This document shows, one piece after another, positions 1 to 64,000 of a stretch of DNA of 64,000 nucleotides. The translations under genes were made by a program, and so were the position numbers. Source of the DNA: Acephala macrosclerotiorum (Eukaryota > Ascomycota > Leotiomycetes > Helotiales > Mollisiaceae); contig MU119250.1 in the NCBI GenBank assembly GCA_014904845.1, positions 124,001 through 188,000 on the forward strand, written 5' to 3'. Below the pieces are notes generated by a model. The model made no database searches. It was not told the DNA's origin and saw nothing but the letters and a program-made list of their open reading frames with translations. Numbering within the stretch: the stretch's first letter is position 1; each line of letters starts with the position of its first letter.

Positions 1-2092
1 TCTCTATTCTAAACTTTCTCCTTTTCATTTTCCCTTGCCTTTTCTTCTTTTATCTCAATCAAAAACTTCTCTAATTCCACTTTCTCTTCTTCTGTGTTCT
101 CTTATCAATCTACAAATATAGTATTGTTATCGAAAACGCATTAATTCATATGAATATAAATTAATTTTATAGTTCGTTCGACGAAAAATCGATTTCGCAA
201 AACATTCGTAATTAGTCCCATACAAAAAAAAGCGCGTTCAAAGACTACGAAATTAGCAAAAATCTCAAAAATCGTAATTACTATTCTAGTAAGCAATTTA
301 TAGTCTCTAATAGAAAAAAAAGTCTACCAGAAAAATATAAAATCATCGCAGTAAATTCAAATCGTTAATATATCGAAATTATCGCGTTTATAGCGAAAAA
401 AATAGAAAGATTTGTAAACAGTTTTCTTTTCTTCGTTTGAATAATAGCGTTTCCAAAGAAAGACTATAATAGTATTATCAATAATAGCGTTCATCTCTCT
501 CGTTCGATTCTCTAGTAATAAAAACATTACTACAATATAAATTGAACGTAATTGTAGTTTTCGACGCACTTTAAACGTATTATCAATAAAATCGCGCAAA
601 AAAAAGATTATAAAAACTATAGTTTTTAACTCTTAAAGAATCTTATTTCAGCGTAGAATAACGTGACCGAGTATAGACTTTGTAAATTCAAACATTTTTT
701 GAGCTTCGTAAATAAAGCCAATAAACTAGTAGAATTTAGCAAATTGTACTCAAAATATATCGTTTAAAATCAACGCTTTTTGAAAATTGTTTTTATTTAT
801 GTATATATTCTTGTGCAATGCTCATTTCTTGAGTGCTTCGCGATTCTTAAAAATCGATTAACAGAAGTAGTATTGAGTGCTTCAACGCGTTATGACCGAA
901 AAAATAAAAGCTTACTATTTGTAGTAAATCTTTTCTTGAATCTCGCGAAAAATAGCGTATTATTTCTTGATTTTATGAAAACCTCGAGCGATAAATTGAA
1001 TTCCATTAAAAATAAGTGCAAATTATACTAATTCATACAAATTTTTAATAATTAATTGAAATTTATAAGAATCGCAAAAAGTAAAAACAACGTGTATAAA
1101 CTCTTTACTCTACTCGCAAAACTCTCAAAATAAACGCATTATAGTACACGTATTTATAGTCATACTACTAATAATTTTCATGTTTTTACTAGTCCATAAC
1201 TTTGTCTCGAATTTGAATCAATCCATAAAGTATTGAGTACTGAGCTTCGCATTTTTCGAGTCTTTATTCTAAAAGAAAAAAGAATCAAATGATTTAAGAA
1301 CTGCAAAAAAATTGATCATACGACGAGAACGGCGATCGGTGAATTCATCGAAAATAAAGTAGAGTTTTTGACCAATTGCAACTAGAGAAGTGAAAATACT
1401 ATCAATAACTCTTTTAATCTTATTGTATGCTTAATCAAGATATTTAATAAAGTAATCGACGACAATAAGTAATTCTCAAGTCTCGTAACTCAAATTAAAA
1501 AGAAATCTTCTCATTCAAATAGCGTAAAATGTGCAGAAAGCAAAGCCTTCTATATATAATGCTATAATAGACTGTAAATTGATATTCTCGCGCTTTTCTT
1601 TAAACATTCGAAAAGCGGCAATAAAAATCGACTACTTATAAGAGGCCTGACTTTTAGTTTTTGTGATAGAATTGTCCTTTTCTGCTTCATTCATATACTT
1701 TAGATACTGTGAGCACTTCAAAAGATGGCCTTTAAATACTGTAGCATTCTCAGCAAACTCTCCTTTGCCAGCAGCACAATGGTTGCATTTCCAGACCGAT
1801 TTGACCCTTTCATGCCAGCCTACTTCGTGTATCTTATAAAACTCCTTCCAAATATCTAAATTCTTCTGATCATTAACCATTATAAGAACTAAGCGTTGAT
1901 ATAAAGAGCTAATAAAGTGATCATAGTAAGTAGAGTAAAAGAACTTGAAAAGTTTTCACTGTACGAAAGCCTTGTAATTAAAGCAGAAAATCATATGACT
2001 TATCTAAATTATGATAATTTTTGACCCTTTAAACCCTCTAATTTTCTAATTAGATCTAATTTTTAAAGATTACAGATAATTTTAGAACCCTA
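1..2092 (-). mobile_element. hAT-family DNA transposon, RIP-decayed copy 1 (cut by window edge)
   Basis: AT-rich stretch that is the reverse complement of most of the element at 16726-19039; position 1 pairs with about 18815, so roughly 220 bp lie outside the window. The visible end is AGAACCCTA (2084-2092), the inverted form of the TAGGGTTCT that starts copy 2. The copies differ mostly by C/T and G/A changes, the signature of RIP. Transposase frame runs on the minus strand and is full of stops apart from the N-terminal BED finger. The 8 bases beyond the end (GTATACTG, 2093-2100) are the presumed target duplication; the partner is outside the window. Orientation is opposite to copy 2. Confidence 0.85.
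1632..1880 (-). pseudogene. hAT transposase N-terminal fragment with BED zinc finger
   Basis: 82-codon remnant starting at an ATG (minus strand, 1880). Residues about 11-55 form a BED-type zinc finger: an aromatic/basic lead-in (VWKC), a C-x2-C pair and a later H-x4-C pair (GHLLKC). BED fingers bind transposon ends in hAT transposases. The frame ends at residue 82 and the rest of the transposase is lost to stops upstream on this strand. In copy 2 the same stretch (about 16950-17185) has further stops, for example tryptophan codons turned to TAG, as expected from RIP. No active transposase is expected. Confidence 0.75.
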
Positions 2093-2094
2093 GT

Positions 2095-2376
2095 ATACTG
2101 GATGTCTCGGCTCAAGGAAAAGGAATTGGGAAATTGAGTACAGCGGTCATGATAACACTTGCATTTAAGATTGGAAAGTGTGACAATGTGGAGGCAGGCA
2201 CGATGAAGGCAAACGCAGCGATGAGAGGAGTGATGAGAAGTTTGGGGATCGAGGAGAAGGAGAAACTGGTTGTTGTTGAAGGAAGAGGAGTGCTTGCAGA
2301 GCTGTCATACACGGTTGAGCGGAGCAAATGGAAGGATATTGATTTGGATGTGAAGTGGGAAGAGGATCAAACTTGA
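2095..2376 (+). pseudogene. GNAT N-acetyltransferase, C-terminal remnant truncated by hAT insertion
   Basis: Open frame from the hAT boundary to a TGA at 2374-2376, with no plausible start codon of its own. It opens with DVSAQGKGIGKL, which fits GNAT motif A (Q/R-x-x-G-x-G/A), the acetyl-CoA pyrophosphate-binding loop. It continues with a helix-strand pattern ending in a charged tail typical of single-domain fungal GNATs. Such enzymes move acetyl groups from acetyl-CoA to amines; the substrate cannot be guessed. The N-terminal half of the gene should lie beyond the left edge, on the other side of the transposon. I infer a gene broken by the insertion rather than a short protein. Confidence 0.65.
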
Positions 2377-2943
2377 AGCCTTGGCTTCGAGCCAATCTAA
2401 TCTTACGCTTGGTAGCCAACCCTGATTGGACACATCGTCAAACAGGTCTCGTGCTGCCGTGTTCCAAAAAATAAAGTGAGGCTGAAGGCTGGGCCAAATT
2501 TAAAGTGGAATTATTACGAGGATTCAACAGCACGAATCAGATAACTATGATACGCTGTTATCTTGAGTTCGGATAACGAGCCCAATACGGCATGTACTGC
2601 GCGCTTTCCTCACCTGCATCGTGTGCCGTGCGCCACTTACTATTGATCAACCTTCGACACACCATTTCACGATGTTTGTTATCTCAAGTCTGGTGAGAGT
2701 CAACCCCTGTATGTCTCGAACGGGACGCCTCCAAGAGCTACTGCAAGTGCAATCATTTATCAGTTAACTTGGCAGGAACTTGGCAATGCAAAGTTGGCAT
2801 GCAAGCTTCTTCCATTGGCATGGAGTACGGAGAGACTGCACGCCCACGTGGCTGGGTGAATGTACGCCTCCGTGTATGTGGCTTTATGGCTTTACCATCC
2901 CAAACCCCCTTGAAGTTTTCCTGATCTGAAATCTGGAGAACGT
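2377..2943. other. intergenic region
   Basis: About 570 bp of normal base composition between the GNAT remnant and the glycosyltransferase. No convincing frame, repeat or RNA gene seen. It presumably contains the promoter of the downstream gene. Confidence 0.5.
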
Positions 2944-2979
2944 GTGCGACAGTGTGCGAGCAGCCCACGTTGTCTGTTC

Positions 2980-4032
2980 ATGGCTGATACTTTACGCAAC
3001 TTTGCTTTAACCATGGCAATGTCGCGGCCAACTTCTTTTGCAGCCTTCAAAAAATTGCATGTTATATCTCTTGTTGCGTCGTTGACTATTCTTTCCATAC
3101 TTTACACCTTTTGGGGTGGTGGACTTTCAACCATCTCCAGCAGCAATGAGCATTACTCTCTGAGCGTCCCAACGCCTTCGAACCCGTTCAATCACGACGA
3201 TACGAAGACCAAAGTAGCTCCCGCAGACACAGAAGAATACGTAGCTTTCTGTGTCGCTCACAGAAACCAAGTCCGCGACATCCCCGAATTCCTCACCCAT
3301 CACTACTACCACCATGGCATCCGACGCTTCTACATCATGGACGATCGCTCCTCGCCTCCTCTATCCAGTTTCAACGACTGGGGTATCCCACGGTCAGCCC
3401 TCTCCTTCCAATACTACGACAAGAATGCGCAACATCCAGACATGCAAACGCACATCTACAGCGAATGCCAGCGGCTGTACGGGTCTCTACACAGTTGGAT
3501 CGCCTTCATCGACGCAGACGAATTCTTCGAAGCTCGAGGGGGAGAGACTCTCCCTTCGATCCTTCGCGAATTCGATAAAGACGAGAGTGTGGGTGCATTG
3601 GGGGTGAACTGGCGACTTCACTCTTCCGCCAACCTCACTACAAGACCCAAATCTATGCGCCAAAGCTTCACCACCTGCCCCGTCGACCCCGAGGTCATCC
3701 CAGAAGGAGAAATCCAAGGATGGAAAGACAACCGACTCATCAAATCGATTGTCAAGACGGCCCTCTTCGAAAAGCCGTTGACTCCACATCTATTCCAAAC
3801 GTTGAATGGGACGCGGACAGTTGGCGAACATGGGGATATCATTGAATACGGGGATGGGGTGAGACAGCCTATTACGAGGGATCGAATTGGGTTGCATCAT
3901 TATACGGTGAAGAGTAGGGAACAGTTTGAGGAGAAGACGAAGAATTGGTCGATGAAAGGTTGGGAGTATTGGGACCATATTGAAGGGTTGTCGCAGGTGA
4001 AATGCGATGAGATGACGAAGTACAAGCCTTGA
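2980..4032 (+). CDS. type II membrane glycosyltransferase (GT2/GT92-like, DUF23-type)
   Basis: Single-exon gene, 350 aa. The upstream in-frame codon at 2944 is GTG, so I chose the ATG at 2980. A short cytosolic tail is followed by one membrane segment (about residues 27-46), then a lumenal domain. The stretch EEYVAFCVAHRNQVRDIPEFLTHHYYHHG has the start of a family-2-like glycosyltransferase fold (residues about 85-115): carry-over of attention to a distant helper strand, then FYIMDDRSS. Residues FIDADEFFE hold a DxD-type metal/nucleotide-sugar site. The C-terminal LHHYTVKSREQFEEK matches the usual end of these enzymes. Probably a Golgi enzyme transferring a sugar to a glycan or glycolipid; donor and acceptor unknown. 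The length fits an intact gene. Confidence 0.75.
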   Translation: MADTLRNFALTMAMSRPTSFAAFKKLHVISLVASLTILSILYTFWGGGLSTISSSNEHYSLSVPTPSNPFNHDDTKTKVAPADTEEYVAFCVAHRNQVRDIPEFLTHHYYHHGIRRFYIMDDRSSPPLSSFNDWGIPRSALSFQYYDKNAQHPDMQTHIYSECQRLYGSLHSWIAFIDADEFFEARGGETLPSILREFDKDESVGALGVNWRLHSSANLTTRPKSMRQSFTTCPVDPEVIPEGEIQGWKDNRLIKSIVKTALFEKPLTPHLFQTLNGTRTVGEHGDIIEYGDGVRQPITRDRIGLHHYTVKSREQFEEKTKNWSMKGWEYWDHIEGLSQVKCDEMTKYKP

Positions 4033-4698
4033 GGAGAAGGTTCATCTTCAGGACATGAGTACACGAAATGTGGGTTCAAGGCTTGGGACAATGGGGTCGA
4101 GGACGGAAATGGCGGGCAGCCAGAGTGGTGGAAGCTATATTTCGGGGCAGTGGAACTCGCTTGCCAGAGTGACGGAACCTGGAGCTGAAGAGAAACCATG
4201 GAATTTCCCAGGATTGAAGGGAGAACGGCGAGGGGTGGTACAAAAAGGCGCCAAACACCACTGAATATCGATACCCTTTAAGTACACAACTGGAAATGAA
4301 ATAAGCATCCAACATCAAAGTCAGATCTCAAGCTTTCTCCTTACGAGGGTGGCAATTACATCGTCGGACAATGCCTTGCCACTTCCAACAGACAGAAAAT
4401 CTACTCAGTATATTCACTCGAGATCGCACCTTGTCAATGTCCCAGACATTTCAGGACAATCAGAAATCTGATTTCATTGCTTTTAGAAAGCTATTGCCCT
4501 CGATAACCTCTATAACCCCCATAACCCCCATACTAGAAAGCCACACTTGGATGTCCCTCGATCTGTGATGCTTTTAGAAGGCTATGTAACCCCTCAGTGA
4601 ACTCCATGCTAGAAAGGAAGCCAGGCTTAGATGTCAACGCTCGAATGGCCTTCGATCTATCGTACATTTCCCACCTCAAATCAAGCGCCCAATTCAAT
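4033..4698. other. convergent intergenic region with one palindrome copy
   Basis: 3' regions of two convergent genes. It holds one copy of the 25-bp palindrome at 4436-4460 and a duplicated phrase around 4490-4620 (CCATACTAGAAAG / CCATGCTAGAAAG with nearby ATAACCTCTATAACC-like text). No supported gene. Confidence 0.5.
4436..4460. repeat. 25-bp palindrome (9-7-9), divergent right arm
   Basis: Left arm AATGTCCCA (4436-4444) is perfect, the loop is 7 nt and the right arm CAGGACAAT differs at three positions from TGGGACATT. Same geometry as the intron copies in the oligopeptide transporter. Confidence 0.6.
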
Positions 4699-7600
4699 TC
4701 AATTTAATGGACCTCCATAGTTCGTGACCTTCACCTCAAACTCAATATGGCCGTACTCTAACCACGGGCAATTCTCGTCCTTGTCCATCTCAACCGCGAA
4801 CAGCTCGCCGTCGCCCAAAGCATCCCTCACATCCCTAAGGTTTTGAACGAACTTGGTCCAGTTCTGGAGATGGTCGATGTTCGCACCCTTTGGCTTGATG
4901 AATTGACAGAATTTCTCGCAGGCATCGCTGTTAGCAAGAACTCGTTCGGTCCAGACTGCACGCTGACTAGACTGGGGACCATAGGTATGTTTAAAGCCGG
5001 TAGCAGCATCGACCTCTTCTAGCTTCGTTGAGTACTCCCAGACCTCGTACAATTTTGGCACAACTCGTTGCTCCATTCTCTCCAATATCTCGTCGTCGAT
5101 CTCCTTTGTGGCCTTGACAATGACCTCGACCCAAACCGCAATGACGTGATCCTCTTCCTCGTCAAAGACCGCGCGAAAGGTCACCATTTCTTCGCTGTCA
5201 TAGGACTCTAGAATGGATCTCATATACTTCTCACGAGGCTTTCGCATGCGGTGGCGGGCGGCAGCATTGGCTTCTTTGATAGTAGCGAAGCGACCAACTT
5301 CTCTCTTAACGACAGTGTTGTCGGTCTTGAAGTCTTCTGTGAGGCCGTCGAATGAGATCTTCTCTTGAACTGCGTAGATCCTGACTAGCTCGTCTTTTCC
5401 CAACGCCTTGTTCTCCTTCAATGCTTGCGCCATAGCTGAGATGGCCGCGACAGTGCGATGAGGTGACTTGTGCAGAGATTGACGACGGTTTGTGATAGGT
5501 GGTGGAGTGACAGGGCAATTGACGTATCCACGTTGAGGCTTCTCTGGCAATGTATCTCCTATGCTGTCGCTATCGTCGTCAGACTGCCCTTTGTCACCTT
5601 CGTGGCTTGTCGTGGAGCGGATTGGAATTTGTTCTGGCAGCGGATCCTCTTCTGATTCTTCGGAATCGGAATCAAAATCGTTGACAGTTCTGATGTTTGC
5701 CGCGTTCTTGAAGGTACTTCCGCGTTGGCGAGCGATTTCTGTTAGGCTGTGGTGCATAAGCTTCTCGTTCTCCTTTCGAAGGCGCTGCTCTTCTGAAATA
5801 TCGCCTTCAACAACGAGCTCCCAGGGCTTTGGCAACTGCTTTTGCTGTTGCGACGGAGGTGGTTGGAAAGGTTGAGATCGCGCGCTGAGAGCGAGGGCGT
5901 CCGGGGCAAAGTTCTCGTTCTGCTGCTTCTGTCTGTAGAGTTCGTTTCGTCGTTGATTGTCTCTCTGTAATTAGGTTAGCTAGCGACCAGATCGCACAAG
6001 TTGAAAATACGTACATTTCTCTTTTCCATGTAAGCATCCACTTGCGTATTCAATGCAATCTCGCTCAGATGTGCACCGTCCTTCTCGGCCTTATCAAGAA
6101 ACTCTTTTCGCTTTCTTTGTCGAGCTTTCTCGTCGTCTCTTGCCTTGCGAGCTAGCCTTTGGGCTTCAGTGCGGACGCGTTTGCCAGGCGCCGCTCTGGT
6201 TCTGGTTTGCTTCGCCTTGTTCTCTTTGTCGATCTGCTGGCGGTCTAGATCCGAGATCAATTGGATCTTGTGGTTGAAGATCGTCTTGGAAGGATCCGAG
6301 ATGGTTGCAGTAGACTTCGTGCCAGAAAAAGACGTAACAGCAGACGTGTTGGTGGGCGTGCTGGCGTATGTAATACCAGCTGCATTACCAGACGTGTTGC
6401 CAGACGTGTTGTTGAACGTGTTCCCAGATGTGTTAGCGGACGTGCTGGCAGAAGACTTTACGGTCGATTGAGTAGCAAGCTTCTCAGTCTGAATCTGAGA
6501 TGGCTCAGTATTTTCAATTGACTCCTCGCCAAACAAGTCGTCGAAGTCATCGTCGAACTCCTCAACAAAGAATTGCTTTGTCACAGATTGGGGAGTTACG
6601 ATTGCCGAAGGATTTGGAGGCGCCGCCTTCACTGGCTTGGGATGAGGTCCGGACGGGGCCTTGCGCCCAGGTAGTTCTTCAGGCTTCTCGGATTGTGCTC
6701 TTGTCTTCCAGCGAATTTCCAATCTCTTCTTATTTTCAGCTGCTTGTTGGGCAGCACGGTCTCGTTCTGCAGCTTCTCGTTCAAGGGCATACGCACTATC
6801 ACCGACTGAGGCCTGGTGTTTGGTAAAAGCCTCCAATGCACTCGAAGGGCCAGCAGATTTGGCTCTGGTGCGGTCTTTTCCGGTACTGTGAAAAGTCAGT
6901 TTCTGGGATGGGACATTTTGGAGAGGAGGACGTACATTTCAGGAACAAACAATGACTCTTCATCGGACAATTCTGGGGCGGGGGTCTTCTCTTTTACTGC
7001 CTTTCTCTTGGCTGCTTCGGTGTCCTCAGCGCCTGGAATCTTTGCAAACTTCAGACTAGCAGCGAATTTCTTTGCCTCTTCTTGCTTCGCCTTAATTTTC
7101 GCCATTGCATCAGATTCAGCTCGTACAGCCTCCAATTTCTCCTTTGCCTTCTCGGAGGCGATTCTCTCAGCTTCTGCTCGTGCGTGCTCGATCCTCTCGG
7201 CTGCAATGCGTCTCTTCTCGTTCTGTTCGGCAATCTCAATGGCTTGCTGGAGCTTTCTCTCTGCGTCTCTCTTTGCCTTCTTAATATGCTCTTCTTGCTC
7301 TTTGGCGAGACGCTTCTTCTCAGCTTCTTCGTTAGCAACTCTCAACTTCTCCATCTCCACCAACTGAGCTTCTTCTTCCCTTGCCAGTAGTTCAGCCATC
7401 TTAGTCTCTCGCTTCTTCTGGGCATCAAGCTTCTCCGCTTCAAGGCGAGCTTCCTTGGCTTCGGCATCTTCAGCAATGACTTCTCCAAATAAATCTTCAT
7501 CCAGCTTCGCTTCAGCTCCCTTGAATGCTCTGTCCATGATACGCTGCGCGGCAAGTTTCTGTCTGACAGCTTCAGGATTCTCGGATGGTCCTGGAGCCTT

Positions 7601-9448
7601 CTCCTTCCGAGGAGCCTTCTTGACTATAGCCGCTGCTGTGGCTTTGGCCATAGTTTTGATCTTGGTCGTCAAAGCTGATTCTCTCTTCGGAGCTGGCTTA
7701 GAAATTGGAGGAATGAGATCCTTCATCGGGATAGCCTTTACTAGTGAAGGGGTAACAATATCGAAGATTGCTGGCTTAGCAGTTTTTGGTGGAGGTGTGA
7801 CTGGCTTTGGTTTTACGGCAGATAATGATTGTTCCTGGTTGGATTTCGGGAAGATGCTATCTTGGAACAGAGAGAGATTGGCTGCTGTGAGGTTGGACAC
7901 AGACTGGCTGGGATCAGACGTGTGACCAACTCTCTGATTTCTCTTGAATAATACATCCATTGGCGTGGAGCCCTCACTGGAATCATCTTCAATCGTTGGC
8001 TGAAGGTTTGAAGAGTGTACTAGCGGAGCATGCTGGGGTTCGAGATCGCGAGAAGGTGCTCGAGAAGGTGCCCGAGAAGGTACTCTAGATGGAGCTCGAG
8101 AACAGGTTTGAGAAAGAGCAGAACTCTTGCTTCTAGCTTCACTGGTCCGAGGTGGTCGTGGCTTACTTCTTCCTCTGCACTCTTCAATGATGGCAGGCTG
8201 TGGCACTAGAGTGATACCCATAGCTCGGCGTCTTGGATTCTCAGGCGTTACAGGCCCAAGTAACTTTCCGGGCTGCGTGTGATAGTGCCCAGGACCCTTG
8301 ACGTGATTAACAGCCAAATTATCATGATTTGCTTGCGTCTTGCCTCTATTTAGGCACGGGTCTCTCTGGTAGTCGGGCATCTCCACATCGTTCCACTGCG
8401 AACTATGATTCGAGTTTGTAGCCAACTTCTCTTTCACCATTTCCAAGTGCCAGTTTGAAGCACCAGGTCTACCGTCCTTCCAGAGAGGGCTGCCAAGTGT
8501 TGGCCGTGACGGCTTCCTGACAGCAAGATTTTCTGGTGTTTTTTGAAGACGTACACCTCCATCTTCTTGATCTTCTCGATACAAACGCCTGCGGTTTGGA
8601 GTAACAGTCTGTGTTCGTTGGAAACGGTCATGATTCTCTTCATGTTCCCAGGTGCTCTGCACGTTTTCTTGAGAGCGAGAGGTGTCCCGCGTAGTCTGAA
8701 GGACTTTGAACTCGCTGCTATGTGATGATATAGGGGCAGGCTGTTGTTGAGGGGAATGGCATTGCAGAATGAGCTTTTGTGTCGGTGATGTCGATCTGGG
8801 TCCAGGTACATCAGTCTTCTGAGACATTGGATATACTATGCGAGGTGTACCATTGACAACGCATAGCTTTCCCAAGGAACTCGGAACTTTGTCGCGACTT
8901 TGCTCAGTCCTACCAGTTGGCGTATGCGGAGCGGCCATCGACTGACGGGATATCGAAACAGTGGGGCTATGGTGGTGTATACGATGTTGAGGCCGCTCAT
9001 GGTCATAGAATTGGTTGGATAGGTCGTTAAAGAGCCCACTGTTATCATGACGGAGAGGTCGAGAAGGTTCCAGTACAGGTGGCGAGTGATAAGTCTGATG
9101 CCGTTTGCTCGAGCTGCTGGACATAAGAGGGCTTCCAGGACGTTTAAAGGGTGCTTTTGGTGGAGAGAAATGACTGCTGCGGTCTGGTGTTGTGCTAGCT
9201 ATGGAAATGGGACTTGAATTGTGTCCTCGATGTTGATTTCGTAATAATTGTTGTTGTGGCGTGATATATTCTGTCTTTATGGGAGATCGGTTATTCTGTG
9301 GTTCGTCCAGACTTCTGAAATCCCATTCTTCGTCGATTCTTCCACGGATGGTATGTTGATCTTGTGGGTACAGAGGGGACAAATGGATTGACGAAGGTCT
9401 GCTGATATCTCGGCTGCCTCCTTGTTGTCTGCTGGTACATGCGTCCAT
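4699..9448 (-). CDS. large coiled-coil protein of unknown function (1549 aa)
   Basis: Three exons on the minus strand: 9448-6936, 6885-6015 and 5964-4699; both introns (50 bp each) have GTACGT donors and CAG acceptors, and frame closes to 1549 aa. Residues 1-600 are low-complexity, Ser/Pro/His/Gln-rich, with an A/V-PSR repeat near 450-466. Residues about 640-820 are a long charged coiled coil (Glu/Lys/Ala/Arg-rich). Exon 2 holds an acidic FDDDFDDLFGEE patch, an N-T-S-G-N micro-repeat and a second basic helix. The last roughly 220 residues look globular (motifs RAVWTERVLA, FCQFIKPKGA, YGHIEFEVKVTNYGGPLN). I do not recognise the family. The shape resembles scaffold or chromosome-associated proteins, but there is no clear INCENP IN-box. 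Confidence 0.8.
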
Positions 9449-9619
9449 CTTGAAATTCTTTGTGGTGGCTGTTCCAGGAGCATAAAACTTGGGGGTCTGG
9501 CAGGTAGATAGCGTAAGTACAGATAAGAGGGGAGGACTTGGATTGCAACGTGAAAGAAGTGCAATAGAATATTTGTGGTTGAATATATGGTGGACAGACC
9601 TGAGTTGTAATAAGAAGGC

Positions 9620-9980
9620 TAAGATCGTCGAAGTTGGTGTGAGATGTAGTGCGAGTAAACATCGACTGATGTTGGTATGGGGTATGATGCGCGTGAACTT
9701 TGACTAGAACTGATCTAGTGCTTGGATGTTAGTAGTTGACCACTATGCAGAAGAGGCTCGAGTTGTAATGAAGCACGATATGATTGTCGATATTGGTGTG
9801 AGATATGGTGCGCGCGATGTTTGACTGGTATTGACTTGGGGATTTGATAATAGTCGATGATCAGCATGGAGAAGACTGGCTTGATTTTTCGATGTTGGCA
9901 TGAGGTATGGTGAGCGTGAACATCAACTGATGTTGACCAAGGGCTGGCTAGTTGAAAATCGATGATCAGTATGAAGAAGC
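9620..9980. repeat. decayed tandem repeat upstream of the coiled-coil gene
   Basis: Three to four imperfect copies of a phrase resembling TCGATATTGGTGTGAGATAT followed by GGTGCGCGTGAAC, a TTGACT/ACTGATGTTGA phrase and GATGATCAGYATGRAGAAG. Copies begin near 9627, 9789 and 9891, with a partial one near 9669. Lies in the 5' region of the gene ending at 9448. Differences are scattered substitutions and indels rather than RIP transitions alone. Confidence 0.6.
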
Positions 9981-10149
9981 GTGGCTTGGGTTTAGACAGC
10001 AGGATGCTTCTAGCACATGGCTAGGACGGCTGGAAGACTTTGAAGTCGGACGACATAGAATGACTTACATCAGGAAGAGCACCAAAGCATCGTCCAAAGT
10101 TCGAAAGGACTTTGAACGAGACGAAGTAGCAATACTGACCCCAGGCAGT

Positions 10150-10990
10150 TTACCAGAACAGCTAGCCAGAGTTCTAAAGGGCCTTAGGTATAAAAACGAC
10201 GCGGAAAACCTCTTAGTGGTTAGCAGAGATCGAGATGTGCTCGGAAAGCCTGCTCTAGTGACGGAGGAACAGGTGCCAATATTTGAATCGCTAAAGGTCG
10301 AAAGGCCGGAACGTCTATCTCAAGTAAAAACAACCCGCAATCCCTTTTAGTAATTGATAGAGGCTGGGTTGTGTTCAAAGATGTTTCTAGGGGTACTGTA
10401 TGGGTAAGTGCTGAGTACTTGGATGTCTAAAGATCGAAAGGCAAGAACGACCGCCTCTGTGTAAAAACGATGCGGAACACCCCTTGGTGGCTGGTGGAGA
10501 TTGTGTGGTGTTGAAGAAGTTTGAAGAAGTTTCCAAGGGTGACAAGAGAATAAGTGTTGGGTACTTGAGTAGTTAGCGGTCGAAAGGCAGGAACGATGGT
10601 CGCTAAGTAAAAACGAGGTGGAACACTCCTGGTGAAAGTCGTATTATGTTCGAAGTTAGGAAGGATGATAGGAAGACAAGTGTAGCGTTCCTGAAATAGT
10701 CGAATTGTCGGAGGGCAGGGACGATTGTCTTAGGTAAAGACGAAGCGGAACACCTCTTAAGTGGTTGGTGGAGGTTGTGTCGCACTCGAAAAAGTTGAGA
10801 AGGATGATGGGAGGACGGGTGCGGAACCCCTGGAATAGCCGAATTGTCGAAGGGCGGGAACGACCTTCTTAAGTAAAGATAAAGCGCAATATCCCTTAAT
10901 AGTTAGTAGAGTTTGTGTTATGTTGTGTTCGAAGTTTGGAAGGATGATGAGAGGACAAGTGTAAAGTCCTTGAAATAGCCAAACGTCAGA
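10150..10990. repeat. tandem array of about six 137-bp units
   Basis: An anchor resembling GTAAAAACGANGCGGAACAC recurs at about 10190, 10324, 10461, 10607, 10734 and 10873, spacings 134, 137, 146, 127 and 139 bp. Each anchor is preceded by GTCGAAAGGCRGGAACGA and followed by CTTNGTGGTTGGTGGAG...TGT, then GAAGGATGATNGGAGGACAAGTG. The array overlaps an open frame at 9952-10350, so I read that frame as part of the repeat and not a gene. Confidence 0.75.
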
Positions 10991-12054
10991 GGAAAGGAAC
11001 GACCGTCTAGAAATGGCTGTAGGACGATTGGCAACGAGACTGACGCGGACTTGAAATTGCTAAAAACTTCAAGGCAACGAAAGGCAGTTGGATAAGCTGT
11101 GGGTATTCAAAGTCGAGGCTTCTGGGAGCTTGTAGTTTGCGCAAAGTCCAGAGCAGCAAATTATTGTCAAGAATCGTTTTGAGCATTCAAAGAAAGAAAA
11201 ATTGAATACTCAAAAGATTTAAAGGTTGCAAGGCTGTAGGTGTTGTTCGAGGAAGGTTGTTGCATGTTAGAGGGAAGTTGTTGAAGGTTCAAAGGAGGTA
11301 GTTGAAGGTCCGAGGTTGTTGAAGATTCGAGATCGGTGACGTGGTGTCCTTGATAGAGCCGAAGGTAGCACGGTGAATAGCTCCTTTGAAGGAAGATGAG
11401 ATGAGAGTACCTCGAGGTTGGGGACTATGAAATTCGGCAGACCTGGACCTGCAGTAGTCAATGAGGAAGATTTCTGTGCCGTTATCGATGTTATCACAAG
11501 AATCCAAAGTGAAATCGATCGTTGGAAGTGCATACGGTGCAAGTCGAGAAGCTGGCGTAGTTAGAATCTCCAAGATATCTACCGAGATTCTAGGGGTCCG
11601 TCGTCAAAATCAAGGTTCCGCGGATGGTCGTTCACTCTGGCAAATGATCCTGAGAGTGGGATGCAGCAAGCGAGAGAAATCTTCAAGACTAGACATGGGA
11701 GTCTCTTTTGCTCTTCAGCTCTGAGATTCTAGCTTGAATCTTGGTGGCTATTGAGGGAGGAGAGAAGTATGGTGACTGAAACTCGCCCCCTTTAATCACT
11801 AAGCGAGACTTCGGCGGAGAACAAGGGGTTCCGACTAGAACTATTCACCACGCCAGAAAATTTCATCGAAAGGCATAAGTGGCAACGGGACGGAAGCCAA
11901 GAGCAAAAATTCCACGACCGTCGAGTCGTAAAGCAATATCAAACGGCGACTACCAAGTAATGACAAAAGCATGAGCATACGCACTTTGAGGTCCAAGCTC
12001 CGTTTCATTGGTATCTCCATTTCCTCGTTCACTCCAATTTATCCCCTCGTCATC
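10991..12054. other. non-coding region with simple GTTGAAGGT repeats
   Basis: About 1 kb without a supported gene. Around 11240-11330 there is a short run of GTTGTTGAAGGTT-like repeats. Small frames on both strands at 11267-11724 have no recognisable motif. The right part is the 3' region of DBP9. Confidence 0.4.
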
Positions 12055-13951
12055 CTACTTTCTTGCCTTCCCCTTGAAGGTCTTCAGAGGATCAATTTTA
12101 CGCCCACCATTCTTCTTCCTTCCCTTATTCGCCATTCGCGCCTTTCTGATTCTGTTCTCGGTAGTCTTCCTCAAGCCAATAAATCCAACATCCCCAGTGA
12201 GAGCCTTCTTGCCTTCCTTTGGGAGTAGATAATCTGGAATATGCTTCAAATGTGACTGTACTCTGGCTGGGCGAAGCTCGCCATCATGTCGGAGATGGTA
12301 TAGATCTTCCGGGTTCTCTTCGAAATGTCGCTTCAACTTTTCGCTCTTCACCAACTCCTGCCTCAATTCCCGAGTCCTTGCTTCTCTGATTGCAATTCCA
12401 GTAACAGCTCGGAGCGCGTCATTCATTCGATATCGGAAGGACTCCACTTGCTTCATATCGAAGTTGTATGGCTTGACCTCCTTGCCCTTCTTCCCTTGGT
12501 GCTTGATGATTTTCGCTAATACTTTCTCATCGTCCTTCGCAGATTCGATACTTGTAGGCTTGTGTTTCCGGTATTGCTCGGCTGGGATGACAAATGATAA
12601 CGCCATGCCAGTCTGTCCAGCTCGTGCTGTTCGTCCGATTCGGTGCGTGTATGATTTTGATGAAGTAGGCAGGTCGAAGTTCAGTACGCATGCAACATTC
12701 TTGAAGTCGATGCCTCGTGACACGCCGTATTCCTTATCCTTCTTCACCGTCTTTCGCTTCTTCTTCGACGGAGCCTTTTTTCCTTCATCTGCTTTCCCAT
12801 TCGTCGTCGTTGTCGAATCCTCTTCTCCTTCTCCCTCCTTTCCAACATCTTCATCACCTAACACTTCGTGCTCGTCCGATGCAATTATAATATCGTATAC
12901 GTTCTTGTTGAATTCTTCCACCACATGTATTCTCGAATTGACTGGTAACTCTGAGTTGAGAATGCAACTCCTCGTCCCAAATTGTTCCAGAAATAGCTTC
13001 AATCTGTAGCATCGATCGATATCGCCAACAAATATTATGCACTTTCCTTTGACTAACCTCAGCTTGAAGATGACATACGCTAACAGAAATTTCTCCTCCT
13101 CAGCACATCTAAATAAAGTCAGCGCAATACTAGAACCTCCAGACTAGAGAGCTTACTTCACAACATATTGGCTCACGCCTTCGCCTGGTTCTTCGGTTTC
13201 TTCCAACGCTAGTATCTCTGGATTCCTGCAGAACAGTCCTTTCAATGTCTCCACCTCGCTTGTCAGCGTTGCACTCATTAGGATAGTTTGCACACCCTTC
13301 GGCATGATCTTGGCAACATTCTGAAGATCCTCATCATAGCCATATGACAATACCAAGTCTGCCTCATCAATGACCAAATGTGCGAGGTTATTGAGAGACA
13401 GCGCCGAAGAATTCAGATTGACGGATGCTCGTGCGGGTGTAGCGATGACGATGTCTGGGGAGTCGGCTAGTAGTGATCGTTGGACGGCATCGGAGACCTT
13501 TTGTGTGAGATTGATTGCTCGAATATCCTTTGCACAAAACGTCGAGAAGGACTCGACGACTTTGAAGACTTGTTCAGCGAGTTCGCGGGTCGGTACGAGA
13601 ATGAGGGCGGAGGTGCATGGCGTGGAAGATAACTGGGAAGGTTAGCTATGTTTTCATATGCAGCATCTCAAGACCTGCCTGTTTCCGCTTCAAGATTGAG
13701 TGAAGAATTGGCAGCAGATAAGCAGCGGTCTTTCCTGATCCAGTCTTCGCTCTTGCCAATACATCACGGCCCTCCAATGCCAAAGGAATGGCTTTGCTCT
13801 GTATCAACGTAGGAGTTTGGAAGTTTTGCTTCGCAATGCCCTGCAGCAACCGGGTGTCGAGACCTAGAGCTGCAAATTCTGCCTCCTCCTTCTTCTCATC
13901 GCCTGACTGCACCGGGGCAGGTACATCGTTTTCGTCCAACTTTCGTTTCAT
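12055..13951 (-). CDS. DBP9: ATP-dependent RNA helicase DBP9 (DEAD box)
   Basis: Three exons on the minus strand (13951-13679, 13632-13157, 13108-12055), 600 aa, the usual DBP9 length. Helicase motifs appear in order: Q-motif ([16 protein letters not shown]), Walker [24 protein letters not shown], the DEAD-box variant VIDEAD, SAT, and in the second lobe ARGxD-like GVSRGIDF and [11 protein letters not shown] Lys/Glu-rich insert ([16 protein letters not shown]) sits before SRGID, as in other DBP9 proteins, and the C-terminal tail is basic. Known role in yeast: nucleolar factor for maturation of 27S pre-rRNA and 60S subunits. Intron 1 (13633-13678, 46 bp) keeps frame only with a GC donor (CAG^GCAGGT) and a CTAAC branch site; intron 2 is an ordinary GTAAGC-TAG intron of 48 bp. 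Confidence 0.93.
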
Positions 13952-14695
13952 CGTGATGATGCTGTATTGTTCGAATAGGTCGGTGGGATGCAGCGGAGCA
14001 TTTCTTCAGTGGGAATTTATTTCCGCCGCTTCTTACCGCCTCCGAAACAGGTAAGGCGACTCAAACACGTGAGCATCGGTCTACTGAAATTTTGTACTTT
14101 ACCTAGCTCTTGATACCCTCAATCGTGTCAGAGACTTCTGTCAAACATTTGAAGCAAAACATATGAAGAAGATGAGTCAAATGTGGTACCCTGAGGAGCA
14201 TGAATTGGCATTTGATGCTGCTTCACGCTTCACACGTTAGTGCCAGTGCACACGAAGTAAACAAGATGCCCCTCTTGTTCACGAGTGAACAAAGCCACCT
14301 CGAATGCTCTGGAGACAGTGCTACCTGCCCGGGGGAATGCGAGAGATTTTTGGTCGTATCTCCCTGTTTAATCTGCAGAAGCAGTTTCTGTCACGTGTTT
14401 CAGTACGTTTTCTGAGCACATATTGGCTGAGGTAACCACTGTTTTCTTGGATCCTGTTCCAACACTGCCTGTTAAGTTGTTGTTGGGCTACTCCCTAAAA
14501 GTTCTGCTTTGTAAACAATGAATACGGTCAATTGGTTGATTAAGCACTTCTAATTTGACCGCACGCATGTGACCGACGCGCAGCCTCTGCGAACTTTAAA
14601 TAATTTGATTGATGCCCGGCCTACTCTTCCCTTTTCCCCACAAACCCTTCTTCCCCAAAAACACACCAAATAGTTTTGAGACGGAGCCAAGGAAC
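13952..14695. other. divergent intergenic region
   Basis: Shared 5' region of DBP9 (minus) and the small gene at 14696 (plus). Contains CACGTG (14393-14398). No supported gene. Confidence 0.4.
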
Positions 14696-14990
14696 ATGCC
14701 TAAGAAGTCGAAGTCAGGGTACTTGGGTCGTTCCGAACATCCAGGGAGTTCATACTCTGGGAGCTCATACTCTGGCAATCCAGAACGCCGAAGTCACGCA
14801 GATGAACCCAGCAAGCCAGATTCTCCTGTGTATGATTATGTTCCTGACAGTGGGGCTAATTATAAGCAGCGGACCGATGATAGTAAGGCTCCTCTCTTTG
14901 GCTCTCAAAATTCTTATTTTACTTCGAGATCTGACAAACCCACTCGCTGCAGATGGCCAGGCGCATCGAGAATACGGTGGACGACAATGA
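14696..14990 (+). CDS. small protein of the YKQRTD family, copy A (74 aa)
   Basis: Two exons, 14696-14882 and 14953-14990, with a 70-bp GTAAGG-CAG intron at phase 1. I chose the ATG at 14696; an in-frame ATG lies 29 codons upstream but its extension is low-complexity. The protein is hydrophilic, with a duplicated SSYSG and no signal peptide. Its C-terminal half, YVPDSGANYKQRTDD followed across the intron by NGQAHREYGGRQ, matches the product of the gene at 19884-20270 in sequence and in intron position. Without splicing the reading would continue for 29 unrelated codons; the paralogue shows that splicing is right. I do not know the family or its function. Confidence 0.65.
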
Positions 14991-15204
14991 TCAAATATAG
15001 ATAAAGGGCAGAATATGCACTATTTGGGACGAATTGGGATCTCATGGCAGCGAACCGTCTATGTTTTCGGTGAATTGCCAGAAGATTAGTATGTTTGAGA
15101 TCAAATCGAGAGGCATGGCTGAGTGAAGGCATGTATTTGATATCAAGATATTTCGTGATAATGGAGCAAAGGATACACCATGGCGGCCAACGTACTGTGC
15201 CCTC

Positions 15205-16725
15205 TTAACTCACCAATGCCAACAGAACACCTCTCAGATACTTCAAAATCCTGACCACAATAAGCCCGAGAGCCACAATCCCCGGCACCAACATACCCCG
15301 CCAAACCAAAACACTTGACTTAGTTATCCATCTAGACATGCTGATTACCAAGAAGACCTCATTGCCGGAAGCGTCCTTCTGCTTCTGAATGCCCCACACG
15401 ATCCCAACTGCAAATATCGTACCCAGGAGACCTATGAAATTTATGTTCCTCCACCCTACAGTAGGAATGGTAACCATTTGACACATGGCTCGATGCTCAA
15501 CAGGTAATGTATTCTCATATCCCTCATAATTTGCAGCCGTACCTCGTACAAAATCGTAAAGATTGAGTTGCATCCTGGCCAGTGACGTCCGAAACATTTT
15601 CTCTGCTTCAACTTGCCATTGTTTTTCTGCTAAGGGCAACGAGAGCATGTGTGCGATCTTTGCTTGGGCGTCCAAGGCTTCGGAACCTCTGAATTGGATG
15701 GATCCTGGAGATGTCGAGTACTTCAAGGCAATAAGAATGAGCCATGTGACGTACTGCGACTTTGATGAGCCCTTGGCGGACTGTTCATTCAGGAGCGAAG
15801 TGATGTTACTATTGTCCCAGCATCGACCGTTCATGCTCTCGCATATTTGGTACTGGTCCACGCAACCGAGAACACCAGCTCGAGTGGAGTTGTTGTAGTA
15901 AAGATCTGGGCCTGGATACCCGTCTGAGAATTGCGCTTTCGTATGAGCGGGGAATACGACGTCGTCTCGGATGCTGGGATAGAAGATGGTATGAGATGAG
16001 ATGAAGGTCAAAGTTACTGGGTAATAGCCAGCAGTGAACTCATTGAGGGGTTGGTATGGACTTGTGTCTGCCTTTGGATCTGACCAGTGGACGCTAACTA
16101 CAATTAGAATTGTTACTGCTAACGGGATTCGAGAAGCTGCAAACCTCGTAGAGTAACCTTTGATCTCCCAAGAACTTTCTTGAACTGGATTCGCTGATGT
16201 GTACGCACCGAGTGACGGCCCGTACCAGTACTCCCACTGTTTCTCGCCTTGCTCTGAAAGACCTACCCTAACATATTCGTCCCCACTGACTAAAGGCGAA
16301 CAAGTCATTGTCCTTCCAAAATAGTACTGATTCTTGGAATTGATACCCAGGACAGACCCCGAGACCAGTCCAGTACTCAGCCGAACGGATCCATTCTGCG
16401 GCGTGTCGCACACCTTACCCTTGAACGGGCATTCCACCGTACTGACAGCGTATCCGATGCTCTGATTGTAAAATCGATTGCAGCTGTTGACCAAAGGGGA
16501 GGAGCCGTAGCAGTCTGTTGCATACACATTTGCTTCGGCCTCTGCCTTATGTTCGTATTCCAGCGATCCAATTGAGGAGTTCGACTCTACAGACTTATAT
16601 CTGCCGCACTTGTCGAAATTCGAAAGCCCAATTGTATCGGTTGCTAGTCCAGCAGAGACTATCGAAGCTACGATCAGCATGATAGGAAGACCAACGATTA
16701 TCAAAACCATGGCAGCTGTGCCGAG
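15205..16725 (-). pseudogene. fungal multi-pass membrane protein, C-terminal part of a gene split by hAT insertion
   Basis: About 506 codons left of the transposon, ending at a stop at 15205. Upstream it continues in frame with 19040-19455 if the element and one copy of the target duplication are removed: the N-terminal part ends in EVLG, the duplication supplies G-T, and this part resumes AAMVLIIVG. It has a membrane segment at its start (MVLIIVGLPIMLIVASIVSAG), then a long extracytosolic region with N-glycosylation sites and conserved cysteines (CYGSSPLVNSCNRFYNQSIGY, VECPFKGKVC, TMTCSPL), then two or three C-terminal membrane segments. This matches a large, unnamed family of filamentous-fungal membrane proteins. 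A stretch near 16100-16150 could be an unspliced intron. Confidence 0.7.
16718..16725. repeat. 8-bp target-site duplication, left
   Basis: GTGCCGAG immediately before TAGGGTTCT. Partner GTACCGAG at 19040-19047 differs by one G/A transition, consistent with RIP or later mutation. Eight bp is the hAT hallmark. Confidence 0.85.
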
Positions 16726-19039
16726 TAGGGTTCTAAAATTATCTGTAATCTTTAAAAATTAGGTCTAATTAGAAAATTAGAGGGTTTAAAAAGTCAAAAA
16801 TTATTATAATTTAGATAGGTCACATGATTTTCTGCCTTAATTACAAGGTTTTCGCACAGTGAAAACTTTTCAAGTTTTTTTACTCTATTTACTATGATTA
16901 CTTTATTAGCTCTTTATATCAACGCTTAGCTCTTATAATAATTAACGATCAGAAGAATTTAGATATTTGAAAAGAGTTTCATAAGATACACGAAGTAAAC
17001 TAGCATAGAAAAATCAAATCGGTTTGGAAATGCAATTATTGCGCTACTAGCAAAAGAGAGTTTACTGAGAATATTACGACATTTAAAGACTATTTCTTAA
17101 AGTGCTTACAGTATCTAAAGTATATAGATGAAATAAAAAGGGACAATTCTATCACAAAAACTAAAGATCAAGTCTCTTATAAGTAGTCGATTTTTATTGC
17201 CGCTTCTCGAATGTTCAAAGAAAAGCGCGAGAATATCAATTTACAGTTTGCTATAGTATTATATATAGGAAATTTTGCTTTTTGCACATTTTACGCTATT
17301 TGAATAAAGAAATTTCTCTTTAATTTGAACTACGAGACTTGAGAACTACTTATTACTATCGATTACTCTATTAAATATCTCGATCAAACATACAATAAAA
17401 TTAAAAAAATTGTCGATAGTACTTTCGTTTCTCTAATTGCAATTGATCAAAAACTCCATTTTATTCTCGATAAATTTATCGATCGCCGCTCTCATCGTAT
17501 AATCAATCTCTCTACAGTTTTTAAATTATTTGATTCTTTTTTTCTTTAGAATAAAAACTCGAAAAATGCGAAACTCGATACTCAATACTTTATAGACTAA
17601 TTCAAATTCGAGACAAAACTATAAATTAGTAGAAACATGAAAATCATTAGTAATATAATTACAAATACGTGTATTATAATGCGTTTATTTTGAGAGTTTT
17701 ACGAGTAGAGTAAAAAGTTTACGCACGTTGTTTTTGCTTCTTACGATTCTTATAAACTTCAACTAATTATTAAAGATTTATATGAATTAGTATAGTTTGT
17801 ATCTATTTTTAATAGAACTCAATTTATTACTCGAGGCTTTTATAAGATTAAAAAGCAATACGCTATTCTTCGCGAGATTCAAAAAGAGATTTACTACAAA
17901 TAATAAGCTTTTATTCTTTCGATTATAACGCGTTAAAGCACTCAATATTATCTCTGTCAATCGATTCTTAAGAATCGCGAAATACTCGAGAAATAAACAC
18001 TACGCAAAAATACATATATAGGCAAAAACAATTCTCAAAAAGCGTTGATTTTAAACGATATATTCTAAGTACAATTTGCTAAACTCTATTAGTTTATTGA
18101 CTCTATCTACGAAATTCAAAAAATATTTGAATCTACGAAATCTATATTCGATTACGTTATTCTACGCTGGAATAAGATTCTTCAAGAATTGAAAATTATA
18201 GTTTTTATAGTCTTTTCTTTGCGCGATTTTATCGATAATACGTTCAAAGCGCGTCGAAAACTATAATTACGCTCAATTTATACTATAGTAATGTTTCTAT
18301 TACTAAAGAATCGAACGAGAGAAATGAACGCTACTATCGACAATATTATTATAGTCTTTCTTTGGAAACGCTACTATTTAAACGAAAAGAAGAAAACTGT
18401 TCACAAATCTTTCTATTTTTTTCGCTATAAACGCGATAATTTCGATATATTAACAGTTTAAATTTACTGCGATGATTTTACATTTTTCTAGTAGACTTTT
18501 CTTTCTATTAAAAACTATAAATTGCTTATTAGAATAGTAATTACGATTTTTGAGACTTTTACCAATTTCGTAGTTTTCGAACGCGCCTTTTTTTGTATGG
18601 AACTAATTATGAATACTTTGCGAAATCGATTTTTCGTTGAACGAGTTACGAAACTAATTTATATTCATATGAATCAACGCATTTTCGACAATAATACTAT
18701 ATTTGCAGATTAGTAAGAAAGCACAAAAAAAGAGAAAGTGAAATTAGAGAAGTTTTTAACTGAGATGAAAGAAAAAGGGGCAAGAGAAAATGAGAAGAAA
18801 AAAGTCTAGAATAAAAAGAATATCGAGCTGAAGGAGGATAACGACGTAGATATAGAGAATATTCCAATTGCTTAGTAAATTGGCCTTGGTTTGAAGTATT
18901 TTGAATGTTTTTTCCGTTTTTAGACTGCTTTATCATTGGATTCACTTTCCATAAGATTAGAACAGAATCAAAAATTACCTTTAATTTAGAGCTTGAAAAG
19001 TTATTCTAAATTTACAACGCGTTAGAATCCAGAACCCTA
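16726..19039 (+). mobile_element. hAT-family DNA transposon, RIP-decayed copy 2 (2314 bp, complete)
   Basis: Both ends are in view: TAGGGTTCT at the left and AGAACCCTA at the right, short terminal inverted repeats of hAT type, flanked by an 8-bp target duplication. The interior is strongly AT-rich and stop-ridden; the plus strand carries the decayed transposase in the same order as copy 1 (BED finger near 16950-17185, then the body). Copy 1 at 1-2092 is the same element inverted. Both copies sit inside host genes: a GNAT gene for copy 1, a membrane-protein gene for copy 2. No intact transposase remains, so the copies are immobile unless helped in trans. Confidence 0.9.
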
Positions 19040-19047
19040 GTACCGAG
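19040..19047. repeat. 8-bp target-site duplication, right
   Basis: GTACCGAG directly after the transposon end AGAACCCTA; see the left copy at 16718-16725. Confidence 0.85.
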
Positions 19048-19455
19048 AACTTCTATGGTATCTCTTTTTCTATGAGGTGCAGCACGTCCCCCGAGAGCAA
19101 TATTGACAAACCCGCCATTAGGAAGGTTTTGAAGGACAATATCAGTCCGTTCCTGCAGATCTTGAGCGTCTTCAAGAGCAGCGGACTGAACATTGGTCCA
19201 TCGCGATGATATCCTGCGCCACAACCAATTGTATGGACCGATCGTCAGAATGAACATCGGTCCACCAACGGAGGTGATCAAGACAGCAATAGTATTCGTA
19301 AGAATACCGGCCCACCAGTCACTGAGAAGGATCTGATATCCTGCAGGAAAAGAGTAAGAAATGGCAGAATGAATAGGGTCTATCGCTCTCTCACTGTTGA
19401 TCGCAAAGCGATTGTAATCTGTCCACAATCCGTGCTTGATCGAATTGGTTGCCAT
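19040..19455 (-). pseudogene. fungal multi-pass membrane protein, N-terminal part of the split gene
   Basis: Begins at an ATG (19455) and runs about 138 codons to the transposon boundary; the frame then reads a few codons into the element and stops at 19012. It has one clear membrane segment (WWAGILTNTIAVLITSVGGPMFILTI, about residues 47-72), followed by W-R-R-I and a cytosolic helix with ALEDAQDLQERTDIVLQNLPNGGF, a pattern shared by this fungal membrane-protein family. The rest of the protein is at 15205-16725. As the transposon interrupts the reading frame, the gene is taken as disrupted, unless the element is spliced out as an intron, for which I see no good splice sites. Confidence 0.75.
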
Positions 19456-19883
19456 GGTCTTGTTGAGATCATGTAGATCAGATAAATCCGAGAAACCGGA
19501 ACTTTAGGGGCAAATTTCATTTTGAGGCCAATTGACAGGCGCAAGGCAGACTGCAGGGCTCTCATAGGAACCGGGCGCGACGTGCCGCTTCATGCAGGCG
19601 CACCAGACGCTCGGCATTCAACGCAACAGGCGCTGACCAATCTAAGAAGCTTAAAGATAAGTACACACATCCAAATTGCAAAAGAAAACTGCAGATGGCT
19701 TATCTCGAAAGTCGGCGCAACAAATAGCTATTTTGGTGTAACAACTTTATCATCACGTGCTTCCCGGCGTCCAACTGCCAGCGACTATCTTTTCAGAGCA
19801 GGAATATCCCTTTACCATTGTTGAACATGCATGAATATTACATCCGCCCTCAACCTCACCAATAGCAAGTCCTGTGAAGGCTC

Positions 19884-20270
19884 TTACCTCCTCGTTGCCC
19901 GGTTATTTCGCGACCAAGACCCTCCGTAATTGCGATGCGAGTTGCCATCTAGGCGATGTGTAAGCTTAAGACCAGGAGTGGCAAGGAAACTGGACAGTAA
20001 ATGTAGGTAATTCTTAGTGGGAAGCAACTTACGGGAATCCGTCCGTTGTTTGTAGGAGGCTCCACTTGCGGGGACGTATGCCTCGCCTTTGGAGCTTCTA
20101 GCAGGCGCTGAGCTCCCGAGAGCACTTCTGTATCGCTCTACTGCACCAATCTGAGGATTTTCCAGTCGAAAATCGTAGTCGTCCATAGTCTCACCGGTGT
20201 TGTGGCAATGCCACAACCCAGCCTCGTCATACTCCCACTCCTGTCCAGCCTCGTCCACGGCGTATAACAT
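19884..20270 (-). CDS. small protein of the YKQRTD family, copy B (100 aa)
   Basis: Two exons on the minus strand, 20270-20033 and 19948-19884, joined over an 84-bp GTAAGT-TAG intron at phase 1. The start is the ATG at 20270; the longer frame upstream has only a GTG. The N-terminal half is acidic (EAGQEWEYDEAGLWHCHNTGE) with no signal peptide. The C-terminal half, YVPASGASYKQRTDS then HGNSHRNYGGSWSRNNR, matches copy A at 14696-14990, with the intron at the same codon. The two lie on opposite strands around the disrupted membrane-protein gene. Function unknown. Confidence 0.65.
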   Translation of the reverse strand: MLYAVDEAGQEWEYDEAGLWHCHNTGETMDDYDFRLENPQIGAVERYRSALGSSAPARSSKGEAYVPASGASYKQRTDSRKLLPTKNYLHLLSSFLATPGLKLTHRLDGNSHRNYGGSWSRNNRATRR

Positions 20271-21591
20271 CGTATGGATTTCTTCGATGAATCGATATGA
20301 GGAGGTTCTTATAAACCTCGATTCGATGTATCGTGCCGACGGGAAACAGCGACCGGTGAAGCGAACTTGAATGTTAAGAAGAGGCTGTTTGTCGTGAGCT
20401 GCGCAGTCGCGTGCTGTAGCGCAGGCCGGGCACCGCTTAATTGACCAATCTGTAAAGCAAGTGCTTCTCTGCTTTTGATGCAGTCTCCTCAAAACCCCGG
20501 CCACCCAAAAACCCGAAGCTGCAGATGAATACACACGTGGGGTTCAAGCAGCCTTTGCATCACGTGCTTCCAGCTTTCAAACTGCAACTTGTCCGCATGT
20601 CCTTACCATCTCCTCCTGCTACTTGTAACATTTCTTTGGTCATCACCCTCGACTAGAGGTCAATACCGTGAGGCTTTCAAGAACTCATCTCCTCTAGAGA
20701 AAGAAACCCCCCCCCCAACAAAGACTGAATGGCAATAAAGGGGTGAAAGCAGGCACAGAAGACCTCATCGCAAGAAAATAGAGGTCAACAAAACAAACTT
20801 GATGGGTAAGATGCAGTCATACTAGAATTTCTCTTGATCGAGTGATGTTAACAGTGAGATGTGCCCGTTGTGTTGAAGTGGAGGGAGATCTGGTCTTGAA
20901 AAGTACTGGGATAGCCAGCCCTCAGCCGACATCTAGGCTAGCCCCTTTTCTCGGTGATATCCCCGCATTTCGTTCCCTCGCCTCCCGCAAGCTAGGTATT
21001 CATGCAACCCTTTGCGACCCTGGTTTTACGTTGCAATCATTCTACATCTGTCTTAGCAGTACCGTCTGACCGTCTGAAGTTCAGGAGAGTCGATTGTAAC
21101 GTTACGCCAAGCATGCGGAAGTCGCGTGTGAGGGTCTTCCAAGCAGCTTCCCAAAGCACGAAAGTGGGATATAGATATCTGAGGTCCACAAGTTCTTCGA
21201 CTACTTTCCCCGCAATTATCCATCCTTGCCATATACTGTACTCGCAGCTATCTTATCCGAGCGCCGGCGAGCACACCAATCGTGCGCGATGGATCGATCA
21301 AACCACTTGATGGTGCTGGTTCCAAGGCCATGGTCGAAAGATGCGCGTGGTCGCTGCATGCAGTTCACGATAGAAGGTGGCACAGGCGAGGGGCAAAGTG
21401 AGATAATCTGATAGGCAAGAGTTCCGACGTCCACTTTGCGGATAAGTGCGAAATGCTGTTACTTAAAATACGGTGATCCCCATCCTGGAAAAATACCATT
21501 GTGCTTTGCAGCGACTGCGACTCTCGACGCGCTTTGTTATATATACGATATACATTGAGATCGTCGAGTTGGTTCTCGGGGTTCTGCAATC
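20271..21591. other. divergent intergenic region
   Basis: 1.3 kb upstream of both copy B (minus) and the oligopeptide transporter (plus). It contains a poly-C tract (20708-20717) and several GTGATG/CACGTG-like words but no supported gene. Small frames at 20842-21434 lack motifs and overlap on both strands. Confidence 0.4.
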
Positions 21592-24500
21592 ATGTCTGGC
21601 GCGGCTGAAATCAACGAAGGCGTTGAGCCGTACTCCTCAGACACCGAAAAGCATCCGAAGGGAGCTTCCGATGACGTCCACGAGGCCAATTGGGGAGACC
21701 AGATCTCTCATGAGATGCTCGAGGTGTTGGCGCCCAATGGCGAAGGAGAGCATATCCTCAACATCATCAACAATATGTCGGAGGAGGAGGCTATCGCCAT
21801 TGTCGATGAGTCTGTCAAGTTCCATGCCGAGTAAGGACATTCCAAGATCTTTTGACTCCCTCGTCGAATATTGCGGACGCTACCACATGCTACTTACACA
21901 GCGCCTTTCGAGTTTCCATTGCTATTTATCAGAGGAAATTACACCAATGCGCGCTCTTGCTGACATTCATCTTGCCAGTGATTGGAACTTCCCCACAGAC
22001 ATGAGAGAGCGCATGGTCCGACTGCTGAAAGGCCGAAAGCTATATGGCGAGTACTATGACCGCGATCTGAGAATAGATGCCACCATGATGAGATACTCGT
22101 CTCCCTATCCTGGAGTTCGTGCCGTTGCAGAGCCTCTCGACAACACCGATGTGCCAATTGAAACTTTCCGCGCTTATTTCCTGGGTATTGGGTGGGCTGT
22201 CATTGGAACATTCATGTCGACATTCTTCAACAGCAGATTCCCTTCCATCAGTAAGCACACCCCAGAGTTTTGTTTCCTCGCATTGTCACTTCTAGACTGG
22301 TCGTCTTGAACGGCTAGGCATTGGACGCCAAAAAACGCCACACCCGCTCCAGATTGACCAAACAAGGCTGGGACAATGAAAACATTGAAAACTCAGATCT
22401 GGTATTCTATATAGCTTACTGACATTTGCCATAGGTTTGGGAGGCTCCGTTATTCAAATCTTGCTCTTTCCCTGCGGAAAAACCCTTGCTTTGATCCTTC
22501 CCGATTGGGGCTTTACTGCCTACGGCGTCCGTCATTCTCTGAACCCAGGGCCATGGACTTTCAAGGAGCAAATGTTCGCAACGATTACGTACAATATCGC
22601 GATCTACACTACGAACAGTTATGGAATGATTCTAGTTCAGAAGATGGACGTTTTCTACGGCGAGAAATTCGTGACATTTGGTTACCAGCTGATGTTGACA
22701 TTGTTCGTCCAGCTTATGGGCATGGGTTTTGCAGGATATCTTCGACGCTTCAGTGTCTACCCAGGTACGTCTCTTTTAAATGTTCTAGCAATCTTGGGAC
22801 ATTGAAAGTTGGAAAGAAACATACTGACCCCGGTGCAGTGAAGGCACTTTGGCCCACCATCCTTCCTACCATTGCCATGAACCGAGCACTGACTCGACCT
22901 GAGCCGAAGGAGAACATCAACGGATGGACGATTTCCCGATACAGATTCTTCTACGTATGCGCCTGTAGCATGTTTTTCTACTACTGGCTTCCCGGGTATC
23001 TGTTTACGGCTTTGTCGACTTTCAACTGGATGACCTGGATCAGCCCCAAGAATGTACCTCTTGCAATCCTCACCGGGTCGGAATCTGGATTGGGCTTATT
23101 CAATCCAATTACGACTTTTGATTGGAACGTCGCTACCTCTTCATACGCTGCTCTTGCCCAGCCGTTCTTCGCTACATGCACCATGTATTTTGGTACGTCA
23201 ACTCGTCAATGTCCCAAATCTTCTGGGACATTCTCTGTGCATGAGATAACTCGAAAACTACAATATACTAACACTAATTCATCCTGCAGGCAGTATTTTG
23301 GGTGCCTTCATCATCCTGGGAATATTCTACTCAAACATGTATAACACAGCATACTTGCCCATCAACTCCTCCTCCGCATTCGCAAATGATGCTACCAGCT
23401 ACAATGTTCAGAAGGTAGTTGTCAACAACAAGCTCGACGAGAGTTTGTACCAACAATACTCGCCTCCTTTCTACTCTGCTGGTTATATCCTGACTGTAGG
23501 AGCAAACTTCGTATTCTACCCAGTGTACTTCCTTTACATCATGGTGAACCAATGGAAGACTGTCGGCACTGCCTACGTCGATTTCTACAAGGGTCTGCGT
23601 CATGGCAAAGGAAATTACGAAGGAGCCATGGATGTGCACAGCAGACTCATGTCGAAGTACAAGGAGGTGCCTGATTGGTGGTTCATCTTGATCCTCGTTG
23701 CCGCGATCGTCGTTTCGATTATCTGGTATGTCAACCTTTCACCCCACATCCTTCGATGTCCCAGTCTTCGAGGGACATTATATTCGGCACTCTTCTGACG
23801 AAAGAACCATATATGCTAACATCCACTTTCAGGGCCAAGATTTTCCCCGTTGACACCCCAGTCTGGCTCGTCTTTCTCATGATTGGAATCAACCTCATCT
23901 TCGCCGTCCCTCTCTCCTTCCTGTCAGCAACCACAGGTACGAACTTGGGGCTTGGCGCCTTGATCCAAGTCATCACTGGTTTCGTCCTTCCAAACAACCC
24001 CAACGCCTTCCTCTTCGCTCAAACACTTGGTTCCTGGGCTCTGGCTGGATACGGAGACAACTATGTGCAAGATCAGAAGATGGCTCATTACTGCAAGATC
24101 GCTCCAAGAGCTGTCTTCAGAAGCCAGATTGGGACGATCATCATCACTTGCTTCGTGGCGGTGGGAACGCAGGACTTCATTCTTACGAACGTCAAGGGTC
24201 TTTGCACGCCTGATCAGCCTAGCAGATTCACATGCGTAAGTGTCACCTTCTCAAACAGCCATCTTATCTTTGCTATTTGGTGGCTTTCTCCCAGACATAT
24301 GAATGTCCCAGTAATCTTGGGACATTAAGCCCTACTCTTCGACGAAATCTGTAAGCTAACTTCTTTCAGGCGAATGACGGCTATCCGCTGTATGCCAGCT
24401 CTCTGATGTGGGGCCTCCTCGGATCAGATCGCATGTTCAACTCCCTCTATCCCCTCTTCAAATGGTGTTTCCTAATCGGTTTCGCCATCTCTCTCGTCTT

Positions 24501-24969
24501 CCTCGTCGGCCAGGGTTACGGTCCAAAGTACCTTCCAGGTGTCAAAGAGAAACTTCGAACATCCCTCCGCCCTCGGACATTCGAGATCCTCGACCGCACT
24601 TTATTCCCCTTCATCGCTTCCCTCCTCTGGCTCAACCCCATCTTGGTCATTCAAGGAGTACAGCACTGGGCACCATCCAACTTGTCGTATAAGACTCCGG
24701 GCATGATCTTGAGTTTTATATTCATGTATTGGTTGCCGAGGCATAGGTTAGCTTGGTGGGAAAAGTATAACTATGTCCTGTCTGCGGCGTTGACGGCTGG
24801 TGTGGCGGTTAGCGGGTTAGTGATGTTCTTTGCGGTTGGGTATAATCCGAAAAGTTTGAAATGGTGGGGTAATACTGTTTCTGGAGCTGGTGTTGATGGT
24901 GCTGGGAAGGGTATTTGGGCTCTTCCTGTGAGGGGATACTTTGGTCCTGAGAAAGGAAGCTTCCCTTAG
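21592..24969 (+). CDS. oligopeptide transporter, OPT family (877 aa)
   Basis: Seven exons: 21592-21830, 21979-22250, 22435-22764, 22839-23192, 23290-23725, 23833-24235 and 24370-24969; frame closes at 877 aa, normal for fungal OPT proteins. Family motifs are SPYPGVRAV...PIETFRAYFLGIGW (about residues 119-150) and HYCKIAPRAVF (about 627-637, a variant of the KIPPR motif), with many membrane segments between and after. OPT proteins move tetra- or pentapeptides or glutathione-like peptides by proton symport, usually at the plasma membrane; the substrate is not predictable here. All donors are GTAAG or GTACG/GTATG type. Five of six introns (2-6) contain a copy of the 25-bp palindrome. Confidence 0.93.
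22353..22377. repeat. 25-bp palindrome in OPT intron 2 (degenerate left arm)
   Basis: Arms ATTGACCAA and TGGGACAAT around a 7-nt loop; 6 of 9 and 8 of 9 positions match the consensus arms. Confidence 0.5.
22779..22803. repeat. 25-bp palindrome in OPT intron 3
   Basis: Arms AATGTTCTA and TGGGACATT with loop GCAATCT; right arm perfect. Confidence 0.75.
23208..23232. repeat. 25-bp palindrome in OPT intron 4 (perfect arms)
   Basis: AATGTCCCA, loop AATCTTC, TGGGACATT: a perfect 9-bp stem. Confidence 0.85.
23755..23779. repeat. 25-bp palindrome in OPT intron 5
   Basis: GATGTCCCA, loop GTCTTCG, AGGGACATT; one mismatch per arm against the consensus. Confidence 0.8.
24302..24326. repeat. 25-bp palindrome in OPT intron 6 (perfect arms)
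   Basis: AATGTCCCA, loop GTAATCT, TGGGACATT: a perfect 9-bp stem. Confidence 0.85.
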
Positions 24970-25537
24970 ATTCGGATGGATTGGCCCCACAGCTGATGAG
25001 ATGGAAGGCGATGATGAGTTGAGTGACGATTATGATAACACAATAATTTTGAATGACAATCAAACTATGAAAACCCTTATGCAGCGCGCCGGAAAGGCAT
25101 GTGAAGACAGATTCACGTGATTCTCATGTGACGCACTTTCTTCTGTAGTCCCCTTCGCTGGCTTTGAAGCACCAATTCCATCCAAGCTTACTCCAATGAG
25201 AGGCCTTGTTTCTATCAATCAGCATGGCGAAGAGGTTGGGTGATAGTCAAGTGTTGGTTGATTGCAGATTTACCAAGTTCCGAATATCCATGACAGACAA
25301 TCCACAAACAAGGAAACGATACCGGCTACATGCCGAACTCCTATCTCCCCCAACAATTCACCGACACGGTGCACTGGCGGGTCTCGATCCTCGAAATTAT
25401 CCCAAGAGGGAAAGCTTGTCTCGTGTAACAATCGCATTCACGTTAACGCTGTGGGACCTGTCGGCTAAACGTAATATTTATTTCCTTCGAGATTTCTACC
25501 CAAAGTCTTATTCAACCTCTTTCTCAACCTCTCCTCA
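24970..25537. other. convergent intergenic region
   Basis: 3' regions of the transporter and of the fucosyltransferase-like gene. Nothing else supported. Confidence 0.4.
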
Positions 25538-27058
25538 TCAAGGCCACATACTCAACTCGAACCAAATGCCCATCCTCGGAGGACCAAAAACCGTATTGAT
25601 CTTATCTTTATAGCATTCACCCTTTCCCAACTTCTCTTCTTCTATGCTTTCCCACCTGTCCGCCAACTCTAGATCCGAGCCCCGCTCCTCAACTTCCAGA
25701 TCTCTGGTCTCCAACGCCATCCGACTCGGAATCCAAATCCCATCACCAACAACAACATGCCGTCTAAACACAATATTATAACTAAAACTACTCGCCCACG
25801 TCCCACCAAAATGACTACTGCGCAACAAGACCATATAATCAATCAAAGCCTGCTGATCCCACGTCAACGCCTTCATCTCCTTCAATTCCTCCTCAAACTC
25901 TTCTTCTCCTTCCAGCAGCGCAAGTTTCGTCGTAACTTTAATCCCCATTTTCTTTCCTGTTTTCGTAAAGCGTTTGATATCGGGGGGAGAGCCGGAAGCT
26001 AGGTATATGAATGAGAGATTGTGTTTCTTTGCTGCGGCCAAGTAGGCGCTGGATTGTTCTTCGTAGGATGCGAAAAAGGCGGCTACCGCGTCGACATCCG
26101 TCCTCAAATGCGCCCCAAAGAATTTTCCTTCTGCCGGGATCCCAACTTTCGCGGGTTCGAGATTGAGTTTGTATTCTTTATCCAAGGCGTAGAGAACTGT
26201 GGCTGCGAGATGGAGAATGGAGGGGTTGAAGCGGAGGATTCGTCCGAATGTTGCGATGAAGGACGCCGAGTCGTACAAGATCGGGAACTCGAAGAACGAG
26301 GGAGTGATGGAGACGAGGAGTGGGTTCGAGGCTGAGAAGCCGGACGGCGCGCCGAAATCGTGGATCCAGGCGTCGAAGAGGGAGCGGAATTCTGATGCGA
26401 AATCTATTACTCGGTCAACTCCATGCTTGAATTTATGACCTAGGTCTTTGGGCGTAAGTCCTGCACGGGATATGGAGGCGTTGAGCAAGGATTCGGAAGT
26501 TATGATGCTGATTTGCGGACAGGCGGTCGTGAGGCATTTGATGAAGAAGTCTTCGTCAAACATGTAGGTGAATGGCAGTGTCCTTCCCGCATGCAACTCG
26601 ATCAGGTCCGCATCTCTTGCTTCAATCTGGGGTATTATGAGCGAAGTCGCTGTTTCCCGTCAGTTAATTTCGCGCGTCAAACGGAGGGAAGTCTTACCTC
26701 CTGCCTCAATAGCATATCGTACACACGTCAAGATGATATTCCTGATATTCCCCACACCTCCAAACCCATCGTCGCATTTAAAAATCAGTCCCGGCGTCCA
26801 TTCCTTACCACTGCACAAGTCGTGCAGCGGTGCATCATCATATTCCCCATCAATCTCCCATCCCGCTGCTTCTCTCACGAACGTCTCTTTGTCCTGTCCA
26901 ACATACTCCTCCGGATCCTCTTCAACATTCGGCCAAGTCGGTTTCGAAAAAGGAACGTAGTCCGAAGCACCCAAAAAATAAATACTAAAAAGAAGTACCA
27001 ACACACCAGGCACCAAAAATTTGCTCAGGCGAAGCCATCGCGACGACGACACCGCCAT
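25538..27058 (-). CDS. type II membrane protein, O-fucosyltransferase-like fold (490 aa)
   Basis: Two exons on the minus strand, 27058-26698 and 26649-25538, with a 48-bp GTAAGA-CAG intron; 490 aa. An in-frame codon further upstream is TTG, so the ATG at 27058 is the start. A short N-terminal tail and one membrane segment (about residues 15-33, FLVPGVLVLLFSIYFLG) imply a type II Golgi protein. The motif IFKCDDGFGGVGNIRNIILTCVRYAIEAGA with later LIIPQI and FGAHLRTDVDAV resembles fungal relatives of GDP-fucose O-fucosyltransferases, where a G-G-x-x-N loop and an H-x-R motif bind the nucleotide sugar. The closing WDQQALIDYMVLLRSSHFGG...SFSYNI also fits. Family call is by pattern, so moderate. 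Confidence 0.7.
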
Positions 27059-27579
27059 TTCAAGGCGCAATGGACTTGTACAGACTTATCGTGGCGGACA
27101 GCATCGTGAGAAATGGGAGATAGGAAAACGCCTGCCGCAGGTTTGGGCTGAGCGCCTTGAATGGGCGGATTGCTGATTGCGGCATGCACATCGTATCTTT
27201 TACTTTGAGAAAGTCCGCTCCGGAGAACCTTATTTGTCGGTTGGTACTGTGCCGCTCTTGGGAATCGCTTCAGCCAGTCGTAAAATTGCTTGAAAATATT
27301 GCATCTTGGCTTGGGGGCGCAGCTGAGGGCATGAGGCAGAACGTCACAATTTTTTGGTCGTCAACTTGCACGGTCATTGTTGAGTCAATAGGGATAGCGT
27401 GACAGGATGAAGCTGTATTCGAAATGTCTCACACCGAGGAAAGCCCGTTGAAATGTTTGAGACAAGATCTCACGATGGTAACCCTACGCCACTTTCCACA
27501 TGGCGTGCAGGGGTTGCACGTTCCTTCTAAATGCGAGAGGTGAGACTGCCAACATAATTATCCTTTCCCAACACTGCGA
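27059..27579. other. intergenic region
   Basis: 5' region of the fucosyltransferase-like gene up to the transposon island. No gene supported. Confidence 0.35.
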
Positions 27580-27581
27580 TA

Positions 27582-27946
27582 CAGCCTATTGTTAGATCAA
27601 TCGAGCTTTTTAAGAGCGTATCAACCCAGGTTTTTTCCCAAATCACCACTTATCTCGTAATAAAACAGTCTATTTTTTCGGTATTTCCACAGCAACGCTA
27701 TAAAGCACTCACAAATTAGCACACAATCTATTAAATCGATTCAAGCCCGATTAGATTTTGAAGGAAAGTCGAGTCTCTTAAAATGTGAGCACATACTTTG
27801 TGATTGTAGCAATTCAGTGCAAAAAGAAAGTAATTAAATATTACCCTTTAATTTTAAGACATTTAATCGATAATACGATTGATAAAGTAATAAAATGACC
27901 GTAAATCACGCATTACAAAAAGCTCGATTAATCTCACAATAAGCTG
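27582..27946. mobile_element. 365-bp MITE with TA target duplication (Tc1/mariner-type), RIP-affected
   Basis: AT-rich element with about 38-bp terminal inverted repeats. The left end reads CAGCCTATTGTTAGATCAAT then CGAGCTTTTT. The right end, read inverted, is CAGCTTATTGTGAGATTAAT then CGAGCTTTTT. Flanked by TA at 27580-27581 and 27947-27948. Differences between the repeats are mainly C/T. It has no coding capacity. TA flanks point to a Tc1/mariner/pogo transposase as its mobiliser. Confidence 0.75.
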
Positions 27947-27993
27947 TACTAAAACGGAGCTCGATTTAGACATACCGTAAAGAAAGTTTACAC

Positions 27994-29990
27994 TATCCCT
28001 TCAACGGCCGCAGGGAATTTTAGCGTGTGCACGGGCCACACCCCTAGAACACCAAAATCCTGAATGTAAACAATCTCATAAACAATCTCTTATTTTGCAT
28101 GATTCTACTTATAATATGTCTCTAAGAGCTACTAAAAATGTAGTATCTGACTCTACAGACTTTGCGACAAAACGTTTTAACTTTCTCTCTGCGCAAAAAA
28201 CAAGTTTTGCTTTTCTAGGCATGAAATTACTTGATTTTCCCCCTAAAATCAATCTATTTACTACTGCACAATCTTTAGATCCATAGAGCATCTTTAGATT
28301 GTTTATATCTACTGAAATAATCATAACTATTGTCTAATACACCAATAAAAGAGTATTACAGTTTGTCACAAACGACTTAAAATTCCAGACTAGACTGAGA
28401 AATTAAAAGCCAATTACGTGTGAAAAAATATATGCTTACATTAGTATTAGAATTTATATAGGACTCTATTCTACGTCTTCTGAGAAAGATTACTGGTCTA
28501 AAGAAATTGATAGACTTGATTATTTATTAAAGAATATTATGTTTTTAAAGAAATATAAAGTAATCCATACTAGAATGCGTATTGCAACTGCAGATTCTAA
28601 TACCGAGTTTGACGCTGTTTTTGAGAGAGTAAAAATATACTTTCTAATGTTTAGTAGTATACTAACAATTCTATAGTTAGAGTCTTTAAATACTCATATT
28701 ATAAATATTAGTTTAAAGCTTTGAACGCCAAAAAAAGACTTTGCAATTGATGAAATAATGTGCTTTTTCCAAAGGAGATCTTTTGATACTCTTGTTATTC
28801 CAAGAAAGTCTATTAATGAGAGCTACAAAGTCTGGATTGAAACTCAACGAAAATATTTCTTAGTTTGAGTGTTTTATTGCAAAAAGAAAATCAAAGACAA
28901 AAGTAAAAGAGAACCCTTAGAACCTTACAAAATCAAGCAATTTAAAGAGCTTGGAAAAAACAATTCTTTAGTTGTAGTAGTAGAATTGTCTAGTAAGCTC
29001 CCTAGAACAAACTACATCTTTTACTTAGACAATTTGTTTACTAATGTCAAGTTATTAAAGTACATAAGAAACAGAAAATATAGAGTAATTAGTACGTGCA
29101 CTTCTAGATTAGAGATTTTAGTTGATTTTTGTGACAAGAAAGCAAAAAATGCTAAAAAAAATGAGATACTATAAAGCACTTTATTTCATAAATTCTCAGA
29201 GAACGACAAAATACAATTTGTGGCATGGAAAAATAATACACTAATCTTATTTATGACTACTGTTGAAAGGGAGCTTGAATTGATGAAAAGACAGAGAAAG
29301 CGATTCTCAGAGACTTCAAGCTCAATTAAGACAGCAAGACAACCTTTTAAAGATAATCTTACAGCTATACTAAAGATCTCTGTCCTTGATAACAAGTACA
29401 ATCACCAAATGAGAACCGTAAATCGAAAGAATCAACTCAAAGCGAAGTACAGTTTTTAAGAGCTTCACAGAAGAAGTAAACACCATTCTTTTATTACGTG
29501 GCTTCTAGAGACAGCCTTAGTCAATTTTTACTTATTGTCTTATTATTCTCCAATTCCAAAGAATCAGAAGTTCACAAATCATAAAGTATTTAGAAAAGTA
29601 GTCATTTCTCAATGTTTTAATATAAGCAAATCTAGCAAAAAGAAAAAAAAAAAAAGCTCTATTTATACTCTAAAGATACTCTCGCTTGAAGTGTCAATAG
29701 AGTCTCATAGGCTTGTTTATAGAGAAAAAAAAAGTGATTGCATAGTATGCAAAAAAAGAGTAAAAAAGAGAGCTTTGAGAGAAATCTCAACTAATAAGAG
29801 AAGCTGTGAGTACAGGAAAAGAAGTGTGTATAGATGCGAAGAGTGTGAAATGCCTTTTTGCAAAGAAAGAACATGTTTTAATAGGTTTCATGCCCTAGAA
29901 TCAGAGTAATAAGAATATATCCTCAGATCTAGTGAAATAAAAAGTGCTAAGACGCTAAAATTCCCTGCCGAGCTGGCCGTTCAGGGGATA
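27994..29990 (+). mobile_element. piggyBac-like DNA transposon, decayed (about 2.0 kb)
   Basis: Terminal inverted repeats: left TATCCCTTCAACGGCC then GCAGGGAATTTTAGCG (27994-28025 region); right, read inverted, TATCCCCTGAACGGCC, a 7-nt insertion, then GCAGGGAATTTTAGCG. The plus strand carries a stop-broken piggyBac transposase, including the C-terminal cysteine-rich domain. AT bias and in-frame stops fit RIP decay. A TTAA target duplication, typical of piggyBac, is not visible at these ends, so the exact boundaries are uncertain by a few bases. Confidence 0.75.
28869..29909 (+). pseudogene. piggyBac transposase, C-terminal half, broken by stops
   Basis: Three consecutive frames separated by stops read like one protein. 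First is a catalytic-core piece with IFYLDNLFTNVKLLKYIRNR, the piggyBac D-N-x-F-T motif (28869-29174). Second is DNKYNHQMRTVNRKNQLKAKYSF, equivalent to the D-x-YNxxMGGVDLxDQ motif with the key aspartate region altered (29220-29459). Third is an RRSKHHSFITWLLETALVNFYLLSY piece and a C-terminal cysteine-rich domain with C-x2-C, C-x2-C and C-x4-C pairs (29535-29909). Upstream decayed sequence from about 28095 is likely the N-terminal half. Nonfunctional. Confidence 0.75.
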
Positions 29991-30466
29991 CTTATCTCAG
30001 TCGTGGGTGCAATCAATGTCAGGCGAAATTGTCAGATGCTGACGTCAAGAAGGTTTTCACAGCAAACACCGGCAAAACTGTCAATTTCTCGAAAGAAGTT
30101 TTCCTGAAAGGAAACCCGCGATCATAATATACAACCTACTGCTGCAGCTCCATCCAGCTCTCAATGTTCGGTAGGGCCTCGTACTCTACGACCCAAAACA
30201 TCGCGAGCCTTGCTCTACCTTTATCATCGGCGCGTCCAAACTGCTCTATTCCCTTCGTCCTAAAGCCGCCTTCTCAAGACGCGAATCATAACTCGCGCTT
30301 CTCTTGACTTGCAATCAGTGTCTTCAACTACGAGGTCAAAAGCATCCCTTCAAGACCCAATACCGGATCGCTACATCCTCGCAATCTTTCGATAGAACTT
30401 TATGATCGAGTCGGGTCATAGCTCGACGGCACAGGACAGAGCAGAAAATTACAGGGGCGCATTCCA

Positions 30467-30781
30467 CTATTTCCAATATCGCGAGAAGGGAAGTGGAGTG
30501 AGGTATGGGGATTCATCTTCTGCTGTACCGTATATAGTCTCACGAAGAGCATGTTCGGCTGCCACAACATTCTCGAATCCAAATGATGGCTCTGCAAAGT
30601 GGGAGCAGTTTGTGGGTCTCGGTGGTATCTTTACAGTATGGAAATGGTCCTTCTCCTCAGTCCAGCCCTGCAGGGAGCTGGGAAGCTTGATCGTAGAGGT
30701 TTTCGTGAGATCGACAAATTTCCGCCACTGTTTTAGGACCATTAGAAGTAATGCGAACTTGGTTTGTAGAGAAACGGCCAA
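30467..30781 (-). CDS. hypothetical small protein or gene remnant (104 aa)
   Basis: Open frame with an ATG at 30781 lying only 12 bp from the MITE at 30793, so any original promoter or upstream exon has been displaced. The sequence has ordinary composition (TIKLPSSLQGWTEEKDHFHTV, EPSFGFENVVAAEHALRETIYG) but no motif I recognise. The plus strand has an equally long frame (30402-30809), so coding strand is uncertain. Could be a fragment of a gene damaged by the surrounding transposons. Confidence 0.25.
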   Translation of the reverse strand: MAVSLQTKFALLLMVLKQWRKFVDLTKTSTIKLPSSLQGWTEEKDHFHTVKIPPRPTNCSHFAEPSFGFENVVAAEHALRETIYGTAEDESPYLTPLPFSRYWK

Positions 30782-30792
30782 ACTCGATATTA

Positions 30793-31074
30793 CGAGTCTG
30801 GGATTATAAATCTGTGTTTTACAAGGCTCTTCGGGCCTTCTCGCTAATAAATAAACGCTAAAACTAAATTTCGATTTTTAATTACAAAATTAAATTAACT
30901 CAAATTTGTTTTATAAACTTTTTATAACTTTTTATAAATATCGTAATATAAGTTTAAATAATTCTAATTTATGCGTATTTTACACTTTTAAAGTAAACCC
31001 ATCGAGTTTAGTTTTCGTCGCTTAAAAATGTTTTAAAAATACTTAGAAAATACAGACTGATAATCCCAGGCTCG
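30793..31074. mobile_element. 282-bp AT-rich MITE with 23-bp inverted ends
   Basis: Left end CGAGTCTGGGATTATAAATC then TGT and inverted right end CGAGCCTGGGATTATCAGTC then TGT; interior very AT-rich with no coding capacity. TTA occurs immediately outside each end (30790-30792 and 31075-31077), suggesting a 3-bp TTA target duplication as in PIF/Harbinger-type MITEs. C/T differences between ends fit RIP. Confidence 0.7.
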
Positions 31075-32996
31075 TTAGGTTCGTTGTTATAACGGAAGAA
31101 CTAGTCTTTATAAATGCAACTAAAAACGATTAAAAGACATTTGTTTCTTCGTTGCCCCGACGGTGCAAGGTGTAGCATCGTAGCTTTATTACAAAAATCA
31201 CAGATCTATCTAGGATCTAGTTGTGTAGGACCTTCATCTAGATTAAGGATGGTATCAGTTGCCTTCCAGGACATTTAGACATGCCGTCGAAATAGTTCTA
31301 GTCGACGGAATCTCCGTATGCTTGCAGTCGTAATCTAACCTCAAGCTTCAACTCTGCAGTCAGAGGTTGTGCAAAGGGAATACCAACTTCCTGACCTGTT
31401 GCTGGAGTCATATTAATGAGGGTTGCAGATGTATGCCCAATCGACGAAGGGTTCGCGGGTGATTGGTGCCTTCTTGACAAAATGGACTGGTGCGGAGTTA
31501 GAGCATGGTGAATAGTGCCCAGATGGAAGGTATATTAAACGTGCAGCCGGCAAAGGGTGCAAGCCAATGAGAGAGCTGCGAAAAGGGTTTAGCGAATGGC
31601 AGAGCCCAAGCAGCCCCGCAAAAGCATCAAAACTAAAGCAATACCAGAGACCAGGGTTCAAGCGACTTGAGGTTTGAAAACCAAAGCATTTTAGTTGTAG
31701 GGAAGCAAACCCCCAATTCTTGCGGGTGAGTAGCGAAGTCTTGATTGAAGCTATTCTATATTAAGTTCTACTCACTCTACTATCCTTCTTATCACTCTAT
31801 CTACCACTCTACTGCTATTCACTATCCTCCCCATTACTCCATCTACCACTCCACTGTTATTCTCGCAGCCCTTTGCCTTTCGGAATCTGCAAATCCAGAG
31901 TACTGACTCCTCTAAGTCCTTTAAGTCCTCTACGTCCAAGTTATGTGTGTGTGTGTGTGATGGAGGGAATCGAGGGAAGAGGCATTCAAGTAGTAGCTCG
32001 AAAAATTCTATAAGATAATTAGTATATAACCCGATCGAAGGAAGGAGGAACTTGCAACTTAAAAGACTAAAGGATTAGTATCGAGAAGCAGAAAAAAAAG
32101 AAGGGACTTAAGATATAAATCTTGAAGTTTATAGGCTATTTTTAGAATTATAAGGGCAAAAGAGCCAATTTACAAGGGCCTTTGTAGTGGGAGGGTCTTT
32201 TGAGTCAAAAACTCCTGATTTTTCTTCGAAGTCTGTCTTAGGTTTGCATAAACCTAAAATTTTTGGGGCTAGCGGCATTTTTTTTTTTTTTTACACATTT
32301 TCGAGCTCAGCAAGTAAGTCTATGCTTATCAAAATCTAGTTGGTGGCTGTATACCCTGTACTTTGGGTTTGAAACCCCTGTCTTTGGGTTTGGTGCTCTT
32401 GTAGGGAGCGATGATGCGCAGGTGAACTCGGGAAGCGCGGATGTGCGGTAGAGCAGAAGATAAATCCCGCTGATGTAGGCGATCGAGGGTACGGCGAGCT
32501 TCCTGAATCAATCCAGCAAGAGTTCAATATGAGGATATGAACTGGCGCGGAGAGGGACTGGCGTCGAGATGGATTGGTGCGGAACCGGGTGAGCGAGCGG
32601 AGTGACGTAGGACTCGGGAGTGCTAGGGTATTCGACTCAGAGATAGACTGAAGACTTCGTCGCGGCATAGACTCCTCGAGGACTTGAGATCTGAGTCGGG
32701 GGTGAATAGTTTGAGGTGGATTCAACTGCTAGACGGACGACTTTAGCATTGTGAATCTGAGGCATACGCTTTATTAGGGTGGTCACGTGTTTATGTTATA
32801 TATATCCTCATCTCACCGCTAGACAGGAAGATACATCATGAACACACACTTTACACCCACACCATGGCCTTTGCCTGTGATATTCTTGAAGATATATAGG
32901 CCCCAATGCTTGAAAGACATCGTTTACAATAGCTTACAACTTTATCAGTACCTTGGAACAACCAGATGGATCCCCATACTAACCGAAGATTGAATC
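31075..32996. other. 1.9-kb region of simple repeats and gene debris
   Basis: Contains pyrimidine-rich degenerate repeats of ACTCTATCTACCACTCTACT type at about 31760-31860, a (GT)n run near 31944-31959, a poly-T run at 32278-32292 and repeated CTTTGGGTTTG phrases near 32360-32390. A minus-strand frame ending at 31298 (EVGIPFAQPLTAELKLEVRLRLQAYG) looks protein-like but has no partner exon. No gene is supported. Confidence 0.45.
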
Positions 32997-35900
32997 TCAT
33001 GGCCACCATCTTGTGCGTTTGTCCTTGCGGTCTTCGCTTCTATCTTCGTGCCTCTTCCACACTTTCGCGACTATTGAAGAGATCCCTTTTCTCCTGCTAC
33101 CCTCAGCCATATCATTACTTCTGAGTGATACATTGTTTAGTTCATGTAGTCCCAGGCTCAGGTCACTGAGATCCTCTAATGGCTGCTCCAAAGGTACAGC
33201 GATGGGCTGCGTTTGGGTGGTCGACACTTCGGGCCCTGACTTTGATGTCGATTCCTCAAGATCCGGGTCTGATTCCCCTGATGTTGAATTGCTCCGCATT
33301 CGAGGGGAAGTACTTCTCGACTCCTCTACTGGTTCGGAGGACGTGGCACTACCTGAGCTGGACACCGTGGATATAGAGGCTATGCGCAGCGGCGAGTATT
33401 CCTTGCATGGTATGACCAAGGAATTTGGACGTTCGCTACACTTCAGTTCCGTACCATTTCCAAATATGAAGGCACCTTGAAGGTACGATTGGATGGCAGC
33501 GCGCACTGTTGCATTTGACGAAGGCTTTCTTTTCGATTGAAGCTTCTGGATATGTCTGATAGATGCATTTTCAGCCTCTTGGTGCGTCTCGATGAGTTTT
33601 GGTGGCGACGCACACCAATGAAGACCTTCCGCAAGGCCGTCGTTCCGGCTGTCGAGGAACGTGTGTACTGTCGAACCCATAGCTACCAAAAGGTTCTGAT
33701 AAAGTGGGACATTGGACCAAGATCTGCAGGTGATCGAGGCCGGCACGATAGGTGGTCGCAAATTCCTGCAGAAGAATACTACGGGATTCTCAATGGTCAA
33801 GTGCGTCCATGGTTGATTGACCAGAGCGCGACGAATTCCCATAGACTGTTTGTTCTTAAGTGCCTCTTGAAGGTCTACTCCCAAGATGTATTTTGGGGTG
33901 AGATCCTCGACTAAATGAAGCTTGTTTACTGCTGATTCTAGAGAAACCGCTATATCACTTATTGTGTGCCAAATTTTGGCTAGGAGGACGGGAAAATCTT
34001 CCTCCACAAACACGCCTGGGCCAGCAGTATGTTTCCGGATCTTCAATCCGAAACTTTGCTTAAGAGCATTGCAGGCAGCTAACGCTCCATCCGAGCTTGG
34101 TTGTCCAAAGAAACGAGGGTCATTCTTAGAGACGGCTCGATCTCCATCGTAGATTTCATAATGATTCATTGTGACCATAGAGTGAGCCATCTGAAGGACA
34201 ATGCTCGCCTGAGGGAGACACCAGCCGGTTTCCTGGCCATAGTCGAATATAATAGCATTATCATCTGTCGTAGTGTTGATTATGTCGAGGAGATCGTTCT
34301 GCTGAGATGTTGATATGGCATTTGGTATGGATACAGGTTCTCTAACATATGTGCCCTGTAGCGTAGCCCATGATAAAATCGATAAACCCGCTGTTAACTC
34401 GTATCTCTGGATGTGTTTGACCGAAGGGCATGCTTGGGCTCGAGATGGTCCGACCTCCAAGGCATAGTTAGGGGTGCCAATAACAACATTCGCCTTTTCA
34501 ACCCAGCCTAAAAAGCATCTTCTGTCCATCAATTGTTTTGGATCAAGCTCCCTATACCAATCATCGATTCTACGTAGCCTCAATATTTGTGGTATTGAGG
34601 CAATCTTGCGCGACGGTTGCTTGGCCTTGCTTTCGAAGTGCCATTGTATAGCGTCGTCATCTTTCAGTTCAGTCATTGGGATTATCACAGACTTCAATCC
34701 ATGGGCAATCAGCCCGTCCTCGTAAGCTACGAAGCTCAGACATCTACTCGCGAAAGCCAGGTTCGCAAACGATATTTCGAGACCATGACCTTTTAGCCTT
34801 GGTCGGATAGCAAACCCATGCGCAATGACATTATAGGGGAACAGCGAATGCCAACATGTCAGTGGATTCATGATGCTCTCCAAAGGATCCAACGTGACAT
34901 GAATTATCTTCTTCGGATGCTCCGAGGATTCCTGTTTCGTACTTGCGCCTGAGCGCATTGCCCTCACTGAGACATGAGACTTGCAAATGTTTTGATGTGG
35001 GGATACGCGAAGCACAGCACTAAGCCAAGAAGCAGCGGCTGCTATCTGACCTTGTAATCGATATGATGCCCAAACTATCATGGTAACTCCACGCTGAGTT
35101 TGAGAAGATGCGTCTTCCACAGGAAACATTTGTATACTTATGCCACCGGTAGAATCTCTAACGGCGACTGCGATAGGCAATTAGCTTCATGAACTGAAAA
35201 ATGGATTGGAATACGGGATACATACGTTGTAGGTTGGAGGAAAGGAAAATTTCGAGACATCTGACAAGGCATTGGCCAATCTCTGGCCACTGCCTGAGGA
35301 GGTACTCCTCGCAGTTTATGGCTTCTGCAGCTTCGTCGGTCCCAACAATGGTTAACATTTTCGTTAAACTGCGTTCATGAGACCGAACCGAAATCAAGTT
35401 ACGAAGACCAGTGAAAGCAGAGTACTTGAGCTCTACACTTTCTGTCCATGGGAGAGCAGCTGGCCAACATTCGAACACAGCCCTCCGAACCTGATCGGAT
35501 TCAAGAAATATCCTGAAATTTTCACGGAGCATCTTGAATGATAAGGTGGCGACAAGGTCGGCTTCAAGGGTAGGAAGCTCGCCTTCATTCTCGTCCCCCT
35601 CGATTTCAGCATCCATCTCATCGTCTGCGTCTTCTATGGCCTCTGTAGCCTCATCAATATCTTTTTCAATCTTAGATCTATCGCTTGGTTGCGTGCTCTC
35701 AAAGAATCGACGAATCAAGTGCGCGGCATTCGTGGAGAACTTGCGGATGAGCTTGGGAGCATATGCTGGAAGTGACGAAGGTGCCTCAACGCGCAGATGT
35801 TCTGAGAACATAACAAGACATCGCTTGAAGTTGTTCTCGAACTTCTCAAGAGATGTTTTGCGAATGGCCTTCTGAAATAAGTCATGCAGCTCAAGATCGT

Positions 35901-37848
35901 CCAAGAGCAGGTCCACAAGTTGTTGCTGATAAATTGGGTCTGCATTTATAGAAGATGCCGACGACAGCGTGCTCTGAGCTGTGACAGAGAAGACCATGCT
36001 TGCAAGGGAGTAAAGGCTGGAATTTGAAGAATGTCGAGAGATGGCTGGATTCTGGGCCGGGACGAGCTGAGAAGGTTCATCTAGCAGAGGTGAGACCCCC
36101 AGGGCTCTCGACACACTTGGCGAGTCGTGTACTTTTACGTCCGCGTTCTGCTCCTCCAATGGTAACCGAGACACATCTATTGGTTCTTCTGGCCGGCTTG
36201 AAATGGTATAGTGAGATTGTGTTGAATGCTCTCCGACCTGATCATTTGTCCCCGACCCTTCTCTAGTCCCAATTTGTCCATAAGTTCCAGAGTAGTCCGA
36301 CATTGTGGGGCGGGGTTCCGGCCTCACCCATCCTCCACCCCCTCTAACATCCACAAGCTGATCAGACAGGGATTTAGAAGGCTGTGTATAGGAGGGGCCA
36401 CTAGATTTTTCTTCGTCAGGAGGAAAGTGGATCTCCCGGTAATACTGGCGAAGGAGCTTCCGAGAGGCTGAATCCAATTGGCCAAGATCTTTCACTTTGA
36501 CGTTCGTGTCCACGCAGTAGGCTCTGCCGTAATTTACAAAGCATTCTGTATCAAGCCTTGCCCCGTTCTTTGAGGGCCTTAGTCTCAAAGGCGACTTGGT
36601 TATACCAGTGATGTTCAAGTCGATGGGTTCTGAGGTAATATCATAAATCAAACCGTGCTGATCGAGATTGATACGGCGAGCCATATAGCCCTTACCATCG
36701 TATGTCGTGACAGGTAAACACTGACAAGAACGGTCGTTTCGCCTGACCACAACAAATCGTCGAATTTTGGAATAAACATACTGGCCTTGAGCGACCATGT
36801 AGCCCACTTGACTCTGGAATTGTTCATTTTCACTTTCGGCGTTCGCCGCCGCTCCGGGGTTCGTCCATAATATTTGGAAGACTCGTCCACATCCGAAGAA
36901 TCTTTTATAGCCAGTCTTTCTTATCTTATAGCTGGGGTCAAGCCTCTCGCTGTCGCCGGATCTGGGGTTATCAGGTACTTCTATGGGCGGGCGTGCACTG
37001 CCATGTTTGCTCGTATTTGAGCCAAACTGGGCATTCGATTGAGGAGTGACCGTCGCATCCAGACTGGTAGGCCACTGGCACGAAAGTGGGCCAGCAGTTG
37101 AGAGAGCAGGCGGGTCGTTGTATAAAGGGCCTATTTCGTAATTGTAATCTTGCAAATTGTAATCTTGCAAAGTGTAATCTTGCAAAGCTACCCTCTCTAT
37201 TCCTGCGGTAGTAGACTCGACGCCGGCACCTTCGTAAGCAGCCTTGCACGGAAATAAGTTGCGATCTTGTTGTGCGCTCGAGGTTCGACGAGAACCAGGC
37301 CATCTAGCAGCCAGAATCGTCAGCTGTGTACGAAATGAAAGATATGCTAGTGAGCGTACATGAATTCTTCAGCGCCGTTGTATGCTTCCTGTTCGCTGCT
37401 CCACTCGGGACCCATAAGCTCGGTTGGGCTACTGAATTGGGCGACAGATGGGGGTCGTCTTCGGCCGTGTCTGCTCGACCTGGTTGATTGGTGATATCGG
37501 GGACTTTCCTGATATCCATCTCGATGCTGCCGTCGAGGATCACTGCAATTGTCAGCACTGGGTTTGTATCCTGGCATCAGAAAATCACAGATTTTTCTTC
37601 CTTCAACTTACGACGAAATCGGCCCGCTGGTTTCTACTGCATCCTGCCCCTGATATGTGGCTGGAGGTTCTTGGTAACTTTGGGACCCTTGGCGCTCATC
37701 TGAATACTTGCGAAAGGTCGTGCCATCTTCGTCTTCTTGTCAGCGTTTCCCCCCAACAACGGAAGCACGCTGAGCACCGACCGTAATCCGTCCAATTGAC
37801 ATACCACCTCCCAGTCTCGGGCTCAGGTACCCACTGAGCGTCTGCCAT
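32997..37848 (-). CDS. large fungal protein: DUF6590 N-terminus plus conserved C-terminal core (paralogue P, 1540 aa)
   Basis: Five exons on the minus strand: 37848-37782, 37735-37612, 37542-37360, 37303-35226 and 35167-32997; frame closes at 1540 aa. Exon 1 has a weak GTCGGT donor, so the first 22 residues are less certain. A tandem LQDY(T/N) repeat lies near residue 165. Residues about 249-410 match fungal DUF6590 (FFGCGRVFQILWTNP, KIRRFVVVRRND, CQCLPVTTYDGKG). Residues about 600-817 form a helical, acidic middle region ending in EEYLLRQWPEIGQCLVRCLEIF. The C-terminal core, from about 818, has TCWHSLFPYNVIAHGFAIRP, a middle block FDYGQETGWCLPQASIVLQMA and GAFIFGNGTELKCSE. The core is a widespread but unnamed fungal family. 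The next gene (38566-43390) is its paralogue with a different N-terminus. Function unknown. Confidence 0.8.
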
Positions 37849-38565
37849 AATGACGGACAATGACAATTGCAAAATGTAAATGAGGCTGCGTAGTGGTGAC
37901 GGAGAACCTCGGAAGAGTTATTCATCACGTGCAGTAGCCGCGAGATCTCGAAGTGGCTCTGCTTGCTAAAGGATAATGGTGAAAGAATCCACAAAGGACT
38001 CGTAGTGTGATACCAACTTAGGAATTTAGGAGGTATGAGAGATGCTCTTGGGATAATGTCGCAGCAAAGCAAAGTTTGCAGAAGAGGTTGGGTTACTCGC
38101 GGAATGACCTAAGCGGCAGCCCTTCGGAGAGCCTGCGATGTGGCTGCAGGATCCTCATATTCATTCGCACGCTTAATGTCTGACGAGGCTGTGTATCAAA
38201 TTTATGCGACCTGTGGGAGGGATTGAAGCATGAACAGCAAACACATGAGGCTGAGCTACACTAGGGTGTCATCGTTCCATGACGTCTCCAACACTTTGAC
38301 AACTCATGATTCTTCTATACTCTCGCTATATGATGCAATCTGAGTACAGTATGTATAGCTGTCAATGCTATTTCAACAAAACGAACGAAATCGAGGACTG
38401 GGCTCAGTGTTAGGAGGCCCTAGCCTTTGCATCGAAAAATTCGTCGCTGAAGCGAGTCCGGAGGGACGATCACGAAGACAGCGGTCAAAGTGAAGATTTC
38501 CTCCTTTATGCGATACAGTTGTATCCAGTGAAGAGAAATGGAATTTCGATGAAGAATCGTATTTT
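37849..38565. other. intergenic spacer between paralogues P and Q
   Basis: About 720 bp; 3' region of Q and promoter of P. No other gene supported. Confidence 0.4.
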
Positions 38566-41500
38566 TCATGGCTTCTGGACTTCCCAATTACTGCTCTGCT
38601 GAGTCCTGCTCTCAGCTTTCAAGGTTGAAACAGGTATTCCAGATCTTTTAGGCAATCGAGATATCCTGTTCTTAGCCACATGTCCCTTCTCAGATTTCTG
38701 TAACCATATTGGTTCACTACTCAGGCCTGGTATGATGTCGCTCAAAGTGTTCGTGTTGAGCGTAAAGGAGGCCTCGTTACTTTTGGTCGAACTCATGTCG
38801 CTAAGTAGCCTTGGTGTTGATGGGGATGGTGTTTCAGGCTCCGAGGTACCATCTGTCAGGTGCAGACTATTCGAAGTTGCTTCACTCGAGACAGTTGATG
38901 AGTCTTCGTTCAGAGACATAGCTGTCGAAAAAACCTCAGGAAATGTTCTTTTCGTATCTCTGCATGCCATTACAGGTGATCTGCTCATGACTTGGACTGC
39001 TTTGCTTCGGCTTATAGGACAGCATTTCGGATCTTCACACAACGCCTTCTCGGAACACTTCTGCTCTTTGGAGTTGCCGAATACGAGACAGCTGTCCGGA
39101 TGCTTGTCAAGGAGCGATAAGAGATAGTTATTCGGGGGTGATTTGCCGCCAACCCTAAGTCTCTGTGCGTGGTAAACGGGTGGCGAGATCCCATGCCCGT
39201 GCGTTTGAATGAGATCTCGACCAGCTTCCCATTCTAAGTTTTCACCCAATCCGTTAACTTGGCGTTCGAGGAATGACCGAATGATAGATCCAGTCGTTAC
39301 CAAGTACTTTCGTCCTGTTGGAATCGATCTCCAAGTCTTACAAATGTTCTCCAGTTCTGGGACAATTGGCGGTTGAATGTTGCGCACCATGAGGACCAGA
39401 GGCTGTACCTGGGTCAGAAGCGCCCACGGTTGATCAACCTCAACCTCCTTGACGTTGATACCATTCTGCAACGTCACAATATCCCTGAGGTCAACACCCT
39501 TAATGGTTGCTGGGCTCGTAGTCTGTTGTGAGCCTAGGGCCGCCCCTAGGTAACTCAATAGATGCCAAAACTGTTGCAGGATCTGGCCAAAATCTTCATC
39601 TTCTGGTGAATCTACATCATTCCGAATCTTCACTTTCAATTTCAGGCTCTTTCGAATTGCGGCAAGTGCTTCAGCATGACCGTCCGAGTGTGGGGAGGAG
39701 AATCCTGCACATCCACTCTCGCTCTCATATGAGTTGATTTCCCTCCTTGTAGATCGGTAGTCGTAAGCTGACTGAGGGACCGCTTTATATAGAACGTAAT
39801 CACAGAACCTTAAATGAGATTGGGCTAAGTGTAGAATGACGCTCGTCTGTGGAAGATACCAGCCAATTTCCTGACTGGCATCGAACACGAGAACTAGTTG
39901 GTCTCTCGAAGCGGCGCAGATCCGAAGTAGGCTCTTATAGCTTGAGGCTGCCAGCATTCCTTGTTGGAAGATAGATGTCGATGTGAACGGGCCAGATCCA
40001 ATGGGTAAATAATTGGGAGATGTGATTCGTGGGGTGTTCGTGCTCGTACGGGCTTGGGATCGGTCGAATTTTATGGGATAATCCTTCGTTCCTATGGTTA
40101 TGTTTGCTTTTGCAGCATACCCTAGGAAACAACGTCGGGTAAATAGTGATTCTAGCTTGAGGTCGTGCAGTACTGCTCTGTCCTTGAATTTCGGCAACGC
40201 CAGAACGTCAGACAATTGAGCTATCTTCATATCTTTCTGCTTCAATTTGTCTTCAAAATGCCACTGCAAGGCATTGTCCTTTGGCAAGACGAACATTGGT
40301 ATCAAGACGGAGGTCAAACCGTGAATGACAAGACTGGAGGGTTCGGTGACGAAGCTTAAGCATTGACTAGTCAAGACCATGTCGACAAAAGCAATTTCGA
40401 GGCCTATGCCTTGCTTCCTAGGACGAATCGCATGGCCGGATGCAAGAACATAGCCGGGAAACAGATCGTACCAACAAGAGTTGGCTGGTTCGATAGGGTC
40501 TAGACTATTGAGCCGTACTTCGATCCTTTTCCCAGTATCACTTCCTGCCGTGACTTCCTTGATCTCAGGACTATGATTCGCTGCCCAAACGGAGGCTGCA
40601 GAGCGGTAGACAACGTCATGGTCAGTACGGCGAAAAGCAGCGCATATCCATGAGAAGGCCGCTGCAAATGATACATGGAGAGTGTACGGGGCCTCGACGG
40701 AAACTAGGACCTGATTTGCTTCATTGCTATCTTTACGAAGATCTAGCGTAATGCCATCCGTGCTGACAGTAATGTTATTGCGGTCTTTGCGGTGTTAGCA
40801 GTCTTCGCATCTGAGCGATGGTGGCAACTCACCTTCACTTGGCTGCTTCACAAAATCATTCAAACCTCTAAGGAGCACGTCGAAGATTTCAGGCCAATTT
40901 TCCTTCAGGTAATTTTCCGCGCTCGTGCCTTGTGCGTTCTCATTGTCGCCGGTGATGGTAAAGATATTTTCAACCCGCCTCTTCGACGGTGGCAAGTCCG
41001 CAAAACAGGATGCCACGAAGTTTGGTAAATCCCACTGAGTATGATATCGTATTCGGTGTGCTTGGAGCGGTTCTGAGTCGGGTGGCCAGGACTTCGTCAC
41101 AGCTTGTCTTGTTGGATGAGCTAACGGTAGGCATGCAGAAATGTCCTCAAGCTTCAATAGTACACCATCGAGCACGCCAGATTCGGATGACCCTTGTTGG
41201 GTGGGTGCTCGAGATTCTGCATCCTTGGGTGAGACGATGTTAGTTCCATTTTCGCTTGGTTGGCTTGGTACAGCTCTATCTATCTCTAGGTTGATTTTTG
41301 ACGTGGCTTTTTCTTCCGCTACAAGGGCTTGTGAAGGAGAACCTATCGATACCTCGGTGTTGCGTGTGGCCATCTCTGGAATCTCGCTTTGCTTAGCAGG
41401 GTCATCCGTAACGTCCGATACAGTGTTAGACGGGACAGAGGAGGAGATGTTGGGGTCGTCTGCGAATCTGTTCAGGGCGTTCAGCCTGGTCTGATTGTCG

Positions 41501-43390
41501 GTTCTGACCCTAGATATGGAGCCGAATCTCAAGCTGAATGGCCGCCCTCCTCGGCCTCCTCGCCCGAGGACACTGGTAGTAGATGAATTAGATGTGACAA
41601 GGTCGGAGATACCGTAAGGGGGGAACTCCTTTGGTTTTCTACTCTCATATAGCCCTGCTACTGCAGCGCCTGCGAGACCTACACCTGCGATTTCGGTACC
41701 GCCTCTGACTCTGGATCTCGACCTTTCTTCTGACCGCCTGCGGGATCTGTTTCGAAAATGCTCTGTAACACCGGCAACTGAGGCTGTAGCAGCGCCAGCT
41801 TTTGTGATTCTGCTTCTCGCACGAGCCCAACGATCATCATGATCATCATCAGAGTCGTAATCATCGCGATACTGGACCCAACGTATTGGCGGGCTTCGGG
41901 TTCGGCTCCGGCCTCTATCAACTTCCTTCTTGTTTGTTTCACAATTCGCAACATATTTTGCAGGCGAAGCAGCGATCCCAGCACCAGCTAAACTGAGAGC
42001 AATCTTGAGCTTTGGGGGTAAGCTTCTAGATCTCGACCTTGATATAGATCCGTGACGTTGTCTAGATCTAGATCTAGACCTCCACCTTGATCTGGATCGA
42101 CTTCTGTCGTCTCGATTTTCACCATACCGACTTCTAGCTCTTGTGAGAACCTCGGCGCCGATAGCTCCCAAGGCTATGCCTCCACCTTGCTGGTAGGCTG
42201 TGGCGTGGTTGAATACAGGTGCACAGCCGTATTGGATCATTCCTAATTCGGGGTCAACGCCAGGATCAGAATATGTGCCAATAGATCTGGCTCTCGACCG
42301 ACTTCTGCGTCGGTCCTCTCGAGCATCTTTCCTTCCTCTTCTACTCTCGTACGCTCCAGCCACCGCGGCACCTGCGAGACCTGAATAGACGGTGTCGGTG
42401 CCAGCTCCGATGTCTTTCATTTCATTTTGTTTTCCCTCTGTAGCCTCGATCAGTATGTCTCATCTAAGCATTTCAAAGGGAGAGCAAAATACCCCAGCAG
42501 TCTTGGGACATTCAGGGCTCTGGGAACAAACAGAGAAGAAAGGGGAATATTGCTACGAAATGTGAGACTTACTCCCTCGCTCCGCTCTGTGGCTTGCCAG
42601 CAATGCAGTTGCTCCCGCACCAGCCAATGCCCCTTCTGCTAGATGGCTTTTGTGACTTGGGCTGTAACTCCGGCTGCTTTCTCTTCGGATGATCTTCCCC
42701 CTAATTTTGCCTCTCACTCGGGTACGACTTGGAGAGCGTCTTCGTTCGCCTGAGTTTAAAGATGAGTGTTCACGGACGTCTCGTCGGTAATAGTATTCCT
42801 CGTCGTCGCTATCTCTTCGCGGGATTACCATTGGAGGTGGTTTCGGAGCCTCTTGCACGATGATCTGCTGAGGTTCGGGAGCCCTTTCGCGAATAACGAT
42901 AGGTTGTGGGAGCATTTCTGGGCGACTGTAATACTCTGTCTCTCGTTCATACATCTCGCGAGGGTCGCGCCATTGCCCCGTTGGAGGTAGCCCACGTTCC
43001 AGTGATCTTGATCGTTCTCTTTCTCGCTCATAGAGTGCCGTTCTTCTGTTTTCTCGCTCACGTTCTGGATATCTCCTTTCAACATACTCGTCATTCATAG
43101 AGGAAGCACGCATGTCAATGGCGGACCGGGGTCTCCCAAATCGTTCATATCGTTCAAAGTCCCCGCGCTCATCACCAGGATATCTGTGTTCAACTTCTTC
43201 GACTCGGCTTGGTGTCACTCGGTAAGGGCGTACTCCTCCTTATCAGATCCATGGTCTCGTTATCAGAGAAGCTCGGAGACTTACCTCCCTTTGTTAATTT
43301 ATCCGACTCTTCCTCTATATCAGAGTCAAAATCATCTTGCCTGTCATCACGATAACTGGTCCTATATGCTGATTGTGTAGAGTCGGCCAT
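38566..43390 (-). CDS. large fungal protein: DUF3824/RS-rich N-terminus plus conserved C-terminal core (paralogue Q, 1530 aa)
   Basis: Four exons on the minus strand: 43390-43285, 43235-42573, 42437-40833 and 40784-38566; frame closes at 1530 aa. The N-terminal 250 residues are Arg/Glu-rich, then come two DUF3824-type pieces (HLAEGALAGAGATALLASHR; VYSGLAGAAVAGAYESRR with DPGVDPELGMIQYG) and long Arg-Ser repeats. A helical segment SAENYLKENWPEIFDVLLRGL ends exon 3, as in paralogue P. Exon 4 is the conserved core: SCWYDLFPGYVLASGHAIRP, GIGLEIAF, LVFDASQEIGWYLPQTSVIL and CLVFGNSKEQKCSE, colinear with P. Intron 2 (42438-42572) contains a copy of the 25-bp palindrome. Likely intracellular; role unknown. 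The shared core and swapped heads suggest domain shuffling after tandem duplication. Confidence 0.82.
42488..42512. repeat. 25-bp palindrome in intron 2 of paralogue Q
   Basis: Plus-strand arms AATACCCCA and TGGGACATT with loop GCAGTCT; the gene is transcribed from the other strand, so orientation relative to the intron is opposite to the OPT copies. Confidence 0.7.
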
Positions 43391-44087
43391 TGCATGCGAC
43401 TTGTGCGTTCAATGTCGAGAGAAGCCTGTTATTCCTGAAGCGTCACGTGTGCTAGCCTCGCGCTTGAGGTCTTCTCGAGATGCCGGTTTGCTTGAGATGC
43501 CTTTGAACGTGGTTGATGACGAGCAAACAAAGTTGTTGAGAGGATAAGCTGATATAAACGACGTACTGTGGCTGTCAGGTCGATGTCTCCGAAATATCAT
43601 GAGTTGGGACAAGAAGCATCAGGCTCCAAGTTCATCAGCCAAGGGAATGGTGTTAAGAACGCCATGCCCTCCCATTCGTGCGCTTAGGATGAAAGCTAAT
43701 TGGATAAGTCCTCTGCTCCGCGAGGACATTGAAGAAGGTTACCCGTCCCTCCAATAGACCAAAAAGCCTGTTAGAACAAACAAGAACAGGACGATGATAC
43801 CACACTTGTGGGATGAAAATAGACATGAAGAAACGCGGCCGTAAATTGAGCACTCATATTGGTTTCGCGGAATGATTGCTCATAGTCGGTTGATCCTATC
43901 AGGGTCTGTTTGACACTTTGCCTGGATGTTTTTGAACTGCAGCAAAATTATCTACGGATAGACATCGCAACGATGTGGTATGGCTACATGAAGGTATGAT
44001 GATACACCTAAACCACCCACCCATGCCAATATTTTGCCCGATGTACACTGTACAAATTCATCATTACTGCGAGAGATTTTCTCCAAA
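43391..44087. other. intergenic region
   Basis: 5' region of paralogue Q and 3' region of the CCDC47 homologue. A possible degenerate palindrome (AAGTCCTC...GAGGACATT) at 43706-43730. No gene supported. Confidence 0.35.
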
Positions 44088-45516
44088 TTATTGCCTTGAA
44101 GTCATCTTCTTCTGACTCTTCTTCATCTCTCGCTCCTTTTCCTTTTCGAGATATTTCTTTTGTCCCTTTGCATCAAGTGCTTTCAACTCAAGGTCTCTCT
44201 TTAGCTTCTTGACTTTCTCTCGCTCGAGGTTGCGTTCTTCTGCCTTCTCTTCCTCATCGGCTTTTTGTAGTCTGCGAACAGCATCATCGCGAGTAGTGCG
44301 AACTTTGCGCAGGACTTCGGGGCGGAAGTGGGCGCCTTGAACCAAGATGTCTGTGAGGCGGACGAAGTATTGGAATATTGGGAGGACTTTCGAGTAATCA
44401 CCGGAGGAAGGAACTCGCATAGAGAGATAGATGCGCTTCTTTGGGATGGTATCGTCAAGTCTAAAATGATTAGTTCCATGCTAGCCAAGTTTTTGAGATA
44501 AACATACTTCAATGGCTGATCAATTGGCTGGTCCGTGATGATGATGTGGTTCAAGAGTTCTCCAGCATCCTCAACGGCCTTGATTAGTTCAGGAGTAAGC
44601 AAGAAATTGGTAATCTCGGCGCTCTCGCTCATGACGGTAGCCCAAGAAGGGAGCTTCGGGGTATCCTTCGTGCTCGTGATGGAGACATCGTATCTGTCGT
44701 CGCGGAGCTGCTTCATGGTCTCCTTGTTCACAACAGCCCAGACAAATCCGTCGTAGCTGCTCTTAGTGTCCTTGCGAAGCTCGTGTGCGCCAGGGAGTTG
44801 GCCAGGGACTGTTAAGGCTTCTCTGCCATCGAATGGGTACAAGATAGCCTCCATCTGCTCAGATGGTGCTTGCATGCTGTCGAAGAACAAGCTCATGCCA
44901 TACTCCGCGATCAAGCTGAGAGGGCTGTAGCGCTTCAACAATGTGAGCTTAACATCGAGGAATGCGATATTCTGTCGTCCAGTCGCATAAGTCGTAAACT
45001 CCTGAGGTGATTTCTCCTTCAAGATATCTCCCGGAAGCTCGAGGCTCTCGACCTCTACCTCTCCTTCTGTGAGTTCCTTGGGAGAACCAAATCCAACCAG
45101 CGCGAACTCCTTTTGCAAGACTGGCGCATGCGCAGAGATCCATTGCTTGGCCTTCTTTCGGTTTGTGCTTGTACCGAACAAGTGGATAGCAACAATGACC
45201 AGAATCAAACCAAGAATCACTCCCTCCTGCTTGAAGTCGCTAGGAGAGTAGCGTTCATGGACGTTGTACCATTTGGTGTATGGAACTGCGCTTGCACCTG
45301 TAGGCAGAGCGCCTGAACCTGCGATGCTTGCTGCAGAGGGTGTGGCAGAGAAGGAAGCTGGAGAAGGGTCTGGAGCTCCAGCAAAATCCGCGAAATCTGT
45401 TATTGCATTAATAGCTGCGCCAATTGAACACATGCACACTTACCAGAGTCACCAGCAGGAATAGGCGAAGCAGATGGCTTGGAGCCTCCAAAGAGACCGC
45501 TGAGTAATGCCGCCAT
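44088..45516 (-). CDS. CCDC47 homologue (DUF1682 family), PAT complex subunit
   Basis: Three exons on the minus strand: 45516-45444, 45396-44508 and 44460-44088, introns 47 bp each (GTAAGT/GTATGT donors); 444 aa, the expected size. After a Ser/Pro/Ala-rich lumenal-type N-terminus comes one membrane segment (EGVILGLILVIVAIHLFG), then the cytosolic DUF1682 domain (NRKKAKQWISAHAPVLQKEFALVGF, LLKRYSPLSLIAEYGMSLFFD, YDGFVWAVVNKETMKQLRDDRYD). The last 80 residues are a Lys/Glu-rich helix (EEEKAEERNLEREKVKKLKRDLEL). In animals CCDC47 pairs with Asterix in the ER translocon PAT complex, which shields polar membrane segments during insertion. Divergent from the haspin gene. Confidence 0.9.
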
Positions 45517-46303
45517 CTTGGTGTTCACAAGTCAATGGTTGACTTTATGATTGTCCTGAAGACGATGGGAGATTGAGCGAGACCTCAGGATGGGGCTGTC
45601 AAGCTAAAATTACTAGTGTGCTCTAGCGCTGTAGCCTGACAGCCTTAGGCAGCAGCCGGTCACAGCTTCCTTCTTTAGCTCTTACTGCCGAAGTGTCGCC
45701 TTTCACAACGTTAGATCGCTCTTTCTGCCATCCACACCGCTCTAAATACGCAATACGAGCACCATGGCAACCACGCTGGCACTCCTGAAAGAGCTCCCCT
45801 TTTTCTTCCTTTGCTGTTGCTTCGAAGGAGACGTCGACGACGACGAAGATACAATGTAAGATACGGAACAAAGTAACCCCGGCATTGAGACTGAGCGCAA
45901 CTGATAACTTCACAGTTCATCCCTGACACCTCTCCTGGACAGGCTAGACCGGTGCGTATTTGTTTTGATTGTTCGATCTGGCGGCCCCTTTCATATACCG
46001 CGCAGAGAAGTTTTGGAAAGTCCTAGAGAGTCAGGGAAATTCATATGCGGTTCTACAGAGTATACTCCAACCACGTCATGGTGTTGATAGAGGGGTGCGA
46101 AAATAGAGTCACGTGGTCTTGATCCTCGCTACGAGCCGATCCCCCCTTTTCACTCCACCTACGAAGCATGGCGTGGCTGAGGGGCTGTTTGAATGTCCCG
46201 AACCTCTAGAAGCAATTTTCCATCACTTTTTTTGGGGGGGAATTTCTCGCACGAACCATGCTAACCAACAAGTTCAAGTACCCCACCTCCAAGCCCCGCC
46301 GCC
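45517..46303. promoter_or_regulatory. divergent promoter region of CCDC47 homologue and haspin
   Basis: 787 bp between two divergent starts. Contains half of the palindrome at 46192-46200 (AATGTCCCG, degenerate partner) and a poly-G run at 46230-46240. Promoter role is inferred only from position. Confidence 0.4.
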
Positions 46304-48117
46304 ATGCCCCCCCGGAAGACCTACGGCAGCAAGCGTTCCGCGGTGTCCCGGGCTGCCGCTGCCATGTTTGGTGGAGAAGAAGCATCTACCAGATCTCCCC
46401 TGGCGGATGTCACCGATGCCATCTCCAAACTCTCCCTCCAGGAGAAGAAGGAGGCGGAGGAGGAGGAGGAAGTTGGGGAAGTCTCCGAGCGCGGTGAGTC
46501 TCCAACATTTCTGGGACAAGAGTATCTCTTCCCATTTCATACAATGGGCCAGAGTTCTCTACAGTTCTCATCAGCTCCTGTTCTTCCCCTCCATTAGACC
46601 AAGTACCTCCTCAATTCAATACATATTGAGCTAATCATGTCTGTCTCTAGAATCTTCACCAAAGGACTTCAGCATCCATGCAACACCCGCGTCTCTTCTT
46701 CCTCTTGTCACGGCATACGAGACAGACACCAAGAAGGAGCTCTATGTTCAGGACTGGAACGACATCATAGGGGACAATGACAACCTCATCAAAATTGCCG
46801 AAGCTTCCTACGCTGAGGTTTACCGTGTGACCAATTCTGAGGGTACCTCAATTCTGAAGATTATGCGAGTCAAGTTGCCTGAAGTCTCCCAGTCACTTCA
46901 CATTTCAACCGCCGTCGATGTCACCGACCTCCTCAGCGAGATTCGTATTATGAACGCACTCACTGAGCACCCCGGCTTCGTCAAATTCAAGGATGCTCAT
47001 CTCGTCAAAGGACAAACACCTCGCTGCCTTATCACAGCTTGGCGCGAACACCAAGACAATCTCGAAGAAGACGTCAAGGACGAGGATTACGGAGAAGTCG
47101 AGGAAGATGCCGAGGAAGACGACGAGGAATACTTTCCCTACTTCCGCGACCCGAACACGTATCAAGAAGAAGACATATTCCTAATCATAGAACTTGGCGA
47201 CGCAGGTGACCCCCTAAATGACTGCGACATCACGACCGTTGAGGAATTCTACGACGTCTTCATCGGTACCACCATCGCTCTTGCTCGTGCTGAACTCACC
47301 AATGAATTCGAAGTTCGTCACCCCCTACCTTCTTTAAATACTCATCAGTAACTTCCCACAGCACCGTGACCTCCACGAAAACAACATCTGCATCAAGATC
47401 AAGGATGACTTTGTCGAAAATGATCCAAACAGAGCCAAAGAAACCATTCCTGGCCTCTTGGGTATCAAATACGGCTTCTCAGGCTTAGAAATCACCATCA
47501 TCGACTACGGTCTCTCGCGCGCCACGCTTCCCAACGGAGAAATCATGTTCAAGGACCTTGAGCAAGATCTGGAGGTATTCAAGGGTCTAGACACTGGCAT
47601 CCCTGGGATTCAATATGATACTTACCGTCGGTAAGAACTTCTTTACCTAATCCAAGTTCCACTCTCTCTCGATCCTCATGCTAATCACATAATGACTTGC
47701 AGCATGCGAACCCACCTCCTAGAAGGCACCCGCACCCACCGCCCCCACGAATGGCACACCCCCCTTTCCTTCACCACCTCCAAATTCACCCGCAACTGGT
47801 CAACCCACATCCCCTACACCAATATCCTCTGGCTGCGCTACCTACTCTTCTTCCTCATCGACCGACTGAAGAAATCCCTCCCGAAAGATGATGGTAATCT
47901 CAAACCTCATGGTACCAAAGCTACGAAGATTCGGAGATTCAAGGAGTTGGAAGAGGAGATTAGGGAATTGAAGAGGAGGTTGAATACGTTGACTAAGCCG
48001 GAGAATGGGGCGTTTGGGACGGCGTTGGGGGTGGTGCATTGGATGATGGGGCCGGGTGTTGGTTGGGTTGCGGAGGAGCAGGTTGTGGGTGGGGATGGGG
48101 AGAGTTTCCTTGAGTGA
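46304..48117 (+). CDS. haspin-like protein kinase (511 aa)
   Basis: Four exons: 46304-46493, 46651-47312, 47362-47630 and 47703-48117; frame closes at 511 aa. I chose the ATG at 46304 (MPPRKTYGSKR); another in-frame-unrelated ATG lies at 46258. The N-terminus is basic then acidic. The kinase fold follows: SYAEVYRV (glycine loop region), ILKIMRV (lysine), LLSEIRIM (helix C), an acidic insert, a hinge region LIIELGDAGDPLND, catalytic loop HRDLHENNICI and IDYGLSRA, which replaces the DFG of ordinary kinases as in haspins. Haspin phosphorylates histone H3 Thr3 at centromeres in mitosis and helps place the Aurora/chromosomal passenger complex. The tail, from about residue 450, has a helix and a Gly-rich end. 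Intron 1 may carry a degenerate palindrome at 46496-46520. Confidence 0.9.
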
Positions 48118-48133
48118 GGGGTTGCTTGGGGAG

Positions 48134-48158
48134 AATGTATGGAATGGGGTGGGACATT
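48134..48158. repeat. 25-bp palindrome, left arm half-decayed
   Basis: AATGTATGG, 7-nt loop, TGGGACATT; right arm perfect. Just downstream of the haspin stop codon. Confidence 0.45.
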
Positions 48159-48334
48159 ATGGGAGGGGTGTGCATATGGGGCGTTTCTTTGAGTTCATGC
48201 ATTGGGATGGAGCGAGCATACCAAAATTACCGAAGCACCTGGGGCATTCTGACGTAGGGCGCCTAGAAGTTGATGCATAGCAAAGGGCGTTGAGAAAATG
48301 ATGATACCATCCATGATTTCATATCTTGCACTTG

Positions 48335-48359
48335 AATGTCCCAGATAATTAGGGACAAT
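48335..48359. repeat. 25-bp palindrome, downstream of haspin
   Basis: AATGTCCCA (perfect), loop GATAATT, AGGGACAAT (two mismatches). Intergenic between convergent genes. Confidence 0.75.
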
Positions 48360-48467
48360 GAAATGTGGAGAAAATATAGTGAATTTCAGTATGGACGCTT
48401 GCTCGGATCGAATCAGTAACTTCCGAAATTTAAGTCTCCAAGATCAACCTCACAAAGTCCCAGAGTT

Positions 48468-49865
48468 CTAGGTACAATCACAAACATCCACGTTCCCAAC
48501 GACTACTCCCAATAGATCGTTCACCTCCCAGCCAACAATAGCCCCAGCAATAACCTTCATCAGGATCATACCCTCTAATCCCCCCCTCACCTCCTCAACT
48601 CTCCTTCTATACTTCTCATCTTGAAGAACCTCCAAAACGGACTCTCTCATAGCCCCAGGCCTCGGAGTCCCAGTCCTAAGGTTAATACCAACACCAGACC
48701 ACTCAACCCGATCCGCGATATCTCTCTTATCAGCAAATAGTGGCGCTGCAACCACGAGGTAAAATGCTTTCGAGACTGCGTTCTGAAAACTTCCATAGTC
48801 ACCATTCGTTACGAACACATCGGAGACTTCGAGGTCGTCGAATGGGATCCAATCCGCCACCCTCGTATTTCCCTGAACCATAAACTCTTCTGGAAGACTA
48901 GCACCTTTCTTCCCCAGCGCGACGAGGACAAGAATGTCTAGCTCGTTTCGGAGGGCGTTGAGTGTGGGGATGATGAGGTCTGTACAGTTCAAAGCCATAC
49001 TGCCTTGAGAAACGGCTATCACTCGTTTCCTCTCCCCCCTTCCCTTTCCAGAATTCTGGACGATTTCTTCCCACCATTCAGGAAGCTCGTTTGCCGACTT
49101 AGTAGTCATTGAATGATCTCGGGGAAGTCCACCAGTAAACTTTAGCGAGGGCGGGATATCAGAGCGCGAGTATTCAAGACTAGGAGGACAGAGCTGAAGA
49201 AATATATCTGAGAGTGAGATGACCGCGTTGTGTCTGCATTCCTCAGCCACCCTTGCTCCCAAGCTGGTTAGAGCGTTGTTGAGCTCTGTCTGCATTGAGG
49301 ACCACAGAGAGAAGTATGTTCTATTCAACTCCTCGTTTCGTTCTCGGCCAAAGGGAGAAGAGGGAGGAAGTCTCCCCGAAGCTGGAGGCGCGGTGTCGAC
49401 GCCGAGAGATAGGATGGGGAAGATCCCTACCTGCATGACGCCGTTTGGTCGATATCCTGGTGCGCCGAGGAGAATTGGAAGTGCACCATGGAACTCGGGA
49501 GGATGGTGATGGGTTTGAGGGGTCGTTGGCAAGGTTTGAAGAGATGATTGATTGGATGGCTTTAAGTTGAGCTGGTATCGTTTTGATGAAGAAGGTTGTT
49601 ACATTCCAGTTTGCTCGTGCGTAGGGGTCTGTTAGTGCGCCTTCACTGTTCTTAGCGAGAGTGCCGTCGTGGAAGTCTTGCCATCCTGATGGTTCCATGA
49701 ATGAAGCTCCGATTCCTCGACCTTAGAGTGAATATGGCTGCTGGTGATGAATGTCACTTGATATGCTAGATCAACTAGGTGTTGTGCAATTGTTCGCATT
49801 GGTGTGAAGTGGCTGACGAAGGGCCTGGAGCAGACTACAACATGAGCTTTCACAGTTGCAGCCAT
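48468..49865 (-). pseudogene. UDP-glycosyltransferase (GT1-like) with two frameshifts
   Basis: Minus-strand gene from ATG 49865 to a stop at 48468. The product pieces match fungal GT1/macrolide-type UGTs: N-terminal HVVVCSRPFVSHFTPMRTIAQHL, a central EFHGALPILLGAPGYRPNGVMQVG, and the C-terminal donor-site half VIAVSQGSMALNCTDLIIPTLNAL, ADWIPFDDLEVSDVFVTNGDYGSFQNAVSKAF and RVEWSGVGINLRTGTPRP. The three pieces lie in three different frames. One shift occurs near 49711-49718 (a base is missing in GAG-GAATCGG) and one near 49492-49520. No intron fits either place. Enzymes of this type glycosylate sterols, lipids or phenolics. Either a recent pseudogene or sequence errors; two independent shifts favour the former. 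Confidence 0.75.
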
Positions 49866-50763
49866 GATGTCGTGACGCAAAAAAAGCCCATCAAACGCCT
49901 CCATTCTTCATCAATGATTCAAAACGCTTGGAACATCAGAACATATAAAATATCAAGGCATCACTGCGGCCGCGGTGTAGATGCATCGTTCCCGCCGCTT
50001 CCAAAGCTGATCGACAGTGGGGGCTTCTTGGAAGCGACAGTTTTATCGCAACTGGCCAGGGCATTCATGGCACCTTCCTGTCATCGATGCAAGCCCGCAA
50101 AGAAACAAAACATTATTGGTGTACTCGTGTAAAGGCAGAACTTCCCGTTCAGTGCAGGAATGCGACCTTTTGAGCTCTTGTCTGGCACTTATCGCAATCG
50201 CCGAAATGCACCTCGATCGCATGGACGAATCGGTCGACTTGACTGAAGTATCAACCACAACTCGATCGGAAATGGCAGAGAGACCTTCTCGTCGCCAGAA
50301 ATGGATATTTATCTTTCGCCATGAGATATGAAAATCTGTTGCAGCTCGACGTATGCATAACATACTTGCATCGCAGGAGAAATCAGTCATGTTACGCGGT
50401 CTCCTTCGTACACCAAAATTTGTATGGAAGAGAGCGGCCCGCTAGCAAATGTTCAGTGACCCTTGAAAAAGTGGCGCGAGGGCATTCAAAGCAGGTTTTG
50501 GACCATTGTGACGCCTCCGCTCAGGCAGGCGCGGGTGACTCCGTGGCTCGGCCGGAAAAGCAATGATCCGAAATGCCTTGGCTGAATCAAGACGTCAACT
50601 CTAGCTGGAGGCACGAGGATTGCAGGTGAATCTACCCCACACATCCGATATGCTATCTAGATAAACCGTTCTTTCCTTTTGCTATTCTGCGTTACCATTT
50701 CCTACAAATGCACTTCCGATAACCCACCGCTTTACCCACCTGCCGCCCAAGTCGACACTCGCC
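49866..50763. promoter_or_regulatory. divergent upstream region of UGT pseudogene and FUN26
   Basis: About 900 bp with no supported gene; short overlapping frames on both strands only. Contains GCGGCCGC (49968-49975). Promoter function inferred from position. Confidence 0.35.
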
Positions 50764-52271
50764 ATGGCCGACAGGAACGCCGCCGATCGAGTTCGTGCTA
50801 TCTTCTCGAAAGACAGCGAGCAGGAGTATGTGCCAGTGTACACCGACTCTGAAGGGGATCCAAACGACCCTCTGGTCCGCAGACCGCTCTTGATCATCGA
50901 TGATACTCTGGAAGATGTGTCTGACGACGAAGATGAAGAAGGCGAGGGAGGCGATAGTCCTAAAGTCGAGTTCTCCTGGCTTGAATACTTTGTATTCATG
51001 CTACTTGGTGTAGCTATGCTGTGGGCATGGTCAGAAGCACTCTTTTCTGCTAGCTGTTGTCGGTCACTAATTCTCGCAGGAACATGTTCTTAGCAGCAGC
51101 ACCCTACTTCCAAGCTCGATTTGCCGACAACGAGAAAATTTTGGCCTCCTTCCAACCTTCCATCACCTCGGTTTCCTGCGTTACAAACCTCAGCTCGATG
51201 TCCATCCTCGCAAGCATCCAGAAGAAAGCCTCCTACCCCAACCGAATTCTCGCCGCTCTAGGCATCAACATCGTCGTATTCGGCCTCCTTGCTGTATCGA
51301 CGACACACTTTCGTGGCATATCTTCTGCGGGATACTTAGTGTTCACACTATTCATGGTGTTCTTCGCATCTTTGGCAACTGGCCTCTGTCAAAATGGAGC
51401 CTTTGCGTTTGCAGCAAGTTTTGGACGACCAGAATACATAAATGCTATCTTGACTGGAAATGCGGTGGCAGGTGTGCTTCCGGCACTGGCTCAAATTATC
51501 TCCGTGCTCTCAGTCCCATTACCAGATGCTTGGGCTACTGCTGCCGAGTTGGACGCGATCATGACCAAGGAGAACACAACATCGGCATTTGCGTACTTCT
51601 TGACAGCGACGTTCGTCAGTGCCGTCACAGGATTTGCCTTCGTACTACTCGTCCGGAAACACAACCGTATCCTGGAAGCCACAATGATGACCTCCATGAC
51701 TAGTATTGAGGAAGCCGAGCAGTCGAAGCGGAAGGTGATCTCGATGTGGGTATTGTGGAAGAAGACACACTGGCTCGCAGCCTCGTTGTTCTTGTGCTTC
51801 ACTGTTACGATGTTCTTCCCCGTGTTCACACAGAAAGTGGTCTCGACGATCCCTGAAGACCAGGCACCTCGACTATTCCGATCAGCAGCTTTCATCCCCC
51901 TCAGCTTCCTCGTCTGGAATGTGGGTGATCTTTGTGGTCGACTGGTCACACTTACCCCGCTCAGAATGAAGCAGCATCCAATCGTACTATTCGTCATCTC
52001 GACCCTTCGAGTGGGATTCATTCCCATGTACCTCCTTTGTAACATTCAAGGCCACGGAGCTATCATCAACAGCGATGTATTCTACCTATTCGTTGTACAG
52101 TTTGGCTTTGGCATCACCAACGGCTGGCTTGGAAGCTCTTGTATGATGCAAGCAAACGATTACGTAGAGGAAGGAGAAAGAGAAGCTGCAGGAGGATTCT
52201 TGGTCTTGATGCTTGTTGCAGGATTGACCACTGGATCTTTGTTGAGCTTTTCTGTTGCTGGTGTATCGTGA
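50764..52271 (+). CDS. FUN26: equilibrative nucleoside transporter, FUN26 type (485 aa)
   Basis: Two exons, 50764-51029 and 51080-52271, with a 50-bp GTCAGA-CAG intron falling at W-A-W|N-M-F in the first membrane segment; 485 aa, the expected size for ENT proteins with about 11 membrane segments. Acidic N-terminus (DDTLEDVSDDEDEEGEGG), then WLEYFVFMLLGVAMLWAWNMFLAA, the ENT family first segment, a long cytosolic loop between segments 6 and 7, and the C-terminal signature GITNGWLGSSCMMQA (ENT N-G-x-x-x-S/T). In yeast FUN26 is a vacuolar-membrane nucleoside transporter. The GT donor reads GTCAGA, which is unusual, but frame and family alignment require it. Confidence 0.92.
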
Positions 52272-52883
52272 TGAACGAGCGAGCCTTGTTCTGTACTGGT
52301 ATTGCTTGGCGTTCTGCATTTGATGGGCGTTCGTTGGGCTTTTTGTGCACTTATAGAGATTTTGCAGCACGGTGTATTATGGGATTTGATGGGTCGTGAT
52401 ACAATGAGCTTCCAAGCTGGAGTTGCGGGAGTTGTTGGTATGAGCCTGGAGTTTGTTAAAATATCGTCCTTATAGACTTTGCTGTCGCTTTCCCTTAGTG
52501 CTAGCGAATATAGTACTGCCCTACTTGCCTATTGTGACTTTTCGTGACCCTTCATTCCTTTTATATCAGATTACTTGCTTGTGAATTGAATCCTTTGCAC
52601 AATTGCATGAGGTCTTGTCTGCTTGCATGACTCTCGCTCAGACATCTTCAGCATCTAATGCCCCTGCCTCGGAATCCTTTGCTTCTTTTGGGGCATTACA
52701 GAGCTCAACCTTAAGGTTTAATGGACTATATCCCTTTTCAGCACCACTTTAGCTTAAGATTAATGGGGTGTCTTCCTCACGTGGATCTCCACCTACCCCT
52801 TTTGACCCCCTGTCCACAATAGGAAACACAGGCGAAAGGCTAGCGTTCGCACTACGAACCACAGTGTCAATAAACATTAAGGA
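52272..52883. other. intergenic region
   Basis: Downstream of FUN26. A frame at 52768-53052 begins with an ATG-less context and leads into the repeat array; not supported as a gene by itself. Confidence 0.35.
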
Positions 52884-53490
52884 CGGCTCGTCTTCGCAAC
52901 GATCTATCTCGACAACAACGGTGAGCATCGTTCTTTCTCGTCTTAATCGGAGTTTCACCAGGGCCAAGCTAACCTCTTATAAAAGTCCTTTTGAGCTATT
53001 TTTCAAGCCATCTTTCTTACATACTTTTTTTCACCACGATTACCTTTCTTAAGTACGGCTCGTCTTTACAATAGTCCAGGGACCATCCTGGGCTTTGTAA
53101 ATGCGGCTCGTCCTTGCAACGATCCGACTTGATAATAGAGGTGAGTATCGTCGCTTCCTCTCTTAATTCAAGATCCACTAGCTTTGTTAATCCACTTCAA
53201 AAGGTGCTTCGTCCTCTTCTGCGAAACTTCTTTCTTACATACTTTTTTCCTCTTCCAACTCTATTCTCGGGTACGGCTCGTCTTTGCAATGATCCAGGGA
53301 CTATCCTGGAATCTGTGATTGCGGCTCGTCTTCCCCACGATTTAGCCCCGCAAGAGTGGTGAGCATCGTCGCTTCCTCTCTTGATACAAGATCCACTAGT
53401 ACTTCGCCAAGCTACTTCAAAGGCTCTTTGTCCTCTTTTACAAACCTTCTCTCTTACATACTTTTCTCCTTCTGCTTCTACAGGTCTCTA
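52884..53490. repeat. three tandem 218-bp units with embedded 5' splice-site-like words
   Basis: The phrase CGGCTCGTCTTTGCAACGAT recurs at 52884, 53056, 53104, 53274 and 53322. Units 2 and 3 carry it twice, 48 bp apart, and repeat with an exact 218-bp period; unit 1 lacks the first half. Each unit then has GGTGAGTATCGTCGCTTCCT (near 52920, 53139, 53357), a GATCCACTAG phrase and a TTTCTTACATACTTTT tract. The GGTGAGTATC word is a strong donor and the pyrimidine tract resembles an intron end, so the array may derive from a duplicated exon-intron unit. Unit 3 keeps an open frame; unit 2 has stops. Confidence 0.75.
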
Positions 53491-54296
53491 CCTATGCCTA
53501 TTGTGTGCTACCTCGAATATCGACTCTCAACACTCTCCACTATCGATTGAGAAAGCCTCCAAACTCTCGAGTCATCCCCGGGTATGAATGGTCCTCCTTT
53601 TCCTTGGGCTCCTTTACCACCCTCTCCTTTACTAGCCACTAGCACTCCGCGCTAACGTTGAGATAGGGGAAGAGGGTTTAGACTCGTTTCGAGCTACCCG
53701 GCCTCGTGGTTCCGAACCTTGAGGCGAGGAGGTGATACAAAGGGTAAGCACTGTGTTTCATGACAAAGAATTCAACAAAAGAGGTAGGTACTATCAAGGA
53801 GCGAGCACTCGTCCAGATCTCCAATACGGACTCTTCGACGAGTCTGATTGTTCCTCGGATCCTGAGACATTGGCGTCAGCTGATACTTACAGGGATTACC
53901 AAGAGGAGCTTCCTATTGTTCCAAGGCCTTCTGGGACATTTACTCCATCAACTCAGGCGACTTTAGCTCAACATCAAAAGTAGAACATTCGTCATTGTCC
54001 CGACATTTCCCAGAACATCAAGCCTGATCAACCCCTTTTTAAACAATATTTATTGCAAGCCCTTCGCGGACGCCCGAAGGCACCCCAAATCAACACAACA
54101 ATATCATTCTCCGACAACCATACACATCGCCAAATTTGCCACCTAGACCTAATCAAGTCACACGGAACCCCAGAACATCAGCACCTCGTCTTTTGTCTCC
54201 AGGTCTAGGAGGACATTGAGCGGCAGCCTCGCCCTAGGTGAATAGCTTCATTCGGTTATTTCCGCCAGGCGTCAACTCCCACAAATCAATATCGAT
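53491..54296. other. region upstream of the C2H2 gene with two palindrome-like sites
   Basis: Possible degenerate palindromes at 53915-53940 (ATTGTTCCA...TGGGACATT, 8-nt loop) and 53994-54019 (ATTGTCCCG...CAGAACATC). An open frame at 53732-53983 starts at a GTG and is not supported. Presumed promoter of the next gene. Confidence 0.4.
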
Positions 54297-55045
54297 ATGG
54301 ATTCTCCTTTGCCTCCCCGATCTCACTCCCGCGATCACCTCCTCGCAACTCCCACCGACACTGACGAGAAGGTTACGTGCCCTGCTTGCTCCGAGGTCTT
54401 CAACTCTTATCACGAATTCAACGTCCACTTCGACGACATACACCTGAGTCCTGAGGAGGAATTGGAGATGGCTCGTCGCTCTCGCCGCCTTATTATTCGG
54501 GAGGACTCAACGTCTCCGTTTGCGGATGGCACTCCCGCAACAACAGACCCCTTCAGCGTGGCGGCACCCGTGGAGGGAAGAGTGAGTGAGTATATCCCCC
54601 GGCATCTAGCTATCCTCAGATACCTCGAAATTCCGCTAACCCTTTTCCAGGCCGGGACGAGTGCCACCAAGGGCCATGGGGCTGCATCCTCTGCCCGAAA
54701 TCCTTCACTCGGTACTATACGTTGAAGGAGCATGTTCGAGATGTCCACGACGGCCCTCCTCCGAGATTGGCGGCGTGTCAATTCCGCGGTTGCCGCTTCA
54801 CATTCACAGTGAAGGGCAACTATGAGGAGCATTGGTGGAATACCCACCGGTCACAGGGACAATCGATGCCGGCTCCGCGAGCATCAATTCCCGTTGTCCC
54901 TGTTTTGCCTGCCGCTCGCCACTCGAGCCGTATTAGAGCCCAGAGATTCCCAGATAGCTACGGTAGTCCTCCCGACCTTAAATGCCCACACGAGGGTTGC
55001 AATTTCGTGCATTGGCAGGAGGATGCCGTTCGAGAGCATTGGCAG
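54297..55045 (+). CDS. C2H2 zinc-finger protein (last exon unresolved)
   Basis: Exons 54297-54585 and 54651-55045, with a 65-bp intron (donor GTGAGTAT, acceptor CCAG); 228 codons. Three standard fingers: C28-x2-C31-x12-H44-x4-H49, C108-x2-C111-x12-H124-x4-H129, C139-x4-C144-x12-H157-x4-H162. A fourth starts C208-x4-C213-x12-H226 and breaks off at a GTAAGT donor right after it, so the last exon should supply the final histidine. Candidate acceptors near 55096 and 55320 give only short or poor tails; reading through the donor gives another 29 codons. Between fingers 1 and 2 is a low-complexity linker. Likely a nuclear DNA-binding regulator; targets unknown. The repeats at 55269-55560 lie just downstream. 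Confidence 0.75.
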
Positions 55046-55268
55046 GTAAGTCGAATCCTAGTACATACATCACACCTCATTCCCTCCCCTCTCCTAGTTT
55101 CCGCGCTCTATACATTTGCATTTCCCATTTAAACGCTGCCGTTGGGATTCGATCCTTGAAATACGAATCCATGAAATACGACACCCTCCAAGGCAGCATT
55201 GCAGTTGGGGAAAGGACATGACAAAATCCTTCCTATAGTAGAGATCTTGCATGCTTCCAATCCGTCGA

Positions 55269-55560
55269 TTTGGGGCGCACCGTCACGGAAATCCACTGGA
55301 ACATTGCAATCTTTTTCATAGGAGCAGGCTATTTAGTGCTTGAACACTGAGAATTTGCGGAGCATCGTCGCGAATCTTTACCAGGATATTTCAAGTTCTT
55401 CTGTGCGCAAACACCTTCAATTTGGGGGGCACCGCTACGGATCTTTGCTGGAACCTTCCAGTCTTTGCATTCAGCCAGGCTCTTTGGTGCCTGAGAACCG
55501 GCTTTGTGGGGAGCAGCGCAACGGTTCTTTTCCCGACATTCCAGCCTCGTCCCATCACCT
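55269..55560. repeat. tandem repeat of about 75-bp half-units (150-bp pairs)
   Basis: The word TTTGGGGNGCACCGTCACGG-like starts recur at 55269, 55354, 55421 and 55503 (spacing 85, 67, 82), each followed by GAATCTTT..CTGGAAC-like text. The long period, 55269 to 55421, is about 152 bp. Lies between the C2H2 gene and the next gene; may be within an intron or UTR. Confidence 0.6.
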
Positions 55561-55741
55561 TCACCTACGCAACAAACCTAAATTCTGATTTTCTAGAACA
55601 AGCACCAGCATATCCGAGCATTTGGAGCTAACTAAAAATCTTTAGTCAACCCATGCCACAGCTTTCTCCGACTTCCCAGGCTCTGTCTCCATTCGCAACC
55701 TCAACAGCACCTCCTCCAACCACGTAACCAACAACGTAACC

Positions 55742-57342
55742 ATGGCTAGCACTCCCACTTCCAGAGCTTCAGGCGTAGTTTCATCCGCTTCTAGCTTCCA
55801 AAAATCCCCAGAGGCCCCTTCCTTTACCTTCAAGCCATCGCATGAGAGAGATTATTCAACGGTAAGCATAGATCGTCACGCATTCCAGTCTTCTTCGAAC
55901 AAAGTAGGACGCGATCTAACATTACGCAGCCACAACAGAACTCCACGGCTACCCCCCCGCGTTCATCCACGTCCTCTGCAGCTCGTCGTGCTCAATCCCA
56001 ACGCCCCATGGGTGCTCGCTCCTTCGCTAAGCTTGCACTCTTCGACCAGAACGACCCTAATGGAGAGTTGAAACCTATTCCTCGCCCTCTGCCTAGCAGA
56101 AACCATCGATGGAGCAGTGGAGAGGAGGTACGTCTACATTTCTATTGTTTGGCAAAGCATATCTGTTCTCTCTTGTGTATTCCGCGTTCCATGAAAGAAT
56201 TTCCTTGGGGGTCCTGCACGATGCGCGTCGCCTTTGTTTGCTGGTACAAATATTCACGCCCAGAAGCGCATGTTATCTCCGACACTTTTTGCATGTCAAG
56301 TACGCATATGATATGCGCACTTTATTTCCTTTCCAAAACACATGTTCTTTCCGACATCCAAGTGATGTTCGTGATTGTAACATTCTGCGCACTTTCACTT
56401 TCTTTATCATCGCAGCCTCGGAATTCATCGTAACTTTCATTTCCTTCCCCAATGGTATTCTTTCTTATGTCCTCTTCATAAATTGGCCATGGGTTCGGTA
56501 GAACGCATCATTCTAACATCACTGTTTCTTAGTTTTCCGACGATGACAAGATTCTCGATTCCGATTCAGAGCCTGAGTCCTCTGATGATGATTCTCCAAA
56601 GCCACCTCCCAAGAGATTGAGATTCGCTGCAGCCAACGCTATCGGCAATGGTCCATACAACAACCCTGATGAGTCTGATTCTGACATGTCTGATGGCCGA
56701 TCCCCAACCCCAGAGCTCTCTGACAATACCAACGGCAATGCCGCAGCCCCAGCCGTCAACGCCGGACCAGTTATTCTCCCGCCTTCTCACACCTCAGGTG
56801 TTCCATATCGTCGCGGCTACGTCTACCCCGGTCTCGACTTCGACAACATCATGACCTTCCCTCCCGACCCATCTCTCGTTAATCCTAACGTCCGCCGTCC
56901 TCGCGTCGCTATCCCCAAGCCAAAGAAGCCGGAGATGAAGGAGGTCCCCATGAACTTCACCGACGATGCCGAAACCCCGCATATGTCCTTCGTCATGCGT
57001 CGAGCCCAAGCCCTCGCTGAAGCCGAACAAGAAGCCCGTCATCCCGGTTACACAGCTAAGGCTACTGCCAAGAAGGTCCGTCGTCGCACCGATACGTATG
57101 TTGCTCGACCCAAGCGTGCATATAACTGGAAGACCGAGAATAAGAACAAGAAGAAGCGCTATGAGGAGAATGGCTTCATGGGTCGAGCTGCAGATCGTGA
57201 GAAGGCTCTTGAGAAGGCTCTGCAAGCTGAACTACAGGCTAAGGAGGCTGCAAAGGAGTTCAGACGATTGGAGAAGTTGAGTCGTCTTAATACCAACGGC
57301 AAGCGTGATCGAGAGGCAAGCAAGGAGGAAGATGATGAGTAA
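55742..57342 (+). CDS. hypothetical basic/acidic, probably nuclear protein (375 aa)
   Basis: Three exons: 55742-55861, 55930-56127 and 56533-57342; all introns at phase 0, the second unusually long for this window (405 bp). ATG at 55742 is the chosen start (MASTPTSRASGVVSS). Residues 1-110 are Ser/Thr/Pro-rich. Residues about 107-130 are acidic (FSDDDKILDSDSEPESSDDDS) and followed by a basic patch PPPKRLRF that could be a nuclear signal. A conserved-looking block YRRGYVYPGLDFDNIMTFPPDPSLVNP is followed by a long Lys/Arg/Glu-rich helix (residues about 260-375) with AEAEQEARHPGYTAKATAKKVRRR. I do not recognise the family. Confidence 0.75.
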
Positions 57343-57369
57343 GCTGCATCATCTTGATGCCTTTACTTT

Positions 57370-57690
57370 GTCTGGGAGTTGGTTTGCTTGGCATTTCGTT
57401 GCTGAGCTGTGTTTTGCTTTGCCCGGACTTCTTCTTTCGGTGGGTTTGTCTTTGCTTGGGATTCAGTTCTTGAGCGGTGTGCATTACTGGAAGTTTGCAT
57501 TGCTTGACATTCTCTTGTCTGAGCTTTGCTTTTCGGGATTTGCTTTGACTGGGCTTCGTTGCTTGCGATCTGCTTCACCTGGACTCCTCACATATTTTCT
57601 CTTCTTCGCTTCGCTTGGCATTCGGTTGCCTGAGCTTAGCCTTCTTGCTTTCGACGGGATTACGCATTCGGTGATTTTTTACTTCTGAGG
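57370..57690. repeat. degenerate repeats after the stop codon, encoding a hydrophobic frame
   Basis: Words of the form TTGCTTGGCATTCNGTTGCC followed by TGAGCTTTGCTT recur near 57384, 57452, 57506, and 57620. The open frame they create (57305-57688) is hydrophobic by repetition and overlaps the previous coding sequence, so I treat it as repeat-derived. Confidence 0.5.
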
Positions 57691-59400
57691 GGATGGATAA
57701 CTTTGATGATCTGGCTTGGTGGAATGCTCTCTGATGTGTTTACTTTGCGATGGGAAAATCATGACTGATGATGAGATGATCAGTATTGCGTTGAGCTTAC
57801 TTGCACTTGCATTGACCTTGCGTGGTTGAGCACCGTTGATTTGAGCTTAGAACTATAGGGCTATAGCGAAAATTCGGTTATCTTCGACACCTTGATGCTC
57901 CCCTTGAAATTGTGATGGATTCTCGCCTTGTGAAGCTGTAACTGGCCACGAAGCTCATGTCTAGAATGTCCTGAAGTCTCGAGCGTATTCAAAGATTGGT
58001 CTATTCTATCGCCCAAAGGCCGTGAATCCCACCTCCCTCGCGATTGACCCGACCACCGATCTCATTTTTCCAAATATCCAAGGTCCCAGAAACTGCATGA
58101 CCCTGAGTTTCAAGGACATTCAAATCCAGTCATAGCAAACCTAGCCCCATATGGGATGGCGAGTCAAAACACTTCTTATGAATCATATCACAACAGCCCA
58201 TGTCTTCATCACCTCCTACTCCTGCCTCTCCTCAACTTTGAAATCATTAGACCTCAAATATCAAAGTACATCACAACTTAAACACATCACAACTACCAAC
58301 TGGAAGTCACCTCAAAACATGGACGTAGCAGAGAACCCAATAACAAACACTTACTACCCACTCATAGAATGGCTCTGTGAGGAACCCCATCGGATTCACC
58401 ACTATCCTGTAACTCCTCCTCATTCCCAACCTCCTTGCCCTCCTTTATGATAGTCTTCTTGTTACATTGTTGACGATGAAAAGTGCCATACATGGAACTA
58501 CTTCCCCAGCACCACTTGTAGCGAATCCGGTTGCGGTGGGGCCTACGTTGAGGGGAAGAGTAGAGTTCGACGTGACCGCGAAACGGTGTTGAAGAAAGAA
58601 GGCTGGGATGGGAAGTGAGTTGAAAAATCTGGAACCAACCAGAGCGCTCGGCCGGGGCTTAGATGTTTTGATGTTCCTACGATCTTGTTTGTTTGTCAGG
58701 AGTAGCTTCGTTGAAATTGCGGGTTTGGGATTTGGGACTTGGGACTTCTGTGTTTGGGAACATCTCTTCATGCGAGTATTTTATCATCTTGAGGACTGGG
58801 ACTAAATCGTATTGGTCTTCTTAATACTCTAATAACGCCTTTTCCCTTCTAGACCCGAATCAGCGTTCGGGCACGTGGGCTAAATAGTACCCCCAACACT
58901 TTCCCTTCATAAAAGTTTTCTGTAAGTAAATACCTTAATATTAATCGGATATGCAGGAAAATGTGAAACCCAGCATTGATGCTGCTTTTCAATTTATAGA
59001 AAAAATGTTAGTGTGGTGGAGTTGAAGTGTAGGAGGAGAGTTTGAGGGCGGGTGCTTTGGATCTAGAAGTCTTGGAAGGCATGCCAACCCTCCTCAATCC
59101 TATAAACATTCATCTGACAATTTTCAGCACTCTTCTGTGCGCCAGAAAGGGGCGTGTAGCCCAAATGACGAGTCATGCAAGGTATCACTTCGTTTTTGAG
59201 GTGTAAGAGGAGCGGGTTCGTGCGGCAAGGACACAGTGACATGGGCCTAGCTGCAAGTAAGTTGATCTACTGGTTTGAGGTACCTTCGATCTCTCGTTTA
59301 TGTATCTTCACATGAATCTATTGTTGATAGCGACTTGGCACTTCAATCTAGCTAGATCAACATTTGGCTACATCTGAAGGAATCTTTGTCCTCAAGATTC
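57691..59400. other. 1.7-kb region without a supported gene
   Basis: A short plus-strand frame (58151-58450) and a minus-strand one (58445-58771) have no recognisable motif. Two degenerate palindromes lie at 57965-57989 and 58096-58120. The rest shows nothing clear. Confidence 0.4.
58096..58120. repeat. 25-bp palindrome, degenerate
   Basis: CATGACCCT, loop GAGTTTC, AAGGACATT; 6 of 9 and 7 of 9 match the consensus arms at the same spacing. Confidence 0.4.
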
Positions 59401-59404
59401 ACAC

Positions 59405-59950
59405 AATGTACCTCGTCAACTTCCCACCACCGCAACCCTCCTCGCATCCACACTTGCCAACCCCCTCTCCGAGCCCCTCACCCCGCCAAGCATCCACCAC
59501 CTAATGCCTTAGACTCCTAAACTGCGCATTCCAACCATCCTATCACCTCCGTCTTAACCGTACATCCCCCTCCTTCCTCCCACCTCCCTACCCCTCCCCA
59601 TTCCTGTCCCCTCTTTCTCATCAAAAGCCATTCTACAAACATCATCACAAACACCAGTTCTGCGCCAACTCAAACAAATGCACCTCCTACCCCACCCTAG
59701 TTAAGCAATGCCGACGCGACAACCTCGGAATAATATAGGAGAGCTGGATTGAATCCTGTACGTTCCCGAATAGTAGTAGTGTTTTTAATTGGCCTGTTGT
59801 TAGTGATGGTTAGGAGCTGGGGATTGATACTCTTGTGGGGTGTGTACCATTCCATCCCGCGCTTCCACCCTCTCCCCTCTTTGCACTTTCCGCAAGGAAC
59901 GTTGGCCGGGTACGAAATGGGCGTGAAGAGGAGAGGGTCACTAGTCGATT
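59405..59950 (+). pseudogene. possible decayed small secreted protein gene
   Basis: No single open frame, but protein-like pieces follow one another in changing frames on the plus strand: a hydrophobic signal-like TTATLLASTLANPLSEPLTP; then NCAFQPSYHLRLNRTSPSFLPPP; then CANSNKCTSYPTLVKQCRRDNLGI, ESWIESCTFPNSSSVFNWPVVSDG and ELGIDTLVGCVPFHPALP. Cysteine-rich pieces after a signal-like start suggest an old secreted protein gene broken by stops and indels. I do not know the family. Confidence 0.4.
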
Positions 59951-60337
59951 AGGTCTGGGACGTTTAGTCAATTGAACGATTCGCTGCCGATTAATATTTG
60001 TAAAGATGATTGAGGGGGTAGTTTGATAAGAATAGAACTGCGTGTCGGACTTTTTGTTATGCGCAAAACGTGAGTTGAAAAATGAGCTCTGTTTGGGGTA
60101 GCTTGTTGAATGGGGCGCAGCCGTAGTTGCAGCCTTCGCAGTCGCCTCTGCGGAACTCAATGCGATGATGAAGGTGGTTGAGGCATGGATGACGGAGGGT
60201 GAGTTGGGTCAGAAGCATACAAGGATTAAAGGATTTTGCAATTTCCTGGAAACCTTGGTATATTCCCAGACAAACAAATTGGTATCTCTACATACACCAT
60301 ACGCCAGTTCTCCATCGCCATGCTATGCTATGCCCAC

Positions 60338-60362
60338 AATGTCCCTCATTTGCCAGTACATT
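60338..60362. repeat. 25-bp palindrome near the 3' end of IPK1
   Basis: AATGTCCCT, loop CATTTGC, CAGTACATT; 8 of 9 and 6 of 9 match. Ends five bases before the stop codon of IPK1 (60367) in the 3' flank. Confidence 0.5.
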
Positions 60363-60366
60363 CAGA

Positions 60367-61622
60367 TCAGATGTGGTCCCGAGTATCGAAAGTTCGACCG
60401 AGTCGGCACGTGATAGGTTGCTGTCTCGCCGTAGTCCACTGCTCCGTACCCGTGTACCATCCCTCCTTAATCAACATCTCCTCGGTCTCCTTCCAATACG
60501 GTCCCTTATCTACACTCTTAACGTCCAAATCTCCAATCCTAGCCTCAATCATTTCCTCATCGTCCTCTCTATCCTCCGGAAAGCGAACAAACATTGTGCA
60601 ATCCCTCAAAGTCATGGCAACGCGATATTTCCAATCCTTAGCATCAGCTTTCAACGGACCGAGCTTATCGAGTCTTGACTGAACTTCCTTGAGCCGAGTT
60701 AGGAGGGGATTGTTGAAGATCCACTTAGCGAAGCGATCGACGTTGGCTAGTTTTCGCTCAGGGGCAAGGAGGATTTTGGCTGCGTAGAGAGCGTCTTTTT
60801 CGACACCGGAGACGAGATCGAGAGGGCAGTATGCCTTGAGAAGCTCTTCGGGTGGGTATTTCGTAGCGAGCTCTTGGTTGCGGCAAGCTGTAATGGCACA
60901 CTGGCGGCAGCGCTTGGAGTTCTTTGGAGCGGAGGGTGATTGGGAGAGCCATTTGGGTTTGAATTCGATTACTTCTGCATCTCCTTGGCCGACTGAGGAT
61001 ATTAGCTCGAGGTAAAAGGGGTAAGCGAGGGGGTAATGTACCTGGAGACATGTCTGTAACCAAGAGACCGTGCTCATCGTTGGCTAAGTAGACTCCACGT
61101 CGCTTGATGGGACGCAGCGAGATTTTCCCTGGAATTGGGGCTGAGGTTTGTGCATCTTTGATTTGAAGCTCCTCGTTCAACCTCTCAATGACTTTGCCGG
61201 GGCCGAGTCTAATGAGTTGTTGGTGTACAATTTGGTCATCCTTGAAGAGCGGCTTGACCCATCGTTCCCACTGGTCTTGGGCAATGGCTACGGCGAGGGT
61301 AGTTGGGAGATCCTTGCGGAGTCGGAGGAGCTTGTCTACTACAGGTCAGAACGCGTCGTTTTCAATATCCCAAGCCGGCTGGGACTTTCAAAAACTTACT
61401 ATCAAAGACGTCCAGGTCCATCTGGTCTCCATCATCGTCCTCAATGATGGTTGGTGGCGGGGTGGTTGAGGAGTACTCTTCTTGGAAGCCGGGCGTAGGA
61501 GTTGGATATCGGGGACGGACAATGTAGACAATATTGGCCGCTCCTTCAGTGAGATACACTAGCTGGGCATCTTCTGGGACAAACGGAATATCTGTCTTTG
61601 TTTCAGACGCCATCGTTGCCAT
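60367..61622 (-). CDS. IPK1: inositol-pentakisphosphate 2-kinase
   Basis: Three exons on the minus strand: 61622-61400, 61338-61042 and 60992-60367; introns 61 and 49 bp; frame closes at 381 aa. ATG at 61622 is the first in frame. Family motifs: an N-terminal nucleotide-binding strand VYLTEGAANIVYIVRPRYP with the G-x-x-N signature; VIHQQLIRLGPGKV; ISLRPIKRRGVYLANDEHGLLVTDMSP; the diagnostic VIEFKPKWLSQSPSAPKNSKRCRQCA (E-x-K-P-K plus the R-C-x-x-C zinc/inositol site); and CPLDLVSG. The enzyme phosphorylates inositol 1,3,4,5,6-pentakisphosphate at the 2 position to give phytate (IP6), acting in the nucleus in mRNA export. Divergent from MDM34, 709 bp away. Confidence 0.93.
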
Positions 61623-62331
61623 AAGTCGCGTTGATCTTTCAGTGACTCCTGTATATTCGATGTGAAGCGTGAGACCGCGCCATCTTCGATCAGCTGGAGA
61701 TGCCCAGCCTCACCCTACAATAGCCGACCGTGTGGTAATAGCCGCGATAAGCGCTGTAAATGCTGGGACATTGTGATGCTGAAGCGCATCGACTGCAAAT
61801 TGGGTCGCAGGGTGACGGTACAGCTAGCGACTTGGATTGAAGTTTGAGAACAGTCAATGTCCTCAGGCAGCAATGACGCCGAAAAATCCTTAGTCATGTA
61901 CTTGGCGGGAAATTTCGGAATATCTTTGTGCAAATTTGTGCATGGCTGATTCTCCGCATGCATAATCGGGCAATGACGCCTCGGAGACATTAGCGTAAAG
62001 GCAAAAATCAGAGCACTCTGCTGCTTCGGGATCACAAGCAAGGGAAAAGGGTTCCGCTCACCCACAGCAATCACTCCATCAACAACAAACTCACACCATC
62101 TACCCCGACTTCCCCAAGAACAAAGTCGCATCGTCGCCTTCAACATCTTGTATCTTCATTGATACGGGCAGACGCGTGGGAGTGAAGAGAAGAGGTCAGC
62201 GTTCCTTATCACCAGGTCAGGTCGGCAGATTCTTCACGCGACAAAAGCGATATACGATCAGCAACCACATTTTCACGGCTCTTACAATAAAACAGAACGC
62301 ATACCTTGGAGGAGACCGGTGCTATCTCAAC
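61623..62331. promoter_or_regulatory. divergent promoter region of IPK1 and MDM34
   Basis: 709 bp between divergent starts. It carries one half-palindrome (TGGGACATT, 61764-61772) without a matching left arm. Promoter role inferred from position. Confidence 0.4.
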
Positions 62332-64000
62332 ATGGCTTTTAATTTCAACTGGTCGCCGCTGACGGCAGATGCGGACTTCTACAAGAGAGCGCAGGAGATG
62401 CTCACGACTGCGCTCAATAAATCTCCAAAACCTCCGATAATCGTCGACGACATTCTGGTCAACGAGCTGAACCTGGGAAGTGTTCCTCCCGAGCTGGAAA
62501 TATTAGAGATTGGAGATTTGGCAGAGGATAGGTTTCGGGGCATCTTCAAGATGTGCTACTCTGGAGATGCTTTCCTCACTCTCAAGACTCGAGTCCAAGT
62601 GAGTCCCACCAGACCTCCCACTCTTGTCGCAACAGCACAGCAGAAGCCCCTTACAACTCTGTGCGCTGGGTGCAAGATTTCGCGCAAGGATACGCGTGCA
62701 AGAGATGATCCCTGGGCGTGTTATAGCAGAGGCTAATATATAAATAATTCAGGCAAACCCCCTAAACACCTATCTATTTTCGAAACCATCGTTCACATCC
62801 CCTCAGCCTCTCGCAGCCCAGTCTGGATTGACGATACCGTTGCAAATTACCTTATCGGAGATCAAATTGTCGGCCTTCATCATACTGGTCTTCTCGCGAC
62901 AAAAGGGGCTGACCCTGGTCTTCCGAAATGATCCACTCGAATCACTCAAGGTCTCGTCGACTTTCGACTCGATACCATTCGTTCGAGATTATTTGCAGAG
63001 GGAAATCGAGAAGCAGTTGCGAACATTGATGATGGACGAATTACCTGCGATTATACACAGACTATCGTTGAGATTATGGTGTCCGGACTATGCCGCCAAG
63101 GAGGATCAAGAGATGGAAACCAAGAAGCCAGAGAATGAAGAGGTCGCAGTGGATCCATTCGGCAGTCCTCCGCAGGATGCCGTGGATGCCAGAGGAAATG
63201 TGTTGGATGCGAGCGAGATATCTTCCATGTCATTAGATGGTGGCTCTGAAATCCATTCGCTTTTCTCCCAAAAGAATCTCCTCCGGTTAGCTGCCTTGAC
63301 AGACTCTCACAGGACTCTGTCGCTATTTACTCCTTCTATTCGGGATGCGGTATTCAGAGCTTGGGCTGGACCATCGGAACGAAGCGATTCGGCAGGAAGC
63401 AGTACCCCTACAACACCAGGTCTGATAAGATCACATTCTTCCGTTGGCAGCACTAGCACTACATATACCTTTAACAGATCAGATGACGGACATGGTCACA
63501 TTCCATCACGGCCGTCACTTGTGAGCATGCATTCAGCAACTACTGGTCTTGGTCTTGGTGCTGGAAGACACTCCCGGTCCCATATGCGTAAGAAGAAGAC
63601 CCGAGTCGTCAACTTGCGCAAGAACAAGACTACAGATGATCTTGCCAGTGAGTCTGGTGACAGCGAGACTTCTTCGATGGCTCCAGCATCTGAGCCTGCC
63701 TTCCCTACACCTGTTGTTGAAGAGCCAGAGGATAACATCATCACGCCTCCTCACTCTCCTTCGCAGAGAGTCCGTTTCAGGACTAGCAGCATCGACCTTG
63801 GCGAGTCACCAAGAAGGCTTCGCCTATCGACAGCAGATCGTCCGTCGGTTAAGCTGAGCTCAAGTGCTCTACCAGAACAAGTCATTCTCGACCCTGTCCC
63901 CACGGAGGAGAAGGCCGTTCCGATCCGGGAGCAACGACCAGCGTACAGCCACTTCGCTCCTTATCCCCAGGAGAAAGCACCATTGACGTACACCCCAGCG
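62332..64000 (+). CDS. MDM34: MDM34, ERMES mitochondrial-outer-membrane subunit (partial, runs off right edge)
   Basis: Exon 1 is 62332-62598 and exon 2 starts at 62753 after a 154-bp GTGAGT-CAG intron; exon 2 stays open to the window edge, giving 505 visible residues. The N-terminus [10 protein letters not shown] and the following [43 protein letters not shown] are the SMP lipid-binding domain start of MDM34; it continues through [47 protein letters not shown] to a helix ending HRLSLRLW at about residue 200. After that comes low-complexity Ser/Thr/Pro-rich sequence with a basic [15 protein letters not shown] patch. MDM34 with MMM1, MDM10 and MDM12 forms the ER-mitochondria tether for phospholipid exchange. 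The C-terminus lies outside the window. Confidence 0.93.

What the first reader, a model, noticed from the sequence alone, without database searches (positions are those of the whole stretch)
22353..24326. A 25-bp palindrome of fixed 9-7-9 geometry in five of six introns of one transporter gene
Introns 2-6 of the OPT gene each hold one copy: 22353, 22779, 23208, 23755 and 24302. The arms approximate AATGTCCCA and TGGGACATT; the loop is exactly 7 nt each time although its sequence varies (GCAATCT, AATCTTC, GTCTTCG, GTAATCT). Two copies are perfect. Exons of the same gene lack it. Arms are conserved while surrounding intron sequence is not, so this is either selection for an RNA hairpin or a recently spread mini-element that tolerates intron insertion. 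Introner-like elements with stable hairpins are known from other fungi; I do not know this motif to be described.
Basis: seen in the sequence. Interest (0 to 1): 0.88.

Follow-up and report, generated by a model that had tools for sequence, protein, structure and literature searches.

The report
Genome-wide DNA palindrome in fungal introns
A 25-letter mirror-image DNA motif seen in one fungal transporter gene's introns turns out to recur about a thousand times in that fungus, behaves like a protein-binding site rather than an RNA hairpin, and also sits at the centre of a family of copy-and-spread introns.

Summary
Introns 2-6 of a six-intron oligopeptide-transporter gene each carry the 9-7-9 palindrome (two perfect copies; the intron-2 copy has 4 mismatches). 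Genome-wide, AATGTCCCA-N7-TGGGACATT with up to 3 mismatches occurs 1,032 times against 8 for the reversed control. Spacer 7 is strongly preferred, though 8 (185 copies) and 6 (125) also exceed control. By a home-made gene finder, introns are enriched and exons depleted. RNA-hairpin selection is not supported: paired arm positions vary independently, and sense-strand G-U and A-C departures are equal (20 and 20). Flanks of 175 fetched copies are no more alike than random DNA, so most are not recognisable pieces of one element; OPT introns 4 and 6 have no relatives in the genome. Yet the genome holds an introner-like element of about 140 nt, with at least 29 matches at 72-92% identity, one an intron of another window gene. 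The palindrome is the tip of its end-to-end inverted symmetry. Best reading: a two-fold-symmetric DNA site kept by selection, probably bound by a dimeric protein not identified here, which an introner-like family also carries. Rival: the copies are tips of long-decayed introners. Host: a relative of Phialocephala subalpina.

The parts
21592..24969 (+). OPT-family oligopeptide transporter gene, 877 aa, 6 introns (21831-21978, 22251-22434, 22765-22838, 23193-23289, 23726-23832, 24236-24369)
   Evidence: hand-spliced open frame; best database relative a Phialocephala subalpina protein, 95% by BLASTP, 97% in the alignment; relatives carry Pfam PF03169
22353..22377 (.). palindrome copy in intron 2, 4 mismatches, 57 nt before the 3' splice site
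22779..22803 (.). palindrome copy in intron 3, 2 mismatches, 35 nt before the 3' splice site
23208..23232 (.). perfect palindrome copy in intron 4, 57 nt before the 3' splice site; no similar sequence to this intron found elsewhere in the genome
23755..23779 (.). palindrome copy in intron 5, 2 mismatches, 53 nt before the 3' splice site
24302..24326 (.). perfect palindrome copy in intron 6, 43 nt before the 3' splice site; no similar sequence to this intron found elsewhere; its score to the introner-like profile (18 bits, palindrome included) is no better than that of a bare palindrome such as intron 4 (17 bits)
42438..42572 (-). full-length introner-like element acting as a predicted intron of the gene at 38304-43600; its palindrome is 42488-42512
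   Evidence: genome-wide DNA search with a family majority sequence hits 42450-42572 at E 3e-26, 83% identity; gene model; open spliced frame
61364..61388 (.). palindrome copy, 2 mismatches, in a predicted intron (61336-61399, minus strand)
4436..4460 (.). palindrome copy, 3 mismatches, in a predicted minus-strand intron 4401-4546 with a poor donor
48134..48478 (.). run of four copies (cores at 48136, 48226, 48337, 48456), 90-119 bp apart, in the gap between two convergent reading frames that end at 48117 (+) and 48468 (-); the first two are weak (scores 12.7 and 12.4)

Best explanation
The palindrome is a DNA-level, two-fold-symmetric recognition site: two half-sites (consensus TGGGACATT) facing each other across a 7-bp spacer whose sequence matters little. 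Shown: about a thousand strict copies, strongly preferred spacing, independent variation of the arms, no RNA pairing signal, flanks no more alike than random DNA, few neighbours closer than about 60 bp, and (by my gene finder) concentration in introns and depletion in exons. Inferred: a homodimeric DNA-binding protein recognises it and selection keeps the arms. Five copies in one gene then reflect a high site density in that gene's non-coding DNA (5 copies in 744 bp of introns). Also shown: an introner-like element of about 140 nt has this palindrome at the tip of its inverted symmetry. Inferred: the element carries the same site, either captured or needed for its spread.
For: 1,032 sites at up to 3 of 18 mismatches against 8; 315 at up to 2 against 0. 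At one variable pair, C-G / one-arm T / both-arm T-A counts are 28 / 20 / 4, and my hand calculation for independent arms gives 27.8 / 20.5 / 3.8. None of 14 pairs in 211 profile hits exceeds reshuffled partners by more than about 1.1 sd. Sense-strand G-U 20 and A-C 20 in 36 predicted introns. Inverted half-site pairs in the fetched sequences: 124 at spacer 7, next best 6. Flank similarity of 175 copies equals random positions: 39 against 48 pairs at score 24 or more, 3 against 1 at 28 or more. Neighbour spacing: of 64 gaps under 200 bp, 1 is under 60 and 30 are 97-125. In the window, not chosen for the motif by me, TGTCC-N11-GGACA is the strongest 5-base dyad, 5 against 0.05 expected (at 4 bases some AT-rich dyads rank above).
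Against: No binding protein is identified and no relative's genome could be compared, so selection is inferred only from pattern. Spacers 6 and 8 are well above control, looser than expected for a rigid dimer. In 24 introns without introner similarity, 10 copies lie 50-59 nt before the 3' splice site against 2.6 expected (P 5e-5, interval chosen after seeing the data); a plain protein site does not predict this but the introner geometry (59 nt) does. Flanks of 187 copies lean slightly towards the introner profile (mean score -25.1 against -29.7 at random positions, 12% above the control's 95th percentile). Unpaired half-sites are also in excess over shuffles in the window (53 half-sites against 20 at the strictest cut, with 7 pairs among them). 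Arms were used to find most copies, so apparent arm conservation is partly ascertainment; among 26 copies aligned as introner-like (20 found by similarity over the whole element, 6 first found by their arms) arms are only slightly better kept (0.85) than the loop (0.76) and sides (0.75, 0.81). The flank profile was made symmetric by construction, so it is no evidence for symmetry.
Confidence: 0.45

Rival explanations
1. Tips of decayed introner-like elements. All or most copies descend from successive families of hairpin-shaped mobile introns that share this tip; the rest of each element has decayed beyond recognition. OPT introns 2-6 would be old introner gains.
For: An introner-like family with this tip exists: 29 genomic matches at E up to 0.001, 72-92% identity, 26 of them over 100 nt long; its centre is the palindrome and its consensus folds end to end at -52 kcal/mol. 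The palindrome-to-3' splice site distance is 59 nt in the family and 50-59 nt in 10 of 24 introns without family similarity. Scarcity of neighbours under about 60 bp would follow from 70 nt of element on each side. Flanks lean slightly towards the family profile, and spacers in predicted sense introns fit the family's spacer better in sense than antisense, -2.94 against -4.19.
Against: Flanks of 175 copies do not resemble each other beyond chance, and only 12 of 192 copies score 6 bits or more against the family's sides. The best-fitting orientation agrees with gene strand in only 15 of 28 introns. OPT introns 4 and 6 have no relatives, and OPT intron 6 scores no better against the family profile than a bare palindrome. 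Of 155 copies not called intronic, branch-site positions show no clear peak; an AG-after-branch-site count has small bumps at 58-65 (8) and 90-97 nt (9). The family's inner arm base is G in 14 and A in 8 of 25 while the common motif has A, though the search pattern had A there.
Confidence: 0.3
2. RNA hairpin selected in the transcript, for example to help splicing by shortening introns.
For: Perfect pairing in two OPT introns; intron enrichment; stable fold of the introner consensus.
Against: No compensatory change beyond independence; A-C breaks as common as G-U; in the introner family, pairing equals shuffled controls for the tip (78.6 against 78.9%) and for the whole hairpin (78.5 against 78.3%); RNAalifold finds no shared structure; 53 of 90 copies lie outside predicted genes.
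Confidence: 0.07
3. A recently mobile mini-element of about 25-35 bp that inserts into introns and intergenic DNA.
For: Dispersed, clustered, short, palindromic.
Against: Spacer sequences differ among copies while arms match; no excess of target-site duplications of 3, 4, 5, 6 or 8 bp in 131 copies.
Confidence: 0.08

Closest known systems
Introner-like elements of Dothideomycetes (Collemare et al. 2015, PMC4457414: abstract and passages seen; van der Burgt et al. 2012 recalled, seen only as a citation)
   Same: The family found here: similar introns at many unrelated positions, mostly bounded by GT and AG, longer than ordinary introns, decaying in place.
   Different: Different sequence and fungal class (Helotiales relative). 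Its centre matches a motif that occurs about a thousand times, mostly without the element. Some copies show no usable intron or fit one only on the opposite strand.
Symmetrical stwintrons and cropped sister introns of Hypoxylaceae (PMC8469720, abstract and passages seen)
   Same: Proliferating introns with end-to-end inverted symmetry around a central short palindrome.
   Different: Their palindrome is 10 nt, TTTCTAGAAA; no genome-wide independent occurrence is reported in the passages I saw, and they state that their copies work only on the coding strand.
Introners in diverse eukaryotes (Gozashti et al. 2022, PMC9860276, passages seen)
   Same: Mobile introns; ascomycete families described there as lacking terminal inverted repeats and target-site duplications.
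   Different: Here the consensus of the whole element is an imperfect inverted repeat, with a centre shared by many other loci. Target-site duplications of the element were not tested.
Bacterial REP/REPIN palindromes (PMC3116915, PMC2817692: search listing and start of abstract only)
   Same: Many short dispersed palindromes outside coding DNA.
   Different: Eukaryote; spacer and flanks unrelated between copies; no associated transposase was sought.
Plant auxin response factor inverted repeats, TGTCNN with 7-8 bp spacing (recalled, no call)
   Same: Two TGTC half-sites facing each other at near-fixed spacing, bound by a dimer.
   Different: Plant-specific proteins; the spacing measured between hexamers here is 9 bp, so not a member.

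Membership tests
Introner-like element (the family including window 42438-42572) | Similar intron sequence at many unrelated gene positions | tested here: met
   29 matches, best E 2e-46; unrelated flanks by eye in 26 aligned copies
Introner-like element (the family including window 42438-42572) | Element ends coincide with splice sites and splicing leaves an open frame | tested here: met
   13 of 25 copies within 3 nt at both ends, against 4 of 1,000 random segments; 3 more, the window copy among them, have the acceptor 7-10 nt off the aligned end; 1 fits only on the opposite strand; 8 doubtful or without a fitting intron; flanks of about 80 bp only
Introner-like element (the family including window 42438-42572) | Internal inverted symmetry | tested here: met
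   consensus folds end to end, -52 kcal/mol; single copies -22 to -41, not compared with shuffles
Introner-like element (OPT introns 2-6) | Similar copies elsewhere in the genome | tested here: not met
   introns 4 and 6 match only themselves at E up to 1; introns 2, 3, 5 not searched genome-wide
Selected RNA hairpin | Compensatory changes or G-U tolerance in arms | tested here: not met
Miniature inverted-repeat transposable element (the bare palindrome) | Target-site duplications | tested here: not met
   131 copies, no excess at 3, 4, 5, 6 or 8 bp
Dimeric DNA-binding-protein site | Two-fold symmetric half-sites at fixed spacing, arms independent | tested here: met
   but spacers 6 and 8 also exceed control
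Dimeric DNA-binding-protein site | A protein that binds it | not testable with these tools
   no binding data available
Known structured RNA family | Match to an Rfam family | tested here: not met
   no match up to E 1 at the OPT gene or E 0.5 in four loci

The most novel reading that the evidence does not exclude
The dyad is the handle by which fungal introners move or are tolerated: a nuclear protein binds the palindrome, and introner-like elements spread because their symmetric centre is that site, so that the site links intron gain to a sequence-specific DNA-binding factor acting across the whole genome.
Probability: 0.14. Interest if true: 0.9.

Novelty: new variant of a known kind. Interest (0 to 1): 0.62.

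Why it matters
How fungal introners spread is debated, and ascomycete families have been described as an outlier without DNA-transposon marks (passages of PMC9860276). A defined 25-bp site that forms the centre of an introner-like family and also occurs about a thousand times, mostly on its own, gives a concrete sequence to test for a binding protein. It also shows that a palindrome in introns need not be an RNA hairpin.

Tried and rejected
RNA hairpin: rejected by arm independence, by G-U/A-C equality and by covariation counts on the introner family. Mini-transposon with target duplications: no excess. Longer hairpins around the bare palindromes: no signal, but the test had no power, because recognised introner copies showed none either. 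Hidden splice-signal geometry around copies not called intronic: nothing clear. Promoter-only site: unlikely, as a run of four copies lies between two convergent reading frames and others are in introns. Rfam: nothing. An iterated nucleotide profile absorbed palindromes on both strands and was replaced by one built from 25 aligned copies. I first counted OPT intron 6 as family-like on the strength of that iterated profile; against the later profile it is no better than a bare palindrome. Phasing of spacings at 10.5 bp: p about 0.05, not pursued. Papers: eight searches. Only searched for letters of the motif; its 17 listed papers look unrelated by title and none was opened, so absence from print is not shown. 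'Introner' with 'Leotiomycetes' gave one paper, not read. Passages of four papers were seen, and the outline and abstract of one of them.

Limits: gene models come from my own small gene finder with recalled splice consensus, and intron/exon tallies depend on it. The fetched loci were chosen because they hold the motif or the element; the profile was trained on them and on the window. No relative's DNA was available. Genome match counts are stated by the tool to be lower bounds for repeats.

Full report
What is there. The window lies in a fungal genome of 69.66 Mb in 778 contigs. The gene in question encodes an 877-residue oligopeptide transporter with six introns, spliced by hand to an open frame. 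Its best relatives are from Phialocephala subalpina (95% by BLASTP, 97% in the alignment) and another Mollisiaceae fungus (92%, 94%), so the host is probably a close relative of those fungi. Eight window matches at up to 3 mismatches compare with 0.03 in shuffles.

Genome-wide. TGTCCCA-N7-TGGGACA with up to 2 mismatches has 1,024 sites against 77 for the pattern read backwards. The 18-base form has 1,032 against 8 at up to 3 mismatches and 315 against 0 at up to 2. Being palindromic, each site is found once on each strand; these are single-strand counts. Of 41 exact-arm pairs at spacers 0-30, 28 have 7, but spacers 8 and 6 also exceed control, 185 and 125 against 8 and 11 at up to 3 mismatches. 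A profile trained on the fetched loci and the window finds 27 sites above score 12 in the window against 1.55 in simulated sequence, so weaker copies are common. The window holds nine copies at up to 2 of 14 mismatches where the genome average would give about one (my arithmetic), so it is a dense region.

Where the copies lie. With a home-made gene finder, 26 of 90 copies in 62 sequences (61 fetched loci and the window) fall in introns, 11 in exons and 53 elsewhere, where introns, exons and the rest are about 11%, 35% and 54% of the bases. At least one of the 11 'exonic' copies, that of OPT intron 3, is in an intron missed by the finder. In the window alone, at score above 16, there are 9 in 9.1 kb of introns, 2 in 27.7 kb of exons, 3 in 7.6 kb upstream, 2 in 5.7 kb downstream and none in 12.5 kb far from genes. 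A rule using splice signals only gives 22% intron-like among 107 copies against 9% at 456 random positions at the strictest setting, and 56% against 43% at the loosest. Runs of copies occur at about 110 bp pitch, for example L044 988-1305 and 48136-48456, the latter between reading frames that end at 48117 (+) and 48468 (-). Of 64 neighbour gaps under 200 bp, one is under 60 and 30 are 97-125.

Not an RNA hairpin. At one variable pair, exact counts are 28 unchanged, 20 changed on one arm, 4 changed on both, which is what independent arms predict. In 211 profile hits no pair shows more Watson-Crick matches than reshuffled partners by over about 1.1 sd. In 36 predicted introns, sense-strand G-U and A-C departures are 20 and 20. 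There is no excess of target-site duplications. The averaged flank profile, symmetric by construction, has T-rich positions 14-17 bp and weak A/T at 24-26 bp from the centre and, apart from one isolated deviation at 93 bp, nothing beyond. A hand tally of the 40 one-mismatch sites listed (the list is cut short) shows position-specific tolerance: 12 changes at the inner A, 1 at the middle C, and only A-to-T or T-to-A at two outer positions (3 each). That is unlike plain mutational decay, but the numbers are small.

An introner-like family with the same centre. Several palindrome introns looked alike end to end. A DNA search with their majority sequence finds 29 matches, the best at E 2e-46, 72-92% identical, 26 of them over more than 100 nt, one being window 42450-42572. 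Aligning 26 copies with flanks shows homology bounded by GT and AG in most, with unrelated flanks, by eye. Leaving out OPT intron 6, 13 of 25 copies fit an intron within 3 nt of the element's ends with an open spliced frame, against 4 of 1,000 random segments; three more have the acceptor 7-10 nt off the aligned end; L082 fits only on the opposite strand; eight are doubtful or fit none. The consensus folds end to end at -52 kcal/mol with the palindrome at its tip, single copies at -22 to -41. Pairing in the family equals shuffled controls, and RNAalifold predicts no shared structure, so the symmetry looks inherited and not maintained after insertion.

How the two relate. Only 12 of 192 copies have flanks scoring 6 bits or more against the family; of 384 flank orientations, 5 and 8 score above 10 with the left and right profile, against none in swapped controls. 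Flanks of 187 copies (seven family-like ones left out) lean slightly towards the family (mean -25.1 against -29.7 at random positions), but the better orientation agrees with gene strand in only 15 of 28 introns. Among 175 copies (nine family-like ones and the loci of the 8-copy module left out) flanks are no more alike than random positions. OPT introns 4 and 6 have no relatives at E up to 1, and OPT intron 6 scores no better against the family profile (18 bits) than the bare palindrome of intron 4 (17 bits). So the palindrome behaves mostly as a short independent motif, and the introner family carries one. Against that, in 24 palindrome introns without family similarity the motif lies 50-59 nt before the 3' splice site in 10, against 2.6 expected (P 5e-5, interval chosen after seeing the data), and the spread is narrower than random (P 9e-4); the family's own distance is 59. 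From 37 introns (36 plus OPT intron 3) I dropped 13: six family-like introns (L060, L067, L074, L017 second, L018, L075) and seven with poor models (L025 twice, L029, L030, L079 second, window 4438 and 46019). The OPT intron 2 distances are from hand splicing. These leave decayed introners as a serious rival.

Verdict. A two-fold-symmetric DNA site, probably bound by a dimeric protein and kept by selection, explains the class as a whole best (0.45). Tips of long-decayed introners come next (0.3). The presence of five copies in one gene is then a matter of local density. The combination with an introner-like family is what makes it worth following.

Noticed in passing
L009 1499-1643, L010 435-578, L052 990-1089, L054 975-1100, L062-L065: A separate dispersed non-coding module, 8 genomic matches at 76-100% identity, whose homology begins at the palindrome and runs about 100-145 bp; it contains an ACTGATAAGGAT motif twice, in direct order in some copies and inverted in others.
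   Followed up: partly
L082 82-219: An introner-like copy that fits an intron only on the strand opposite to the family's sense (GTAAGT...TTAG, open spliced frame), suggesting that the symmetric element can work in either orientation.
   Followed up: partly
L073 333-467, L083, L087, L088, L091, L094, L097, L098: Introner-like copies for which no convincing intron fits; some may lie outside genes or be decayed.
   Followed up: no
window 30834-31079: Dispersed repeat, 77% identical over 247 bp to L015 156-401, near an AT-rich block (28000-30000, 31% GC).
   Followed up: no
window 1-2000, 16000-20000, 28000-30000: AT-rich blocks (GC 0.29-0.38) where most 2-kb blocks have 0.46-0.52, perhaps mutated transposon remains.
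   Followed up: no
window 32997-43600: Two adjacent minus-strand genes whose predicted proteins look like paralogues (translations, by eye).
   Followed up: no
L042 993 and 1082: Two palindrome copies 89 bp apart with nearly the same immediate flanks, apparently a small tandem duplication (by eye).
   Followed up: no
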